From the NCBI RefSeq assembly GCF_036227325.1, contig NZ_CP109467.1, positions 6,634,001 to 6,698,000 of the forward strand: a DNA stretch of 64,000 nt, given 5' to 3'. Made by a program: the position numbers and the translations under genes. The notes beneath the pieces were generated by a model that was given only the letters and a program-made list of their open reading frames with translations, was not told the DNA's origin and did not search any database. Source of the DNA: Streptomyces sp. NBC_01465 (GTDB taxonomy: Bacteria; Actinomycetota; Actinomycetes; Streptomycetales; Streptomycetaceae). Every line of letters begins with the position of its first letter. Positions within the stretch are counted from its first letter, which is position 1. Of this stretch, positions 1-64,000 are shown one piece after another.

Positions 1-890
1 CGGAGGCCGAGACGGCGCTCGCCCTCCAGGGGCTCGGCACGTACCCCCTGGTCCAGTCGGGCACACGGGCCCAGCAGGACCGCTGGCTCCCGGAGGTCAC
101 CGCGGGCCGTGCGGTGGCCGCGTTCGCGCTGAGCGAGCCGGGGGCGGGCTCGGACGCGGGGGCGCTGTCCCTCAACGCCGTACCGCATCAAGGGGGTTGG
201 CGCCTGACCGGCGAGAAGTGCTGGATCTCCAACGCCCCCGAGGCCGACTTCTACACCGTCTTCGCCCGTACGACACAGGGGGCCGGGGCACGCGGCGTCA
301 CCGCCTTCCTGGTCCCCGCGGACCGCCCGGGCCTCACCGGCGCGCCGCTCGACATGCTTTCGCCGCACCCGATCGGCGCGCTGACCTTCACAGACGTCCC
401 CGTCGGCCCCGAGGACGTTCTGGGCGACCCCGACCGAGGCTTCCGCGTGGCGATGAACACCCTCAACCTCTTCCGCCCCAGCGTCGGCGCCTTCGCGGTC
501 GGCATGGCACAGGCGGCGTTGGACGCCACGATCGCCCACACCGCACAACGGGCCGCTTTCGGGGGCCTGTTGAAGGACCTCCAGTCGGTGGCCCACCAGG
601 TGGCGGAGATGGCGACCCGCACCGAGGCGGCCCGCCTCCTGGTCTACGCGGCGGCCGCCGCGTACGACGCCGGGGACCCGGGGATCGCGAAGCACTCCGC
701 CATGGCCAAGCTCCTGGCCACCGAGACCGCCCAGTACGTGGTCGACCAGGCCGTCCAGCTCCACGGCGCCCGCGCCCTCCAGCGCGGCCACCTCCTCGAA
801 CACCTCTACCGCGAGGTCCGCGCACCCCGGATCTATGAGGGCGCCACCGAGGTCCAACGCACCATCATCGCCAAGGAGTTGTACACCTGA
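1..890 (+). CDS. Acyl-CoA dehydrogenase, C-terminal part (cut by window edge)
   Basis: Flavoprotein that oxidises an acyl-CoA to the trans-2-enoyl-CoA in fatty-acid or branched-chain acid breakdown. The frame is open from base 3, so the gene begins outside the window; 295 residues are visible. The FAD/substrate-binding middle domain shows the family motif FALSEPGAGSDAG, and the C-terminal helical domain ends in RIYEGATEVQR, where the Glu of YEG is the usual catalytic base in this family. A GTG at 114 is in frame but lies inside the conserved fold, with good dehydrogenase sequence before it, so it is not the start. The stop overlaps the next start by one base, suggesting a shared operon with the Rid-family gene. 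The exact acyl substrate cannot be read from the sequence. Confidence 0.93.
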   Translation, partial: EAETALALQGLGTYPLVQSGTRAQQDRWLPEVTAGRAVAAFALSEPGAGSDAGALSLNAVPHQGGWRLTGEKCWISNAPEADFYTVFARTTQGAGARGVTAFLVPADRPGLTGAPLDMLSPHPIGALTFTDVPVGPEDVLGDPDRGFRVAMNTLNLFRPSVGAFAVGMAQAALDATIAHTAQRAAFGGLLKDLQSVAHQVAEMATRTEAARLLVYAAAAAYDAGDPGIAKHSAMAKLLATETAQYVVDQAVQLHGARALQRGHLLEHLYREVRAPRIYEGATEVQRTIIAKELYT

Positions 891-1288
891 TGCCCCTCGA
901 CCGCATCAACCCGCCGCACCTCTCCCCGCCGGCCGGCTTCTCGCACGCGGTCGTCGCCACCGGCGCCCGCCTGGTCTTCCTGGCGGGCCAGACCGCGCTG
1001 GACGCGGACGGCAAGGTGGTCGGCGACACGCTCCCGGCCCAGTTCCGTACGGCACTCACGAACCTCCTCGCGGCACTGGGGGCGGCGGGCGGCACCCCCG
1101 CCGACCTGGCCCGCGTCACGGTCTACGCCACCGACGTCGCCGCGTACCGCATCAACGCGCCCGAACTCGGCCGCATCTGGCGGGAGTTGGCGGGCCGCGA
1201 CTACCCGGCGATGGCGGTGATCGGCGCGACGCGCCTCTGGGACGAACAGGCCATGGTGGAGCTCGACGGGACGGCCGTACTTCCCTGA
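890..1288 (+). CDS. Rid-family (RidA/YjgF-like) protein lacking the catalytic Arg
   Basis: 132 residues, a full-length Rid protein (small trimeric barrel-like fold). The FLAGQTALDADGKVVG stretch is the hallmark N-terminal strand-loop. True RidA enamine/imine deaminases carry an Arg in a PARSxV motif; here the matching stretch is PAMAVIG, so the Arg is replaced by Met and deaminase activity on pyruvate-type imines is doubtful. The start ATG shares a base with the stop of the acyl-CoA dehydrogenase, so the two are probably translated together. Arg-less Rid subgroups often sit in catabolic operons; a role in clearing a reactive intermediate of the linked acyl-CoA pathway is inference. Confidence 0.88.
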   Translation: MPLDRINPPHLSPPAGFSHAVVATGARLVFLAGQTALDADGKVVGDTLPAQFRTALTNLLAALGAAGGTPADLARVTVYATDVAAYRINAPELGRIWRELAGRDYPAMAVIGATRLWDEQAMVELDGTAVLP

Positions 1289-1349
1289 CACGTCCACCGA
1301 TACGGGGGTACCCGGATGGCATCACTCGACCGTCCACGACGGAGGTTCG

Positions 1350-1886
1350 ATGCCAATGCGCGCTGTCAGGAAATGGTTCAAGGACAGTCCCGCGGCCCAG
1401 ACGGTGCTCGGGTTCGTCCTTTTCGCCGCGGTGATCCTTTCGCTCAATTGGGGCCATACGCCCGGCTGGTGGCTCGTCAAGCTGGGGCTCTACATCGCGA
1501 TCAGCGTCGCTTTCGCCGCCCGCCGCCGGCGCAGGGACGCCGAAGCCGCCGGCACCGACACCGCGACGCTGAAGTCACTGGAGCGCAGGATCCAGCGCGG
1601 TACGGTGCCGGAGGACCCGCAGGAGCGGGCCGCCATGCGCCGGCTGGTGCTGCACCGGCTCGACCTGATGAGCCGCACCCGTTGGTCAGTACCCGCCTTC
1701 TCCGTCATGCTGGCGCTGGTCGCCGTCCTCGCAGCTGTGACCGGCGACTGGGCCGTGGCCGCGGTCTTCCTCGCGATCAGTGCGGTCGTCACCGGGGCCA
1801 TGGTGTGGATCCGTCGCCGTGCCGCCCGCAAACTGCACCACTTGGACGACGTACTCGGCAGGGACGAACTCGCCCTGCGACACTGA
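1350..1886 (+). CDS. Small integral membrane protein of unknown function
   Basis: 178 residues that I do not recognise as a named family. Four hydrophobic segments are visible, roughly residues 17-33, 40-57, 108-127 and 132-150, arranged as two hairpins separated by a charged region (about 58-107, rich in Arg, Glu and Asp) that should lie in the cytoplasm. A good ribosome site (GGAGG at 1341-1345) stands before two ATGs, at 1350 (spacing 4) and 1356 (spacing 10); either may be used. The next gene starts 6 bases after the stop, so the two may share a transcript. No enzymatic motif is visible. Confidence 0.75.
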   Translation: MPMRAVRKWFKDSPAAQTVLGFVLFAAVILSLNWGHTPGWWLVKLGLYIAISVAFAARRRRRDAEAAGTDTATLKSLERRIQRGTVPEDPQERAAMRRLVLHRLDLMSRTRWSVPAFSVMLALVAVLAAVTGDWAVAAVFLAISAVVTGAMVWIRRRAARKLHHLDDVLGRDELALRH

Positions 1887-1892
1887 CCGTTC

Positions 1893-2816
1893 ATGACCTC
1901 CTTCAGCATCCACGGCGACCGGGTCCACCACACCTGGGACCGCGCCATCGCCCCCGTCACCACCCTCGCCCCCGGCGACGAGGCGACCCTCCAGCTCCTC
2001 GACGCGGGCGGCGGCCAGCTCACCGCCGAGTCCACCGCCGCCGACCTCGGCAAGCTCGACTTCGGCCGGCTCAACCCGGTCACCGGGCCGCTGTACGTCA
2101 AGGGGGCCGAGCCCGGCGACGCCCTGGTCGTGGACATCCTGGACGTGGAGGTGGGGGAGTGGGGCTGGACCGCCTGCATCCCCGGATTCGGGCTGCTCGC
2201 CGACGAGTTCCCCGACCCGCACCTGAGGATCTCCCGCATCACGGACGGATACGCCGAACTCCTGCCCGGCCTGCGCATCCCCGTCGTCCCGATGATCGGC
2301 ACGATCGGCGTCGCCCCGCCCGAGCCCGGCCCGCACTCGGTGATCCCGCCGCGGCGCTGGGGCGGCAACATGGACATCCGGCACATCGGCCCCGGCGCCC
2401 GGCTGATCCTCCCGGTCGGCGTGGAGGGCGCCCTGCTCTCCGCGGGCGACACCCATGCGGCCATGGGCGACGGCGAGGTCTGCGGCACCGGCGTCGAGAC
2501 CTCCTCGACGGCCCGCCTCCGTGTGGACGTACGCAAGGGAGCCGCGCCCCGCACCCCGGTCATCGAGACCCACCCGGTCACCGCACGCACCGGCGCGGCC
2601 CTCGCCACCACGGGGATCGGCCCCGACCTGATGGAGGCGTCACGGGACGCGGTGCGCGCGCTCATCGAGGAGATCACGGCCCGTACGGGACTGCCCCCGG
2701 AAGATGCGTACCTGCTGGCGAGCGTCGCCGCGGACCTCAAGATCTCCGAGGTCGTCGACGCCCCCAACTGGGTCGTCTCGGCGCACCTGGAGCGCGAACT
2801 CCTGGGCGGAGCCTAG
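1893..2816 (+). CDS. Acetamidase/formamidase family protein
   Basis: 307 residues, matching the FmdA/AmdA fold that hydrolyses short-chain amides to ammonia and the acid. Family features include the HHTWDRAIAP opening, the GDALVVDILDVEVGEWGW strand, the GGNMDIRHIGPGARLILPV block and SAGDTHAAMGDGE, which carries the Asp/His/Glu residues conserved in the active site. The C-terminal half (DAYLLASVAADLKISEVV) is also typical. It follows the membrane protein by 6 bases without a clear ribosome site, suggesting translational coupling. Its 3' end overlaps the convergent TetR gene by 4 bases. Substrate is unknown; nitrogen scavenging is the usual role. Confidence 0.9.
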   Translation: MTSFSIHGDRVHHTWDRAIAPVTTLAPGDEATLQLLDAGGGQLTAESTAADLGKLDFGRLNPVTGPLYVKGAEPGDALVVDILDVEVGEWGWTACIPGFGLLADEFPDPHLRISRITDGYAELLPGLRIPVVPMIGTIGVAPPEPGPHSVIPPRRWGGNMDIRHIGPGARLILPVGVEGALLSAGDTHAAMGDGEVCGTGVETSSTARLRVDVRKGAAPRTPVIETHPVTARTGAALATTGIGPDLMEASRDAVRALIEEITARTGLPPEDAYLLASVAADLKISEVVDAPNWVVSAHLERELLGGA

Positions 2817-3385
2817 GGGCGCAGCCCGGCCAGTGTGACGGTGACGAGGCGGTGGACCGCGGCCCGGGAGGAGAGGGTGCCGGCCGCGGAGAGGGCATGG
2901 AGGCAGTAGCCCGCGAGCTCGTCGGGTGCGACGTCGCCCCGGAGGGCGCCGCTCGCCGCCCCCTCGGCGAGCAGCTCCCTGACCATGCCGCGCAACTGCC
3001 GCTCCCCGTCGACGACATGCCGGTCGCGGTGGAGCACCCCGGAGAGCTCCGTACCGTGGTGCTCCCGGGTCCCGTGGGCGATGAAGGCGTACGCGGTCAG
3101 CACCGCTTCGAGGCGCTCGCCCGCGTCCCCGGCCCGGTCGCGGACCTCCGCGAGCTGCGCGAGGTGGGCCGTTATCCGGCGTTCGTGCCAGGCGGTCAGG
3201 ATCGCTTCGACGTCCGGGAAGTACTTGTACAGCGTGGCCCGCCCGATGCCGGTCCCCTCGGCGATCTGCGACATCGTCACCGCCCGCAGCCCCTGCTCGG
3301 ACACCAGCCCGGCCGTCACGTCCAGAACCGCCTCCCGCACCGAACGCCGGTGCGCCTCGATCGTCTCGTTCCACAGCTTCGGCAC
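2813..3385 (-). CDS. TetR/AcrR-family transcriptional regulator
   Basis: 190 residues. The N-terminal domain is a textbook TetR helix-turn-helix (about residues 15-60): TMSQIAEGTGIGRATLYKYF. The rest is a helical ligand-binding domain of ordinary length with a TetR_C-like ending. The start is a GTG (MPKLW). It is divergent from a DUF2218 gene; between them lies an inverted repeat, GACACT-N18-AGTGTC, overlapping the likely -35 box of that gene. I infer that this protein represses the DUF2218 gene and perhaps itself. The ligand cannot be predicted. Confidence 0.93.
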   Translation of the reverse strand: MPKLWNETIEAHRRSVREAVLDVTAGLVSEQGLRAVTMSQIAEGTGIGRATLYKYFPDVEAILTAWHERRITAHLAQLAEVRDRAGDAGERLEAVLTAYAFIAHGTREHHGTELSGVLHRDRHVVDGERQLRGMVRELLAEGAASGALRGDVAPDELAGYCLHALSAAGTLSSRAAVHRLVTVTLAGLRP

Positions 3386-3414
3386 CCCGCCAGTTTACGC
3401 GGCGACGACAGCAC

Positions 3415-3444
3415 GACACTTTGCATTGACAGCGACAGAGTGTC
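3415..3444. promoter_or_regulatory. Candidate TetR operator over a divergent promoter
   Basis: Inverted repeat GACACT (3415-3420) and AGTGTC (3439-3444). Between them is TTGACA (3426-3431), a good -35 box for the DUF2218 gene, followed at 15 bases by GATAAA (3447-3452), a plausible -10. A repressor bound here would cover the -35 element. The assignment to the adjacent TetR protein rests on position only. Confidence 0.55.
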
Positions 3445-3455
3445 TCGATAAACAG

Positions 3456-3755
3456 ATGGGCATGGAGAAGTCCGAAGCCCGCGTCCCGACCACGAGGGGC
3501 GAGCGATACGCCAAGCAACTGTGCAGCCATGCGGCCCACATGGCCCCGCGTGCGGAGTGGGATCCGCCGGAGGGAGTGATCGAGTTCCCCGCCTCGGCGG
3601 GCACCTGCCGGCTGACCGCGGAACCGGAGTGCCTGCACCTTGTGCTCGAAGCCGCGGACGGCGCACAGCTCGCCAGGATGCAGCGGATCATCGGCAGCGA
3701 CATCGAACGGTTCGCGGTCCGGGACGGTCTCACGGTGGAATGGACCCCGGCCTGA
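3456..3755 (+). CDS. DUF2218 domain protein
   Basis: 99 residues covering a complete DUF2218 domain (family of unknown function, about 90 residues). Visible family features are GERYAKQLCSHAAHM near the start and the closing RMQRIIGSDIERFAVRDGLTVEW. ATGs at 3456 and 3462 are both in frame and neither has a ribosome site. The -10-like GATAAA ends about 9 bases before 3462, so the message may be leaderless with 3462 as the true start. It is divergent from a TetR regulator, an arrangement often seen for this domain. No enzymatic function can be assigned. Confidence 0.85.
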   Translation: MGMEKSEARVPTTRGERYAKQLCSHAAHMAPRAEWDPPEGVIEFPASAGTCRLTAEPECLHLVLEAADGAQLARMQRIIGSDIERFAVRDGLTVEWTPA

Positions 3756-3798
3756 TCTCCGCGACCGTCGTCGTCCGACGTGACATCGTGGGGCAGGG

Positions 3799-4611
3799 GT
3801 GAGCAGACACATGGCCGTGTCCGAGCAGCGCAAGCAGTCGAAGGTGGGTCTGTTGCTGCGGGGTTGGCGCGAGCGCCGCCGCCTCAGCCAGGTGGATCTC
3901 GCCAACCGGGCCGGCGTCTCCGCCCGCCATCTCAGCTTTCTCGAGACCGGCCGGGCCATGCCCAGCCGGGCCATGGTGCTGCGCCTGGCCGAGCAGCTCG
4001 AAGTCCCCCTGCGCGACCGCAATCCGCTGCTGCTCGCGGCCGGTTACGCCCCGGCGTACGAGCAGAAGCCGCTCGCGGACCCGGCGATGGGACCGGTGCT
4101 CGGCGCCGTCAAGCAGATCCTGAGCGGCCATGACCCGTACCCGGCGCTCGTCGTCGACGGCGAGTGGAACCTCGTCGACACCAACAGGAGCTTCGCGCTG
4201 TTCACCGAGGGGGTCGCGCCCGAACTTCTCGAGCCTCCCGTGAACGCCCTGCGCCTCGTACTGCACCCCAAGGGCATGGCCCCGGGCATCGTCAACCTCG
4301 GTGTGTGGCGCGCCAAACTCCTGGGCCGGCTGAGCCGGCGGGCGGCGGCTGACCCCCGACTGGGCCCGCTCTACGAGGAGTTGCTCGCGTACCCGTGCGA
4401 CCAGGAGGAACCGGAGCTCGACGTGCCGGGGCTCGGGGACATCTGCATCCCCCTGCAACTGCGCCGGGGCGACCACGAGCTGTCCTTCTTCGCCACCCTC
4501 GCGACGTTCGGCACGCCGCGCGACATCACGGTGGCCGAGCTGATCATCGAGTCGTTCTTCCCGGCCGACGAGGCCACCGCCGAGGCGGTACGAGGTCTGA
4601 ACCGCTCCTGA
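3799..4611 (+). CDS. XRE-family regulator with MmyB-like ligand-binding domain
   Basis: 270 residues. Residues about 15-75 form a Cro/C1-type helix-turn-helix (LSQVDLANRAGVSARHLSFLE), followed by the MmyB-like C-terminal domain, recognised by LLLAAGYAPAYEQKPL, ALVVDGEWNLVDTN and the LHPKGMAPGIVN stretch. MmyB-type C-terminal domains are PAS-like and are thought to bind a fatty-acid-like or small hydrophobic ligand. Start is either GTG 3799 or ATG 3811; AGGGG at 3794-3798 sits 12 bases before the ATG. It is followed after 134 bases by a SnoaL-like gene whose upstream DNA holds two overlapping palindromes, a probable target. Confidence 0.92.
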   Translation: MSRHMAVSEQRKQSKVGLLLRGWRERRRLSQVDLANRAGVSARHLSFLETGRAMPSRAMVLRLAEQLEVPLRDRNPLLLAAGYAPAYEQKPLADPAMGPVLGAVKQILSGHDPYPALVVDGEWNLVDTNRSFALFTEGVAPELLEPPVNALRLVLHPKGMAPGIVNLGVWRAKLLGRLSRRAAADPRLGPLYEELLAYPCDQEEPELDVPGLGDICIPLQLRRGDHELSFFATLATFGTPRDITVAELIIESFFPADEATAEAVRGLNRS

Positions 4612-4669
4612 GGCCGGAGCTTTTCTCCAAGTCCTGTCGCAGGTCAGCGAGTTGAGGCAGATCCTTCCT

Positions 4670-4690
4670 ACCTCAGAGGTAATTGCCTCT
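4670..4690. promoter_or_regulatory. Overlapping palindromes before the SnoaL-like gene
   Basis: A perfect palindrome ACCTCAGAGGT (4670-4680) overlaps a second one with arms AGAGG (4675-4679) and CCTCT (4686-4690). Both lie about 60-75 bases before the start at 4746 and just after the XRE gene. They are candidate operators for that regulator; no experimental link is known to me. Confidence 0.5.
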
Positions 4691-4745
4691 CTTACCTTTC
4701 GGCGGGAGATTGGCGGCATCGAGCCCGGAGCGAAGGAAGAGAATC

Positions 4746-5111
4746 ATGACGGAAAACCTGAACGCATTCGCGACCCGCTACATCGCCCTGTGGAACGAAC
4801 CCGACCCCGCCCTGCGCAGCAAGGCGATCGAAGAACTCTTCGCCCCCGAGGCGCAGCACTACACGCCCGCCCAGGAAGTGCACGGCCGGGCCCAGCTTGA
4901 GGAGCGCGTGGGCACGGCTTACGAGAAGTGGGTCGAGTCGGGCCGGTACGCCTTCCGGGCCGTGCCCAACGCGACCGGACACCACCGCTCGGTGCGGTTC
5001 AACTGGGAGATGTACGACGTCGCGACGGGCCGGGCGGACTCGGTCGGATTCGACTTCATCACGCTCGACGAGTCCGGACTGATCGAGACGGACTACCAGT
5101 TCGTCGACTGA
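4746..5111 (+). CDS. SnoaL-like / NTF2-fold family protein
   Basis: 121 residues with an NTF2-like cone fold signature: RYIALWNEPDPALRSKAIEELF at the start (helix with W/D conserved in the SnoaL-like group), AQHYTPAQEVHGRAQLEERV, and closing strands DFITLDESGLIETDYQFVD. Family members bind or isomerise small polyketide-like or lipophilic molecules; many are not enzymes. ATG 4746 is chosen because GGAAGAG stands just upstream. It lies downstream of the XRE regulator in the same direction and ends at a hairpin terminator. Probably the regulated partner of that regulator (inference). Confidence 0.85.
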   Translation: MTENLNAFATRYIALWNEPDPALRSKAIEELFAPEAQHYTPAQEVHGRAQLEERVGTAYEKWVESGRYAFRAVPNATGHHRSVRFNWEMYDVATGRADSVGFDFITLDESGLIETDYQFVD

Positions 5112-5119
5112 CCCCTGCC

Positions 5120-5155
5120 GAAGGGCCGCACGCCGTCACCGGTGTGCGGCCCTTC
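5120..5155. terminator. Bidirectional hairpin terminator
   Basis: Twelve-base-pair perfect stem: GAAGGGCCGCAC (5120-5131) with GTGCGGCCCTTC (5144-5155), loop 12 bases. It sits between the convergent SnoaL-like and HTH-MurA genes and can serve both. There is no T-run, as is usual in this GC class. Confidence 0.75.
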
Positions 5156-5160
5156 CCTCG

Positions 5161-6687
5161 TCAGATGTCGCGGAAGATCTCGATCTGGGCGCCCACCGAG
5201 TTGAGACGCTCGGCCAGGTCCTCGTACCCGCGGTTGATGACGTAGACGTTCCGCAGTACGGACGTGCCCTCGGCCGCCATCATCGCGAGCAGCACCACCA
5301 CAGCAGGCCGCAGGGCCGGCGGGCACATCATCTCGGCCGCGCGCCAGCGCGTCGGGCCCTCGACCAACACGCGGTGCGGGTCCAGGAGTTGGAGGCGGCC
5401 GCCGAGCCGGTTCAGGTCGGTGAGGTAGATCGCGCGGTTGTCGTAGACCCAGTCGTGGATCAGCGTCTGGCCCTGTGCGACCGCCGCGATCGCCGCGAAG
5501 AACGGCACGTTGTCGATGTTGAGGCCCGGGAAGGGCATCGGGTGGATCTTGTCGATCGGCGCTTCGAGCTTCGAGGGGCGCACCGTCAGATCGATCAGCC
5601 GGGTCCGCCCGTTGTCCGCCGCGTACTCCGCGCTGCGGTCGTGGTCGAGGCCCATCTCCTCCAGGACCGCGAGCTCGATCTCCAGGAACTCGATCGGCAC
5701 CCGGCGGATGGTGAGCTCCGACTCGGTCACCACGGCCGCGGCCAGCAGGCTCATCGCCTCGACCGGGTCCTCGGAGGGGGAGTAGTCGACGTCGACGTCG
5801 ATCTCCGGCACCCCGTGGACGGTGAGTGTCGTCGTGCCGATGCCGTCGACCCGTACCCCCAGCGCCTCCAGGAAGAAGCACAGGTCCTGGACCATGTAGT
5901 TCGACGAGGCGTTACGGATCACGGTCGTGCCCGCGTTGCGGGCGGCGGCCAGCAGCGCGTTCTCGGTGACCGTGTCGCCGCGCTCGGTCAGGACGATCGG
6001 GCGGTCGGGCGAGGTGCGCTGCACCTCGGCGTGGTAGATGCCCTCCGTTGCGGAGATGTCCAGACCGAAGCGGCGCAGGGCGATCATGTGCGGCTCGATC
6101 GTGCGCGTGCCGAGGTCGCAGCCGCCGGCGTACGGCAGCTTGAAGCGGTCCATGCGGTGCAGCAGCGGGCCCAGGAACATGATGATCGAGCGGGTCCGGC
6201 GCGCGGCCTCCGCGTCCATCTGGTCCATCTCGAGCCGTGCGGGCGGCACGATCTCCAGGTCCTTGCCGTCGTTGATCCAACGGGTGCGCACGCCGATGGA
6301 GTTGAGCACCTCCAGCAGGCGGTAGACCTCTTCGATGCGCGCGACGCGGCGCAGCACGGTGCGGCCCTTGTTGAGCAGCGAGGCGCAGAGCAGTGCCACA
6401 CACGCGTTCTTGCTCGTCTTGACGTCGATCGAGCCCGAGAGGCGGCGGCCGCCGACGACGCGCAGATGCATCGGTCCGGCGTACCCCAGCGACACGATCT
6501 CGCTGTCCAGCGCCTCACCGATACGGGCGATCATCTCAAGGCTGATGTTCTGGTTCCCGCGCTCGATGCGGTTCACCGCGCTCTGGCTGGTGGAGAGCGC
6601 ATCGGCAAGCTGAGTCTGTGTCCAGCCCCGGTGCTGACGGGCGTCACGGATGAGCTTGCCGATGCGTACGAGGTAGTCGTCTGCCAT
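5161..6687 (-). CDS. HTH-domain fused to MurA-type UDP-GlcNAc enolpyruvyl transferase
   Basis: 508 residues in two parts. Residues about 1-68 are an XRE helix-turn-helix (WTQTQLADALSTSQSAVNRIERG). Residues about 72-508 match MurA (UDP-N-acetylglucosamine 1-carboxyvinyltransferase, first committed step of peptidoglycan synthesis), of full family length. Key residues are kept: the Lys-Asn pair of TSKNA (residues 93-94) and the fosfomycin-target Cys in AGGCDLGTRT (Cys190), plus the YSPSEDPVEAM region in the C-terminal lobe. It may be an active second MurA, a sugar-nucleotide-sensing regulator, or both. A palindrome lies 12 bases before its start. Streptomycetes usually carry another plain MurA elsewhere. 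Confidence 0.92.
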   Translation of the reverse strand: MADDYLVRIGKLIRDARQHRGWTQTQLADALSTSQSAVNRIERGNQNISLEMIARIGEALDSEIVSLGYAGPMHLRVVGGRRLSGSIDVKTSKNACVALLCASLLNKGRTVLRRVARIEEVYRLLEVLNSIGVRTRWINDGKDLEIVPPARLEMDQMDAEAARRTRSIIMFLGPLLHRMDRFKLPYAGGCDLGTRTIEPHMIALRRFGLDISATEGIYHAEVQRTSPDRPIVLTERGDTVTENALLAAARNAGTTVIRNASSNYMVQDLCFFLEALGVRVDGIGTTTLTVHGVPEIDVDVDYSPSEDPVEAMSLLAAAVVTESELTIRRVPIEFLEIELAVLEEMGLDHDRSAEYAADNGRTRLIDLTVRPSKLEAPIDKIHPMPFPGLNIDNVPFFAAIAAVAQGQTLIHDWVYDNRAIYLTDLNRLGGRLQLLDPHRVLVEGPTRWRAAEMMCPPALRPAVVVLLAMMAAEGTSVLRNVYVINRGYEDLAERLNSVGAQIEIFRDI

Positions 6688-6698
6688 ATCGGCAGGCT

Positions 6699-6714
6699 AT
6701 CTCACATATGAGAT
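6699..6714. promoter_or_regulatory. Palindrome at the 5' end of the HTH-MurA gene
   Basis: ATCTC (6699-6703) and GAGAT (6710-6714) around ACATAT, immediately upstream of the HTH-MurA start (6687) and touching the stop codon of the FAD oxidase gene. Position and symmetry fit an autoregulatory operator for the fused helix-turn-helix. Confidence 0.5.
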
Positions 6715-8099
6715 GTTGCATTTCCGGGGACGGCCACCGGAGTGATGTTGCGGTTGAGGCGGAAGAGGTTGGCGGGGTCGTGGACGGCCTTCAGCCGGGC
6801 CAGCCGCTCGTAGTCCTGCGGGTCGTAACCGGCGCGCGTCTGCGCCTCGCCGGCCCGCGCCCCGTCCCCGTACACGAAGGGCAGCGCGAGTCCGAGGCTC
6901 CACGGCGCGAGGATCTCCTCCGCCCGGTCCAGCACGCCCCGCGCCTCGTCCAGAGCGCCCTCGTGCTCGCCCGGCATGGTGATGATCCGCACGATGTACT
7001 GCGCATCACGCCGCCCGACAGCGCTCCCGCCCTCCGGCCGGCGCGACAGCGCACCGCCCAGGTGCCGTACGTCGACCACCGACATCATCGGGGCGCCGGG
7101 TCCCGTCAGCTCCCGCACGGCCTCCAGCGCCTCCGCGTCCAGGGCGCTGAGCAGCACGTTCGTACCCAGGTAGGCGTGCGGGAAGGGCGGGTCCTGGTAG
7201 ATCGATCCGCCCTCGGTGTACGGGAGCGTGCGCAGCGTGTCGATCAGCCGCGGCCCCACCGCCCGCAGCGGCTCCACCAGCCGCTCGCCGTCGGCCGCGT
7301 CCCCGTCGAAGGCGATCCGCACATGGGCCACGTACTGCCCGCGCAGCGGCGCCGGCAACTGCTCCATGTCGGGGTAGGCGATCAGCCCGACCGACGACGT
7401 CAGCGCCTCGGGCACGGTCGCGCTCCACGTCCGGTACGCCTCCAGGACGTCGGCGATCCGCTCCGCCGCGAAGAACATCCCGCCGCCGTAGACCTGAGCG
7501 ACCTGTACGAGTTCGATCTCCAGCGCGGTCACCACGCCGAAGTTGTGCCCGGCCCCGCGCAGCGCCCAGAAGAGACCGGGGTCGCTGTCGGCGGTCACCG
7601 TACGCAGCCGCCCGTCCGCGGTGACGATCTCCGCCGAGCGGATCCGGTCGGACGCGTACCCGAACTGCCGTGCCAGCAGCCCGATTCCGCCGCCCAGGGT
7701 GTACGAGACCGCGCCCACCCCCGGCGACGACCCGCTCAGCGGCGCGAGCCCGTGCTCGGCGGCGGCCCCCACGACCTGCTCCCAGCGGACCCCCGCCCCG
7801 ATCCGCGCGGTCCGCGCGGCGGCGTCGATCCGGACCTCGTCCATCCGGCGGGTGGTGATCAGGACTCCGCCCTCGGTGGCGACGGACAGGCCGTGCCCGG
7901 TGGCCTGCACGGCGACCGGCAGCCCCTGTCCCGCGGCGAACTCCACGGCGATCCGTACGTCCTCGGCGCCGGCCGCGCCCACGACCACCGAGGGCCGGTG
8001 CCCGTATGCGGTCTGGAACCCGGCCAGTTCGGCCTCGTACTCCTCGTCCCCCGGGAAGAGGACGGAGCCCTTGATCTCATCGGCAGGGAAGGTGTTCAT
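6702..8099 (-). CDS. FAD-linked oxidoreductase (BBE-like, PCMH type)
   Basis: 465 residues from ATG 8099, preceded by GGAGAG at good spacing; a TTG further upstream at 8117 is less likely. The N-terminal FAD-binding PCMH domain shows SVVVGAAGAEDVRIAV, QATGHGLSVATEGG (His for covalent FAD) and LGGGIGLLARQFG; the C-terminal BBE segment ends YERLARLKAVHDPANLFRLNRNI. The Cys often used for a second flavin link is absent near SPGVGAVSY, so single histidyl attachment is expected. Such enzymes oxidise sugars, alcohols or natural-product intermediates; the substrate is unknown. A strong inverted repeat stands 51 bases upstream. No signal peptide is visible. Confidence 0.9.
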   Translation of the reverse strand: MNTFPADEIKGSVLFPGDEEYEAELAGFQTAYGHRPSVVVGAAGAEDVRIAVEFAAGQGLPVAVQATGHGLSVATEGGVLITTRRMDEVRIDAAARTARIGAGVRWEQVVGAAAEHGLAPLSGSSPGVGAVSYTLGGGIGLLARQFGYASDRIRSAEIVTADGRLRTVTADSDPGLFWALRGAGHNFGVVTALEIELVQVAQVYGGGMFFAAERIADVLEAYRTWSATVPEALTSSVGLIAYPDMEQLPAPLRGQYVAHVRIAFDGDAADGERLVEPLRAVGPRLIDTLRTLPYTEGGSIYQDPPFPHAYLGTNVLLSALDAEALEAVRELTGPGAPMMSVVDVRHLGGALSRRPEGGSAVGRRDAQYIVRIITMPGEHEGALDEARGVLDRAEEILAPWSLGLALPFVYGDGARAGEAQTRAGYDPQDYERLARLKAVHDPANLFRLNRNITPVAVPGNATSHM

Positions 8100-8149
8100 G
8101 AGGCAACTCTCCATCAATGGCAGGTCCGTTGAGGGAGAGACTGCCTCGT

Positions 8150-8174
8150 ATACCTGACATCCGCCGTCAGGTAT
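8150..8174. promoter_or_regulatory. Operator-like inverted repeat before the FAD oxidase gene
   Basis: Perfect nine-base arms ATACCTGAC (8150-8158) and GTCAGGTAT (8166-8174), spacer 7. The arrangement resembles sites of TetR-family repressors. No TetR gene is adjacent, so the regulator would act from elsewhere. It lies between the FAD oxidase start and the end of the upstream small gene. Confidence 0.6.
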
Positions 8175-8185
8175 GGAAGGAGAAG

Positions 8186-8536
8186 TCAGTCGCGCCGCAC
8201 GCTCACCCCGCCGAGCAGCCCGTACGCATTGACCACCACGACGGGGCCGCCCGGCTCGGTGGGCCCCGAGTCCGTGACCCCGCCGAGCCTGATCCCCTTG
8301 ACCTGCACCTGCACATCGGGGTTCACCCGGAGCGAGACGCCTCCGATCAGGCTCAGCTTGGTGATGCGCAGTTCCGATCCGTCGGGGATGTCCACGTCGG
8401 TCAGGTCGATGTTCGCGCCCCCGATCAGTGAGACGGTCAGGGTGCGCTCATGGACGGTGGCCCCCTCCAGCCGCGTACCGCCGATGAGGCTGACATGGAC
8501 GTCGGTCTTCTCGTCGTGCGCGTCGCTCTTCGTCAT
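8186..8536 (-). CDS. Small LiaF-like / DUF-type repeat protein, function unknown
   Basis: 116 residues with no membrane segment. The sequence contains short repeated strands (VHVSLIGGTRLEG, LTVSLIGGANIDLTD, TKLSLIGGVSLRV, AYGLLGGVSVRR) spaced about 25-30 residues, typical of the beta-rich C-terminal domain seen in LiaF-like cell-envelope stress proteins. The usual N-terminal DUF1707 or transmembrane region is missing, so only the beta domain is present. Same strand as the DHFR-like gene, 29 bases after it, so possibly cotranscribed. Function unknown; a stress-sensor partner is a guess. Confidence 0.72.
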   Translation of the reverse strand: MTKSDAHDEKTDVHVSLIGGTRLEGATVHERTLTVSLIGGANIDLTDVDIPDGSELRITKLSLIGGVSLRVNPDVQVQVKGIRLGGVTDSGPTEPGGPVVVVNAYGLLGGVSVRRD

Positions 8537-8565
8537 GGGCTCACCGTACGGGCGGAAGCGGGGAT

Positions 8566-9195
8566 TCAGCGCCGGACCAGCAGAGAGTGCGTCACGGCGG
8601 GGGAGCTGACCACCTCGGCGACGCGGAAGTCGTCGAGTGCGTCCCCCAGGTTGTCGAAGAGGCGCTCGCCCCGGCCGGCGAGGATCGGGACGACCGCCAC
8701 ATGGATCTCGTCGACGAGCCCGGCGCGCAGATACTGCTGGATGGTGGCCGGCCCGCCGCCGATCCGCACGTCCTGCCCGCCCGCGGCCTCGAACGCCCGC
8801 CGCAGCACGGTTTCGACGGGCTCGTCCGTGAAGTGGAAGACCGTCCCGCCCTCCATGGACACCGACGGCCGCAGATGGTGGGTGTGCACGAACACGTCAT
8901 GGTGGTACGGCGGGTTCTCGCCCCACCAGCCCGTCCACGACTCGTCCTGCCACGGTCCGCGCACGGGGCCGAACATGTTGCGCCCCATGATGTGGGCCCC
9001 GATGTTCTCGTCGCCGCGCGCGATCCACTCGGCGTCGATCCCGCCCTTGCCCTCGGCGAGATCCCTCCATGCGGCGAAGGCCCACTCGTGCAGTCCGTCG
9101 ACGTTGGTACCGAGAGGGGCGTCGAGGCTCTGGTCGACGCCGGCGGCGAAGCCGTCAAGTGTGACGGTGAGGCTGTGTACGCGCAGCTTGGGCAT
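8566..9195 (-). CDS. Dihydrofolate reductase / RibD C-terminal family protein
   Basis: 209 residues, a single-domain member of the RibD_C/DHFR-like fold that uses NADPH. Visible marks are MPKLRVHSLTVTLDGFAAG at the start, GRNMFGPVRG and the NADPH-binding loop IRIGGGPATIQQYLRAGLVDEIHV near the middle-end. Stand-alone proteins of this type are common in actinobacteria and are not the essential DHFR. Substrate not assignable. Start ATG 9195, preceded on its strand by AGGAGAG. Confidence 0.9.
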   Translation of the reverse strand: MPKLRVHSLTVTLDGFAAGVDQSLDAPLGTNVDGLHEWAFAAWRDLAEGKGGIDAEWIARGDENIGAHIMGRNMFGPVRGPWQDESWTGWWGENPPYHHDVFVHTHHLRPSVSMEGGTVFHFTDEPVETVLRRAFEAAGGQDVRIGGGPATIQQYLRAGLVDEIHVAVVPILAGRGERLFDNLGDALDDFRVAEVVSSPAVTHSLLVRR

Positions 9196-9302
9196 GGCGC
9201 TCTCCTTGGTCAGGTCTCTGCTTGCTCTTATCCATGCGTCGAACGGCAGGCGGCGGGATCGACAGTTCCGCGTGTGACGTTTCCCGGTGTGTTCAGCTGG
9301 GG

Positions 9303-9321
9303 TTAGGTTAGGCTAACCTTC
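9303..9321. promoter_or_regulatory. Iron box (DmdR/IdeR-type) before the siderophore importer
   Basis: TTAGGTTAGGCTAACCTTC matches the 19-base IdeR/DmdR consensus at 17 positions, differing only at the last two. It lies 5 bases before the GTG start of the ATPase gene, where a repressor would block transcription when iron is sufficient. Confidence 0.92.
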
Positions 9322-9326
9322 GGCAC

Positions 9327-10220
9327 GTGAAAGTCGGTGAAGAGCTTCCCCGGGCCGCGCATTCCCGCGGCCACACCCTCTCTGCCACGGGTGTCACCGT
9401 GGCGTACGACGGTGTCGATGTCGTGCACGAGGCGTCCCTCGCGCTCGCGCCAGGGCAGGTGACCGCGCTGGTCGGGCCGAACGGCAGTGGCAAGTCGACG
9501 CTGTTGCGGACCGTGGCGCGACTGCAGCGGGCGCGGAGTGCCGAGCTGACCCTCGACGCGGGCACGGACGCCTTCGCGCTGACGCCCCGTGAGTTCTCGC
9601 AGCACGTCGCGCTGTTGACGCAGGGGCGGCCCACGCCCGGCGGGCTGACCGTGCGCGACGTCGTGGAGTTCGGGCGCTATCCGTACCGCGGCCGCTGGGG
9701 CAGGGCTGATCCGGACGGCCCCGCGGCCGTCGAGCGGGCGCTCCGGATGACCGGGGTCGCCGAGCTCGCCGAGAGGGGCGCCGAGCACCTCTCCGGCGGG
9801 CAGTTGCAACGGGTGTGGCTCGCGGGGTGCCTCGCGCAGGAGACCGGCGTACTGCTCCTGGACGAACCGACGACCTACCTCGACCTGCGCTACCAGGTCG
9901 AACTGCTCGATCTCATACGGGACTTGGCGGACGACCACCAGATCGCCGTCGGCGTGGTCCTGCACGACCTCGACCAGGCGGCGGCCGTCGCCGACCGGAT
10001 CGTGCTGCTCCGGGCGGGACGCGTGATCGCGGACGGCGACCCCGTGGACGTACTCACCCCTGAGCGGCTGACGGACACGTACGGCATCCGCATCGAGGTC
10101 TCCACCGATCCGCTGACGGGGCGTCTGCGCACCCGGGCCGTCGGCCGCCACCACACACGACAAGACAGCAAGCAGAACGCGCACCACGCGCACAGCGAAA
10201 GGCTCAGTGCCACCTCATGA
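9327..10220 (+). CDS. Ferric-siderophore ABC transporter, ATP-binding protein
   Basis: 297 residues of the FecE/FhuC class. Walker A is GPNGSGKST, the signature is LSGGQLQR, Walker B is GVLLLDEPTTYLDL and the switch His is in VLHDLDQA. It energises uptake of an iron-siderophore complex with the two following genes. GTG 9327 lies only 5 bases after the iron box and has no ribosome site, so the message may be leaderless. The C-terminus has a 40-residue basic, His-rich tail beyond the usual end. Its stop overlaps the next start by 4 bases (ATGA). Confidence 0.95.
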   Translation: MKVGEELPRAAHSRGHTLSATGVTVAYDGVDVVHEASLALAPGQVTALVGPNGSGKSTLLRTVARLQRARSAELTLDAGTDAFALTPREFSQHVALLTQGRPTPGGLTVRDVVEFGRYPYRGRWGRADPDGPAAVERALRMTGVAELAERGAEHLSGGQLQRVWLAGCLAQETGVLLLDEPTTYLDLRYQVELLDLIRDLADDHQIAVGVVLHDLDQAAAVADRIVLLRAGRVIADGDPVDVLTPERLTDTYGIRIEVSTDPLTGRLRTRAVGRHHTRQDSKQNAHHAHSERLSATS

Positions 10221-11197
10221 GACGACTCCTTCTCACCGCCGCCGCGGCCACCGCCGCGGCACTCGCCCTGAGCGCCTGCGGTACGACCGAGCCGGCCGCG
10301 GACAAGGCGGAGAACAAGGCCGCCGCACACATCACCCTGACCGGTGCTTCCGGTACGAAGGTGGAGCTCGACGGACCCGCCAAGAAGGTCGTCGGGACCG
10401 AGTGGAACGTCGTCGAGCACCTCGTCTCGCTGGGCGTCGCACCGGTCGGCGTCGCCGACGTCAAGGGCTACACGTCGTGGGACAAGTCGGCCCCGCTGAC
10501 CGGCAGTCCGAAGGACATCGGCACGCGCGGCGAGCCCAGCATGGACACCGTCGCCGCGCTCGCGCCCGATCTCATCGTCGCCACCAGCGACCTGCCCCCG
10601 GCCGCCATCAAGCAACTGCGCAAGATAGCCCCGGTGCTCGACCTGAAGGCGGCCGACGCCGCCGACCCGATCGGGCAGACGTACAACGACCTGGACATGA
10701 TCGCCAAGGCCACGGGCACCACGGCCCGTGCCACCGAGCTCAAGAAGGGCTTCGAGACGAAGCTCGCCGAGGGCAAGCAGCAGCTGGCGAAGGCCGGGCA
10801 CGCGGGGGAGAAGTTCGCCTTCGCCGACGGCTATGTGACGGGCAATCAGGTGTCGATCCGTCCGTACACCAGCGGTTCGCTGCTCGGCGCGGTGAACGAG
10901 AAGCTCGGGCTGAAGAACCCCTGGACGATGAAGGGCGACCCGGCCTACGGGCTCGCCACCACCGATGTCGAGGGGCTGACCAAGCTCGGCGACGTGCAGT
11001 TCGCGTACATCGCCAGCGACGACGACAAGGGCAGCAAGCCGTTCACCGGAGAGCTCGCCGGCAACGCTGTGTGGAAGTCGCTCCCGTTCGTGAAGGCGAA
11101 CAAGGTGCACCGGCTGCCCGACGGCGTGTGGATGTTCGGCGGCACCGCGTCGATGGAGTCGTACGTCGACTCCGTCGTCGCCGCGCTGACGAAGTGA
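10217..11197 (+). CDS. Iron-siderophore substrate-binding lipoprotein
   Basis: 326 residues. The first 20 form a lipoprotein signal ending in the lipobox LSAC. The mature part is a class III (FecB/FhuD-like) binding protein with the long linking helix; VVGTEWNVVEHLVSLGVAPVG near the start and EPSMDTVAALAPDLIV are family marks. It captures the ferric siderophore at the cell surface for the permease. Second gene of the operon, overlapping the ATPase gene by 4 bases. Confidence 0.94.
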   Translation: MRRLLLTAAAATAAALALSACGTTEPAADKAENKAAAHITLTGASGTKVELDGPAKKVVGTEWNVVEHLVSLGVAPVGVADVKGYTSWDKSAPLTGSPKDIGTRGEPSMDTVAALAPDLIVATSDLPPAAIKQLRKIAPVLDLKAADAADPIGQTYNDLDMIAKATGTTARATELKKGFETKLAEGKQQLAKAGHAGEKFAFADGYVTGNQVSIRPYTSGSLLGAVNEKLGLKNPWTMKGDPAYGLATTDVEGLTKLGDVQFAYIASDDDKGSKPFTGELAGNAVWKSLPFVKANKVHRLPDGVWMFGGTASMESYVDSVVAALTK

Positions 11198-11219
11198 CGA
11201 CGGGACGCACGTAACCATC

Positions 11220-13298
11220 ATGGCCGTCACCACCACCGCTCCCACCGCCCCCACCACGGCGGAAGCTCCCCGGACGGGCGGCGCGTTCGCGGTGACGGCC
11301 GTGCTCGCCCTGCTGGTCGCCGCCCTCGCGGTCGTCGACATCACCCAGGGCACCTCCTCGGTCGGCGCGGCCGAGGTGTGGAAGGCGCTCACCGGGCAGG
11401 CCGACACGGCGGACGCCTCCGTCGTCGTCGCCTCGCGGCTGCCGCGCATGACCGCCGGGCTCTTCGTCGGCGCCGTGCTCGGCATGGCGGGCGCCGCACT
11501 CCAGGCCGTCAGCCGCAATGTGCTCGCCGCCCCCGACACCCTTGCGGTCAACGCCGGTTCGTACTTCTCGCTCGGACTGGCCGCGGCGACCGGCGTCTCG
11601 CTGCCGCTGCTCGCCTCCTCGGGCATCGCCTTCGTCGGCGGGCTTGCGGCCGCGGCGGTGGTGCTCGGTCTCTCCGGGCTCGGAGCGGGGACCGTACGAC
11701 TGGTCCTCGCGGGCAGCGCTCTCACCCTCGGGCTCAGCTCCGTCACGGAGGGACTGCTGCTGCTCTTCCCCGTACAGACGCAGGGGCTGTTCGCCTGGAA
11801 CCAGGGCAGCATCGCGCAGAACGGTTTCGGCGGTGTCCTTTGGATGGTGCCGCTCGCCGTCGTCGGGCTGGCGGGGCTGCTCCTCGTGGCCCGCAAGGTC
11901 GACGCCCTGGCGCTCGGCGACGACGCCGCACGCGGGCTGGGCGTACCGGTGCGGGCCACCCGTGTGACCACGGTCGTGCTGTGCGCGCTGCTGTCCGCCG
12001 CGGCCGTCACCCTCGCCGGGCCGATCGGCTTCGTGGGGCTGGCGGCCCCGGCCGGGGTACGACTCATGGCGCGCCGCTACCGCGGCTTCTCCCGGCTGCG
12101 TACGAGCGTGAGTGTGTCCGCGCTGGCCGGTGCGGCTCTGGTGCTGGGCTCGGACGTCGTACTGCGGAGCCTGGTCGCCTCCGACGTGGCGGTGGCCGTG
12201 CCGACCGGGGTGGTCACCAGCCTGGTCGGCGCCGTCTTCCTGATGGTGCTGGCGACCCGGGGCAGGGACACCGGCGGCGCGGCCCCGCCCGACCGCCTGC
12301 GCATCCGCAGCCGGGCCGTCTTCCTGACCGTCGCCGGGACGCTGGTGGCCGTGCTGATCGCGCTGACCGTCGCCTCCGTACTGCTCGGCGACTCGAAACT
12401 GCTCCTCGGCGATGTCGTCAACTGGGCGCAGGGCAGGGCCGGTCGGTCCGTCTCCTTCGTCCTCGACACCCGCGTGCCGAGGGTGCTCGCCGCCCTCCTC
12501 GCCGGCGCGGCGCTCGCGCTGGCGGGAACCCTGGTCCAGGCGGTGACCCGCAACCCGCTCGCCGAACCGGGCGTCATGGGCGTCTCCGGCGGGGCCGCAC
12601 TGGGCGCGGTGATCCTGCTGACGACCGTGCCGTCGGCCGGACCGACGGGTCTGGCCGTCGCGGCCTTCGCGGGCGCGGCCGCCGCCTCCGCACTGGTCTT
12701 CGGACTGTCCGCGCGCGGCGGCTTCCAGCAGAACCGCCTCGTGCTGGTCGGCATGGGCGTGGCCACCGCGAGCTCCGCGCTGATCAGCCTGTTCATCGTC
12801 CTCACCGACCCGTTCAACGCCACCAAGGCGCTGACCTGGCTGTCGGGTTCGACGTACGGACGCACCCTGCCCGACCTGCTGCCGCTCGCCGTCGTCCTCG
12901 TGGCGGCGGTCGCCTTCGCGGTCGTACGGCGCACCGAGCTCGACCTCGTCTCGCTCGACGAGGACACCCCGAGGCTGCTGGGTCTCGGACTGCCCCGGGC
13001 GCGGCTGGGCTTCCTGGCGCTCGCTGTCCTGCTGAGCGCGGCGGCCGTCGCCGCGGCCGGCACCATCGCCTTCGTGGGCCTGGTGGCCCCGCACGCCGCG
13101 CGCGCCCTGGTGGGGCGCCGGCATGTGCGCGTGGTGCCGGTGGCGCTGCTGCTGGGCGCGGTCCTCGTGGGGACCGCGGACGTGGTGGGCCGGACGGTGA
13201 TCGCACCGGCCCAGCTCGGCGCGGGCCTGCTCACGGCGGTCATCGGGACGCCGTACTTCCTGTGGCTGCTCGTACGGAGCCGGGGCGACGCGCGCTAG
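11220..13298 (+). CDS. Fused double FecCD-type siderophore permease (FhuB-like)
   Basis: 692 residues, twice the length of a normal FecC/FecD permease. Two homologous halves, about 1-345 and 350-692, each carry the family's roughly ten membrane helices. Matching motifs appear in both: LAAPDTLAVNAGSYFSLG vs LAEPGVMGVSGGAALGAV, and GPIGFVGLAAP vs GTIAFVGLVAPHAAR. One chain therefore makes the whole channel, as in E. coli FhuB. It follows the binding protein by 22 bases and completes the operon behind the iron box. The cargo siderophore is not determinable here. Confidence 0.94.
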   Translation: MAVTTTAPTAPTTAEAPRTGGAFAVTAVLALLVAALAVVDITQGTSSVGAAEVWKALTGQADTADASVVVASRLPRMTAGLFVGAVLGMAGAALQAVSRNVLAAPDTLAVNAGSYFSLGLAAATGVSLPLLASSGIAFVGGLAAAAVVLGLSGLGAGTVRLVLAGSALTLGLSSVTEGLLLLFPVQTQGLFAWNQGSIAQNGFGGVLWMVPLAVVGLAGLLLVARKVDALALGDDAARGLGVPVRATRVTTVVLCALLSAAAVTLAGPIGFVGLAAPAGVRLMARRYRGFSRLRTSVSVSALAGAALVLGSDVVLRSLVASDVAVAVPTGVVTSLVGAVFLMVLATRGRDTGGAAPPDRLRIRSRAVFLTVAGTLVAVLIALTVASVLLGDSKLLLGDVVNWAQGRAGRSVSFVLDTRVPRVLAALLAGAALALAGTLVQAVTRNPLAEPGVMGVSGGAALGAVILLTTVPSAGPTGLAVAAFAGAAAASALVFGLSARGGFQQNRLVLVGMGVATASSALISLFIVLTDPFNATKALTWLSGSTYGRTLPDLLPLAVVLVAAVAFAVVRRTELDLVSLDEDTPRLLGLGLPRARLGFLALAVLLSAAAVAAAGTIAFVGLVAPHAARALVGRRHVRVVPVALLLGAVLVGTADVVGRTVIAPAQLGAGLLTAVIGTPYFLWLLVRSRGDAR

Positions 13299-13305
13299 AA
13301 GTCGG

Positions 13306-13983
13306 TCAGCCCAGCTGCTCGCGCAGGAAAGCGAGGGTGCTCTCCCAGGCCTCCGCGGCAGGTCCGGGGGCGTACGCCTCGGGGCGGTCGTCGTTGAAGA
13401 AGGCGTGCCCGGCGGGGTAGAGGCGGAAGTCCGGGGTGACGCCCGACTGCTGCTGGATCGCCTCGGCCAGCGCGTCCAGGGTCTCCGGCGGAACGGTGGA
13501 GTCCTGCTCGCCGTAGTGCCCCAGGATCTGGGCCTTGAGCCCCGAGAAGTCGGGGAGCTCGCCCTGGATCACTCCGTAGAAAGGGACCGCCGCACTGACG
13601 CGCGGGTCGGCGGCGGCCTGCTGGACGACGAATCCGCCGCCCATGCAGAAGCCGACCGAGGCCACGGTGGCGGAGGTGACCTCGGGCCGCTCCAGCAGAC
13701 AGTCGACGGCGCCGGCGAGCAGCTCGACGCCGCGCGCGACAGGGAGCTCCTGCATCATGCGGAAGGCCTCGGCGCTGTCGTGTGCGACGCTGCCGCCGTA
13801 CAGATCGGGCGCGAGGACCACGAAGCCCTCGGCGGCGAGCCGGTCCGCGACGTCCGCGATGTGGTCGGTCAGACCCCACCACTCCTGGATGACGATGACG
13901 CCAGGGCCGCGTCCGGCGGGCGGAAGCGCGAGATAGCCGTGGGCGGTGCTGCCGGCACTGGGAAACGTCACGTTCTGATGCAT
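13306..13983 (-). CDS. Dienelactone hydrolase family protein
   Basis: 225 residues, alpha/beta-hydrolase of the DLH family, which opens the lactone of muconate derivatives or related esters. The nucleophile is the Cys of GFCMGGG, characteristic of DLH in place of Ser; the catalytic His is in PAGHAFFND and the acid in GEQDSTVP. The start is ATG 13983 (MHQNVTF), with an alternative GTG at 13992; neither has a strong ribosome site. Convergent with the siderophore permease, 7 bases apart. Confidence 0.92.
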   Translation of the reverse strand: MHQNVTFPSAGSTAHGYLALPPAGRGPGVIVIQEWWGLTDHIADVADRLAAEGFVVLAPDLYGGSVAHDSAEAFRMMQELPVARGVELLAGAVDCLLERPEVTSATVASVGFCMGGGFVVQQAAADPRVSAAVPFYGVIQGELPDFSGLKAQILGHYGEQDSTVPPETLDALAEAIQQQSGVTPDFRLYPAGHAFFNDDRPEAYAPGPAAEAWESTLAFLREQLG

Positions 13984-14048
13984 GGCGCTCACGATGTCAC
14001 GGACGTCACGTGCCCGGACATGACCCCGGCGCGGCGGTGTACTAGAGT

Positions 14049-14066
14049 TATCTCGACATCGAGATA
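14049..14066. promoter_or_regulatory. Perfect 18-base palindrome between dienelactone hydrolase and aconitase
   Basis: TATCTCGA (14049-14056), CA, TCGAGATA (14059-14066). It lies 66 bases before the hydrolase start on one side and 97 before the aconitase start on the other. Symmetry and compact spacing resemble a MarR-type operator; which gene it controls is open. Confidence 0.6.
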
Positions 14067-14097
14067 TCTGCCCAGGCGCACCGCAGCCGCCTCGCAA

Positions 14098-14113
14098 GTA
14101 AGGGTTACCTTAC
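14098..14113. promoter_or_regulatory. Iron-box-like palindrome before the aconitase gene
   Basis: GTAAGG (14098-14103), GTTA, CCTTAC (14108-14113), 49 bases before the aconitase start. It is related to the iron box (AGGNNANNCT pattern) but imperfect. Iron control of an Fe-S enzyme is reasonable; the match is weaker than at 9303. Confidence 0.4.
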
Positions 14114-14117
14114 CTGA

Positions 14118-16877
<2,760 letters not shown>

Positions 16878-16896
16878 GCGGTACGGGAACGCAGTT

Positions 16897-16929
16897 GAGG
16901 GCCGCACCCCCTGTGGGGGTGCGGCCCTC
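16897..16929. terminator. Strong hairpin terminator after aconitase
   Basis: Fifteen-base-pair perfect stem GAGGGCCGCACCCCC / GGGGGTGCGGCCCTC with a 3-base loop (TGT). It serves aconitase and possibly the convergent aldo/keto reductase. Confidence 0.88.
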
Positions 16930-16943
16930 GGCCGTTCCTGAGG

Positions 16944-17936
<993 letters not shown>

Positions 17937-17973
17937 GGACCCGACCGTAAGCGGTTCCGGCACTCAGAAATAG

Positions 17974-18000
17974 TAGCCATGTACTTAATAGCCATGTACT
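17974..18000. promoter_or_regulatory. Direct repeat between aldo/keto reductase and MarR genes
   Basis: The 12-mer TAGCCATGTACT occurs at 17974-17985 and 17989-18000, 15 bases apart, inside the 73-base divergent promoter region. Probable binding sites of the MarR protein encoded next to it. Confidence 0.55.
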
Positions 18001-18009
18001 GTATCTCTC

Positions 18010-18474
18010 ATGAGTACGGCATACGAAGGCTCGACGCCCGGTTTCCTGGTCTGGCGCCTGTCCATGAAGTGGCGGGTCGCCGTCGACCGGGCGGTGGCAC
18101 CTCTGGGGCTGACGCACGCGCAGTACTCACTGCTCGCCTCGCTGTACGGCCTGGAGTACTCCGGAGTGCAGCCCACCCAGCGTCAACTCGCCGACCAGAC
18201 GGGCCTGGAGGCGCTGTACGTCTCCAAGCTGGCCCGCGCCTCCGAGTCCGCCGGGCTCGTGGAGCGGACCAAGGACCCGGCCGACTCGCGGGCCGTCCGC
18301 CTCGCGCTCACTGGGGAAGGGCGTGAGGTCGTCCAGAGGGCGATCCAGGTCGTACGGGAGCTGCACGGACGGATGTTGGCGCCGCTCGGAGGGCTGGACG
18401 GCGCACGGACCAAAGCGCTCGCCAGAGAGCTGACGGCGCTGCTCGACGTATCACTCGACATCATCGAGGAGTAG
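18010..18474 (+). CDS. MarR-family transcriptional regulator
   Basis: 154 residues with the winged helix-turn-helix of MarR: PTQRQLADQTGLEALYVSKLARASESAGLVER as recognition region and DSRAVRLALTGEGREVV as the wing (DxR motif present). N- and C-terminal helices should form the dimer. Divergent from an aldo/keto reductase and followed after 2 bases by a 146-residue gene. Likely represses both directions until a ligand, often a phenolic or an oxidant, is bound. Confidence 0.94.
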   Translation: MSTAYEGSTPGFLVWRLSMKWRVAVDRAVAPLGLTHAQYSLLASLYGLEYSGVQPTQRQLADQTGLEALYVSKLARASESAGLVERTKDPADSRAVRLALTGEGREVVQRAIQVVRELHGRMLAPLGGLDGARTKALARELTALLDVSLDIIEE

Positions 18475-18476
18475 TC

Positions 18477-18917
18477 ATGACCACTGCACCCACCACCGTC
18501 AACGGCCAGGTCATAGGCCAGGCCCACTACGCGACCCGCGCCCTCCTGGAGGGCCTGCTGGTCAAGAGCGGCGCCAGCTTCCATCAGGGGCTCGGGCTCA
18601 ACTACGTTGCTGCGCAAGGCGGTTCCGCCGACATCGAGGCGATCGTCGGTGGGCTGGTCGGCGGAGTGAAGATCGACGCGGCGCTCGCCCGTGCGGTCGT
18701 CGACGAGCTGATCGCTGCGAAGCTGCTGGAGGCGGCACCGGGCGACGTGGTCCGTTTCACGGACGCGGGGGCCGAGCTGCACGCGTACACGCGCGCAGCG
18801 GGCGCCAAGCTCACGGCGCGGCTGTACGGGGACATCCCGGCCGCCGACCTGGAGACCGCGGGACGCGTCCTGGCCCTGGTCACCCAGCGCGCCAACGCGG
18901 AACTCGCGGCCTCCTGA
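18477..18917 (+). CDS. Uncharacterised protein coupled to the MarR gene
   Basis: 146 residues; no named family recognised. The central and C-terminal part (AVVDELIAAKLLEAAPGDVVRFTDAGAELHAY) reads like a MarR-type recognition helix followed by a wing and a linking helix, so it may be a degenerate winged-helix protein. The start follows the MarR stop by 2 bases with GAGGAG upstream, implying translational coupling. It could form a heteromer with the regulator or be a second sensor; this is inference. Confidence 0.72.
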   Translation: MTTAPTTVNGQVIGQAHYATRALLEGLLVKSGASFHQGLGLNYVAAQGGSADIEAIVGGLVGGVKIDAALARAVVDELIAAKLLEAAPGDVVRFTDAGAELHAYTRAAGAKLTARLYGDIPAADLETAGRVLALVTQRANAELAAS

Positions 18918-18924
18918 CCGTTGC

Positions 18925-19446
18925 TTACGCGTCCGGGCCCTGTGCCCGGACGCGCCGTACCTGCTCCAGAGACTCGCCGAGCTCGGCGAGCCAGGCGTCG
19001 GCGTTGCGCTGCACCAGGCGTACGCACCACGCGAGCGCATCGCTGCGGCTGCGCGCCACGCCACCGGCGACCAGGGTGTCGAGGACCTGCCGCTCGGGCT
19101 GGCGCAGCCGCGTCATGACCGGCGCGGACACGTGGGTGAACAGAGCCCGCTCGTCCCCGCAGCGCACGCCCCAGGACACCTTCCTGCGGAACTTGTGCTC
19201 GGCTTCCCTGGCGACCCCGACCCGTTCGTCGCGGGTGCGCTCCCGGAACTCCTGGATGCGACCCTCGACGGCGGCCGCCCGTTCGGCGTCGGACACGTCC
19301 TTCGCGAGCTGCGGCTCGGCGATGCGGCCGACGACGGTGATCTCCTCGCGGTCCACGGTCACGTCGGCAGGTCCCTCGAAGAGATCCTCGGACAGGCGGC
19401 CGACGAACCAGCCGCGCAACTTCTCGTGCTGTTCGGCTGTAATCAT
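18925..19446 (-). CDS. Conserved hypothetical protein
   Basis: 173 residues starting MITAEQHEKLRGWF at ATG 19446. The N-terminal half is a small mixed domain (GPADVTVDREEITVVGRIAEP); a charged helical middle (EFRERTRDERVGVAREAEHKFRRKV) follows; the end (VARSRSDALAWCVRLVQRNADAWLAELGESLEQVR) resembles a ribbon-helix-helix-like segment. I have seen similar proteins in actinomycetes but know no function. It has no ribosome site. Convergent with the preceding gene, 7 bases apart. Confidence 0.75.
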   Translation of the reverse strand: MITAEQHEKLRGWFVGRLSEDLFEGPADVTVDREEITVVGRIAEPQLAKDVSDAERAAAVEGRIQEFRERTRDERVGVAREAEHKFRRKVSWGVRCGDERALFTHVSAPVMTRLRQPERQVLDTLVAGGVARSRSDALAWCVRLVQRNADAWLAELGESLEQVRRVRAQGPDA

Positions 19447-19499
19447 GTAATCAACATTGCACCGGCGGGTGTTGACGGCAAGGCCCGACAGGAGACCGA

Positions 19500-20549
19500 T
19501 CAGGCACCGAACCGCTTGGCGCCCTCGCGGCCGATCTCCTGATTGGCGGCGACGTACGGCCGCAACTGCTTCTCGTACTCGCAGAACGCGGTGGTGTGGT
19601 CGCCGCCGTGCCGGGCGAGACGTGCGGCGAGGGTGTGCGCGCCGATGAGGGCCTGGGACGTCCCCATGCCGGACGTCGGCGCGGCGCAGTACCCGGCGTC
19701 GCCGACCAGCACCACGCGGCCGTCGGACCAGCGGTCCAGCTCGACCTGGCAGGCGGAGGCGAAGAAGTAGTCGGTGGCAGCCGTCATCTCCTTGAGCAGG
19801 TGCGGGACTTCCCAGCCGGCGTCGGCGCACGCGGCACGCGCCAGGTCCTCCTGCCGCGCGCGGTCCAGCCGGTCCACGTCCGCGGAGTCGGTGGCGAACG
19901 ACAGGCTGACCTTCAGCCGGTCCGGGTCGTCGGAGCTGAATGTGTACACGGCGTGCCCCGGCGCCGTGTACAGCAGGCCCCGGTGGTCGAGGCCGAGGTG
20001 GTTGGCCGTGGTGAAGTAGGCGCCGGACATGCCCAGGTGCTTCACGAACTCCTGGTGCGGTCCGAAGGCCAGGCGGCGCACCGTCGAGTACACGCCGTCG
20101 GCCCCGACCGCCAGGTCGAAGTCGGCGGGGCGACCGCGCTCGAACTCCACGTGCACACCCGTCCCGTCCTGCGCCAGCGCGCTGATCGAGTCGTCGAAGA
20201 CGTAGTGCACGTCATCGGCGGTGATGCGGTGCAGGATGCGCGTCAAGTCGGGCTTGGGCACCTCCAGTTCACCGGCGAACGCCTCAGCGGGCAGCTCCCC
20301 TGTCCTGACGCCGTCGGCGTCGATCAGGTCGGTGCCGAGCATGTGCGTCTCGTGGCCGCGCACCTCGTCCAGGATGCCCATGTCCTCGAGCAGCCCGAGG
20401 GCATCGCCTCGGAAGTCCACCGCGTAACCATCAGCACGCAGCCGCGGGGCGCGTTCCACGACGGTCACGTCCCAGCCCTGCCGCACCAACCAGTACGCCA
20501 GGGACGGCCCGGAAACGCTCGCACCCGAAATCAGTACGCGCTTGCTCAT
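19500..20549 (-). CDS. FAD-dependent monooxygenase (PHBH-like group)
   Basis: 349 residues. NAD(P)H-dependent aromatic hydroxylase family. The Rossmann dinucleotide motif is slightly altered (LISGASVSGPSLAYWL), the DG motif is VGADGVYSTVR and the GD motif is VVLVGDAGYCAAPTSGMGTS; all three are needed for FAD/NAD(P)H binding. ATG 20549 has AGGAG 6-10 bases upstream. It is divergent from a LysR regulator across 169 bases and is probably that protein's target. Substrate unknown; drug (rifampicin/tetracycline) or natural-product hydroxylation are both seen in the group. Confidence 0.93.
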   Translation of the reverse strand: MSKRVLISGASVSGPSLAYWLVRQGWDVTVVERAPRLRADGYAVDFRGDALGLLEDMGILDEVRGHETHMLGTDLIDADGVRTGELPAEAFAGELEVPKPDLTRILHRITADDVHYVFDDSISALAQDGTGVHVEFERGRPADFDLAVGADGVYSTVRRLAFGPHQEFVKHLGMSGAYFTTANHLGLDHRGLLYTAPGHAVYTFSSDDPDRLKVSLSFATDSADVDRLDRARQEDLARAACADAGWEVPHLLKEMTAATDYFFASACQVELDRWSDGRVVLVGDAGYCAAPTSGMGTSQALIGAHTLAARLARHGGDHTTAFCEYEKQLRPYVAANQEIGREGAKRFGA

Positions 20550-20718
20550 GTCTGCTCCTCTGTCCGTCGTGGCCTGCTGGACATCAGACTGAAGCGGCGG
20601 CATCCGGCTATCAACGGCCGGATCGGCAAGGCTGCGTTGCCTAAAGAGTCATCAATGAGCGTTGTGTCACCGCTGAGTTGACCGTTAGGTTCACGGAGTT
20701 CGAACCGGGGGAGATTCC

Positions 20719-21600
20719 ATGGAGCTGCGGGACATTGAGATCTTTCTGGCACTGGCAGAGGAACTGCACTTCGGCCGCACCGCCGAGCGTCTGCACGTCA
20801 CGCCGTCGCGAGTGAGTCACGCGGTCAAGAAGCAGGAACGCCGCATCGGCGCTCCGCTGTTCGAGCGCACCTCCCGCACGGTCCGCCTCACCGCGACCGG
20901 CGAGCAGTTGGTCAAGACCCTGCGGCCCGCCTACCAGCAGATCCTCGACGGGATCGACGAAGTGTCCGCGTCCGCCCAGGACTCGGACGGCACGCTCGCT
21001 CTCGGCACCATGGGTCTGCAGGGCTGGCTCATCCGCGACGCCATCGACCGCTTCCAGGCCCGCCTTCCGGCTGCACGGCTGGTCCAGAAGGACATCAGCC
21101 CCGTCGACCCGCTGACCCCGCTGCACACGGGCGAGGTCGATGTGGCCCACCTGTGGCTGCCGGTGCACGAACCCGACATCACCGTCGGTCCGGTCACCCA
21201 CACCTCACCGCTCATGGTGATGATGGCCGCCTCCCACCCGTACGCCGACCGCGAGTCGGTCTGCCTGGAGGACTTCGGCGATCTGACCTTCCTCTCCCAC
21301 CGGTCCCCGATCCCGGCGTACATGGAGGAGGTCTTCCAGCCCTTCTACACCCCCTCCGGTCGCCCCATCGCCCGCGGCCCGGAAGTCGCCACCTGGGACG
21401 ATCAGCTCAAGGCGACCTTCGCCGGGCATGCCGTCGCAGGCACCAGCGCTGAGGCGGCCCGCTTCTACCCCTGGCCCGATCTGGTCTACATCCCCGTACG
21501 CGACGCGCCCCCCGTCCGCTGGGCGTTCGCCTGGCGCACCGACAATCGCAACCCTCTGATCCGCGCCTTCGCGGAGGCCGCGTCAGCGGAGGGCAAGTGA
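20719..21600 (+). CDS. LysR-family transcriptional regulator
   Basis: 293 residues. Standard N-terminal LysR helix-turn-helix (MELRDIEIFLALAEELHFGRTAERLHVTPSRVSHAVKKQE cut to its key part: AERLHVTPSRVSHAVK), then a periplasmic-binding-like effector domain. GGGGGAG precedes ATG 20719. Divergent from the FAD monooxygenase, which it most likely controls. I could not single out a T-N11-A box with confidence in the 169-base gap. Confidence 0.95.
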   Translation: MELRDIEIFLALAEELHFGRTAERLHVTPSRVSHAVKKQERRIGAPLFERTSRTVRLTATGEQLVKTLRPAYQQILDGIDEVSASAQDSDGTLALGTMGLQGWLIRDAIDRFQARLPAARLVQKDISPVDPLTPLHTGEVDVAHLWLPVHEPDITVGPVTHTSPLMVMMAASHPYADRESVCLEDFGDLTFLSHRSPIPAYMEEVFQPFYTPSGRPIARGPEVATWDDQLKATFAGHAVAGTSAEAARFYPWPDLVYIPVRDAPPVRWAFAWRTDNRNPLIRAFAEAASAEGK

Positions 21601-21604
21601 CCCG

Positions 21605-21841
21605 TCAGGAACGGGCGTTGAGGAAGGCGGTCCAGGCCTCCGGCGCGACCGTGAAGTGCGGGCCTTCGGGGTTCTTGGAGTCGCGGATGTGTACGGCGGT
21701 GGGGTGGGCGGCGACCTCTACGCAGGCGCCGCCCTCGCTGCTGCTGTAGCTCGACTTCCGCCAGTCGTAGGCGACTTCGAGGCAGGCGCCGCCTTCGTCG
21801 CTGCTGTAGCTCGACTTGAACCAGGTCAGTGCGGTGCTCAT
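21605..21841 (-). CDS. DUF397 protein with a doubled motif
   Basis: 78 residues. DUF397 is a short actinobacterial domain found beside WhiJ-type XRE regulators. The hallmark is repeated here: WFKSSYSSDEGGACLEVA (residues about 7-24) and WRKSSYSSSEGGACVEVA (about 27-44), followed by the usual IRDSKNPEGPHFTVAPEAWTAFL ending. The start overlaps the upstream XRE gene's stop by 4 bases (ATGA). DUF397 proteins are thought to oppose or modulate the partner regulator. Confidence 0.93.
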   Translation of the reverse strand: MSTALTWFKSSYSSDEGGACLEVAYDWRKSSYSSSEGGACVEVAAHPTAVHIRDSKNPEGPHFTVAPEAWTAFLNARS

Positions 21842-22662
21842 TGCTCTCCTAGCAGCCGGTCCAGCAGGCCCTTGGTCGCTTTCGGCGTGAGGGCCTGTGA
21901 CCGCAGCATCGCATATTTGCGTTCGAGGACGGAGACTTCGCCCGGGGCGGAAACCCACTGGCTTCCGCGCTGCGACTCGGTGTATGCGAGGTGCTGGTGG
22001 TCCGAGGTCTCCAGGAGGATGAACGGACCTGCGGTTCCGGCGTTCTCGGGAGCGTCGAGCGGAAGGACCTGCAGGGACAGGCCGGGGAGATCCGCGCACT
22101 CGCGCAGAAACCTCAACTGGGCCGCGCGCACGAGCGGTTCGGAGATGGCCATCTTGAGTGCGGGCTCCCAGACGATGAAGCTCAGCGTCGGCGGGTACTT
22201 GCGGTGCAGGATCTCCTGACGCTCGACGCGGCCCGCCGTCCTCGTCTCGATCTCGTCCTCGTCGTACGCGGGCACGCGCTGCCCGAGGAGCGTGCGGGCG
22301 TACTCGGATGTCTGGAGCAGGCCAGGGACGACCAGGGTGTCGTACCAGGAGAGAGCGATGGCCTCCCGCTCGTGTTGGATGTACGACTCGGCCCACATGG
22401 GGTACTGGTCGATCTCCGGCATCCCCGCCACCGCAACCGCCAACGCGCCCTTCGTGTCCAGGACTTGGTCCATCGCCACCGCCATGTCCGGCAGCAGCGG
22501 CCTCCTGCCCTGCTCGATCGCGGCGATCGTGGACTCCGCCACCACCAGCCGCCCGGCGAGCGCCGCCTGCGTGAACCCGGCCGCCTTGCGGAACAGGGCC
22601 ACCAGGTCGCCGACCATCTTCATCGCGGACGGGTTCTTCGGTGGACGCTTTCCCGGGCTCAT
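21838..22662 (-). CDS. XRE regulator with DUF5753 domain (WhiJ-like)
   Basis: 274 residues. N-terminal helix-turn-helix (FRKAAGFTQAALAGRLVVAESTIAAIEQG, HTH around residues 20-50) and a C-terminal DUF5753 sensor domain (SYIQHEREAIALSWYDTLVVPGLLQTSEYAR is its opening; key words: VPGLLQTSEYAR). This pairing defines the WhiJ-like developmental regulators of Streptomyces. ATG 22662 (MSPGKRPPKN) is the likely start; GTG 22686 is possible. Coupled to DUF397 downstream and divergent from an ATPase gene, with a 23-base palindrome between. Confidence 0.93.
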   Translation of the reverse strand: MSPGKRPPKNPSAMKMVGDLVALFRKAAGFTQAALAGRLVVAESTIAAIEQGRRPLLPDMAVAMDQVLDTKGALAVAVAGMPEIDQYPMWAESYIQHEREAIALSWYDTLVVPGLLQTSEYARTLLGQRVPAYDEDEIETRTAGRVERQEILHRKYPPTLSFIVWEPALKMAISEPLVRAAQLRFLRECADLPGLSLQVLPLDAPENAGTAGPFILLETSDHQHLAYTESQRGSQWVSAPGEVSVLERKYAMLRSQALTPKATKGLLDRLLGEQ

Positions 22663-22707
22663 GACGGTCAATGTCCCCGCCCCCACTCTCGCTCGACCCC
22701 ACTGGAA

Positions 22708-22730
22708 CCCCGACAGAACTTCTGTCGGGG
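22708..22730. promoter_or_regulatory. Perfect 23-base palindrome in the WhiJ-like module
   Basis: Arms CCCCGACAGAA (22708-22718) and TTCTGTCGGGG (22720-22730) around a single C. It lies 46 bases upstream of the XRE start and 46 bases upstream of the ATPase start, almost exactly central. The most probable use is as operator of the XRE/DUF5753 protein on both genes. Confidence 0.78.
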
Positions 22731-22776
22731 TGGACGCGCTGTTCCCAGTGAATCACCGTGCGCGACATTTCCGTTC

Positions 22777-23169
22777 ATGGAACCTGTGCAATTCCGTGAG
22801 CGCTTCTACCGTCGCGAACGCCAATCCGTCCCCGCCGCGCGGGAGTTCACGCGCGAGGCGCTGGCCGACTGGGGTGTGCGGGATCGCTCGTACGACATCC
22901 TGCTCTGCGTGAGCGAGCTCGTGACCAATGCCCTGGTGCACGGTGTCCCGCCCGGCCGCGGCTTCCTTCTGCGCGTGCTGCCGTACGAGGGCGGGGTGCG
23001 CGTCGAGGTCCACGACAGCGGCGACGGCGTACCGGCCATACCGCGACCGGACGCGGACGCCGACGGCGGCAGGGGTCTGCTCCTGGTGGAGGCCCTCTCC
23101 GACAAGTGGGACGTGGGGGAGCGGGACCCGGGCAAGGTGGTGTGGTGCGAATTCGGGCTGCGTACGTGA
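22777..23169 (+). CDS. Anti-sigma-type ATP-binding protein (HATPase, RsbW-like)
   Basis: 130 residues, a lone GHKL ATPase domain of the RsbW/SpoIIAB type. N box SELVTNALVHG, G1 box VEVHDSGDGVP and the G2-like GGRGLLLVEALSDKWDV are in order. Such proteins bind a sigma factor or act as a serine kinase. No anti-anti-sigma or sigma gene is adjacent; instead it pairs with the divergent XRE/DUF397 genes, as in the abaA/whiJ-type loci of Streptomyces. No ribosome site is visible before ATG 22777, so it may be leaderless. Confidence 0.92.
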   Translation: MEPVQFRERFYRRERQSVPAAREFTREALADWGVRDRSYDILLCVSELVTNALVHGVPPGRGFLLRVLPYEGGVRVEVHDSGDGVPAIPRPDADADGGRGLLLVEALSDKWDVGERDPGKVVWCEFGLRT

Positions 23170-23202
23170 AGGGCGGGCGTGGACTCGCCACGCCCGCCCT
23201 TC
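23168..23202. terminator. Bidirectional hairpin terminator
   Basis: GAAGGGCGGGCGTGG (23168-23182), loop ACTCG, CCACGCCCGCCCTTC (23188-23202): 15 perfect pairs. It starts within the stop codon of the ATPase gene and lies 14 bases from the end of the convergent GH92 gene. Confidence 0.88.
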
Positions 23203-23215
23203 AGTTCAGGTCACG

Positions 23216-26200
23216 TCAGGAGAGCAGCTCCACCTCCGCCAGAGTCGCCGTGCCCGAGTTCACGAGACGGTAGTTCTTGTACGTACCGGGGTGCGCCACC
23301 GAGAAGACCCGGGTCTGCTTGTCCCAGGTGAAGGACTGGCCGGTGCGCTCGTCCAGCGAGGTCCACTTCGTACCGTCGTTGGAGCCCTGCAGGGTCCAGG
23401 CGGACGGTGCCTTCGTCCTGTCGGACGAGGTGAGCGTGTACTGGACCGGGCGCACGGGGCCCGCGACCGGGAGGTCCGCCGAGGTGAACTCCCCTGCGGT
23501 GGCAGAGGTGTTGTCGAAGAGCGGGCCGGTTGCGGTGATCTTGTCCTCGCGCGGGGCGGGGACCTTGTCGTCCTTCTCGATGGAGACGGGGGCCGCGTTC
23601 TTGCCCGAGCCCCACGCGGACGGCTTCGAGCCCATCGAGAAGTCCAGCGTGCCGCCGCGCTCCAGAAGGCCGTTCGGGAGGGCGGTGGAGTTCCAGGACT
23701 TGCCGTTGACCTTCAGCGACTGGATGTAGATGTTCTTGGTGCTGTTCTTCGGCGCCTTGACGACCAGGTCGTGGCCGTTCTCCAGATGGACGGTCGCCTT
23801 GGTGAACTGCGGGGAGCCGATGGCGTATTCGCCGCTGCCCATGACGAGCGGGTAGAAGCCGAGCGAGGAGAAGAGGTACCAGGCCGACTGCTCGCCGTTG
23901 TCCTCGTCGCCGTGGTAGCCCTGGCCGATCTCGCTGCCCGTGTAGAGGCGGCTCATCACCTCGCGGACCTTCTCCTGGGTCTTCCAGGGCCGGCCGGCCG
24001 CGTCGTACATGTAGGTGATGTGGTGCGCGACCTGGTTGCTGTGGCCGTACTGGCCCATCCGCACGTCACGCGCCTCGGTCATCTCGTGGATGACACCGCC
24101 GTAGGAACCGGCGACGTCGGGAGACGCGGTCTCCGGTGTCGAGAAGTACGTGTCGAGCTTCTTCGCGAGGTCGTCCTGGCCGCCGTAGAGGTTGGCGAGG
24201 CCGCGCGAGTCCTGCGGGGCGGTGAAGGCCATGCCCCAGGCGTTGGTCTCCGTGTAGTCGTAGCCCCAGATGCGCGGGTCGAACTTCGAGGAGTCCACGC
24301 GCCAGTTGCCCTGGAGGTCCTTGCCCTGGAAGAAGCCGGCCTTCGAGTCGAAGAGCTTCACGTAGTCCTGGGCGCGGTTGAGGAAGTACGCGGACTCCTC
24401 CTTGTAGCGCTTCTCGTGGGTCTTCTCGTAGAGGGCCTCGCCCATCTTGGCGATGCCGTAGTCGTTGACGTAGCCCTCCATCGCCCAGGACATGCCCTCG
24501 CCGGTGGAGGTCGAGGTGTATCCGAGGAAGGGGGAGGTGTCCATGCCCTTGCGGCCGACGCCCGAGCTCGGGGGGACGACCGTGGCGTTCTTCACGGCCG
24601 CCTCGTACGCCGCCTTCGCGTCGAAGTTGGTGACGCCCTTGACGTACGCGTCCGCGAAGGCCACGTCCGAGCTGGTGCCGGTCATCAGGTCCGCGTAGCC
24701 GGGCGACGACCAGCGGGAGGTCCAGCCGCCGTCCTTGTACTGCTGGACGAAGCCGTCGACGAGCGTGCCCGCCTTCTTCGGGGTGAGGAAGGAGTACGCG
24801 GGCCAGGTCGTGCGGTAGGTGTCCCAGAAGCCGTTGTTGACGTAGACCTGACCGTCGACGATCTTCGCGCCGGTCCGGGTCGGGGTGTTCTCACCGGTCG
24901 CCTTGGAGAAGGGGCTGGCGTACTGGACCTTCGAACCGACCTTCTCCGAACCGGAGTTGGGGTAGAGGTACAGCCGGTAGAGCGAGGAGTAGAGGGTGGT
25001 GAGCTGGTCCTGCGTGGCGCCCTCCACCTCGACCTTCTTGAGGATCTTGTCCCAGGCGGACTGGGCGCGCGCCTCGGTGCCCGCGAAGGTCGCGGAGGCC
25101 GGGAGCTCCTGGCGGAGGTTGTCCTTCGCCTGGTCGAGGCTGATCAGCGAGGTGGCCAGCTTGAGGGTGACGGTCCGGTTCTTGCCCGGCTTGAAGCGGA
25201 GGTAGCCGGTGACGTCGTCGCCGCCCCCGCCCTTGAGCTTGCCGCTGTCGGTGACGGGGGTGTCGAAGGTCCCGTACACGAAGAGGCGGGTCGCTCCTGT
25301 GGAGCCGCCGCTCTTGACGTCGGAGAAGCCGGAGAAGGAGCGGGTGGCCGGGTCGAGGGTCAGGCCGCCGTCGTTGGTGACGTTGTCGAAGATCATGCTC
25401 GCGTCGTCACCGGGATAGGTGAACCGCATCATCGCCGCGTGGTCGGTCGGCGTCATCTCCGCCTTGAGACCGTTCTCGAAGGTGACCCCGTAGTAGTGGG
25501 GCTTCGCCGTCTCGTTCTCGTGGCGGAAGGGCATGGCCCGCTTGGTGCGGTCGGCGTCCGGGGTGCCGGAGGCCACCGACGGCATCAGCTGGAAGGTCTG
25601 CCGGTCGCCCATCCAGGGGCTCGGCTCGTGGCTCGCGGAGAAGGCCTGGAGTGTCGGCAGGTTGTCCGCGTTGTTTCCGCGCGCGTAGTCGTAGAGCCAG
25701 CTGGTGGAGCCGGCGTTGGTGACCGGCGTCCAGAAGTTGAAGCCATTGGGCACGGCGGTCGCGGGGAAGTTGTTGCCGCGCGAGAAGGAGCCGCTGGAGT
25801 TGGTGCCCCGGGTGGTCAGCGCGTAGTCCGAAAGATGCGCCAGGCGCTTCTCCGGGGCCTTGGGCGCGATCTTGATGTCGTCGATCCAGCCCTGGAACTT
25901 CGCCGGGCCCTTGGGGGAGTCGTATGCGACGAGCACCCGGTCGACGGTCTTGCCTGCCGCGACCGTGCCGATGCGCGAGGCGACGGCGTTCCACTGGTTG
26001 ACGTAGAGCCGCTTGGCGGCGCCCTGGCCCTGGGGCGTGAGGAGCCCGCCGTTGCTGTCGAGGGCACCCAGATCACTCAGATAGGTGCCGTCCGTGAAGG
26101 CGAGGTCGACCGACACATTGGTGGCGGGGTAGTTGAGGTCCGTCTCCGCCATCGCGGGGAACACCTTGTAGGAGAGCTGGGTGTCCTTGGCGATGCGTGT

Positions 26201-27040
26201 ATTGACGTCGAAGACCTTGTTGTACGAGTAGGCGTGCCCGGTGCCCGACTGCGTGCCCGCGTAGCGCAGCGCCTTCGTGCCCGTGAAGCCCGCGCGTGCC
26301 TTCGCCGTGGGGGAGCTGGTGGGGCCGTTGTCGACCTGGGTGCGCATGTCGGACGGCGGCGGGGTGCTGGTGTCACCGTTCGAGAACTGAACGTCCGCGA
26401 GCTGCAGAGCGTCATTGGCTCCACCATTGGCGGTGACGTTCAGCCGGTAGTGCGCATAGGCCGTGTCATTGGCGAAGTCGTACGACTTCGTCTGGAAGCG
26501 CCCGGAGAAGGTTTCACCCTTGCGGGTGTCCAGCGTCGTCCAGGTGGTCCCGTCGGCCGAACCCTGCAGGGTCCAGTCCTTGGGGTCGCGCTCGGCGTGG
26601 TCGTTGGCCGAAGTGAGCGCGTACGTCACGACCTTGACCGGTTCGTCCAGGTCGAACTCGGCCCAGGCAGTCGGTGTAAAGGCCAGCCATTTCGTGGCGG
26701 AGTCCCCGTCGACGAGGTTCTCCTTGACCTCCCCGCCGTCGGTGTTCTCGCCGCTCGCCCGGACATCGGTGACCTGGTCCGTCACATTGCCCGGTATTCC
26801 ACTGATGAAGCCCCCTTCCACACCGGATGAGCGCTTCTGCCCGTCGGACCCCACTTCAACGGTGTTGCGCCAGTCGGGCTGTGGTTGTCCCTCTTCGAAG
26901 GAGGACGTGAACTCGCCCCCCTGCTGCTGGGGTTGGGCGGGCCGGGCGACGGCCGCGCCCTGGGCCGAGACGACGAGCGCGAAGGCGGTCGCCACCAGGA
27001 CGGTTGCGGAGTTCCTTCTCCGCCGGGATCTGAGCGGCAT
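23216..27040 (-). CDS. Secreted GH92 alpha-mannosidase with flanking F5/8-like domains
   Basis: 1274 residues. GH92 enzymes are calcium-dependent exo-alpha-mannosidases acting on N-glycan or fungal-type mannan. A signal peptide spans about 1-32 (RRRRNS then a hydrophobic run ending AVARPA). F5/8-type C-like region about 100-240 (WAEFDLDEPVKVVTYALTS); a lectin-like region about 245-400; GH92 N-domain and catalytic barrel about 410-1130, with the diagnostic GYHGDEDNGEQSAWYLFSSL and FYPLVMGSGEYAIGSPQF; a second F5/8-like domain ends the protein. AGGAGG precedes the ATG at 10 bases. A LacI-type palindrome lies 30 bases upstream. Confidence 0.95.
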   Translation of the reverse strand: MPLRSRRRRNSATVLVATAFALVVSAQGAAVARPAQPQQQGGEFTSSFEEGQPQPDWRNTVEVGSDGQKRSSGVEGGFISGIPGNVTDQVTDVRASGENTDGGEVKENLVDGDSATKWLAFTPTAWAEFDLDEPVKVVTYALTSANDHAERDPKDWTLQGSADGTTWTTLDTRKGETFSGRFQTKSYDFANDTAYAHYRLNVTANGGANDALQLADVQFSNGDTSTPPPSDMRTQVDNGPTSSPTAKARAGFTGTKALRYAGTQSGTGHAYSYNKVFDVNTRIAKDTQLSYKVFPAMAETDLNYPATNVSVDLAFTDGTYLSDLGALDSNGGLLTPQGQGAAKRLYVNQWNAVASRIGTVAAGKTVDRVLVAYDSPKGPAKFQGWIDDIKIAPKAPEKRLAHLSDYALTTRGTNSSGSFSRGNNFPATAVPNGFNFWTPVTNAGSTSWLYDYARGNNADNLPTLQAFSASHEPSPWMGDRQTFQLMPSVASGTPDADRTKRAMPFRHENETAKPHYYGVTFENGLKAEMTPTDHAAMMRFTYPGDDASMIFDNVTNDGGLTLDPATRSFSGFSDVKSGGSTGATRLFVYGTFDTPVTDSGKLKGGGGDDVTGYLRFKPGKNRTVTLKLATSLISLDQAKDNLRQELPASATFAGTEARAQSAWDKILKKVEVEGATQDQLTTLYSSLYRLYLYPNSGSEKVGSKVQYASPFSKATGENTPTRTGAKIVDGQVYVNNGFWDTYRTTWPAYSFLTPKKAGTLVDGFVQQYKDGGWTSRWSSPGYADLMTGTSSDVAFADAYVKGVTNFDAKAAYEAAVKNATVVPPSSGVGRKGMDTSPFLGYTSTSTGEGMSWAMEGYVNDYGIAKMGEALYEKTHEKRYKEESAYFLNRAQDYVKLFDSKAGFFQGKDLQGNWRVDSSKFDPRIWGYDYTETNAWGMAFTAPQDSRGLANLYGGQDDLAKKLDTYFSTPETASPDVAGSYGGVIHEMTEARDVRMGQYGHSNQVAHHITYMYDAAGRPWKTQEKVREVMSRLYTGSEIGQGYHGDEDNGEQSAWYLFSSLGFYPLVMGSGEYAIGSPQFTKATVHLENGHDLVVKAPKNSTKNIYIQSLKVNGKSWNSTALPNGLLERGGTLDFSMGSKPSAWGSGKNAAPVSIEKDDKVPAPREDKITATGPLFDNTSATAGEFTSADLPVAGPVRPVQYTLTSSDRTKAPSAWTLQGSNDGTKWTSLDERTGQSFTWDKQTRVFSVAHPGTYKNYRLVNSGTATLAEVELLS

Positions 27041-27069
27041 GTGGGACGTCCTCCTGCGGGTTCGATCTG

Positions 27070-27081
27070 GACAACGTTGTC
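27070..27081. promoter_or_regulatory. LacI-type operator candidate before the GH92 gene
   Basis: Perfect 12-base palindrome GACAACGTTGTC with the central AACGTT typical of LacI/GalR sites. It lies 30 bases before the mannosidase start, so near the promoter or start of transcription. No LacI gene is adjacent. Confidence 0.65.
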
Positions 27082-27261
27082 ATGATGAAGCGCAGGGTCA
27101 AGTAGGAAGCCAAGTGGCCAGTGGTGTCAAGGGTGTTGAACGGGAGGGTGCGGCGTTTCGGACGGGTCCGGAATATCGCCCTCCGGTGCCGGAACCCGGG
27201 GCCCCAGATGTCCGTGAGGTCTCAACTCGGGAAAGACTGACGTTCAAACCTGCATTCGATC

Positions 27262-27294
27262 TTGCCCAGTTGAAGGGAAGTGGACTATACCTGT
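27262..27294 (+). promoter_or_regulatory. Candidate ngcE promoter overlapped by a DasR-like site
   Basis: TTGCCC (27262-27267), 18-base spacer, TATACC (27286-27291). Over the -10 lies AGTGGACTATACCTGT (27279-27294), matching the 16-base DasR site AGTGGTCTAGACCACT at 12 positions. DasR controls GlcNAc/chitin genes in Streptomyces. The match is imperfect and the leader to the start at 27750 would be long. Confidence 0.35.
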
Positions 27295-27749
27295 CGGCGT
27301 CCGAGCATCCCGCGGAAGCGGGTGCGAGGCAGGGGGAGCAAGGGGCCTAAAGCGTCCTGTCGTCAGCGGTTCACCCACCTCAGTAAAAGCAGCAGCACTT
27401 AGAGCTTCATCTGTTCGCGGGCGCCGGTGGATTCCGCTGCACCGCCTGAGTCCTGGAGAAGGCGAGGACTTGAGCATGGGATCCATCCTCGGCGTAAGCC
27501 ATCGCGATCTGATCAGGAGCATCGATCACGCCGCCATACATCTCGCAGCTGATCACCATCGGCGCCGCTGAGCGGCTCCGAAACGACGGCGAAACGCTCC
27601 GGATGTGCCTCTCCGCCGATATCCCACGCGGAGGCTCACCGAAAGTCGCGCTCACAGGAAAGCGCGGCAAGCGCATCGCCGACCTGGCCCTGACGGCCGA
27701 ACACGCAGTGAAACCCATGAAGATCGAATCGATCAGTGAGGATGCAGAG

Positions 27750-29156
27750 ATGACGACTCGTATCGGGTCTCTTGACAGGCGGATGTTCCTGCGAGGGGCG
27801 ATCGCAGCAGCGGCCATGGGGTCGATGGCGGTTGCGTGTGGCTCTCCCTCCTCCGACAGCGGTGACACGGACAAGCCGAAGGGCGAGACCTCGGCCAAGA
27901 ACCCCTTCGGTGTCGCCAAGAACTCCAAGGTCGAAGCCTGCATCTTCAACGGCGGCTACGGCACTGACTACGTCGGATACGCCAACAAGGTCATCGGCAG
28001 CCAGATCGCCGGTGTCTCGGTGACGGTCAAGCCGGTCGTCGACATCGCCCCGGAGCTCCAGCCCCGGTTCGTCGGCGGCAACCCGCCGGACCTCATCGAC
28101 AACTCCGGTGAGGACCAGATCGGCTTCCTCAGCATTCTCGACCAGCTCGAGACGCTTGATGACGTCCTCGAGGCCAACAACTACGAGGGCAAGAAGATCG
28201 CCGACACGATCTACGCCGGCGTGAAGGCCCCCGGAACGTTCAACGGCAAGTTCGTCGGCCTCAACTACGTGATGACGGTCTACGGCGTCTGGTACTCCAA
28301 GACGCTGTTCGCGGCGAACGGCTGGACCGCGCCGAAGACGTGGGACGAGGCGTACGAGCTCGGCAAGAAGGCGAAGGAGAAGGGCAAGTACCTCTGGGTC
28401 TTCGGCAAGGAAGCCGCCACGTACTACCAGACGCTGGTCATCGACTCCGCGATCAAGGAGGGTGGCGACGAGGTCCGCATCTCCCTGGAGAAGCTGGAGG
28501 CGGACTCCTGGTCGCAGAAGCCCATCCAGGACATCCTCAAGGTCCTCGAGAAGATGGTCAAGGAGGGAATGTTCGTCCCTGGCGGCTCCGGCACCCAGTT
28601 CCAGAAGGCGCAGGCGGCCTGGAGCAACGACCAGAAGGCGCTCCTCTACCCGACCGGTGGCTGGATCGAGAACGAGATGAAGAAGGCCACCAAGGCCGAC
28701 TTCCAGATGACCGGTATTCCGGAGTTCACGGTCACCAGCAGCCCGAAGATGCCTTACGAGGCGGTTCACGCTGCCGCGGGCGAGCCGTTCATGGTTCCCA
28801 AGAAGGCCAAGAACGCGGCGGGCGGCAAGGAGACGCTGCGGGCGATGCTGTCCAAGGAGGCGGCCTCCAACTTCTCCAAGACGAAGCTCGCCCCGACGAT
28901 CGTCAAGGACACCGTCCCCGCCGACGGCTACGGATCGACGGCGCTGGTCTCGCAGTCGAAGATGCTCGCCGACGCGGGCGAGAACATCTTCGACCACAAG
29001 TTCGTCGGCGCCTACGGGATCAACACCGACATGCTGGTGCCGTGGAACTCGTTCCTTGCCGGTGACCTCGACGCAGCCGGCCTGACCAAGGCTCTGCAGA
29101 AGATCTCCGACAAGATCCGGAACGACGACTCCATCAAGAAGTTCGAGGTTAGCTAG
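27750..29156 (+). CDS. ngcE: Sugar-binding lipoprotein, NgcE-like (chitobiose/GlcNAc ABC importer)
   Basis: 468 residues, family 1 solute-binding protein. The signal has both a twin-arginine motif (DRRMFLRGA) and a lipobox (AVAC), so it is a Tat-exported lipoprotein. GTGAGGA precedes ATG 27750; an in-frame ATG at 27718 is less well supported. The gene is followed 7 bases later by two permease genes and no ATPase. Order and neighbouring Rok-type regulator match ngcEFG of S. olivaceoviridis and the S. coelicolor homologues, which import N,N'-diacetylchitobiose and GlcNAc. Substrate is inferred from that similarity. Confidence 0.85.
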   Translation: MTTRIGSLDRRMFLRGAIAAAAMGSMAVACGSPSSDSGDTDKPKGETSAKNPFGVAKNSKVEACIFNGGYGTDYVGYANKVIGSQIAGVSVTVKPVVDIAPELQPRFVGGNPPDLIDNSGEDQIGFLSILDQLETLDDVLEANNYEGKKIADTIYAGVKAPGTFNGKFVGLNYVMTVYGVWYSKTLFAANGWTAPKTWDEAYELGKKAKEKGKYLWVFGKEAATYYQTLVIDSAIKEGGDEVRISLEKLEADSWSQKPIQDILKVLEKMVKEGMFVPGGSGTQFQKAQAAWSNDQKALLYPTGGWIENEMKKATKADFQMTGIPEFTVTSSPKMPYEAVHAAAGEPFMVPKKAKNAAGGKETLRAMLSKEAASNFSKTKLAPTIVKDTVPADGYGSTALVSQSKMLADAGENIFDHKFVGAYGINTDMLVPWNSFLAGDLDAAGLTKALQKISDKIRNDDSIKKFEVS

Positions 29157-29163
29157 CATCACC

Positions 29164-30219
29164 ATGAGTGACACGATCGCCAAATCCGACACCGCAAGCG
29201 GCCGGTCCACACCGGCCGCTCGCGGCGGGCGTCCCCGACGCCGCAAGCTCACCTTCGACCGGGTGACGTTCTTCCTCGCGTTCCTCGGTGTCCCGTTGGC
29301 TGTTTTCGTGACCTTCGTCCTGATCCCCTTCGTCCAGGCAATTTTCTGGGCGATGACCGACTGGCGCGGCTTCAGCCCCGACTACAACTTCATCGGGCTG
29401 GACAACTTCACCAAGATGTTCCAGGACGACGTCTTCATGAAGGCGTTGCGCAATGTCGCGTTGCTGGCGGCCATCGTGCCGTTCGTGACGTTGACGCTCG
29501 CCCTCGGGGTCGCGGTGGCCATCACCCTGGGAGGGCCCAGCAAGGGCCCCGTCCGGGGAATCCGGGGGGCGTCGTTCTACCGGGTCGTCTCGTTCTTCCC
29601 CTACGTCGTGCCGGCGATCATCGTCGGTCTGATCTGGGCGCAGATGTACGACCCGAACGCCGGCCTGCTCAACGGCATGCTCACCAAGCTCGGTCTTGAC
29701 GGGTTCAAGGAGTTCGCCTGGCTGGGCGAAGCGTCGACTGCGATGCCCGCCCTGATGTTCGTCTTCGTCTGGGGGCTCGTCGGGTTCTACGCGGTGCTCT
29801 TCATCGCTGCGATCAAGGGAGTTCCCGCCGAGTTGTACGAGGCGGCGAAGATCGACGGGGCCGGTCGCTTCCGCGCCACGTTCTCGATCACCTTGCCGGC
29901 GATCCGGGACACGGTGCAGACGGCGTATATCTACCTGGGCATCGCCGCGCTGGACGCGTTCGTCTACGTACAGGCGCTGCTGCCGAACGGCGGACCGGAC
30001 AACTCGACTCTGACGATCAGTCAGCGGCTGTTCAATGTCGCCTTCCGCCAGGGGCAGTTCGGATATGCCACCGCGATGGGGGTCGTCCTCGCCGTTGTCA
30101 CCCTTGTGTTCGCGCTGCTGGTGTTCACCGTCAATCGTCTGACCGGCGGTGGCGAGGGCAAAGAGAAAGCGCGTGGGTTGAAGGCTCGGCGTGCCAAAGT
30201 CAAGGGAGGTGCTCAGTGA
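29164..30219 (+). CDS. ngcF: Sugar ABC transporter permease, NgcF-like
   Basis: 351 residues, MalF-type permease with about six membrane helices starting near residue 35 after a basic, hydrophilic N-terminus. The cytoplasmic EAA loop is EAAKIDGAGRFRATFSITLP, which docks the shared ATPase. Forms the channel with the next gene product. Seven bases after ngcE; its stop overlaps the next start by 4 bases. Confidence 0.9.
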   Translation: MSDTIAKSDTASGRSTPAARGGRPRRRKLTFDRVTFFLAFLGVPLAVFVTFVLIPFVQAIFWAMTDWRGFSPDYNFIGLDNFTKMFQDDVFMKALRNVALLAAIVPFVTLTLALGVAVAITLGGPSKGPVRGIRGASFYRVVSFFPYVVPAIIVGLIWAQMYDPNAGLLNGMLTKLGLDGFKEFAWLGEASTAMPALMFVFVWGLVGFYAVLFIAAIKGVPAELYEAAKIDGAGRFRATFSITLPAIRDTVQTAYIYLGIAALDAFVYVQALLPNGGPDNSTLTISQRLFNVAFRQGQFGYATAMGVVLAVVTLVFALLVFTVNRLTGGGEGKEKARGLKARRAKVKGGAQ

Positions 30220-31088
30220 GCGCCATAGCCGTCGACCGGAAGCTGGCGAGAGGCGCCGCGAGCAGCGACCGCAGATTCGCTGCGATCTCGCACGCTTTGC
30301 TGATCCTGTGGTCCGTGATCGTGATCGTGCCCATGCTCTGGGTGCTGATGTCGTCGTTCAAGTCGAACAGCGAGATTCTGTCGTCGCCGTTCTCGTTGCC
30401 GGACCACTGGAGAGTCGAGAACTACTCGCACGCGTGGACCGACGCGAACATCGGGAAGTACTTCCTGAATTCGGTGATCGTCGTTGTCTGCGCGCTGTTC
30501 CTGGTGATGTTGCTGGGCTCGATGTGCGCCTACATCCTGGCGCGGTTCGAGTTCCCCGGACGCCGGGTGATCTACTACGTCATGCTGGCGGGACTGACCT
30601 TCCCGGTCTTCCTGGCGATCGTGCCGCTCTTCTTCCAGCTGCAGAACCTCGGGTTGCTGAACACGCGTCCCGGACTGATCCTCACCTACGTCGCGTTCGC
30701 GCTGCCGTTCACGATGTTCTTCCTCTATTCGTTCTTCCGGTCACTGCCGCATGACGTCTACGAGGCCGCGCAGATCGACGGCGCCGGTGACTGGCGGGCG
30801 TTCTTCCAGGTGATGCTGCCGATGGCCAGTCCTGGCATGGCAGCGGTGGCGATCTTCAACTTCCTGGGGCTGTGGAACCAGTTCCTGCTGCCCGTGGCGC
30901 TCAACACCAACCAGGACAAGTGGGTCTTGACCCAGGGAATGGCCGCCTACGCGTCCTCGCAGGTCTACGACGTCGACTACGGCGCGCTGTTCGCGGCGAT
31001 CGTGGTCACGGTGGCGCCCGTACTGGTCGTGTACGTCATATTCCAGCGCCGGATCGCCGGTTCGGTGTCGCAGGGCACCTTCCGCTAG
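30216..31088 (+). CDS. ngcG: Sugar ABC transporter permease, NgcG-like
   Basis: 290 residues, MalG-type permease, six helices, EAA loop EAAQIDGAGDWRAFFQVMLP. GTG start overlaps the ngcF stop (GTGA). The operon ends here at a strong hairpin with no ATPase gene; in Streptomyces such carbohydrate importers are driven by the multi-user ATPase MsiK encoded elsewhere, which I expect here as well. Confidence 0.9.
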   Translation: MSAIAVDRKLARGAASSDRRFAAISHALLILWSVIVIVPMLWVLMSSFKSNSEILSSPFSLPDHWRVENYSHAWTDANIGKYFLNSVIVVVCALFLVMLLGSMCAYILARFEFPGRRVIYYVMLAGLTFPVFLAIVPLFFQLQNLGLLNTRPGLILTYVAFALPFTMFFLYSFFRSLPHDVYEAAQIDGAGDWRAFFQVMLPMASPGMAAVAIFNFLGLWNQFLLPVALNTNQDKWVLTQGMAAYASSQVYDVDYGALFAAIVVTVAPVLVVYVIFQRRIAGSVSQGTFR

Positions 31089-31107
31089 CGGCGCGGTACA
31101 GCAGAAA

Positions 31108-31143
31108 GCGGTGCCCCGGCGGATTGCTCCGCCGGGGCACCGC
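31108..31143. terminator. Terminator between ngcG-like and SIS genes
   Basis: Sixteen perfect pairs: GCGGTGCCCCGGCGGA (31108-31123), loop TTGC, TCCGCCGGGGCACCGC (31128-31143). Convergent genes lie on both sides. Confidence 0.9.
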
Positions 31144-31153
31144 CCTTCGTGTC

Positions 31154-31906
31154 TCAGGCCCCGCGGCGGATCCGTCCCGCGTACCGCGCCTCGAGTTCGC
31201 GGTTGTGCTCGTCCCCGCCCGCCATGTTGGCCGAGAGATAGACCGGTGGAACCTGGCCGGCGGCCAGCAGGTCCTTGACCACCTCGGCGACCGTCATCTG
31301 GGCGAGCAGCGCGGAGGTGATCGTGGAGACGGCGCCGAAGGTGCCGCCGCCGGGCAGGTCCATCACCGAGTCCCCGTACGGGGCACCGTTGTCCAGCACC
31401 ACATCGGCCAGCTCGATCAGCTTGCGGCCCGAGGGGTGGCGCGAGGTCATCTCGTGCGTGTGCTGCAGCGACGTGATGGCGATCAGGCCGTGCCCCTTCT
31501 CCTTCACGATCGAGGCGAACTCCACGATCGTCCCGTTGACACCGGAGTTGGACGTGATCACGAAGACGTCCTGCGGCTGGACGGGGATCAGGTCGTACAG
31601 CTTCTGGGCGATCGTGGGATCGCGCTCCAGTTCCGGGGAGCCGAGCAGCGAGGCCGGCTCACCGCCGTACAGCACCAGGTCGCGCAGCGCGATCTTGTTC
31701 GTGGGGACGAGACCGCCCGCACGGCCCGCTATCTCCATGGAGATGGATTCGGAGTGCCCGGAACCGAAGGCCTGGATCACCCCGCCGTCCAGGAGGGAGG
31801 CACTGATCAGCCGGGCGGCACGGCCGACCGCCTCCGTCTGACTGGTGGCGACCGAGGGGATCAGCTTCTCGATGTGTCCGACGAAGGACTGCGCGTCGAT
31901 GGTCAT
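31154..31906 (-). CDS. SIS-domain phosphosugar isomerase/binding protein
   Basis: 250 residues, a single SIS (sugar isomerase) domain. Key motif FGSGHSESISMEIAGRAGG binds the phosphosugar; DVFVITSNSGVNGTIVEFA is the second phosphate-contact loop. The Glu of HSES is a candidate general base. Coupled by a 4-base overlap (ATGA) to the RpiR gene upstream on its strand, and near a GlcNAc-type kinase and the ngc importer, so an amino-sugar phosphate is the likely substrate. The precise reaction (isomerase, etherase or deaminase-like) is not clear. Confidence 0.88.
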   Translation of the reverse strand: MTIDAQSFVGHIEKLIPSVATSQTEAVGRAARLISASLLDGGVIQAFGSGHSESISMEIAGRAGGLVPTNKIALRDLVLYGGEPASLLGSPELERDPTIAQKLYDLIPVQPQDVFVITSNSGVNGTIVEFASIVKEKGHGLIAITSLQHTHEMTSRHPSGRKLIELADVVLDNGAPYGDSVMDLPGGGTFGAVSTITSALLAQMTVAEVVKDLLAAGQVPPVYLSANMAGGDEHNRELEARYAGRIRRGA

Positions 31907-32793
31907 GACCGTCTCTTCTCTGTGCGGTGGCTTGCGGTGGCCTGGCTGGTGATCTCCAGGGCGTGCGTGGTGCGTTCGTACGTCAGTTGGGCGACTGCCA
32001 TGTAGAGGGCGTTGAGGGCGAAGAGCTGGGAGTGGACCGTGGCCATGCCGCGCGCGCTCAGGACGCCCTCCCGGCCGGCCGTGAGCAGGACGTGGTCCGC
32101 GGTCTCCGCCAGCGGGGAACGGGCGGAGGAGGTGACGGCGACCGAGACCGCGCCGTTGTCGGCCCCCTCGGTCAGGACCTCCAGGACCTCGCGCGTACGC
32201 CCCCGGTGGGAGACCCCGACGACGACGTCGCCCGGCTGGAGCAGGGCCGCGTTCGGCAGGGCCTCGTGCGGGTCCGTGGAGCTCCAGCAGGGCAGCCTGA
32301 TGCGGTTGAACTGCCCCGCCATCAGGGCGGCGACGGCCCCGCTCACCGACGTACCGAAGAAGAGCACGCGTCGGGCCGCGACCATGGCGGCGGCCGCCCG
32401 GGCGACCGCGTCGAGGTCGAGCTGTTCCCCGGTCTCGCGCAGCAGCTCGGTGTCGGTGGTCAGCAGGGACTGGACCATGACGGCGAGCGAGTCGTCCCGC
32501 GAGACCGTCGCCGCCGTCGTGCTCTCCCAACTGGCCTGTTCCGTACGCCCGGTGTCGGCCGCCAGGGCATAACGGAGCTCCGTGTACCCGGCGAATCCGA
32601 AGGTCCTGGCGAAGCGCGTCACCGTCGCGGGGGAGGCCCCGCCGCGGGCGGCCAGCTCGATGATCGTCGAGCGTGCGGCCGCGGCGGGGTCGGCGAGAAC
32701 GGCCTCCGCGATACGGCGCAACGCGCCCGGCAATTCGGGCAGTTCATCCGTGATCCGCCCAACTGTCCCCGCTGTCAAGGTAACTCTTTTCAT
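31903..32793 (-). CDS. RpiR/MurR-family transcriptional regulator
   Basis: 296 residues. N-terminal RpiR helix-turn-helix (STIIELAARGGASPATVTRFAR) and a C-terminal SIS domain (VLFFGTSVSGAVAALMAGQFNRI) that senses a sugar phosphate. ATG 32793 (MKRVTLTAG) is chosen because the fold begins there; no ribosome site is seen and a longer GTG/ATG form is possible. Its stop overlaps the SIS gene start. Divergent from the kinase gene across 64 bases containing an AT-rich palindrome, probably its operator. Confidence 0.9.
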   Translation of the reverse strand: MKRVTLTAGTVGRITDELPELPGALRRIAEAVLADPAAAARSTIIELAARGGASPATVTRFARTFGFAGYTELRYALAADTGRTEQASWESTTAATVSRDDSLAVMVQSLLTTDTELLRETGEQLDLDAVARAAAAMVAARRVLFFGTSVSGAVAALMAGQFNRIRLPCWSSTDPHEALPNAALLQPGDVVVGVSHRGRTREVLEVLTEGADNGAVSVAVTSSARSPLAETADHVLLTAGREGVLSARGMATVHSQLFALNALYMAVAQLTYERTTHALEITSQATASHRTEKRRS

Positions 32794-32806
32794 CGAAGTG
32801 CCAACC

Positions 32807-32821
32807 GAATGAAAATTATTC
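32807..32821. promoter_or_regulatory. AT-rich palindrome between RpiR and kinase genes
   Basis: GAATGAAAATTATTC, arms GAAT/ATTC with an AT core, 13 bases before the RpiR start and 36 bases before the kinase start. AT-rich TGAAA/TTTCA-type sites are usual for RpiR regulators. It is also a likely promoter core in this very GC-rich sequence. Confidence 0.5.
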
Positions 32822-32857
32822 TTGCCATGGGTTCCCGTCAAGACCCACCATGTCGGC

Positions 32858-33871
32858 ATGACGGATCACCGGCTCGTCCTGGGAATCGACGCGGGCGGCA
32901 CATCGACCCGCGCGGTCGTCACGCGCCTCGACGGAGAGCCGCTGGGCCGCGGAAAGGCCGGCGGCGGAAACCCCACCAGCCATGGACAGGCCGCCGCCGG
33001 CGCCCAGTTGACCGCCGCGCTCGCACAAGCGCTGAGCGGCGTGGACCCGGCCGACGTGGCCGCCGGTGTGGCGGGCATCGCGGGCGGTCAGGCCTTCGCG
33101 CCGGGCGTGCTCGAAGAGGTGTGGAAGGGCGCCGGACTCGGCTGTGCGCCCCGCTTCGTGGGCGACGCGCTGATCGCCTTCGTGGCCGGCACCCCGGAGC
33201 CGTCGGGGACGCTCCTGCTCAGCGGTACGGGTGCGATCGCCTGCCGGGTCGAGGGCGGATCGGTCGAGGCCGTTGCGGACGGGCTCGGCTGGCTCCTCGG
33301 CGACGAGGGCTCCGGCTTCTGGCTCGGACGGGAGGCGGCCAAGGCCGTCGTACACACCCTGGCGCAACCGGACAGCAGGGATCCGGGGCTGCTCGGGGAA
33401 CTCGTCACCGCCGAACTGCTCGGCTCACCGCGACCTTTTCGTGACCTGAACGATCAGGCGATCGCTCTGGTGGAGCGCGCCCAGAGCGCCCCCCAGTCGC
33501 TGACCCGCCTCGCCCCGGCCGTGAACAGGGCCGCCGAGGCGGGCGACCCGAAGGCGCTGGAGATCGTACGAGAGGGAGCGCGCCACCTCGTCGCCACGGC
33601 ATCCCGTGTGCACCGCGCGCAGGGCCCGATCGTGCTCGCCGGATCCGTTCTGACCAGCGAAGGTCCGCTTCGCGCGGCGGTACGGGAGCTCCTTGCCGCG
33701 CAGGGGTACGCACCGGTCTGCACGGCGGGAAGCGGCGCCGGAGCGGCCGCGTGGCTGGCGGCGGGCGAGGTTGTGAACCCAGTGGAGGCAGCCGTGCACG
33801 TCTCACTGCATGCAAAATTTACCGGCGGTAATCCGTCCGAATCGACATCTGCGCCCGTCACACCCGCCTGA
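32858..33871 (+). CDS. N-acetylglucosamine kinase-like protein (BadF/BadG family)
   Basis: 337 residues, ASKHA-fold sugar kinase. Phosphate-1 loop VLGIDAGGTSTRAVV, phosphate-2 region GTLLLSGTGAIA and GDEGSGFWLGREA are diagnostic of the eukaryote-type GlcNAc kinase/BadF group. Would phosphorylate GlcNAc (or glucosamine/MurNAc) brought in by the NgcEFG-like importer. ATG 32858 (MTDHRLVLGID) is preferred over the upstream ATG at 32827. Divergent from RpiR; single gene. Confidence 0.87.
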   Translation: MTDHRLVLGIDAGGTSTRAVVTRLDGEPLGRGKAGGGNPTSHGQAAAGAQLTAALAQALSGVDPADVAAGVAGIAGGQAFAPGVLEEVWKGAGLGCAPRFVGDALIAFVAGTPEPSGTLLLSGTGAIACRVEGGSVEAVADGLGWLLGDEGSGFWLGREAAKAVVHTLAQPDSRDPGLLGELVTAELLGSPRPFRDLNDQAIALVERAQSAPQSLTRLAPAVNRAAEAGDPKALEIVREGARHLVATASRVHRAQGPIVLAGSVLTSEGPLRAAVRELLAAQGYAPVCTAGSGAGAAAWLAAGEVVNPVEAAVHVSLHAKFTGGNPSESTSAPVTPA

Positions 33872-34069
33872 CCTGCGCTTCTGTCTCAACTGTGGTCAGT
33901 GGCAGGGCCGCTCATTCGTGCCTTCCCCTGCTCAAGGTCTTGACGGATAGGAACCCCAAAGGCTCATCTTAGAGTTCACATGTTGGAGATAGGGCGGGGT
34001 CTCGTTGCTGCGACCCCGCGCGGGGGGCGGCCGTCGTGCCGTCTGCCAAAGGCGGGAGTGGATGAGTCG

Positions 34070-35269
34070 ATGGAGACTCCGGGGTCGCAGACATCTCTGC
34101 ACCGGGCCAACCTTGAGCGGGTCGTTCGCGCGGTGCGGATGGCGGGCTCGCTCACTCAGGCGGAGATCGCCCGCTCCACCGGGCTCTCGGCAGCCACGGT
34201 CTCCAATATCGTCCGGGAGCTGAAGGACGGCGGAACCGTCGAGGTCACCCCGACCTCCGCAGGCGGCCGCAGGGCCCGAAGCGTCTCGCTGAGCGGCTCG
34301 GCCGGCATCGTCATCGGTGTCGATTTCGGGCATACGCACCTCAGGGTCGCGGTCGGCAACCTGGCCCACCAGGTGCTCGCCGAGGAGTCCGAGCCACTGG
34401 ACGTGGACGCCTCCTCCGCGGAGGGCTTCGGACGGGCCGAGGAGCTGGTCAAGCGGCTGATCTCGGCGACCGGCATCGGCGCGGACAAGGTGATCGGCGT
34501 GGGGCTCGGTGTACCGGGCCCCATAGACGTCGAGTCGGGCACGCTCGGCTCCACCTCGATCCTGCCGGGCTGGACGGGCATCAACCCCGCCGAGGAGCTC
34601 TCCGCACGGCTCGGAGTGCCGGTGTACGTCGACAACGACGCCAACCTGGGCGCGCTCGGCGAGCTGGTGTGGGGGAGCGGCCGGGGGGTCAAGGACCTCG
34701 CGTACATCAAGGTCGCCAGCGGTGTGGGCGCAGGCCTCGTCATCGACGGGCAGATCTACCGTGGCCCGGGCGGCACGGCCGGCGAGATCGGCCACATCAC
34801 GCTCGACGAGTCCGGCCCGGTCTGCCGCTGCGGCAACCGCGGCTGCCTGGAGACCTTCACCGCGGCCCGGTACGTGCTGCCCCTTCTCCAGTCCAGCCAC
34901 GGCGTGGACCTGACCATGGAGCGGGTCGTACAGCTCGCCCGCGAGGGCGATCCGGGCTGCCGCAGGGTGGTCGCCGACGTGGGCCGCCACATCGGAAGCG
35001 GTGTCGCGAACCTGTGCAACCTCCTCAACCCCAGCAGGGTCGTCCTCGGGGGAGACCTCGCAGAGGCCGGTGAACTGGTCCTCGGGCCCATCCGTGAATC
35101 CGTCGGCAGGTACGCGATCCCCAGTGCGGCACGTCAACTCTCCGTGCTTCCGGGGGCGTTGGGCGGCCGCGCGGAGGTGCTGGGCGCGCTCGCTCTCGTA
35201 CTCAGCGAAATGGGCGATTCGACCCTTTTGGACAGTAGTGTCCCCGCGGGGACCCCTGCCTTCACTTAG
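34070..35269 (+). CDS. rok7B7: ROK-family transcriptional regulator, Rok7B7 type
   Basis: 399 residues. Winged helix-turn-helix (LTQAEIARSTGLSAATVSNIV) followed by a ROK domain with the zinc motif CRCGNRGCLE and sugar/ATP-fold elements VYVDNDANLGALGEL. Almost identical in plan to S. coelicolor Rok7B7 (from memory, same METPGSQ start and same position before xylF), which influences xylose uptake, chitin/GlcNAc use, carbon catabolite control and antibiotic output. ATG 34070 is therefore used. Located between the ngc-like and xyl operons, fitting a role over both. Confidence 0.93.
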   Translation: METPGSQTSLHRANLERVVRAVRMAGSLTQAEIARSTGLSAATVSNIVRELKDGGTVEVTPTSAGGRRARSVSLSGSAGIVIGVDFGHTHLRVAVGNLAHQVLAEESEPLDVDASSAEGFGRAEELVKRLISATGIGADKVIGVGLGVPGPIDVESGTLGSTSILPGWTGINPAEELSARLGVPVYVDNDANLGALGELVWGSGRGVKDLAYIKVASGVGAGLVIDGQIYRGPGGTAGEIGHITLDESGPVCRCGNRGCLETFTAARYVLPLLQSSHGVDLTMERVVQLAREGDPGCRRVVADVGRHIGSGVANLCNLLNPSRVVLGGDLAEAGELVLGPIRESVGRYAIPSAARQLSVLPGALGGRAEVLGALALVLSEMGDSTLLDSSVPAGTPAFT

Positions 35270-35270
35270 A

Positions 35271-35358
35271 TAACGAATGACACCGTTGCCATCTCGTTAA
35301 GGATTTACTCCTTGACGCCTACGTGGCGGCCGAGTTGACTCACTCCCACCTCGGCCGC
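35271..35358. promoter_or_regulatory. xylF upstream region with two inverted repeats
   Basis: TAACGA (35271-35276) and TCGTTA (35294-35299), spacer 17, could be an operator for the ROK regulator. Downstream, GCGGCCGAG (35326-35334) and CTCGGCCGC (35350-35358) form a 9-pair hairpin in the probable leader, ending 33 bases before the xylF start. Role of either is unproven. Confidence 0.45.
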
Positions 35359-35391
35359 GACGTTGCGGCCTCGTCAGGGAGGCATCTCCAC

Positions 35392-36459
35392 ATGAACGCA
35401 ATGATGCGTCGTGCCGTCATCGGTACCGCTGCTGTTTCGATGGCCCTTTCCATCGCCGCCTGTGGCAAGGCCGGCGACGACAAGAAGGACTCGGCGGACT
35501 CGGGCAGCAAGACCAAGATCGGTCTGCTGCTCCCGGAGAACAAGACCGCGCGCTACGAGACGCTGGACAAGCCGCTCTTCATCGAAGCGGTCAAGAAGGA
35601 CTGTGCCGACTGTGAGGTCGAGTACAAGAACGCCGCCGGCGATGTCGGCCAGCAGAAGCAGCAGTTCGAGCAGCAGATAGCCGACGGCATCAAGGTCATC
35701 GCGATCTCCTCGGTCGACGCCGAGAAGTCGGCCGCGTGGGTCGCGGACGCGCACAAGAAGGGCGTCAAGGTCGTTGCGTACGACCGCGCCATCGTCGGTG
35801 CCGACGCGTACGTCAGCCACGACAACGAGAAGATCGGCAAGCTCCAGGGCCAGGCCATCCTCGACGCCCTCGGCTCGAAGGCGGCCAGCTCCAACCTCGT
35901 CATGATCAACGGTGACGAGAAGGACCCGAACGCCGGCCTGTTCAAGAAGGGCGCGCACGAGTCCCTCGACGGCAAGATCAAGATTGCCTACGAGGCCTCT
36001 GGCGAGTGGGACCCGAAGATCGCCGGTGAGAAGATGACCGCCGCCATCTCCTCGGTCGGCAAGGGCAAGATCAACGCGGTCTACTCCGCCAACGACGGCA
36101 TGGCCGGCGGCATCATCACCTCCCTGGGCAACGCCGGCATCAAGGACATCCCGGTCGGTGGCCAGGACGCCGAGATCACCGGTATCCAGCGGATCATCGC
36201 GGGCACGCAGACCTTCACGATCTACAAGTCGCCGAAGCAGCTCGCCCCCGCCGCCGCCCAGTTCGCGGTCAACCTGCTCCAGGGCAAGGACATCGGCGCC
36301 ACGGGCAAGACGGACGGCGTTCCGTCCACGCTGCTCGAGCCGACCGTCGTGAACAAGGACAACATCGCGTCCACCGTGGTCAAGGACGGCATCTACAAGG
36401 TGTCCGACATCTGCGTCTCGGACATCGCCGCCAAGTGCACCGCGCTGGGCATCAAGTAG
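35392..36459 (+). CDS. xylF: Xylose-type ABC transporter substrate-binding lipoprotein
   Basis: 355 residues. Lipoprotein signal ending in SIAAC; then a periplasmic-binding-protein type 1 fold with KIGLLLPENKTARYETLDKPLF and QKQQFEQQIADGIKVIAIS, typical of XylF. ATG 35392 has AGGGAGG 9 bases upstream. Captures D-xylose or a related pentose for XylGH. A hairpin right after its stop separates it from the next genes. Confidence 0.92.
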   Translation: MNAMMRRAVIGTAAVSMALSIAACGKAGDDKKDSADSGSKTKIGLLLPENKTARYETLDKPLFIEAVKKDCADCEVEYKNAAGDVGQQKQQFEQQIADGIKVIAISSVDAEKSAAWVADAHKKGVKVVAYDRAIVGADAYVSHDNEKIGKLQGQAILDALGSKAASSNLVMINGDEKDPNAGLFKKGAHESLDGKIKIAYEASGEWDPKIAGEKMTAAISSVGKGKINAVYSANDGMAGGIITSLGNAGIKDIPVGGQDAEITGIQRIIAGTQTFTIYKSPKQLAPAAAQFAVNLLQGKDIGATGKTDGVPSTLLEPTVVNKDNIASTVVKDGIYKVSDICVSDIAAKCTALGIK

Positions 36460-36466
36460 TCACCTC

Positions 36467-36496
36467 GCGCGCCAGGGCCAACAGGCCCTGGCGCGC
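36467..36496. terminator. Hairpin between xylF and xylG
   Basis: Stem GCGCGCCAGGGCC (36467-36479), loop AACA, GGCCCTGGCGCGC (36484-36496): 13 perfect pairs, 7 bases after the xylF stop and on the same strand as xylG. It probably stops part of the transcription or protects xylF mRNA, giving more binding protein than transporter. Confidence 0.72.
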
Positions 36497-36645
36497 ACGG
36501 GTTTGACCCGCCCCGTACGGCGGAGTCGGCCCGCCCCATGACTGTCCGGCCCCGGCCGGCTCACACCCCGCTGTCGGCCGGGTGCCGGACACATTCCCCC
36601 CAGTACTTCCAGTACGTCGACGCTGCCCCTCGTGGCGCGGCGTCT

Positions 36646-36682
36646 CCGCCGGTCAGGCGGCACATCCCCGCCGGTCAGGCGG
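36646..36682. repeat. Tandem 15-base repeats before xylG
   Basis: CCGCCGGTCAGGCGG occurs at 36646-36660 and 36668-36682, 22 bases apart (two helix turns). Each copy is itself an imperfect inverted repeat (CCGCC/GGCGG). Located 17 bases before the xylG start, overlapping the likely promoter/leader. Two sites on one face suggest cooperative protein binding or alternative hairpins. Confidence 0.55.
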
Positions 36683-36699
36683 CGAAGGAGATGGTTCAC

Positions 36700-37475
<776 letters not shown>

Positions 37476-37479
<4 letters not shown>

Positions 37480-38774
37480 GCAAGATCAGCAAGACGTCGG
37501 CACAGGTCCCGGCCCAGGCCGAGTCCACCGAGGCTCCCGCAGCAGCGGCCGGCGCCGTCAAGGTCGTCGACCCCCGCCTGCTCATCCGTGAGCAGGGCTT
37601 CAAGGGCTACTGGATCGAGTTCAAGCGCAAGGTGCGCTCGGGCGAGATCGGCTCGCTGCCCGTCGTGGTGGGCCTGATCATCATCGGGATCGTCTTCCAG
37701 CTCGAGACCGGCAACTTCCTCACCTCGTACAACCTCGACCAGATCACGCTGTACGCGGCCGGCCCCGGCATCATGGCCGTCGGCATCGTCTTCGTCCTGC
37801 TGCTCGGCGAGATCGACCTCGCGGTCGGCTCCGTCGCGGGTCTCGCGGGTTCGGTCTGGGCCGTGCTCGGTACGGACATGCCCGACTCCCTCGCCATCGT
37901 GGTCGGCATCCTCTCCGGCACGGTCATCGGCGCCTTCCACGGCATCGTCTTCGCCAAGATCGGCGTGCCCGCGTTCGTCGTGACGCTGGCGGGCTTCCTG
38001 GGCTGGGCCGGTCTGCAGACCTGGGTGATGGGCGACAAGTCCACCATCACCACCCCGCTCGGCAGCTTCGTCAGGGACCTGACCAGCTACTACTTCGCCG
38101 ACGTGGCCGCCGCCTACGGTCTCGCCGTCGTCGTGATCGTCGCCTTCTACCTCGCGCAGCTGCGCGACGCTCGCCGCCGCAAGGCCGCGGAGCTGCCGCA
38201 CCGCCCGCAGAGCGAGATCATCCTGCGCACCGTGCTGCTCGCGATCCTCTCCCTCCTCGCGGCATACGCGTTCAACCAGGAGCAGGGCCTCCCGCTCTCC
38301 CTGGTGATCTTCCTCGCGATCCTGGTCATCACCGACTTCGTCCTGCGCCGCACCACCTACGGCCGCCAGATCTTCGCGGTCGGCGGTGGCATCGAGGCAG
38401 CGCGTCGTGCCGGTATCAACGTGTCCTGGATCCGTATCTCGGTGTTCATGATCTCCGGCACGCTCGGTGCGGTCGGCGGTCTCTTCCTGGCCTCCGCGAC
38501 CGGCGGCGCCGACCGTTCGCTCGGTGGCGGCAACCAGCTGATGATGTGCATCGCCGCAGCGGTCATCGGCGGTACGTCCCTGTTCGGCGGACGCGGCAAG
38601 GTCTGGTCCGCGCTGCTGGGCATTCTGGTCATCCAGTCGATCGTCCAGGGCCTCAACCAGATGAACCTGTCGTCGAACGCGATCCAGTACATGATCACCG
38701 GTGGAGTACTCCTCATCGCCGTGATCATCGACTCGGTCTCGCGCAAGACCCAGAAGACCGCGGGCCGCGCCTGA
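37476..38774 (+). CDS. xylH: Xylose-type ABC transporter permease
   Basis: 432 residues with an Ala/Pro/Glu-rich soluble start (1-45) and about ten membrane helices from residue 60 onward. Motifs of the sugar (CUT2) permease family: LLLGEIDLAVGSVAGLAG near residue 110 and GGTSLFGGRGKVWSALLG close to the end. Forms the channel for XylFG. A basic hydrophilic loop of about 25 residues (LRDARRRKAAELPHRPQSE) splits the helices. Operon ends at a strong hairpin. Confidence 0.92.
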
Positions 38775-38784
38775 CCGCGGATCC

Positions 38785-38827
38785 GCAGGAGCGCCCGGCA
38801 CCGTACTCCGGTGTCGGGCGCTCCTGC
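38785..38827. terminator. Terminator after xylH
   Basis: Arms GCAGGAGCGCCCGGCACC (38785-38802) and GGTGTCGGGCGCTCCTGC (38810-38827), 18 pairs with one G-T, 7-base loop. Confidence 0.88.
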
Positions 38828-38951
38828 GTGGGTACAGCGTGATGCACGCGTGACATAGAACGCACCGCCCGATGAACACGGTCGCGGCCGGAACATTAGA
38901 CTCGACAAGATCCGGCAGAAGCTCGATCAGGCTAGAACGCAAGGAGGCACG

Positions 38952-40916
38952 GTGACACAGCCGCGCGGAGCGCGTCCCACAAGGGCGGCGGTGGGTGACG
39001 GGGGGGAGCTGCTGACCCGCATCACGGGACCGCGCGATCTGGACCGGCTCACCCCGGAGCAGCTGGACCAGCTGGCCGATGAGATCCGGACCTTCCTCGT
39101 CGACGCCGTGTCCAAGACCGGCGGCCACCTCGGCCCCAACCTGGGCGTCGTCGAACTGACCATTGCCCTGCACCGCGTCTTCGACTCCCCGAAGGACCGT
39201 GTCCTCTTCGACACCGGTCACCAGAGCTATGTGCACAAGCTCCTCACCGGCCGTCAGGACTTCTCGAAGCTGAAGATGAAGGGCGGCCTCTCCGGCTACC
39301 CCTCGCGCGAGGAGTCCGAGCACGACGTCATCGAGAACAGCCACGCCTCCACCGTCCTGGGCTGGGCCGACGGCCTCGCCAAGGCGAACGAGGTCCTGGG
39401 CAAGGACGACCACGTCGTGGCCGTCATCGGTGACGGCGCCCTCACCGGCGGCATGGCCTGGGAGGCGCTGAACAACATCGCCGCCGCCAAGGACCGCCCG
39501 CTCGTCATCGTCGTCAACGACAACGAGCGCTCCTACGCCCCCACGATCGGCGGCCTCGCCAACCACCTCGCCACGCTCCGCACCACCGACGGCTACGAGC
39601 GCTTCCTGGCCAAGGGCAAGGACCTCCTGGAGCGCACGCCGGTCGTCGGCAAGCCGCTGTACGAGACCCTGCACGGCGCCAAGAAGGGCCTCAAGGACTT
39701 CATCGCCCCGCAGGGCATGTTCGAGGACCTCGGCCTGAAGTACCTCGGTCCGATCGACGGCCACGACATCACCGCCCTGGAGTCCGCCCTGGAGCGCGCC
39801 AAGCGCTTCGGCGGCCCGGTGATCGTCCACTGCCTCACCGAGAAGGGCCGCGGTTACGAGCCCGCGCTCGCGGACGAGGCCGACCGCTTCCACTCCGTCG
39901 GCAAGATCCACCCGGACACCGGACTGCCGATCGCCACCTCGGGCCTCGACTGGACCTCGGTCTTCGGCGAGGAGATGGTCCGCCTCGGCAAGGAGCGCAA
40001 GGACATCGTCGCGATCACCGCGGCCATGCTCCAGCCCGTCGGCCTCGACAAGTTCGCCAAGGCCTTCCCCGACCGTATGTACGACGTCGGGATCGCCGAG
40101 CAGCACGGCGCGGTCTCCGCGGCCGGACTGGCCACCGGCGGACTGCACCCCGTCTTCGCCGTGTACGCGACCTTCCTCAACCGTGCCTTCGACCAGGTCC
40201 TGATGGACGTCGCCCTGCACAAGTGCGGCGTGACCTTCGTCCTCGACCGGGCGGGCGTCACCGGCACGGACGGCGCCTCGCACAACGGCATGTGGGACAT
40301 GTCGATCCTGCAGTGCGTCCCGACCCTGCGGATCGCCGCCCCGCGCGACGCCGACCAGGTCAGGTCCCAGCTGCGCGAGGCCGTCCAGGTCGAGGACGCC
40401 CCCACCGTGGTCCGCTTCTCCAAGGGCGCGGTCGGACCGGCCGTCCCCGCCGTCGGCAAGGTCGGCGGCATGGACGTCCTGCGCAAGGCGGGTACGGACA
40501 GCCCGGACGTTCTCCTGGTCTCGGTCGGCGCCCTGGCGCCCATGTGCCTGGAGATCGCCGAACTGCTCAACAAGCAGGGCATCACCACCACCGTCGTCGA
40601 CCCCCGCTGGGTCAAGCCCGTCGACGAGGCGCTGCCCCCGCTCGCCGAGCAGCACCGGGTCGTCGTCACCGTCGAGGACAACAGCCGTGCCGGCGGCGTC
40701 GGCTCCGCCGTCTCGCAGGCGCTGCGGGACGCGGGCGTGGACGTCCCCCTGCGGGACTTCGGCATCCCGGCGCGCTTCCTCGACCACGCGTCGCGGGGCG
40801 AGGTCATGGCCGAGATCGGTCTGACCGCGCCGGACATCGCCCGCCAGGTCACCGGCCTGGTCGCGAAGCTGGACGGCCGTATGGAGGACGTCGCGGCAGA
40901 GGTCGCGCGCGACTGA
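38952..40916 (+). CDS. dxs: 1-deoxy-D-xylulose-5-phosphate synthase
   Basis: 654 residues, full length. Condenses pyruvate and glyceraldehyde-3-phosphate, first step of the MEP isoprenoid pathway. Thiamine-diphosphate motif [16 protein letters not shown], catalytic His in [14 protein letters not shown], Glu in [13 protein letters not shown], and the transketolase C-terminal domain [16 protein letters not shown] are all present. AAGGAGG stands 5 bases before GTG 38952. Own promoter region follows the xyl terminator, so not part of that operon. Terminator downstream. Confidence 0.98.
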
Positions 40917-40938
40917 CCCGTCCGCCCCCGTCAGCCCC

Positions 40939-40980
40939 TGGGCCGTACGGACCATCCGTCAGGGTGGTCCGTACGGCCCA
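40939..40980. terminator. Terminator after dxs
   Basis: Sixteen perfect pairs: TGGGCCGTACGGACCA (40939-40954) and TGGTCCGTACGGCCCA (40965-40980), loop 10. Confidence 0.87.
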
Positions 40981-41104
40981 TTGGTTTTCGCCCGCATGGG
41001 CCCCATTGGGTGAATTGCCCCTCCCCTTCTCCGTACCGGCAGGTGTGGTCTCGATCATTGCGGTGACTCGGCCATCGGGACCGGACCACCAGGGAGGCGC
41101 GGCA

Positions 41105-42622
41105 GTGGCACAACAGACCGACCACACCACCAGCAAGCGGCAGCAGGGGCTGCTGCGGACGAAATCCATCGAGCAGTCGATCCAGGACACGGAGGAGCCC
41201 GAGCACGCGCTGAAGAAGTCGCTCTCGGCGCTCGATCTCACGGTCTTCGGCGTCGGGGTCGTCATCGGCTCGGGGATCTTCGTCGTCACCGGTACGGCGG
41301 CCAAGAACTACGCGGGCCCCGCCGTCACCCTCGCCTTCGTCGTCGCCGCCGTCGTCTGCGCGCTGGCGGCCCTCTGCTACGCCGAGTTCGCCTCGACCGT
41401 CCCCGTCGCCGGGTCCGCGTACACCTTCAGTTACGCCTCCATGGGCGAGTTCCCCGCCTGGATCATCGGCTGGGACCTCGTCCTGGAGCTCGCGCTGGGC
41501 TGCGCGACCGTCGCCGTCGGCTGGTCCGGCTACGTCCAGTCGCTCCTCGACAGCTGGGGCATCCCGCTGCCCGAGAAGCTCCAAGGGCCGCCCGCCGACG
41601 GGGGGTTCGGCTTCAACATCGCCGCGTTCCTCCTCATCCTCGCGGTCACCGCGGTGATCGTCATCGGTATGAAGCTCTCCGCGATGGTCACCTCCGTCGT
41701 CGTGGCGATCAAGGTCGTCGTCGTCCTGATCGTCATCGCGGTCGGCGCCTTCCTGATCAACGGCTCCAACTACCACCCGTTCATCCCGCCCTCGCAGGAG
41801 ACCAAGGGCGGCGACGGCCTCAGCTCGACCCTCCTCGAAGCGATCTTCGGCTTCACCCCGACCAGCTTCGGCTTCATGGGGATCTTCACCGCCGCGGCCG
41901 TCGTCTTCTTCGCGTACATCGGCTTCGACGTCGTCGCCACCGCCGCCGAGGAGACGCGCAACCCGCAGAAGGACATCCCGCGCGGCATCCTCGGCTCGCT
42001 GCTGATCTGCACGATTCTGTACGTCGCCGTCGCGATCGTGGTGACCGGCATGCAGAAGTACACCGAACTCGACTCCGAGGCCCCGCTCTCCGAGGCCTTC
42101 AAGTCCGTCGGGCACCCCTTCTGGGCCGGGCTCATCAACTTCGGCGCGATCATCGGCCTGGTCACCGTCTGCATGATCCTGCTGATGGGCCAGAGCCGCG
42201 TCTTCTTCGCGATGAGCCGCGACGGACTGCTGCCGCCGCTCTTCAGCCACGTCCACCCCAAGTTCCGTACGCCCTACCGCTCGACGATCATCCTGGGCCT
42301 CATCTCCGCGCTGGTGGCCGGTTTCGTCTCGCTCGACGAGCTCTCCAAGCTCGTCAACATCGGCACGCTCTTCGCCTTCGTCGTCGTGGCCCTCGGCGTG
42401 ATCATCCTGCGCCGCACCCGCCCCGACCTGCCGCGCAACTTCAAGGCCCCCTGGGTGCCCGTACTCCCGGTGCTCTCCGTGGCCTGCTCGGTCTGGCTGA
42501 TGCTGAACCTGTCGGTCGAGACGTGGCTGCGCTTCGGGATCTGGATGGTGATCGGGATCGTCATCTACTTCGCCTACGGCCGCAAGCACAGCCGCCTCAA
42601 CCCGGCCCGCAACTCCCGGTAA
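41105..42622 (+). CDS. Amino-acid permease (APC superfamily)
   Basis: 505 residues with about twelve membrane segments. Family motifs: DLTVFGVGVVIGSGIFVVTG at the first helix, GFDVVATAAEETRNPQKDIPRGI near the middle, and SRVFFAMSRDGLLPP. Cationic amino-acid transporter-like group; probably imports amino acids by proton symport. AGGGAGG precedes GTG 41105. Single gene. Confidence 0.93.
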   Translation: MAQQTDHTTSKRQQGLLRTKSIEQSIQDTEEPEHALKKSLSALDLTVFGVGVVIGSGIFVVTGTAAKNYAGPAVTLAFVVAAVVCALAALCYAEFASTVPVAGSAYTFSYASMGEFPAWIIGWDLVLELALGCATVAVGWSGYVQSLLDSWGIPLPEKLQGPPADGGFGFNIAAFLLILAVTAVIVIGMKLSAMVTSVVVAIKVVVVLIVIAVGAFLINGSNYHPFIPPSQETKGGDGLSSTLLEAIFGFTPTSFGFMGIFTAAAVVFFAYIGFDVVATAAEETRNPQKDIPRGILGSLLICTILYVAVAIVVTGMQKYTELDSEAPLSEAFKSVGHPFWAGLINFGAIIGLVTVCMILLMGQSRVFFAMSRDGLLPPLFSHVHPKFRTPYRSTIILGLISALVAGFVSLDELSKLVNIGTLFAFVVVALGVIILRRTRPDLPRNFKAPWVPVLPVLSVACSVWLMLNLSVETWLRFGIWMVIGIVIYFAYGRKHSRLNPARNSR

Positions 42623-42694
42623 TCACACCGGAATTCATCTCCGGCCCCGTATGTCCGTATAAACAGCGGAGTGCGGGGCCGGTAGTTTGCACCC

Positions 42695-44167
42695 ATGCTT
42701 GTCGAGCCGCCGCCTTCGCTACGGTACGTATCCGCCCCCCGGCTGCCGCGACGGGCACCCGCGCCGCCCTTCTGGCCCCGCGTCCTCCTTCTCCTCGCCG
42801 CACTGGCCACCGTCACCCGCATCCCCTCCTTCCGGCTCCCCCTCTGGAACCCGGACGAGGGGTATCTCGCCGTCCAGGCGCGGATACTGCTCGACGGCGG
42901 CACGCTCTACGGCACCGTCGTCGACCGCAAACCACCGCTGCTGCCCTGGCTGTACGAAGCCGCCTTCGCGCTCTGCGGCGACGGATCGCTGCACCCGCTG
43001 AAGGTCCTCGCCGTCCTCGCCCAGCTCACCACCGCGGCCCTACTCGCCGCGATCGCCCGCCGCCGCTGGGGCGACCGCGCCGGCCGCACCGCAGGTGTCC
43101 TCTATCTCCTGGCCTCCATCGGCCTCAACCCCGAGGACACCCAGGCGGCCACCTTCGAGGTCTTCATGCTGCCCTTCACCGCGGCCGCGCTCTGGTGCGC
43201 GGACCGCCGCAGATGGGCCGGGGCGGGCCTGGCGGTGGCGGCCGCGTTCCTCACGAAGCAGACCGGCGGCGCGGTGCTGATCCCGGTCCTGTGGCTGCTC
43301 TGGCACACCGCTCCGACCCGAAAGGCCCTGCTGCGTACGGCAGTCGGCCTCACGCTTCCGGTGCTCACCGCGGCACTCCTGACCACGCCCACCGGCTTCG
43401 TCTTCTGGACGGTGACCGGATCGGGGGCGTACGCCTCCTTCACGGGATCCGAACTCCACGTGCTGGTACGCGCGATGACCAACACCGCGATCCTCGCCTT
43501 CGCCTGCGCCGGACTGATCCCACCGGTCCTGCGCGTCCTGCGCATCGCCCGCACCGGCGCCGCCGACCTCTGGCTCTGGCTCGGCTCCTCGGCCGCCGCG
43601 GTCGTCATCGGCTTCCACTTCTTCGGCCACTACTATCTCCAACTCATCCCGCCCCTGGCCCTGTTGGGGACGGCCGCGCTGCAGATCCTGCCGCGCGACT
43701 GGCTGCACACCACCGTCCTCACCTCGGCCTGCACCTGCGCGCTGTTCCTCGCCTGGGGCCTGCTCGCCCCGCGCCCGGAACTCGCCCACGTCCAGCGTCT
43801 GGCCGAAGCCGTGCAGGAGCGCACCGTTCCCACGGACCGTGTCCTCGTCTGGGGGATACACCCGGAGACGTACCTCTTCGCCGACCGCGCCCCCGCCAGC
43901 CGCTTCCTCACCGCAGGGCTTCTCACCAACTACAGCGGCGGCCGCGACGGCCCGCAGGTCGGCGAGAAGTACGCCGTCGAGGGGGCCTGGACGACCTTCC
44001 GCCAGGAGATGGCCGAGCGGCCTCCGGCCCTGATCGTCGACGACTCGCGCGGCAAGCCCTTCGCCCCCGACCGCGTCCCCACCCTGCGCCGGCTGCTCGA
44101 CGGCCGCTACACGGAACGGGCCACCGTCGACGGGGCGGTCCTCTACGTACGCTCCCCGGGCGGCTGA
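42695..44167 (+). CDS. Membrane glycosyltransferase, GT39/ArnT-like
   Basis: 490 residues, about ten hydrophobic segments. The first extracytoplasmic loop has LWNPDEGYLAVQARILLDGG, where the Asp-Glu pair is the catalytic site of PMT/ArnT-type GT-C enzymes, and the second loop has VVDRKPPLLPWLYE. Such proteins move a sugar from a polyprenyl carrier to a protein or polymer outside the membrane. ATG 42695 has no ribosome site but TAGTTT ends 6 bases before, so the message may be leaderless. Overlaps the convergent NYN gene by 25 bases. Neighbour of the envelope cluster. Confidence 0.85.
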   Translation: MLVEPPPSLRYVSAPRLPRRAPAPPFWPRVLLLLAALATVTRIPSFRLPLWNPDEGYLAVQARILLDGGTLYGTVVDRKPPLLPWLYEAAFALCGDGSLHPLKVLAVLAQLTTAALLAAIARRRWGDRAGRTAGVLYLLASIGLNPEDTQAATFEVFMLPFTAAALWCADRRRWAGAGLAVAAAFLTKQTGGAVLIPVLWLLWHTAPTRKALLRTAVGLTLPVLTAALLTTPTGFVFWTVTGSGAYASFTGSELHVLVRAMTNTAILAFACAGLIPPVLRVLRIARTGAADLWLWLGSSAAAVVIGFHFFGHYYLQLIPPLALLGTAALQILPRDWLHTTVLTSACTCALFLAWGLLAPRPELAHVQRLAEAVQERTVPTDRVLVWGIHPETYLFADRAPASRFLTAGLLTNYSGGRDGPQVGEKYAVEGAWTTFRQEMAERPPALIVDDSRGKPFAPDRVPTLRRLLDGRYTERATVDGAVLYVRSPGG

Positions 44168-44508
44168 CGCACGGTCCGCGGCCCGGCGCAGCGCGCCCCG
44201 TACGCCTCCACGCGGCGCCGCAGCTCCCGGTCGGCGGTGACCACGGTGCACTCCGCCCCGGCGGCAGCGGCCTCGGCGGCCAGCTCCACGATCCGGTCGT
44301 CGCCGCTGCCGGGCGCCGACTCCACCCGTACGCCCTCGACGGACTCCACCCCGCGGGCCGCACCCTCGACGACCAGCACGATCTCGGCGCCGTCCCCGTA
44401 CCCGACGAGCCCGTCCCGCAGCCGTACGGCGGCCCCGCGCCGGTCCCGCCACCAGCCGTCGGGCACGGAACCCACGACATTTGCCGCGTCCACGATCAAC
44501 AGGGACAC
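44143..44508 (-). CDS. NYN/PIN-like domain protein (predicted RNase)
   Basis: 121 residues. The PIN/NYN nuclease plan is visible: LLIVDAANVVGS with the first Asp and Asn, a middle acidic SGDDRIVELAAEA, and CTVVTADRELRRRVEAYGA with the last Asp. Such proteins cut RNA using metal ions. GTG 44508 places the start just before the first strand; longer forms are unlikely since upstream sequence is not protein-like. No toxin-antitoxin partner is beside it, so it is probably not a toxin pair. Confidence 0.82.
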   Translation of the reverse strand: MSLLIVDAANVVGSVPDGWWRDRRGAAVRLRDGLVGYGDGAEIVLVVEGAARGVESVEGVRVESAPGSGDDRIVELAAEAAAAGAECTVVTADRELRRRVEAYGARCAGPRTVRQPPGERT

Positions 44509-44587
44509 CCTCGCACCGCCCCTCACCAGCCAGAATGTTAGTGTTGACGACAAGTATGACCAGTTGAGGGAAGGCTGGCAGCCAGCC

Positions 44588-45634
44588 ATGTCGCCGCACA
44601 TCGCTCTAGCGCCGAGCACCAGCCGCTGGCTTTTCCGCGGCAAGGACGGCAGGCTCACCGCCTATGCCCTCGCCGACGGCGGAATTCTCCGCTGGACGGA
44701 GAGCGTGCCGGGCGGACCCGAGTGGACCGGCCCCGATTTCCTCGCCACGCCCGACCTCCTGCACGTCTCCTTCGGCCAGGGCCCCGACGGCTACGTCCAT
44801 CTGCTCGCCCGCCGCAGACGGGCGCAGGGCGGCGACGACCTGATGCACGCCGTCCAGTACCAGAGCGGCCGCCCGATCGGCCCCTGGCAGTCACTGGGCA
44901 ACCCCCACACCAAGGACATGAACAAGGCCCGTGCCGTCGGCGTCCCGGGGGTCGCGGTCAGCGCCGACGGCTATGTGCACCTCTTCCTGAACAACGGCAA
45001 CGGCGCGGTCAACCTGCGGCGCCAGACCAAGGCCGTGAAGTGGCAGGGATGGCAGGACCTCAAGGGTGCGAACTTCCGCGAGGGCATGGCTGCGGCCGTC
45101 GCCGTGGGCGGTCTCGTCGAGGCACTCGCCCCCGCCGACAAGGAACTGCTCCGCCGCGAACAGGACGCCCCCGGCGGGGACTTCACGGAGGCGGAACCGG
45201 TCGCGGCCACCCCGTACCCGGGATCGATCGAGGGTCTGCAGACCGCCGAGAGCCGTGCCACGTACTACTGGAGCGACCGCGAGAACCCCGGCATCGTCGC
45301 CCACCGCCCCGGCTCCGACCCGATCCCCCTCGGCGGCGACCCCGACAGCGGTCCCCCCGCGGTCCTGCGCACCCCGATAGAAGGCCACGACTGCACGGTC
45401 CTGGCCTACCGGAGCCGCAGCGGCCGCCCCGCCATCGCCGCCTGCCCGACCGAGGGCGAGGCGGACGGCCTGTGGTGGACCCCGACCGGCGAGCCCTCCC
45501 TCGGCGCCCCCGCCCTGGCGCTGGACGCCGAGGACCGGGTGGTCATGGCGGCCATCGCCGAGGACGGCACCCTGCGGATCGCCCGCCAGAAGGCCGAACC
45601 GGGGCTGGCGCTCGCGGCCTGGGCAAAGGTGTAG
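44588..45634 (+). CDS. Repeat protein of probable beta-propeller type, paralogue A
   Basis: 348 residues without signal peptide. Repeats of about 45-50 residues are visible (GYVHLLARRRR...WQSLGNP, GYVHLFLNNGNGAVNLRRQ, WQGWQDLKGANF; first and second share the GYVHL strand), as in PLL-like lectins and sialidase-like propellers. Start ATG 44588; GGGAAGG lies 13 bases upstream. About a third of positions recur in the gene at 47168-48322, including the opening WLFxGxDGRLTAY. It is followed by a 61-residue small gene and the LCP gene. Function unknown; binding of a glycan is inferred. Confidence 0.82.
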   Translation: MSPHIALAPSTSRWLFRGKDGRLTAYALADGGILRWTESVPGGPEWTGPDFLATPDLLHVSFGQGPDGYVHLLARRRRAQGGDDLMHAVQYQSGRPIGPWQSLGNPHTKDMNKARAVGVPGVAVSADGYVHLFLNNGNGAVNLRRQTKAVKWQGWQDLKGANFREGMAAAVAVGGLVEALAPADKELLRREQDAPGGDFTEAEPVAATPYPGSIEGLQTAESRATYYWSDRENPGIVAHRPGSDPIPLGGDPDSGPPAVLRTPIEGHDCTVLAYRSRSGRPAIAACPTEGEADGLWWTPTGEPSLGAPALALDAEDRVVMAAIAEDGTLRIARQKAEPGLALAAWAKV

Positions 45635-45746
45635 GGAGCAAGTAGGGCGACGGGACCTTGGTCCTTCGCGCCGGTGACGTACGCCCCCTGCTCCTCGCCG
45701 TACGGCCCGGTCACGCTGGAGGGGACATCGGCGAGGGAGCAGAGCA

Positions 45747-45932
45747 ATGGCGTACATCCAGGAAGCAGCAACGGCGGACACGGCGGCCGGCAGCGAGGCG
45801 AAGGCCGCAGAGGTGCTCGCGGCGGCCGCCGAACACGACCGCACGGCGATCGCGAACTCGGGCCCGTCGGGCCTGCCCTGGCTCGCGCCCACGACGTCCC
45901 TGACGGTCGTCCTGGGCGCGAGCGCCCGCTGA
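45747..45932 (+). CDS. Small protein of 61 residues, unknown
   Basis: Sequence starts MAYIQEAATADTAAG and ends LTVVLGASAR. The first half is Ala/Glu-rich and likely helical; the second has SGPSGLPWLAPTTS and a short hydrophobic strand. AGGGAG sits 7-12 bases before ATG 45747 and third codon positions are overwhelmingly G or C, so it is a real gene. No known family, no membrane helix and no signal peptide. Its stop touches the stop of the convergent LCP gene. Could be a peptide precursor or a partner of the neighbouring repeat proteins; unproven. Confidence 0.75.
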   Translation: MAYIQEAATADTAAGSEAKAAEVLAAAAEHDRTAIANSGPSGLPWLAPTTSLTVVLGASAR

Positions 45933-47042
45933 TCAGCCCCCGGTCGCGGGGGACTTCTTCGCCGACGCGGGAATCGTCGAGTCGGTGCGGATCGCCTTCC
46001 AGAGGGTCTTCGCCTGCGGTTCGGCCGCGATCACCCGGTTCGGGTCGATCTTGTCGTACGCCACCGGGAGCATGATCGTCTCCATGGTGGCGGGATCGAC
46101 GCCGTTCAGGCTCCGCGCGAAGTCGGCCAGCGAGGTCAGCGAGGCGAGCTCGGAGTCGGTGGTCAGCGACTTGGTGAGCGAGTTGGCGATCTTGTACGAC
46201 TTGGTCGGACTGCCCAGCAGATCCTGCGACTTGACCTCGCTCAGCAGGGCCAGCATGAACTGCTGCTGCAGCCCGATGCGCCCGAGGTCACTGCCGTCGC
46301 CGATCCCGTGCCGGGTGCGGACGAAGGCCAGCGACTCGGTGCCGTTCAGCTTGTGCGTACCGGCCGTGAGGTCGAGCCCCGAGGATGTGTCGTGGATCGC
46401 CTGCTCGGTGGTCACATCGACCCCGCCGATCGCGTCGACGAGCCCCTTGAACCCGGCGAAGTTGATCTCCATGTAGTGGTCGATGCGCACCCCGGACATC
46501 TTCTCGACGGTCTTGACCACGCAGGCCGGACCGGCAAGGGAGTAGACGGAGTTGAACATCACGCGCTGCGCCGAGGAGAGCGTCGAGCCGTCCTTCTTGG
46601 TGCACTCGGGCCTGGTCACCAGGGTGTCGCGCGGAATGCTCACGGCGACGGCCTTCTTCCGGCCCTCCGGTATGTGCACGACCATCGCGGTGTCGGAGCG
46701 GGCCCCGCTGACGTTGCCGCCCGCGAGCCCCTTGTTCTCACCCGACCGCGAGTCCGAGCCCAGGACCAGCACGTTCTGTCCGCTGGTGGGGAGCTTCTCG
46801 GGGCGGTCGGTGCCGAGCGCCTTGTTGATGTCGACGCCCTTGATGTTGCCGTTGAGGTGGCTGTAGAGCCACCAGACGGTGCCGCCTCCGGCGAGCAGCA
46901 GGACGACCAGGCTGATGAGCACGATCCGCAGGCCGCGCCTCTTCTTGCCCTTGCCTCCCTTGCCCCCCTTGCGCCGGGAGCCCTTGGCGGGGGCGGCGCG
47001 GTGGCCGCTGTGGGGACTGTCTGCGTCGGTCTGGTACGTCAC
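45933..47042 (-). CDS. LCP-family (LytR-CpsA-Psr) polymer ligase
   Basis: 369 residues. Basic cytoplasmic start (Lys/Arg-rich, 1-40), one membrane helix (about 42-62, VLISLVVLLLAGGGTVWWLY), and an outer LCP domain with NVLVLGSDSRSGE, SDTAMVVHIP and SIPRDTLV, whose Arg/Asp residues bind the polyprenyl phosphate head. LCP enzymes attach teichoic-acid-like polymers to peptidoglycan. GTG start at 47042. It lies amid envelope-polymer genes and is the natural ligase for them. Confidence 0.93.
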   Translation of the reverse strand: MTYQTDADSPHSGHRAAPAKGSRRKGGKGGKGKKRRGLRIVLISLVVLLLAGGGTVWWLYSHLNGNIKGVDINKALGTDRPEKLPTSGQNVLVLGSDSRSGENKGLAGGNVSGARSDTAMVVHIPEGRKKAVAVSIPRDTLVTRPECTKKDGSTLSSAQRVMFNSVYSLAGPACVVKTVEKMSGVRIDHYMEINFAGFKGLVDAIGGVDVTTEQAIHDTSSGLDLTAGTHKLNGTESLAFVRTRHGIGDGSDLGRIGLQQQFMLALLSEVKSQDLLGSPTKSYKIANSLTKSLTTDSELASLTSLADFARSLNGVDPATMETIMLPVAYDKIDPNRVIAAEPQAKTLWKAIRTDSTIPASAKKSPATGG

Positions 47043-47167
47043 TGCTCGTGGCGCCCTTTCATGTGGATGGTGAGGCTGAGGGGGTTCGGTGAACGTTGCA
47101 TGGACCGTGTGACAAACTGCGGATCCTTGTGCATGTGTTCGAACCTGTGGAAAGGCGGGGCAGGGGC

Positions 47168-48322
47168 GTGATCGGTGGCAGCGGTGACGGCGGCAGCGCG
47201 TCCGGCAACTGGCTCTTCACTGGGCAGGACGGCCGGCTCACTGCCTATCTGCCGGCAGAACACGGACTGCTGCGCCTGACCGAGCCGGCCTCGGGTCACC
47301 TTCCCTGGACCGGCCCCGACCTGGTCGAGGTTCCGGGCTGGACCGGCCGGGTCGCCATGGCGCAGAGCCCCGAGGGCTACGTGTATCTCGCTGTTCTGCG
47401 CCGTCCGCGGACCGCCGACGGCGCCCTGGAGGTTGCCTTCGCCACGCAGTTCCAGACCGGGCGCGGGCTGACCGACTGGCGCAGCCTGGGTGCTCCGGCG
47501 TCGCCCGGCGTGCCGGGGGACAGCGTGGTCGCAGGTCCCCTGATCGAGGTGAACAAGGCGATCGGCACGGTCCACGTCGTGGTCTCCCTGCGGGCCGGCG
47601 GAATCGTGCGGCGCAGTCGCAACGCGGACGGTGTCTGGGGCGGCTGGAAGTCCGTCACGGCCGAGGCGTACCCCCATGCGTTCGCCACCGTCATGACGAC
47701 CGGAGGACCGCTGGAGATCCTGGCCACGGGCCCGGCCGGCACCGACCGCTGGGTGGGTGTCGCACAGGGCCGGTTCGAACTCAGGGAACGCCTGGGGACG
47801 CCGCTCGTCGACGGCACCCAGATCGCGTACGAGACCGGTCCCAAGCGGGCGACGTACTACTGGCGCTATCCGGGCGACGGCTCGCTCGTCGCCTGGCGTG
47901 CCCAGGGACAGCAGGCGCAGGGCGGCGGCCTGATTCCGCTCGGCGGTGCGGGGGGCCGGGGCAGGCCCGACGTCACCCGCGCGCTCGTCGGAGGCGTCGA
48001 CTGCACCGTGCTGGCGCAGACGGGGGCGCACGGCGGTATCGAAGTGACCGCCCACGGTACGGAGAACGAGGCGTACGGAGCCTGGTGGGCGACCCTGGAC
48101 GGCGAGGGCGCGCACACCCCGAAGCTGGCCGTCGACGGAGCGGGGCGTCTGGTGGTCACCGCCCTCGGCAGCGACGGCGAACTGCTGCTGGCGCGCCAGG
48201 ACATCGGCCGGGAGGGCCTTGCCTTCGGCCCGTGGGGCCGGCTGGGCCGACCGGATCACCGGGCACCAGGCAGCGGACGTCGCTCGGCGACCTCGATGGA
48301 GAGGTCGCCCTCCGGCGTGTAG
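47168..48322 (+). CDS. Repeat protein of probable beta-propeller type, paralogue B
   Basis: 384 residues, paralogue of the gene at 44588-45634: same opening (NWLFTGQDGRLTAYLPAEHG), the conserved SPEGYVYLAVL, and ATYYWRYPGDGSLVAWR matching ATYYWSDRENPGIVAHR in paralogue A. GTG 47168 places the homology 13 residues from the start, as in A. No signal peptide. Its last 67 bases overlap the end of the convergent GT2 gene, giving a different, basic tail (HRAPGSGRRSATSM). Divergent from LCP. Confidence 0.8.
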   Translation: MIGGSGDGGSASGNWLFTGQDGRLTAYLPAEHGLLRLTEPASGHLPWTGPDLVEVPGWTGRVAMAQSPEGYVYLAVLRRPRTADGALEVAFATQFQTGRGLTDWRSLGAPASPGVPGDSVVAGPLIEVNKAIGTVHVVVSLRAGGIVRRSRNADGVWGGWKSVTAEAYPHAFATVMTTGGPLEILATGPAGTDRWVGVAQGRFELRERLGTPLVDGTQIAYETGPKRATYYWRYPGDGSLVAWRAQGQQAQGGGLIPLGGAGGRGRPDVTRALVGGVDCTVLAQTGAHGGIEVTAHGTENEAYGAWWATLDGEGAHTPKLAVDGAGRLVVTALGSDGELLLARQDIGREGLAFGPWGRLGRPDHRAPGSGRRSATSMERSPSGV

Positions 48323-49857
48323 AAGGGTGCGGCGACGAGTTCGTGCTGCTCCGAGCGGGGCGACGGGGCGATCACCACGGGGGGACGCGCGGTGGTGTCC
48401 ACATCGGCCGAGCGCCGGCGGCCGAGCCGCACCTCGCGGGTCACGCCCTCGAAGCTCACGGCCAGGGAGATGTCCCAGATCCCCGGGGCCACGGGCCAGC
48501 CGCTCGAGGTCTGTCCCAGACCGACCCGTGCCGAGAAGCGGGCCATGGCGCGTGGCTTCCCCTTGGAGTTCAGCAGGGTCTCGTCCCTGCGTGCGGTCAC
48601 GGAGAAGCGTTCTTCCGCCCCGCTCTCACGGTGACGCAGCACCACCTTGGTGGCACGGTCCCGGGTGGAGAGCTGCTCGAAGAAGGCGAAGCCGTCCAGG
48701 GTCAGCATGGGGCCGGTCCACTGCAGACGCGTGAGTTCGTGCGTCACGGTCATCCGGTCCGTGATGTCGAACAGGTCGTCGTCCAGGGGGACTTGCGGAT
48801 CCCGGAAGTACGGAAGCGTGGTGAACACCCGGCCGTCCTCGACGGTCTTGCGCGGCGCGGGTGGCTTCTCCGCCTCGTAGACGGCCATCTGCTCGGCCTC
48901 GGGGAACCGGCCTGCCGACAGCAGGGCGAGCCGAACGGCCAGCGGCCTGGGCAGCCGGGCGAGCGCACCGGGAGTGAGGTGGGTGCGCAGTACGCTCTGG
49001 GCGCTCCACATGGCCTGCTGCCGCTCGGCCTGATGGTCCGAAGCGAGCAGCAACGCACCGGTGGCACGGCCGAGTTCGGACTCCAGGTGACGCGAGAGCA
49101 GCAGATCGAGCCGGGGGCCGGCCGGCACCAGCGTGGTCACCAGGGCCATCATCCGGGCAGCCAGGGCCACCCGTTCGGGCAGCGGCACCGACGGCGCGGA
49201 CGAGGGTCCCTTGATGATGCAGGTCCGGTCCGCGACCACCGCGATGTTGTCCGCGGCCACATAGGCGGCCGCGGTGAAGGCCTGGTCGTCGCCGATGAGG
49301 ACATCGGTGGGGAACTGCAGTCCGCGTCGCTCCAGCATGCTGGTGCGGAAGAGCTTGTCCGGGGTGAGCGACCAGTAGACCCGCGAGGCGTAGAGGTCGG
49401 CGTACTCGCGTCCGGTACGGAACATCGAGGTAGCCACCGCGTGGCGCCCGGAGCTCTCCGGCTTGCCGAGCACGACGTCCGCCTCGGTCTTGTCCGCGAC
49501 GGCGACCATACGGGCGAGGGCGTCCGGTGCCAGCCGGTCCGCGCCCTCGAGGAAGATGACGAACCGTCCCCTCGCCTGGCTCAGACCGAGGTTGCGGGCG
49601 GCGGCCGGGCTCAGCCCACGCTGCTGGCGGCCGATGCGCAGGACGCCGCCGCTGCGGTCGGCGGCACGGGCCAGCAGGGGGCCGCTGTCGTCGGTCGAAC
49701 CGTCGTCGACCGCGATGATTTCCAGCCGGAGCTTGCCGGTCGTCTGCTCGAGCAGCGAATCGACACAGGCGAGCACCGTCTCCGCATGGTCGCAGACACG
49801 CAGGACGACGGTGACGTCAAGGAGGTCACCGGGGTGGAAGGGGCCGCGATTCACCAT
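48256..49857 (-). CDS. GT2-family glycosyltransferase
   Basis: 533 residues. N-terminal GT-A domain about 10-210 with VTVVLRVCDHAETVLACVDSLL, the nucleotide-sugar DDG motif in IIAVDDGSTDDSG and LIGDDQAF acceptor-side motif. A helical middle and a beta-rich C-terminal part (about 390-533) without known family follow. Similar long GT2 proteins accompany TagF-like genes in teichoic-acid clusters. ATG 49857 overlaps the upstream stop by 7 bases, so strongly coupled. Last gene of the four-gene run. Confidence 0.88.
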   Translation of the reverse strand: MVNRGPFHPGDLLDVTVVLRVCDHAETVLACVDSLLEQTTGKLRLEIIAVDDGSTDDSGPLLARAADRSGGVLRIGRQQRGLSPAAARNLGLSQARGRFVIFLEGADRLAPDALARMVAVADKTEADVVLGKPESSGRHAVATSMFRTGREYADLYASRVYWSLTPDKLFRTSMLERRGLQFPTDVLIGDDQAFTAAAYVAADNIAVVADRTCIIKGPSSAPSVPLPERVALAARMMALVTTLVPAGPRLDLLLSRHLESELGRATGALLLASDHQAERQQAMWSAQSVLRTHLTPGALARLPRPLAVRLALLSAGRFPEAEQMAVYEAEKPPAPRKTVEDGRVFTTLPYFRDPQVPLDDDLFDITDRMTVTHELTRLQWTGPMLTLDGFAFFEQLSTRDRATKVVLRHRESGAEERFSVTARRDETLLNSKGKPRAMARFSARVGLGQTSSGWPVAPGIWDISLAVSFEGVTREVRLGRRRSADVDTTARPPVVIAPSPRSEQHELVAAPFYTPEGDLSIEVAERRPLPGAR

Positions 49858-50675
49858 GACTGCCTCTGCTGCGTCTGCTGGGGCTGTGCGCTCTCCGGGG
49901 AACGGGGCCAGGGCATCTCGCCCGTGAGCCCGGGCCACTGCCACGGGTGGAATTCGACGGCCGAGGTGCACTCGGGAAAGGCGCCGGGTGCCTGCCCGAG
50001 GGGGCCGACGTGCACATTCACCGGTGCGGAGGCGAGCGATCCGTCCACTGCGGTCACCGTGTACGTGAAACGGTCGTACCCCAGGAAGCCGGGCGCGGGC
50101 AGGTAGGCCAGCGCTCCGTCCCCGGTCAACTGTGCTTCTCCGTGCCGGGGTTGAGTCAGTGAGACCGGGGCGCCGCCCCCGGCCGGGATCCGTACCGCGC
50201 CCGGAGTGTCCTGCGCGGTGAGGATCCGCAGCCCCGCGGCCGGCGACGTGCGTACGGGCAGTGCGAGGGCATCGAGCCGCCCGGTACGGATCAGCTTCAT
50301 CCCCGAGCCGTCCGGCACCGCGACCCTGAACTGCGGGCGCAGCCGCGGCGGCCCGGAGGGCTGCTTGACGCGCAGGGACAGGACGCCCGAGCGGCTCTCT
50401 CCTGCCTCGGCGCGCACCCGGAACCAGCGCTGCGCGGGGAAGTACTCCAGCTGCTCGGCGCCGACGATCTCGGCCGCTTCGGTCAGCGCGTCCGCGTGCA
50501 GGTAGGCACAGCCGCGCGGTGCGCCCCGGTCGGGAGCGACGGAGAGCCCGAGCTGGACGAGGTCACCGACGGCGACCTCCTCCAGGGGATCCGCAGAGCT
50601 GTAGAGGGCCGCGTACACCGCACCCTGGGACGGTTCGGTGCCGATGGCACGGCCCTGGCCGAGGAGATGGTTCAT
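49851..50675 (-). CDS. Ig-like / cadherin-like domain protein
   Basis: 274 residues, no signal peptide or membrane helix. The C-terminal third has AYLPAPGFLGYDRFTYTVTA followed by SAPVNVHVG, the mark of Ig-like (Big_9) repeat domains. The N-terminal part is beta-rich with no match. Start ATG 50675 overlaps the SGNH gene stop by 4 bases (ATGA) and its own stop overlaps the GT2 start. Probably an accessory protein for polymer synthesis or display; exact role unknown. Confidence 0.72.
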   Translation of the reverse strand: MNHLLGQGRAIGTEPSQGAVYAALYSSADPLEEVAVGDLVQLGLSVAPDRGAPRGCAYLHADALTEAAEIVGAEQLEYFPAQRWFRVRAEAGESRSGVLSLRVKQPSGPPRLRPQFRVAVPDGSGMKLIRTGRLDALALPVRTSPAAGLRILTAQDTPGAVRIPAGGGAPVSLTQPRHGEAQLTGDGALAYLPAPGFLGYDRFTYTVTAVDGSLASAPVNVHVGPLGQAPGAFPECTSAVEFHPWQWPGLTGEMPWPRSPESAQPQQTQQRQSW

Positions 50676-51481
50676 GCGCCGGCCTTCGGGACGGGGGATG
50701 CGGAGACGCGTGAGCGGGTGCGGTCCTGGAAGGTGGCTTCGTCGAGCCAGCCCAGCTCGTCGTACGAGAAGGAGCGGACGTCGAGCCCCTTGACCCAGTG
50801 GGCGGGGATCACCTGCTGCTCGGCGAGGCTGCGGGCCACGAAGCGCGCGCACTCGACGGCGCCCTCGGCACGGAGGTGCACATTGTCCGCGTCCTGGACG
50901 ATCTCCTGGAGCGGCTCACCGGGGCGGAGATAGGTGAAGGCGTGCCGGGAGTTCTCCGGTCCGAGCTCCTCCCACCAGGCCAGACTCTGCCCGTAGAGAT
51001 CGACGACGGGGAGGTGCTCCTCGCGGGCCAGCTGCCGCATCGCACGGGGATAGTCGGCGAGGAACCGGGACACGTTGCCGTGGCGGTCGAGACGGCGCCG
51101 CTCGTACGGCAGCAGGATCACCGGATGCGCCTGGCGCTCGCGGACCCCCGTGGCGTACGCCCGCATGTGGTCGAGGAAGCTGCCGTACGGGTCGGTGTGC
51201 AGTCCGGGGTCGGGCTTCCAGTCGATCTGGCCGAATCCGTAGACGAGGTAGTCGCCGGGCGCGATGTTCTCCAGGATCCACTGGAGGCGGCCGCGCTCGT
51301 GGAAGCTCTTCGAACTGGCCCGCGCCCTGGCGCAGTTGACGACCTCGACCTCGTCGGTGAGGAAGAGGGGAAGCGCCTGGGCCCAGCCGGCCATCGGGAG
51401 ATGGCTGAACGGGCGGGTGACCGCGGTGGAGTCACCGGCCACGAAGATCCGAGCCGGGCGTCCCGGGTGCTGGGCAGACAT
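50672..51481 (-). CDS. SGNH/GDSL-family hydrolase
   Basis: 269 residues. Block I is IFVAGDSTAV (nucleophile Ser18), block II/III region holds YGFGQIDW, and block V is DADNVHL with Asp and His. Resembles rhamnogalacturonan-acetylesterase-type SGNH enzymes that remove or move acetyl groups on glycans. No signal peptide, so likely cytoplasmic unless exported otherwise. Between TagF-like (52 bases) and the Ig-like gene (4-base overlap), suggesting acetyl editing of the polymer. Confidence 0.87.
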   Translation of the reverse strand: MSAQHPGRPARIFVAGDSTAVTRPFSHLPMAGWAQALPLFLTDEVEVVNCARARASSKSFHERGRLQWILENIAPGDYLVYGFGQIDWKPDPGLHTDPYGSFLDHMRAYATGVRERQAHPVILLPYERRRLDRHGNVSRFLADYPRAMRQLAREEHLPVVDLYGQSLAWWEELGPENSRHAFTYLRPGEPLQEIVQDADNVHLRAEGAVECARFVARSLAEQQVIPAHWVKGLDVRSFSYDELGWLDEATFQDRTRSRVSASPVPKAGA

Positions 51482-51533
51482 GCGTTCCTGCCTCCTGGGG
51501 CTGGTGTCGCTGGACGGGGTGGGGGCGGAGGCG

Positions 51534-53528
51534 CTACGCCATCAGCTCGGGTTCGTCCGGGTACTCGATGGGGAAGTCACGCATTCCGCGCGCGTAGAGG
51601 TCGTTCGCGGCGTTGTTGAACCGCACGCCGGACGGCGGGTAGTCCGCCCCGAGCAGGTACTCCTTGAGCTGCTCGCGGTACGGGGCCATGACGTCCTGCT
51701 CGGGGAAGAGCATCGCGTTCAGGGCCTCGTCGAGTCCCTCGCAGTCGGAGTCGAGGAGGTAGGAGGCGTACGCGGTGCGCTGCTCGTTGCGGAACTCGTC
51801 GTCGGGCAGGCCGTCCAGGTTGAAGATCGCGTACGGCTTGCGGGTCGCCACGAAGTCCGAGACCACACTGGACATGTCGCCGATCAGCAGGTCCGAGTGG
51901 TTGAAGCAGTCGTAGAGGGAGGGCACCCGCTCGATCACCACGTGGTGGGCCTCGTCGGGGATCGCGTTCCAGTACAGCGCACCCGCCCGGTTGCGGCTGC
52001 CGCGCACGCGCGCGGTCCGCTCCTCCTCGGTGAGGTCGGGGTACTTGGACCTGACCCCGCGCTCGGAGACCTCCGCGATCTGCTTGTCGAGGCGGGCCAG
52101 CTTGCGGGCAGCGCTCTTGGAGTCGTGGAGATTGCGCCCGAACCGCTGGGCGTTGCCCTCCTGGAGGAGGGCGATGATGCGCCGGTGCGCGGCCGCGGCC
52201 TCCGGCGACCTGCTTCCGGTGAGCGGGTGGGGCTTGTAGATCACCCGTATCTCGCGCTCGTGCGAGAGGAGCGCCCGGACCAGCTTCTCGCCCGCCGGGA
52301 TGACCGAGGTGTAGCAGGCGTCGTCGGTCCAGCCCTCCCAGGTCGGCGCGTAGATCACGGTGGGGATCCTGTTGCTGACGGAACCGGTCCAGCGGTGCAG
52401 CGGCATCAGCTGCGGTCGTCCGACCTCGACGATCTGGTCGGCGTTGACGGCGTGCTTGATGCGCTCGTACCGGTCGCGCCCGGCCCGGCCGGCCACCCAG
52501 ATCTCGTCGAACACCTTGCTCACGCGGTTGCTGCTGGCCAGCTTGTCGCTGTCGCCGTGCCCGATGAACACATGCTTCACCTCGGCCCGCTGGAGCATGT
52601 GCACGTTCTTGCCCGCGTTGCCCGGGTAGAGGGTGACCCGCAGCTCGGGCATCTCGACGCGGGCCAGGTATTCGGCCTTGGGCACGCAGACGACCGGCAC
52701 CGACGTGGCGTCGAGGAAGCGCAGAGTGGCCCGCTCCCGCAGCACGATGACGGGGCGCAGATCCAGGGACTCCAGCGACTCCAGCCACATGTTCACCTGG
52801 TACATGAAGTCCTTGGAGACCGCGGCGAAGGTGAAGTACAGCGCCACCTGCGGCCGGTAGTCCGCGAGCTGTCGGTTGAGCTCGTCGAGGGCCTCGTCGT
52901 GCGTCGGCAGTACGAGAGCGTTCCGCGCTCCGGGGATCAGGGCGAGGAACGCCAGGAAGGCGACCGAGACGGTGATGATCCCGCCGAAGGCGACGTAGCG
53001 GCCTTCGTCGGTCGCCATGGTGGCCAGCGCGCCGCCCACCAGCGGGATGTCCAGGTGGAGCATCTTGCGGACGTGCTTGCTCATCAGGAACGGATGAGGC
53101 ATGCGCCGGATGTCCAGCGCCTCGACGTCGAGCCCGCGGGTGGTGAAGGGCAGGGCCGCCCGCTGGGAGCGCACCTGCTTCAGCATGCCGCTGTACGCGA
53201 GCTGCAGGACGAAGAGCAGCAGGAAGCCCACGGTGCTGATCTGTACGACGAAGGAGTCGATGTCCACGATGGATCCGCAGAGCGCCAGCAGCAGGAACTG
53301 GCGGATCAGGAACCGGATGGTGAGGCCGAAGCGGGACTCCCGCAGCCGGTCGAGTGTCGAGGACTGCGCGTTGTGCAGCAGCAGGTCGGCGACGTAGCTG
53401 GTGGTCGCGGCGTACACGAACAGAGGGAGGGACGCGATGACGACCGACGTCATCATCGCGACGAAGCTGAGTACGAGAGCGCCGGATATGAGAACACCCA
53501 GCACGGCCTGGCGTCGCTGCTTGCCCAT
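51534..53528 (-). CDS. TagF-like CDP-glycerol:polyglycerophosphate transferase
   Basis: 664 residues. The first about 170 hold several hydrophobic segments (VLISGALVLSFVAMMTSVVI onward), then a TagB/TagF glycerophosphotransferase domain: VKHVFIGHGDSDKLASS with the His used for CDP-glycerol, VIYKPHPLTGSRSPEA, and LLIGDMSSVVSDF. Builds poly(glycerol or ribitol phosphate)-type wall teichoic acid. ATG 53528 (MGKQRRQ) is preceded by AAGGAGG. First gene of the minus-strand run to 48256. Confidence 0.9.
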   Translation of the reverse strand: MGKQRRQAVLGVLISGALVLSFVAMMTSVVIASLPLFVYAATTSYVADLLLHNAQSSTLDRLRESRFGLTIRFLIRQFLLLALCGSIVDIDSFVVQISTVGFLLLFVLQLAYSGMLKQVRSQRAALPFTTRGLDVEALDIRRMPHPFLMSKHVRKMLHLDIPLVGGALATMATDEGRYVAFGGIITVSVAFLAFLALIPGARNALVLPTHDEALDELNRQLADYRPQVALYFTFAAVSKDFMYQVNMWLESLESLDLRPVIVLRERATLRFLDATSVPVVCVPKAEYLARVEMPELRVTLYPGNAGKNVHMLQRAEVKHVFIGHGDSDKLASSNRVSKVFDEIWVAGRAGRDRYERIKHAVNADQIVEVGRPQLMPLHRWTGSVSNRIPTVIYAPTWEGWTDDACYTSVIPAGEKLVRALLSHEREIRVIYKPHPLTGSRSPEAAAAHRRIIALLQEGNAQRFGRNLHDSKSAARKLARLDKQIAEVSERGVRSKYPDLTEEERTARVRGSRNRAGALYWNAIPDEAHHVVIERVPSLYDCFNHSDLLIGDMSSVVSDFVATRKPYAIFNLDGLPDDEFRNEQRTAYASYLLDSDCEGLDEALNAMLFPEQDVMAPYREQLKEYLLGADYPPSGVRFNNAANDLYARGMRDFPIEYPDEPELMA

Positions 53529-53729
53529 GGCCGGTCGGCCCTCCTTGAACGTGGCGTGGTGCGGCTTTGCCACGGTGGGGACGGGCACGGCAGCTGTGTA
53601 GGGATTTTGTGAAATCTCAGACGCATCTTAGGTGCTGATTAGGTCAACGGTGAACAAAATATGGCCAGAAGCGGAACCTTGGATGCCGCTGGTACCGAAT
53701 GGTTATCAACGGTGGATGAGTGGTCGGCC

Positions 53730-54776
53730 TCAGCCGGCGAACCCGTAGACGCTGAGTTCCCGGCGCCCACGGGCCTTCGTCGAGAAACCCATGCACAGCG
53801 CGGGACGCGGAGTGAGCCGGACGGCCAGACCCTCCGGCTCGCGGAAGGGGAGCGTGGGTGCGACGGTGACCCGTCTGCGTCCCGCCGGCTTTCCGGTCCT
53901 CAGCGCGATGGCCGACAGATAGGTGTTCCCGCCGGCGGAGGGCGGGTTGTCGCCGTCTTCGTCCGTGTACGGATTTCCGGTGAGCTGGTAGATGAAGTCC
54001 CCGTGCAGAGCGCATCCCTGGAGCGGCTCCCCCTTGCGCCGTACGGTGTCCAGCACCGTGTGCGACGGCCGGTACCTTCCGGCGAGGAAGTCGTCCATGG
54101 GGTAGACGGCATACCGGTGCTGCCGTCCGGTCCAGTGGCTGACCAGGACCCGCCGTCCGGACAGATCCAGGGCCGGGTGGACGGTGTGACTTCCCGGGAG
54201 CGGGCTGTGGTGGCGTACGGAGGGTGCGGAGCTGTCGAGCACCGTGCGGTCGCGGAACGGAACCCTGGCCACCGAGCGTCCGTAACCGGTCCGCGGGTCG
54301 GCCCGGGACTCGACCCACAACTCGACCTGTGCGCCGGACGGTTCGATGCCCAGGGAAATGCCGTGGCCGAACCCGCGCAGATACATATGGGCGAGCAGCT
54401 CTCCGGACCGCGACAACCTGGAGACGCACATGTCCCCGTGCAGACGCCGCTGCGAGGAACTGCGCGGCCGTGATTCGCCCGCCAGCCGCACGCCGCCGGG
54501 GATGCCCTGAAGTGTGTAGAGATGGCCGCGGGTGTCGTCGAAGGCGAGAGCCTGAGGGCCGCTGACCTCATGGAGCGGTGTGGGGGACAGAAGTCTCGAC
54601 GCCGCGGCGATGTCGAACACCCCGGCCGGGCTGCCGGCCTTCGGCGGGGACTGGTCGGTGATCAGTGCCGTCGCCGCCACACCCCCGGTGACGAGTGCGG
54701 CCGCCGAGCCGCCGCCCGCGAGCAGCAGAGTCCTCCGGCTGACCGGCTTGGCAGGTTTCGCCTCGATGATCGGCAC
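53730..54776 (-). CDS. Tat-exported TagC/P68-like beta-propeller protein
   Basis: 348 residues. Twin-arginine signal (SRRTLLLAGG, residues 13-22, hydrophobic to about 40). The remainder has repeating strands (ALAFDDTRGHLYTLQG, HPALDLSGRRVLVSHW, GCALHGDFIYQLTGNPY) as in TagC/phage receptor-binding-type propellers linked to teichoic acids. GTG 54776 with GGAGGAA upstream. Same strand as TagF and separated by 201 bases. Likely acts on or binds the polymer outside the cell; inferred. Confidence 0.75.
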   Translation of the reverse strand: MPIIEAKPAKPVSRRTLLLAGGGSAAALVTGGVAATALITDQSPPKAGSPAGVFDIAAASRLLSPTPLHEVSGPQALAFDDTRGHLYTLQGIPGGVRLAGESRPRSSSQRRLHGDMCVSRLSRSGELLAHMYLRGFGHGISLGIEPSGAQVELWVESRADPRTGYGRSVARVPFRDRTVLDSSAPSVRHHSPLPGSHTVHPALDLSGRRVLVSHWTGRQHRYAVYPMDDFLAGRYRPSHTVLDTVRRKGEPLQGCALHGDFIYQLTGNPYTDEDGDNPPSAGGNTYLSAIALRTGKPAGRRRVTVAPTLPFREPEGLAVRLTPRPALCMGFSTKARGRRELSVYGFAG

Positions 54777-54802
54777 GGTCGTCTCTGTTCCTCCGGACTA
54801 CG

Positions 54803-54847
54803 GCGAGGAGCGCCCGCCCGTGGGGTGCACGGACGGGCGCTCCTCGC
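54803..54847. terminator. Terminator after fadB-like gene
   Basis: GCGAGGAGCGCCCG (54803-54816) and CGGGCGCTCCTCGC (54834-54847), 14 perfect pairs plus partial pairing of the loop flanks. Confidence 0.85.
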
Positions 54848-54861
54848 TTCGGCAGACCAGG

Positions 54862-57003
54862 TTACGCCGGAACGCTCGCTACCCCCTGCGCGAGGAACGG
54901 CTTCCCGTTCACCCGCTGCGAGACGCCCTCGCGGTCCAGGTACGGAGTGATTCCGCCCAGGTGGAAGGGCCAGCCCGCGCCGGTGATCAGGCAGAGGTCG
55001 ATGTCCTGGGCCTCGGCCACGACACCCTCGGCCAGCATCAGGCCGATCTCCTGCGCCACCGCGTCCAGGACACGGTCCCGCGTCTGCTCCTCGGTCAGTA
55101 CGGTGTCGCCCTGCTTGAGCAGCGCCGCGACCTCCGGGTCCAGCTCCGGCTTGGCTGGATTCTCGGCGGAGTAGACGTAGAAGCCGCGCTTGCCCGCCTT
55201 GACGACGGCGGCCAGGTTCTCCGAGACCGTGAAGCGGTCGGGGAAGGCGCGGTTCAGGGTCTCCGAGACATGCAGACCGATGGCCGGGCCGACCAGCTCG
55301 AGCAGCACCAGCGGCGACATCGGCAGGCCCAGCGGCTCGACCGCCTTCTCGGCGACCTCCACCGGGGTGCCCTCGTCGATGACGTTCTGGATCTCGCCCA
55401 TGAAGCGGGTGAGGATGCGGTTGACGACGAACGCCGGGGCGTCCTTCACCAGGACCGCCGTCTTCTTCAGCTTCCGCGCGACAGCGAACGCCGTGGCCAG
55501 CGCGGCGTCGTCGGTCTGCTCGCCGCGGACGATCTCAAGCAGCGGGAGGATCGCGACCGGGTTGAAGAAGTGGAAGCCGACGACCCGCTCGGGGTTCTTC
55601 AGCTTCGACGCCATCTCGGTGATCGAGAGGGACGAGGTGTTGGTGGCGAGGATCGCGTGCGCCGGGGCGACCGCCTCGACCTCCGCGAACACCTGCTGCT
55701 TGACGCCGATCTCCTCGAAGACGGCCTCGATGATGAAGTCGGCGTCGGAGAAGCCCTCGGCCTTGTCCAGAACACCGGTGACCAGGGCCTTCAGGCGGTT
55801 GGCCTTGTCCTGGTTGATACGGGACTTCAGCAGCAGCTTGTCGATCTCGCCGTGGACGTAACCGACGCCCTTGTCGACTCGCGCCTGGTCGATGTCCGTG
55901 AGGACGACCGGGACCTCCAGGCGGCGCAGGAAGAGCAGCGCGAGCTGCGAGGCCATCAGGCCCGCGCCCACGACGCCCACCTTCGTCACCGGACGCGCCA
56001 GGTTCTTGTCCGGCGCACCCGCCGGGCGCTTGGCGCGCTTCTGTACGAGGTTGAACGCGTAGATGCCGCTGCGGAGTTCCCCGCCCATGATCAGGTCCGC
56101 GAGGGCCTGGTCCTCGGCGTCGAAGCCGGCCTGCAGGTCACCGCTCTTGGCGGCGGCGATGATGTCCAGCGCGCGGTACGCGGCCGGGGCGGCGCCGTGC
56201 ACCTTGGAGTCGGCGACGAAGCGGCCCTTGGCGACGGCCTGGTCCCAGGCCTCGCCGCGGTCGATCTCGGGGCGCTCGACCTTCACGTCGCCCTTGAGGA
56301 CGTTCGCCGTCCAGATCAGCGACTGCTCCAGGAAGTCCGCGCCCTCGAAGATCGCGTCCGCGATCCCGAGCTCGAAGACCTGCTTGCCCTTGAGCTGACG
56401 GTTCTGGCTGAGCGAGTTCTCGATGATCACCGAGACCGCGCGCTCCGCGCCGATCAGGTTCGGCAGCAGGGCGCAGCCGCCCCAGCCGGGGACCAGACCG
56501 AGGAAGACCTCGGGCAGCGAGAAGGCGGGCAGCGCCTTGGAGACGGTGCGGTAGCTGCAGTGCAGACCGACCTCGACACCGCCGCCCATCGCGGCACCGT
56601 TGTAGTACGCGAAGGTCGGCACGGCCAGGCCCGCGAGGCGCTTGAAGACCTCGTGGCCGCCCTTGCCGATGGCCAGCGCGTCCTCGTGGTTCTTGAGGAG
56701 CTCGACGCCCTTGAGGTCGGCGCCGACGGCGAAGATGAACGGCTTGCCGGTGATACCGACACCGACGATCCCGCCCTCGGCCGCCTCCTTCTCCACCTGG
56801 GTGATGGCGAGGTCCAGGTTCGCGAGCGAGCCCGGGCCGAAGGTGGTCGGCTTGGTGTGGTCGAAGCCGTTGTCCAGCGTGATCAGCGCGAACTTGCCCG
56901 CGCCGTACGGCAGATCGAGGTGGCGTACGTGCGCCGACGTGACGACCTCACCGGGGAACAGCTCGGCCGCGCCCTTCAGAAGCTCAGCGGTGGTGGTGCT
57001 CAC
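54862..57003 (-). CDS. fadB: Fatty-acid oxidation complex alpha subunit (FadB/FadJ-like)
   Basis: 713 residues. Two activities in one chain: enoyl-CoA hydratase (about 1-190, GAAMGGGVEVGLHC region) and 3-hydroxyacyl-CoA dehydrogenase (about 330-713; NAD motif GVVGAGLMASQLALLF, then VFEEIGVKQQVFAEVE and GFHFFNPV). Performs two middle steps of beta-oxidation with the FadA thiolase encoded just upstream. GTG 57003 overlaps the fadA stop by 4 bases (GTGA). Confidence 0.96.
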   Translation of the reverse strand: MSTTTAELLKGAAELFPGEVVTSAHVRHLDLPYGAGKFALITLDNGFDHTKPTTFGPGSLANLDLAITQVEKEAAEGGIVGVGITGKPFIFAVGADLKGVELLKNHEDALAIGKGGHEVFKRLAGLAVPTFAYYNGAAMGGGVEVGLHCSYRTVSKALPAFSLPEVFLGLVPGWGGCALLPNLIGAERAVSVIIENSLSQNRQLKGKQVFELGIADAIFEGADFLEQSLIWTANVLKGDVKVERPEIDRGEAWDQAVAKGRFVADSKVHGAAPAAYRALDIIAAAKSGDLQAGFDAEDQALADLIMGGELRSGIYAFNLVQKRAKRPAGAPDKNLARPVTKVGVVGAGLMASQLALLFLRRLEVPVVLTDIDQARVDKGVGYVHGEIDKLLLKSRINQDKANRLKALVTGVLDKAEGFSDADFIIEAVFEEIGVKQQVFAEVEAVAPAHAILATNTSSLSITEMASKLKNPERVVGFHFFNPVAILPLLEIVRGEQTDDAALATAFAVARKLKKTAVLVKDAPAFVVNRILTRFMGEIQNVIDEGTPVEVAEKAVEPLGLPMSPLVLLELVGPAIGLHVSETLNRAFPDRFTVSENLAAVVKAGKRGFYVYSAENPAKPELDPEVAALLKQGDTVLTEEQTRDRVLDAVAQEIGLMLAEGVVAEAQDIDLCLITGAGWPFHLGGITPYLDREGVSQRVNGKPFLAQGVASVPA

Positions 57004-58226
57004 TTGTCGCCTCCGGCGTCCTTGTGGTGCGGGTTCTCCCAGATGACCGTGGCGCCCATGCCGAAGCCGACACACATCGTGGTCAGGCCGTAGCGGACCT
57101 CGGGCTGCTCCTCGAACTGCCGCGCCAGCTGCGTCATCAGACGCACACCGGAGGAGGCGAGGGGGTGGCCGTAGGCGATGGCGCCGCCGTACTGGTTGAC
57201 GCGCGCGTCGTCGTCCGCGATGCCGTAGTGCTCAAGGAAGGCGAGCACCTGGACCGCGAAGGCCTCGTTGATCTCGAAGAGGTTGATGTCCTCGATGGAG
57301 AGGCCGGCCTTGGCGAGGGCCTTCTCGGTGGCGGGGATCGGGCCGTAGCCCATGACCTCCGGCTCGACGCCCGTGAAGGCGTAGGAGACGAGGCGCATCT
57401 TCACCGGGAGGTTGTTCTCGCGGGCGAAGTCCTCGGAGGCGATGATCGAGGCGGTGGCACCGTCGTTGAGACCGGCGGCGTTGCCCGCGGTGACGCGTCC
57501 GTGGGTACGGAACGGCGTCTTCAGCCCGGCGAGCATCTCCAGGGTCGTGCCCGGACGCATCGGCTCGTCGGCGGTGACCAGGCCCCAGCCGGTCTCGCCC
57601 ACCTCGGCGTTGGTGTTGCGTACGGAGATCGGGACCAGGTCCTGCTGGATCTTCCCGTTCGAGTACGCCTTCGCCGCCTTCTCCTGCGAGCGCACGGCGT
57701 ACTCGTCGGCGCGCTGCTTGGTGATGGTCGGGTAGCGGTCGTGCAGGTTCTCGGCGGTCATGCCCATGAAGAGGGCGGACTCGTCGACGAGCTTCTCGCT
57801 CACGAACCGCGGGTTCGGGTCGACGCCCTCGCCCATGGGGTGACGGCCCATGTGCTCCACGCCACCGGCGATGACGGCGTCGTACGCACCGAAGGCGATC
57901 GAGCCCGCGAGGGACGTCACCGCGGTCAGCGCGCCCGCGCACATGCGGTCGATGGAGTAGCCGGGGACGGACTGCGGCAGACCGGCGAGGATGCCCGCGG
58001 TCCGGCCGAGCGTCAGACCCTGGTCGCCGATCTGCGTGGTGGCGGCGATGGCCACCTCGTCGATCTTCGCGGGGTCGAGGTCCGGGTTGCGGCGCAGCAG
58101 CTCCCGGATCGCCTTCACGACGAGATCGTCGGCCCGGGTCTCGTGGTAGATGCCCTTCGGGCCCGCCTTGCCGAACGGGGTGCGGACGCCGTCGACGAAG
58201 ACGACGTCCCGGATGGTACGAGGCAC
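57000..58226 (-). CDS. fadA: Acetyl-CoA C-acyltransferase (FadA-like thiolase)
   Basis: 408 residues. Thiolase that releases acetyl-CoA in the last step of beta-oxidation. Nucleophile Cys in IDRMCAGALTAV, the His in GHPLASSG and second Cys in TTMCVGFGMG are intact. GTG 58226 with GGAGGAG upstream; sequence before it is not protein-like. Operon with fadB. Confidence 0.96.
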   Translation of the reverse strand: MPRTIRDVVFVDGVRTPFGKAGPKGIYHETRADDLVVKAIRELLRRNPDLDPAKIDEVAIAATTQIGDQGLTLGRTAGILAGLPQSVPGYSIDRMCAGALTAVTSLAGSIAFGAYDAVIAGGVEHMGRHPMGEGVDPNPRFVSEKLVDESALFMGMTAENLHDRYPTITKQRADEYAVRSQEKAAKAYSNGKIQQDLVPISVRNTNAEVGETGWGLVTADEPMRPGTTLEMLAGLKTPFRTHGRVTAGNAAGLNDGATASIIASEDFARENNLPVKMRLVSYAFTGVEPEVMGYGPIPATEKALAKAGLSIEDINLFEINEAFAVQVLAFLEHYGIADDDARVNQYGGAIAYGHPLASSGVRLMTQLARQFEEQPEVRYGLTTMCVGFGMGATVIWENPHHKDAGGDK

Positions 58227-58358
58227 GATGGCTCTCCTCCAGGGTGCGGGATGGCACAGCTGCTGCGGGCACGACGGGGTCGTGGTCCGCATACGGCCAT
58301 GCTACCCACGGGTAACCAAACTGCCCAGCCTTCACGGCAGGAGCGGCGAAGGTCACAT

Positions 58359-58404
58359 GACGAGGGCGGGCCACAGCATCCCGATGCCGTGGCCCGCCCT
58401 CGTC
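58359..58404. terminator. Terminator downstream of rnd
   Basis: GACGAGGGCGGGCCACAGC to 58380 pairs with the strand ending at 58404 (22 positions, one mismatch), very short loop. It lies 15 bases after the RNase D gene on its strand and also ahead of the fadA promoter. Confidence 0.82.
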
Positions 58405-58418
58405 GTACGAACCGGAAG

Positions 58419-59702
58419 TCAGCCCTGCGCCGGTGCGGCCTGGAGCGCCGTCACCAGCAGCGGCGCGACCTGACCGATCTGCCACTTGCGCGCTCCGAGC
58501 CCGGCAAGAACGGCCGAGATCTTTTCCTCGGTGCGCTCCCTCGGCGGCTCCCAGCACACCCGGCGCACCGTGTCCGGCGTCATCAGGTTCTCCTGCGGCA
58601 TGTTCAGCTCCTCGGCCAGCGCCGACACCGCCGTACGCGCAGCCGAGAGCCGTGCCGCGGCCGCCGGGTCCTTGTCCGCCCAGGCGCGCGGCGGCGGCGG
58701 ACCCGCCACCTGCGTCCCCGGCTGCGGGAGTTCGTTGTCGGGCAGGGCCTTGGCCCGGTCGACCGCGGACTGCCACTGATCCAGCGCGCGCCGGCCCATC
58801 CGGTGACCGAACCCCGGCAGCGCGGTCAGCGCCGTCACATTGGCGGGCAGCGCGAGGGCCGCCTCCACGATCGCGCCGTCGCCGAGCACCTTCCCCGGCG
58901 ACACGTCACGCCGCTGGGCCACCGCGTCGCGCGCGGTCCACAGCTCCCGTACGACGGCCATCTGACGGCGCCTGCGCACCTTGTGCATGCCCGACGTACG
59001 GCGCCAGGGGTCCTTGCGCGGCGGCGCGGGCGGCGCGGAGGCGATCGCGTCGAACTCCTCCAGGGCCCACTCCAGCTTGCCCTGCCGGTCCAGCTCCTTC
59101 TCCAGCGCGTCGCGCAGGTCGACGAGGAGCTCCACGTCGAGCGCGGCGTAGCGCAGCCAGGGGTCGGGGAGCGGTCGCGTCGACCAGTCGACGGCGGAGT
59201 GGCCCTTCTCCAGTGCGTAGCCCAGTACGTTCTCGACCATCGCGCCGAGTCCGACCCGCGGGAACCCGGCGAGCCTCCCGGCCAGCTCGGTGTCGAAGAT
59301 CCGCGTCGGGACCATGCCTATTTCGCGCAGACACGGAAGGTCCTGGGTCGCGGCGTGCAGCACCCACTCGGCGTCCGCGATCGCCTCGCCCAGACCGGAC
59401 AGGTCCGGGCAGCCGACCGGATCGATCAGCGCGGAGCCCGCGCCCTCGCGGCGGAGCTGGACGAGATAGGCGCGCTGTCCGTAGCGGTAGCCGGACGCAC
59501 GCTCGGCGTCGACGGCGACGGGGCCCGTGCCCGCGGCGAAGGCCGCGATCACTTCGGCGAGCGCGTCATCGGTGGCGGTTACAGGCGGAATGCCCTCGCG
59601 GGGCTCCAGCAAGGGAATCGGCGCCGAATCGACGTCGTCGGGGGGAGCGCCCCCCGTGGTGCGCAGTGCTGTCTCTGCTGCGGTCTCTTGGGCGTCGGTC
59701 AC
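58419..59702 (-). CDS. rnd: Ribonuclease D
   Basis: 427 residues. 3'-5' exoribonuclease of the DEDD family: first Asp/Glu in VAVDAERASGYRYGQ, Asp in VLHAATQDLPCL, Tyr/Asp in LRYAALDVELLVDLRDALEK. HRDC domain about 215-300 (AVVRELWTARDAVAQ). The first 35 residues are an extra acidic/Thr-rich tail. GTG 59702. Processes tRNA and other RNA ends. Confidence 0.95.
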   Translation of the reverse strand: MTDAQETAAETALRTTGGAPPDDVDSAPIPLLEPREGIPPVTATDDALAEVIAAFAAGTGPVAVDAERASGYRYGQRAYLVQLRREGAGSALIDPVGCPDLSGLGEAIADAEWVLHAATQDLPCLREIGMVPTRIFDTELAGRLAGFPRVGLGAMVENVLGYALEKGHSAVDWSTRPLPDPWLRYAALDVELLVDLRDALEKELDRQGKLEWALEEFDAIASAPPAPPRKDPWRRTSGMHKVRRRRQMAVVRELWTARDAVAQRRDVSPGKVLGDGAIVEAALALPANVTALTALPGFGHRMGRRALDQWQSAVDRAKALPDNELPQPGTQVAGPPPPRAWADKDPAAAARLSAARTAVSALAEELNMPQENLMTPDTVRRVCWEPPRERTEEKISAVLAGLGARKWQIGQVAPLLVTALQAAPAQG

Positions 59703-59728
59703 CTGTCAAGGGTATCTGTGAACGCACG

Positions 59729-59762
59729 GGGCCCGTCGACGGAACGTTCCGTCGACGGGCCC
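59729..59762. terminator. Perfect 34-base palindrome after the response regulator gene
   Basis: Two 17-base arms (59729-59745 and 59746-59762) with no spacer, GGGCCCGTCGACGGAAC and its complement. As RNA it forms a very stable hairpin; 18 bases past the response regulator stop and 26 before the rnd start. Most likely a terminator, though a protein-binding role is not excluded. Confidence 0.78.
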
Positions 59763-59780
59763 AGAGGGTGTGTAAATCGG

Positions 59781-60443
59781 TCAGTGGATGATTCCGGTAC
59801 GGAGAGCCACCGCGACCATCCCGGCACGGTCGCCCGTGCCGAGCTTGCGTGCGATGCGGGCCAGGTGGCTCTTGACGGTCAGGGCGGAGAGCCCCATCGA
59901 GACGCCGATGGCCTTGTTGGACTGGCCTTCGGCGACGAGGCGGAGCACCTCGACCTCACGGCCCGACAGCTCGCGGTAACCGCCCGGGTGGCTCGGGGCG
60001 CCCGGGGGGCGGCGGTGCAGTCGGGCGGCGTTGGCGCCGATGGGTGCGGCGCCCGGGCGGGTCGGGTGCCCGACGTTTGTACGGGTGCCGGTGACTACGT
60101 AGCCCTTCACGCCGCCCGCGAGGGCATTGCGTACGGCACCGATGTCGTCGGCTGCGGAGAGGGCCAGGCCGTTCGGCCACCCCGCGGCTCGGGTCTCGGA
60201 CAGCAGGGTCAGCCCGGAACCGTCGGGCAGGTGGACGTCGGCAACGCAGATGTCGCGCGGGTTGCCGACGCGGGGACGCGCCTCCGCGATGGACGAGGCC
60301 TCGATGACGTCACGCACTCCGAGGGCCCACAGGTGGCGGGTGACGGTGGAGCGGACGCGAGGGTCGGCCACGACGACCATGGCCGTCGGCTTGTTCGGGC
60401 GGTAGGCGACCAGGCTTGCGGGCTGCTCGAGAAGAACGGACAC
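59781..60443 (-). CDS. Orphan NarL/LuxR-type response regulator
   Basis: 220 residues. Receiver domain about 20-125: one acidic residue at the first site (VVVADPRVR, normally two), phospho-acceptor Asp in ICVADVHLPDGSG, Ser in ALSAADD and Lys in GVKGYVV. A proline/arginine-rich linker (about 128-150) leads to a LuxR helix-turn-helix ELSGREVEVLRLVAEGQSNKAIGVSM (key: LVAEGQSNKAIG). No histidine kinase is near. GTG 60443 with AGGAGG upstream. The altered acidic pocket suggests weak or no phosphorylation. Confidence 0.9.
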   Translation of the reverse strand: MSVLLEQPASLVAYRPNKPTAMVVVADPRVRSTVTRHLWALGVRDVIEASSIAEARPRVGNPRDICVADVHLPDGSGLTLLSETRAAGWPNGLALSAADDIGAVRNALAGGVKGYVVTGTRTNVGHPTRPGAAPIGANAARLHRRPPGAPSHPGGYRELSGREVEVLRLVAEGQSNKAIGVSMGLSALTVKSHLARIARKLGTGDRAGMVAVALRTGIIH

Positions 60444-60595
60444 CAGGCCTCCTGGGGAGAAGAGTGGGGTGCTTGCGGGTCACTGTCCTCTTCGGCACCA
60501 ATTGGCCCAGGCTTTAGAGAAAGATCACGATTTGGTGAGTAACATTTCCGGCAATTCGGACGTGCGCGCGATTGTTCGAATCGCTCGGAGCTCGT

Positions 60596-61246
60596 TCAGA
60601 GGGTCTGCGGGCCGCGCCGCTGCGGCAGCGAGACCACTCCGGTGTCCACCGGACCGGCCGGCGGCAGCCCCCCGATCTGACAGAGCAGATCGCACCAGGC
60701 GGCCAGGTGGGAGGCGGCATCGGGCACCCCGCCCATCCCCTCGCGCGGGGTCCACGACGCCCGGATCTCGATCTGCGTGGCGGGTCTGCGCTCCGAGAGG
60801 CCGCCGAAGTAGTGCGACCCCGCGCGGGTGACCGTGCCGCTCGCCTCCCCGTACGAGAGACCGCGCGCCTCCAGCGCCCCGGTCAGCCACGACCAGCAGA
60901 CCTCGGGCAGCAGCGGATCCGCGGCCATCTCCGGCTCCAGCTCCGCCCGGACGAGCGTGACCAGGCGGAACGTGCCCTGCCAGGCGTCGTGTCCCGACGG
61001 GTCGTGCAGGAGTACGAGCCGGCCGTCGGCCAGATCGAGGTCGTCCTGGACGACCGCGGCCTCCAGTGCGTAGGCGTGCGGCGCGAGGCGTTTGGGTGCC
61101 TTGGTCGGGTCGATCTCCACCTCCGGGCGCAGGCGCGCCGACTGCAGAGCATCGACCGCCCGCTGAAAAGCGGGCGGGACGGGGTTCCCGTCCGCGCTGT
61201 CCGAACCGTCAGCGCCATCTGAAAATCGTCCTTGAGCCGCAGCCAT
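60596..61246 (-). CDS. DUF3000 protein
   Basis: 216 residues matching DUF3000, an actinobacterial family of unknown function usually beside hemE. Features: PPAFQRAVDALQSARLRPEVEI, KRLAPHAYALEAAV, GRLVLLHDPSGHDAWQGTFR and closing QRRGPQTL. No membrane segment. ATG 61246. Divergent from hemE, 68 bases apart, so possibly linked to tetrapyrrole synthesis. Confidence 0.92.
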   Translation of the reverse strand: MAAAQGRFSDGADGSDSADGNPVPPAFQRAVDALQSARLRPEVEIDPTKAPKRLAPHAYALEAAVVQDDLDLADGRLVLLHDPSGHDAWQGTFRLVTLVRAELEPEMAADPLLPEVCWSWLTGALEARGLSYGEASGTVTRAGSHYFGGLSERRPATQIEIRASWTPREGMGGVPDAASHLAAWCDLLCQIGGLPPAGPVDTGVVSLPQRRGPQTL

Positions 61247-61314
61247 GCGGGGAAGACTAGGCGGAACGAGGGCTTCGCACGGGGACAGACACCCGCCATG
61301 CGAAACTTCTGGAC

Positions 61315-62379
61315 GTGAGCGCCAACGACCGCCCCCAGGGCCAGCAGAGCAAGACGTACGACTCGCCTTTCATGAAGGCCTGCCGGCGGGAGGCCGTCGA
61401 ACACACGCCGGTCTGGTTCATGCGCCAGGCGGGGCGCTCGCTGCCCGAGTACCTGAAGGTGCGCGAGGGCATCCCGATGCTCGAGTCCTGCACGCGTCCC
61501 GAGTTGGTCGCCGAGATCACGATGCAGCCCGTACGCAGGCACAACGTGGACGCGGCGGTCTACTTCAGCGACATCGTGGTCCCGCTGAAGGCCATCGGCA
61601 TCGACCTCGACATCAAGCCGGGCGTCGGTCCCGTCATCGCCGATCCGATCCGTACGCGCGCCGATCTGGACCGTCTGCGGGATCTGACGCCGGAGGACGT
61701 CTCGTACGTCACCGAGGCGATCGGACTCCTGACCACCGAACTCGGCTCCACTCCGCTCATCGGATTCGCGGGCGCACCTTTCACTCTCGCGAGCTACCTC
61801 GTGGAGGGCGGTCCCTCGCGCAACCACGAGCACACCAAGGCGCTGATGTACGGCGACCCGCAGCTCTGGGCCGACCTGCTCGACCGTCTCGCCGAGATCA
61901 CCTCCGCCTTCCTGAAGGTGCAGATCGAGGCGGGCGCGAGCGCCGTCCAGCTCTTCGACTCCTGGGTGGGCGCGCTGGCGCCCGCCGACTACCGGCGCTC
62001 GGTCCTTCCGGCCTCGGCGAAGGTCCTCGACTCGGTGGCCTCGTACGGCGTCCCGCGCATCCACTTCGGCGTCGGCACCGGTGAGCTGCTCGGGCTCATG
62101 GGCGAGGCCGGCGCGGACGTCGTCGGCGTCGACTGGCGCGTCCCGCTCGACGAGGCCGCGCGCCGGGTCGGGCCCGGCAAGGCGCTCCAGGGCAACCTCG
62201 ACCCGGCCGTCCTCTTCGCCTCGACCGAGGTGGTCGAGGCGAAGACCCGCGAGGTGCTTGACGCGGCAGCGGGTCTTGAGGGGCACATCTTCAACCTGGG
62301 CCACGGGGTCATGCCGAACATGGACCCCGAGGCGCTGACCCGGCTCGTCGAGTACGTGCACACGCAGACCGCGCGCTAG
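61315..62379 (+). CDS. hemE: Uroporphyrinogen decarboxylase
   Basis: 354 residues, full length. Removes four carboxyl groups of uroporphyrinogen III to give coproporphyrinogen III in haem synthesis. Signature WFMRQAGRSLPEYL contains the substrate-contacting Arg residues; LFDSWVGALAP and LGHGVMPNMDPE are conserved. GTG 61315. Its last 4 bases overlap the convergent flavoprotein gene. Confidence 0.98.
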   Translation: MSANDRPQGQQSKTYDSPFMKACRREAVEHTPVWFMRQAGRSLPEYLKVREGIPMLESCTRPELVAEITMQPVRRHNVDAAVYFSDIVVPLKAIGIDLDIKPGVGPVIADPIRTRADLDRLRDLTPEDVSYVTEAIGLLTTELGSTPLIGFAGAPFTLASYLVEGGPSRNHEHTKALMYGDPQLWADLLDRLAEITSAFLKVQIEAGASAVQLFDSWVGALAPADYRRSVLPASAKVLDSVASYGVPRIHFGVGTGELLGLMGEAGADVVGVDWRVPLDEAARRVGPGKALQGNLDPAVLFASTEVVEAKTREVLDAAAGLEGHIFNLGHGVMPNMDPEALTRLVEYVHTQTAR

Positions 62380-63734
62380 TCGGACCCCTTCACGGCCGCC
62401 GTCGCCTTGCGCGCGGCGACCAGGACCGGGTCCCACACCGGGGAGAACGGCGGGGCGTAGCCCAGGTCCAGGGCGGTCATCTGCTCCACCGTCATACGGG
62501 CGGTGAGCGCGACCGCCGCCACGTCCACCCGCTTCGCCGCCCCCTCGCGGCCCACGATCTGCACGCCGAGCAGCCGCCCCGTGCGGCGCTCGGCGAGCAT
62601 CTTCACCGTCATCAGGGCCGCACCCGGGTAGTAGCCGGACGTGTTCGTCGACTGGATCGTCACGGTCACGAACTGCAGGCCCGCCGCTCGGGCGTCCTTC
62701 TCGCGCAGGCCCGTGCGGCCGATCTCCAGGTCGCGGACCTTGGAGATCGCCGTACCGACCACGCCGGGGAAGATCCCGTACCCGCCGCCGACGTTCGAGC
62801 CGATGATCTGGCCGTGTTTGTTGGCGTGCGTGCCGAGCGCGATGTGGCGTTCGCTGCCCGAGACCAGGTCGTGCACCTCCACGCAGTCGCCGCCCGCCCA
62901 GATGTTCTCGTGGCCGCGCACACGCATGGAGAGGTCCGTGAGGAGGCCTCCGTGTGCGCCCAGCGGGAGTCCGGCCGCCCTGGCCAGCTCCGTCGCCGGC
63001 TCGACGCCGATGCCCAGGACCACGAGGTCCGCCGGGTACTCGGCCGCGTCCGTGGCGACCGCGCGCACCCGCCCCTCCTCGCCCGTGAGGATTTTCGTGA
63101 CCTCGGCGCCGGTGACCGTCGTGATGCCCATCGCCTCCATCGCCTCGCGGACGAGACGGCCCATGTCCGGGTCGAGCGTGGACATCGGCTCCGGCCCGCG
63201 GGTCAGGACCGTGACCTCGTAACCGTGGTTCAGGAGCGCCTCGGCCATCTCCACGCCGATGTAGCCCGCGCCGACGATCACCGCGCGCCGGCCGGCGGTC
63301 CGCTCCAGCGTCCCGAGCAGCGCCTGGCCGTCGTCGAGCGTGTGGACCCCGTGCACGCCCGGTGCGTCGATGCCGGGGAGCGGCGGGCGGATCGGGCGGG
63401 CGCCGGTCGCGATCACGAGTTTGTCGTACGCGGTCCAGCCGTCCCGGGTGCGGACCCGCTGCCCCGCCACGTCGATCTCCGTGACCTCCGTGTGCATCCG
63501 GAGATCGATCGCGCGCTCCCGGTGCTCCTCGGGCGTACGGGCGATCAGGTCGTCCCGCTCCGGGACCTCGCCGCCCACCCAGTACGGGATTCCGCAGGCC
63601 GAGAACGAGGTGAAACCGGAGCGCTCGAAGGCGATGATCTCCAACTCCTCGGGGCCCCTGAGCCTGCGGGCCTGCGATGCGGCGGACATGCCCGCCGCAT
63701 CGCCGCCGATGACCACCAGTCGTTCCGCCGCCAT
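62376..63734 (-). CDS. FAD-dependent pyridine nucleotide-disulphide oxidoreductase (CoA-disulphide reductase-like)
   Basis: 452 residues. FAD motif VVIGGDAAGMSAASQARR, active-site Cys in FSACGIPYWVGG, NAD motif AVIVGAGYIGVEMAEALLNHGYEV and the C-terminal dimer domain (GREGAAKRVDVAAVAL). The single Cys points to NADH oxidase/peroxidase or CoA-disulphide reductase rather than a classic two-Cys reductase. Contributes to thiol or oxygen homeostasis. ATG 63734. Confidence 0.93.
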   Translation of the reverse strand: MAAERLVVIGGDAAGMSAASQARRLRGPEELEIIAFERSGFTSFSACGIPYWVGGEVPERDDLIARTPEEHRERAIDLRMHTEVTEIDVAGQRVRTRDGWTAYDKLVIATGARPIRPPLPGIDAPGVHGVHTLDDGQALLGTLERTAGRRAVIVGAGYIGVEMAEALLNHGYEVTVLTRGPEPMSTLDPDMGRLVREAMEAMGITTVTGAEVTKILTGEEGRVRAVATDAAEYPADLVVLGIGVEPATELARAAGLPLGAHGGLLTDLSMRVRGHENIWAGGDCVEVHDLVSGSERHIALGTHANKHGQIIGSNVGGGYGIFPGVVGTAISKVRDLEIGRTGLREKDARAAGLQFVTVTIQSTNTSGYYPGAALMTVKMLAERRTGRLLGVQIVGREGAAKRVDVAAVALTARMTVEQMTALDLGYAPPFSPVWDPVLVAARKATAAVKGSD

Positions 63735-63750
63735 GCGTTGACCCCTCGTG

Positions 63751-64000
63751 TCAGCTGCCCTGTTCGCCTTCCTCCTCGGACGGTACGTGAGCCGGAACGG
63801 CTGCGGGGCGCTTCGGCAGCCGTGCCCTGATCAGCCGCCACACGACGTACAGGAAGGCGAGCGCTGCGGCGAAGGGGGCGACCGCGGCGACCACCATCGC
63901 GATCCACTTGAGCATCGTCACGAACGCGTCCCAGCCGCCGCCGAGCGCGTCCAGGAAGCCCGGGCTGTCGTCGTCCTTCTTCTTCTCCGCCTTCTTCGTG
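63751..64000 (-). CDS. DUF4349 protein, C-terminal end (cut by window edge)
   Basis: 82 residues visible, running off the window at base 64000. A Lys/Asp-rich stretch (KKAEKKKDDDS) precedes FLDALGGGWDAFVTMLKW and a transmembrane helix (MVVAAVAPFAAALAFLYVVW), then RLIRARLPKRP and an acidic tail. This is the typical end of DUF4349 membrane-anchored proteins. On the same strand as the flavoprotein gene, 17 bases upstream. Confidence 0.85.
   Translation of the reverse strand, partial: TKKAEKKKDDDSPGFLDALGGGWDAFVTMLKWIAMVVAAVAPFAAALAFLYVVWRLIRARLPKRPAAVPAHVPSEEEGEQGS

Follow-up and report, generated by a model that had tools for sequence, protein, structure and literature searches.

Between an NYN/YacP-like gene and fadB on the chromosome of Streptomyces sp. 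NBC_01465 lies a group of genes that a preliminary description took to be an undescribed envelope-polymer system with paired propeller proteins, and the question it raises is what is made there and whether the propellers belong to it. We analysed a window of 64,000 nucleotides (contig NZ_CP109467.1, 6,634,001 to 6,698,000), whose numbering is used below. Judged by gene content, the interval from the NYN gene (44143) to fadB (54862) holds one allele of a wall-glycopolymer locus that is hypervariable in Streptomyces. Our main reading, to which we give a probability of roughly 0.6, is that this allele makes a teichoic-type polymer, that the two propellers, PropA and PropB, are lectins without signal peptides, and that a TarS-like protein encoded beside them is altered.

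Table 1. The propeller-bearing island, its neighbours and its flanks (window positions)
Feature	Position	Strand	Evidence and remarks
APC-type transporter	41105..42622	+	constant left flank; gene call; called in 80/97 related loci
PMT_2/GT39-like enzyme	42695-44167	+	upstream neighbour; gene call and domain search
NYN/YacP-like gene	44143..44508	-	left flank, divergent from propA; Pfam NYN_YacP E 0.0068, below cut-off; called in 58/97 loci
propA, stand-alone propeller	44588..45634	+	PLL-lectin fold; treated as resident copy; 348 residues
61-residue ORF	45747..45932	+	probably not a conserved gene; match in 1/199 genus genomes, its own
LCP-family glycopolymer ligase	45933..47042	-	LytR_cpsA_psr E 3.3e-49; TIGR00350 E 5.1e-58
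propB, module-specific PLL-like propeller	47168..48322	+	384 residues; start uncertain; 35% identity to propA
TarS-like GT2 with linker and weak C1 domain	48256..49857	-	TarS 5tz8 E 1.7e-23; TarS_linker E 2.7e-7; TarS_C1 E 0.031
Ig-like protein	49851..50675	-	adjoins SGNH; Big_9 E 2.3e-8
SGNH hydrolase	50672..51481	-	GDST and DNVH motifs, no signal; Lipase_GDSL_2 E 1.6e-7, 32.4 bits vs cut-off 32.9
TagF-like membrane protein (CDP-polyol phosphotransferase family)	51534..53528	-	Glyphos_transf E 4.6e-8; alternative start 53588 possible
TagC-like exported propeller	53730..54776	-	Phage_RBD_prop E 1.9e-9; N-terminal RR (twin-arginine start)
fadB	54862..57003	-	constant right flank; 88-93% identity in L031-L047; called in 86/97 loci
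fadA	57000..58226	-	constant right flank

Gene calls and domain searches recover all the genes that had been listed (TagF-like, SGNH, Ig-like, GT2, LCP, twin-arginine TagC-like, GT39-like and two repeat proteins) and support an envelope-polymer island; the two repeat proteins are indeed paralogous (35% identity over 348 positions, E 8e-52). The TagF/SGNH/Ig/GT2 run had been described as tightly overlapping, which holds for SGNH/Ig (4 bases) and Ig/GT2 (7 bases with ATG 49857, or 4 with GTG 49854) but not for TagF and SGNH, which lie 52 bases apart; the 3' ends of propB and the GT2 gene converge and overlap by 67 bases. Fixed stoichiometry, which the overlaps had been thought to imply, does not follow, since among 14 related loci that have the two genes (in 13 genomes, as L042 and L188 come from the same one) the Ig/GT2 overlap is never kept (gaps of 13-52 bases, with starts as set by the gene caller) and the 4-base Ig/SGNH overlap is kept in 10 of 14. 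The 61-residue ORF (GC3 0.90, GC2 0.65), once proposed as a new part, was rejected because it has no relative but itself among 199 Streptomyces genomes. The GT39-like gene is scattered (12 of 97 loci, seven of them sites with a propeller and neither LCP nor module, and 4 of 20 genomes with no propeller at the site), and is thus a neighbour rather than a part of the system.

The site was compared across 101 Streptomyces genomes (that of the window and 100 others), of which 87 match propA at E 0.001. Up to 20 kb was fetched around the best propA match in 80 other genomes (those with a match of E 6.9e-44 or better). For the other 20, six with a weak and 14 with no propA match, the region taken was that around fadB. 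Both flanks are in view at 67 of the 80 propeller loci, and the 13 lacking a flank were not counted; L036 is truncated. A "module" here means at least two genes from a hand-picked list of gene clusters, so defined that some module-less sites hold other genes (e.g. a four-gene cassette in L150), and the family names of module genes come from one or two representatives per cluster. Two genomes enter twice with identical propellers (L042/L188 and L045/L116), and the affected counts are one lower by genome. Propeller, LCP and module occur together at 27 of the 67 sites, propeller and LCP only at three, propeller and module without LCP at two, and a propeller with neither LCP nor recognised module at 35.

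Sequence comparison of these sites reveals constant flanks around unrelated, interchangeable cores, with seven module classes at 29 of the 67 propeller-bearing sites. Class A, the window type, occupies three of the 29 (one of them the diverged, inverted L109), and class B (TagC-TagF-IspD/SDR-GT4) two. Class C, at seven, has a CDP-alcohol transferase and a GT2-GT2-Glyphos protein, usually with SGNH and Ig and usually with a phosphodiester glycosidase-like protein; class D, at nine, has Stealth proteins, mostly with a GT4. Class E (a GT2-Glyphos fusion, an Ig-like/Asp2-like protein and an endonuclease/phosphatase-family enzyme) and class F (UDP-glucose dehydrogenase, GT2, polysaccharide deacetylase and a CBM3 protein) are found at three sites each, and class G (NeuB, polysialyltransferase and DUF6716) at two. 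By the same hand-picked list no module lies beside fadB in the 20 genomes with weak or no propeller matches, two of which carry LCP without propeller (L216, L217); L228 has a single epimerase-like gene and L230 a 771-residue ORF, and the sites of L231 and L233 are truncated or rearranged. As read from its gene families, the class A to G pattern is that of a type-switching surface-polymer locus. Variable capsule and serotype loci likewise have fixed flanks, interchangeable unrelated biosynthetic cores and a shared ligase; unlike them, the present site often holds its lectin gene without a recognised biosynthetic core. We note that a cassette with as many as four genes, encoding a HAMP/sensor protein of ~720 aa, proteins of ~430 aa and 160 aa and an NlpC/P60 protein of ~360 aa (L150:7108-12078), recurs in similar form beside or inside the same site, in either orientation, in L110, L112, L124, L155, L162, L170, L184 and L220.

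Over 83 genomes, with kinship ignored, LCP is present at 26 of the 28 sites that have a module and at 5 of the 55 that have none (Fisher p 2e-14); for a propeller the corresponding counts are 28 of 28 and 38 of 55 (p 4e-4). These counts include the window, with propeller-less genomes entered by hand and L231, L233 and L234 left out, and form a biased sample since most sites were found through the propeller. A kinship-aware test is underpowered, with seven independent pairs only, of which on average 2.8 agree and none disagree. In a less biased set, all 16 TagF-found loci with the site in view (12 class A, four class B) carry a propeller. The two sites with a module and no LCP, and the two genomes with LCP and no propeller, count against our main reading.

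Structure and sequence comparison give PropA the PLL propeller fold, and PropB is predicted to be PLL-like through its identity to PropA. PLL lectins bind fucose or O-methyl sugars through paired Trp sites, and on the strength of this fold glycan binding is our best guess for both propellers. Like the Photorhabdus PLL/PHL proteins, PropA aligns with the propeller fold over nearly its whole length and has no recognised signal peptide; unlike them (17-22% identity) it is encoded next to wall-polymer genes, and its sugar binding is predicted. PF26607 is precomputed for many PropA relatives, and our Pfam scan gave no PF26607 match; a literature search for this family found no article. A basic motif like R-S-G-R lies within the first 12 residues of 52 of 120 listed PropA relatives and is absent from the window PropA.

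On the propeller tree (116 propellers; a short search with SH-aLRT support only) module labels change 31 times vs 64.5 in shuffles, with none of 200 as low (kinship not removed); the label A on L119 is an artefact, as the module there bears TagF but fadB is out of view. PropB groups with 14 relatives in a single clade, all class A, with SH-aLRT 100, and propB is present in 15 of 16 class A loci (14 of 15 genomes), the exception being the diverged L109; 12 of the 15 propB loci were found through TagF rather than through the propeller. Similarly, the propellers of six class B loci at the site (5 genomes) form one clade, outside which falls L132, a B-labelled locus at another site. PropA groups with propellers from L046 and L109 that likewise lie near APC, and it is therefore treated as the resident copy. 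At the 61 loci elsewhere that hold TagF relatives (L048-L108, some incomplete) no propeller was found by tblastn at 1e-6.

The neighbourhood comparison proposed in the preliminary description was to tell against the system if propeller genes were common away from its polymer genes, and for propA-type genes this is what is seen, with 35 of 67 sites lacking both LCP and module, so that at least PropA works, if at all, without the polymer. The pair is thus not supported as a unit of the system; propB by itself is nearly faithful to the class A module. The same 35 sites would suit a different reading, in which the propellers are what remains of PIG-L deacetylases once fused to lectins, or have a function tied to the neighbouring fadBA genes, and have no polymer role. 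PIG-L-propeller fusions do exist, both secreted and inside islands, and propeller forms of ~440-520 residues lack the PIG-L motif in 7 of 7 cases; such forms (438-518 residues) are called in six of eight class C loci and in L109, and neither window propeller has a PIG-L match. We nevertheless think this reading unlikely, as propB tracks the class A module and the class B propellers form their own clade; a propeller also accompanies a module in five genomes without fadB in view (L119, L132, L176, L181, L183), a biased set found through the propeller. We note that the window genome itself encodes two secreted-type PIG-L proteins with C-terminal PLL-like propellers (L189:874-2874 and L190:869-2977); one of these genes and a propeller fragment (L191) adjoin what we take to be an EF-Tu-like gene, and the other presumably adjoins a glutamine-synthetase-like gene.

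The preliminary description suggested that the propellers were perhaps cytoplasmic glycan-binding scaffolds. Glycan binding remains the best guess, and in a simple hydropathy scan an N-terminal hydrophobic signal was found in none of 96 stand-alone propellers, but "cytosolic" is not secure, since Photorhabdus PLL2 and PLL3 were found in the extracellular fraction with no recognised signal peptides (PMC12203525). It is accordingly conceivable, if rather doubtful, that the lectins leave the cell by some other route and act at the surface, as adhesins or as inter-strain lectins like UmbA, rather than in biosynthesis. Hypervariable glycopolymers of Streptomyces are the ligands of UmbA propellers, and in S. 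griseus the UmbA gene adjoins the strain's own glycopolymer locus (PMC13274773). The window propellers have neither the trypsin-like domain nor the secretion signal of the UmbA type, the propeller filling all 348 and 384 residues with no room for an extra domain, and three PIG-L-propeller fusions inside islands also lack an N-terminal hydrophobic stretch.

The TarS-like protein resembles S. aureus TarS in having a GT2 domain, a TarS linker and a weak C1 domain. Unlike TarS, its DXD region reads F-L-E-G-A-D, in which the equivalents of D91 and D93 are E and A and D94 is kept, so that the TarS metal site (D91, D93) is missing. Alignment shows the D93 position to be A, T, V or C in all 16 class A proteins (15 genomes, the window included), with D94 kept throughout; 13 of these proteins also keep the base Asp (D178 equivalent). 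By our reading of the alignments, Asp stands at both D91 and D93 in 27 of 30 other TarS-like stretches (L048-L108, L247), the exceptions being two in L086 and one in L098. In S. aureus TarS the metal is bound by D93, and activity is lost in each of the mutants D91A, D93A and D94A (PMC5156392). The transferase is thus the doubtful member of the set of polymerase, transferase, editing hydrolase and ligase that had been called recognisable, and the loss of the D93-equivalent Asp means that glycosylation of the teichoic acid should not be taken over as given. An active glycosyltransferase, metal-independent or differently metallated, in an island making normally glycosylated teichoic acid is a possibility that we take seriously while leaning against it: the protein is 62-72% identical over its length in 12 relatives and retains the TarS linker, the D94 equivalent and mostly the base Asp, but residues on which TarS activity depends are replaced, and three of the 16 have lost the base Asp as well. 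The frames are full-length and conserved, which argues against simple decay, and the class A protein is probably an altered TarS, as its alignment suggests. If so, resemblance alone would mis-assign polymer decoration in clusters with such a conserved, metal-site-less TarS relative.

The TagF-like protein passes the PF04464 cut-off (32.8 bits vs 22.1, in a weak match to part of the profile) and keeps the GHG and SSV motifs; it is 78-86% identical to four relatives at the site and 39% identical to a paralogue at 2.55 Mb, and four strong PF04464 proteins are encoded at 5.27-5.29 Mb. The ligase has a LytR_cpsA_psr domain and an N-terminal membrane segment, as expected of LCP enzymes, and is one of 12 LCP matches in the genome. 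An IspD-SDR gene is called in 12 of the 15 other class A loci, and for that of L031, which was taken for comparison, the best matches among solved structures are ribitol-5-phosphate cytidylyltransferases. The window has no IspD-SDR gene at the site; a 74% homologue lies at 2.55 Mb beside the second TagF-like gene, among what we take to be rml-type genes, obg and an L21-like gene. Indirectly, these TarIJ-like enzymes point to a probable ribitol-phosphate backbone. The SGNH motifs GDST and DNVH recur in loose form in 20/26 and 17/26 called SGNH relatives, and the Ig-like gene adjoins SGNH in 21 of 21 loci. Neither is called in L046, the nearest relative by propB and TarS, and SGNH-Ig-TarS occurs in L086 without a propeller, two observations that tell against our main reading. 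A model of the Ig-like protein (pLDDT 69, beta-rich, residues 227-274 under 50) gave only generic Ig-like hits among the 50 Foldseek matches listed. The long class D protein also combines SGNH with an Ig-like domain, and the idea that the window Ig-like protein is its split-off C-terminus gained no support from profile comparison. The TagC-like protein (53730-54776) is akin to the tail-fibre propeller of S. aureus phage P68 (E 3.6e-7) and also matches a minor tail protein PHROG (E 1.7e-7); TagC is called in 22 of 24 TagF loci.

In our main reading, then, the membrane TagF-like enzyme would polymerise a polyol-phosphate. This is probably ribitol-phosphate, for which the IspD-SDR (TarIJ-type) enzyme at 2.55 Mb would provide CDP-ribitol in trans. 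SGNH together with the Ig-like protein may edit acyl groups in the cytosol, and a putative transporter encoded elsewhere would export the chain for joining to peptidoglycan by the LCP ligase. TagC would be an exported accessory propeller. The resident PropA and the module-specific PropB may bind a sugar of the chain or its precursor, and the TarS-like protein, having lost its DXD metal Asp, may bind or modify the chain in a way unlike TarS. The polymer chemistry, the cytosolic location and all of these binding and catalytic roles are what we infer from the genes. Going further, we tentatively suggest, as an idea we consider improbable in its full form, that at this second hypervariable Streptomyces wall-polymer locus the modules travel with cognate PLL-type lectins derived from PIG-L fusions via degenerate intermediates, and that the lectins and the metal-less TarS-like protein form an intracellular, non-catalytic glycan-reading layer that checks or shapes the polymer before export.

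To call the system undescribed is only partly right. Paralogous TagF-, TarIJ- and TarS-like genes are published at another Streptomyces locus, the TUA-WTA locus (utrA-J with SGR_4956, a TarIJ, and SGR_4957, a TagF), which adjoins the ribosomal L21/L27 genes (PMC13274773) and whose arrangement is matched at 2.55 Mb in the window genome. Like the window, that locus has hypervariable wall-glycopolymer genes, TagF-, TarIJ- and TarS-like (UtrC) proteins and, in S. griseus, a lectin gene nearby (PMC13274773); unlike it, the window site lies elsewhere on the chromosome, its TagF is 39% identical to the copy at 2.55 Mb, its TarS-like protein lacks the DXD metal Asp, and its lectin is of the PLL type without a trypsin-like domain. 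LCP ligation is described in Streptomyces, where another LCP gene cluster has been called a hot spot for wall genes (PMC11481543). The available part of PMC13274773 has no mention of the fadB-linked site or of a stand-alone propeller, and no publication on a fadB-linked lectin/wall-polymer locus was among the matches listed from the open-access literature. The second variable wall-polymer locus with lectins is thus real and partly known in kind; the polymer enzymes are of known kinds, and what is new, and can be tested, is the partnership with lectins and a TarS-like protein that lacks the metal Asp. In other Gram-positive bacteria, wall glycopolymers decide which phages can bind. In Streptomyces they decide which antibacterial lectin-toxins bind the cell (PMC13274773). 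If borne out, another variable locus that carries lectins of its own would add surface diversity of a predictable kind and would supply ready-made lectin-ligand pairs for testing.

Two other features of the window may be mentioned. A protein of 508 residues (5164-6687, minus strand) consists of a helix-turn-helix domain followed by a fused EPSP-synthase-type domain (E 4e-43), and a GH92 multi-domain protein lies beside two sugar-type ABC transporter sets and ROK and RpiR/SIS regulators (23216-37479), in a stretch that is partly of lower GC.
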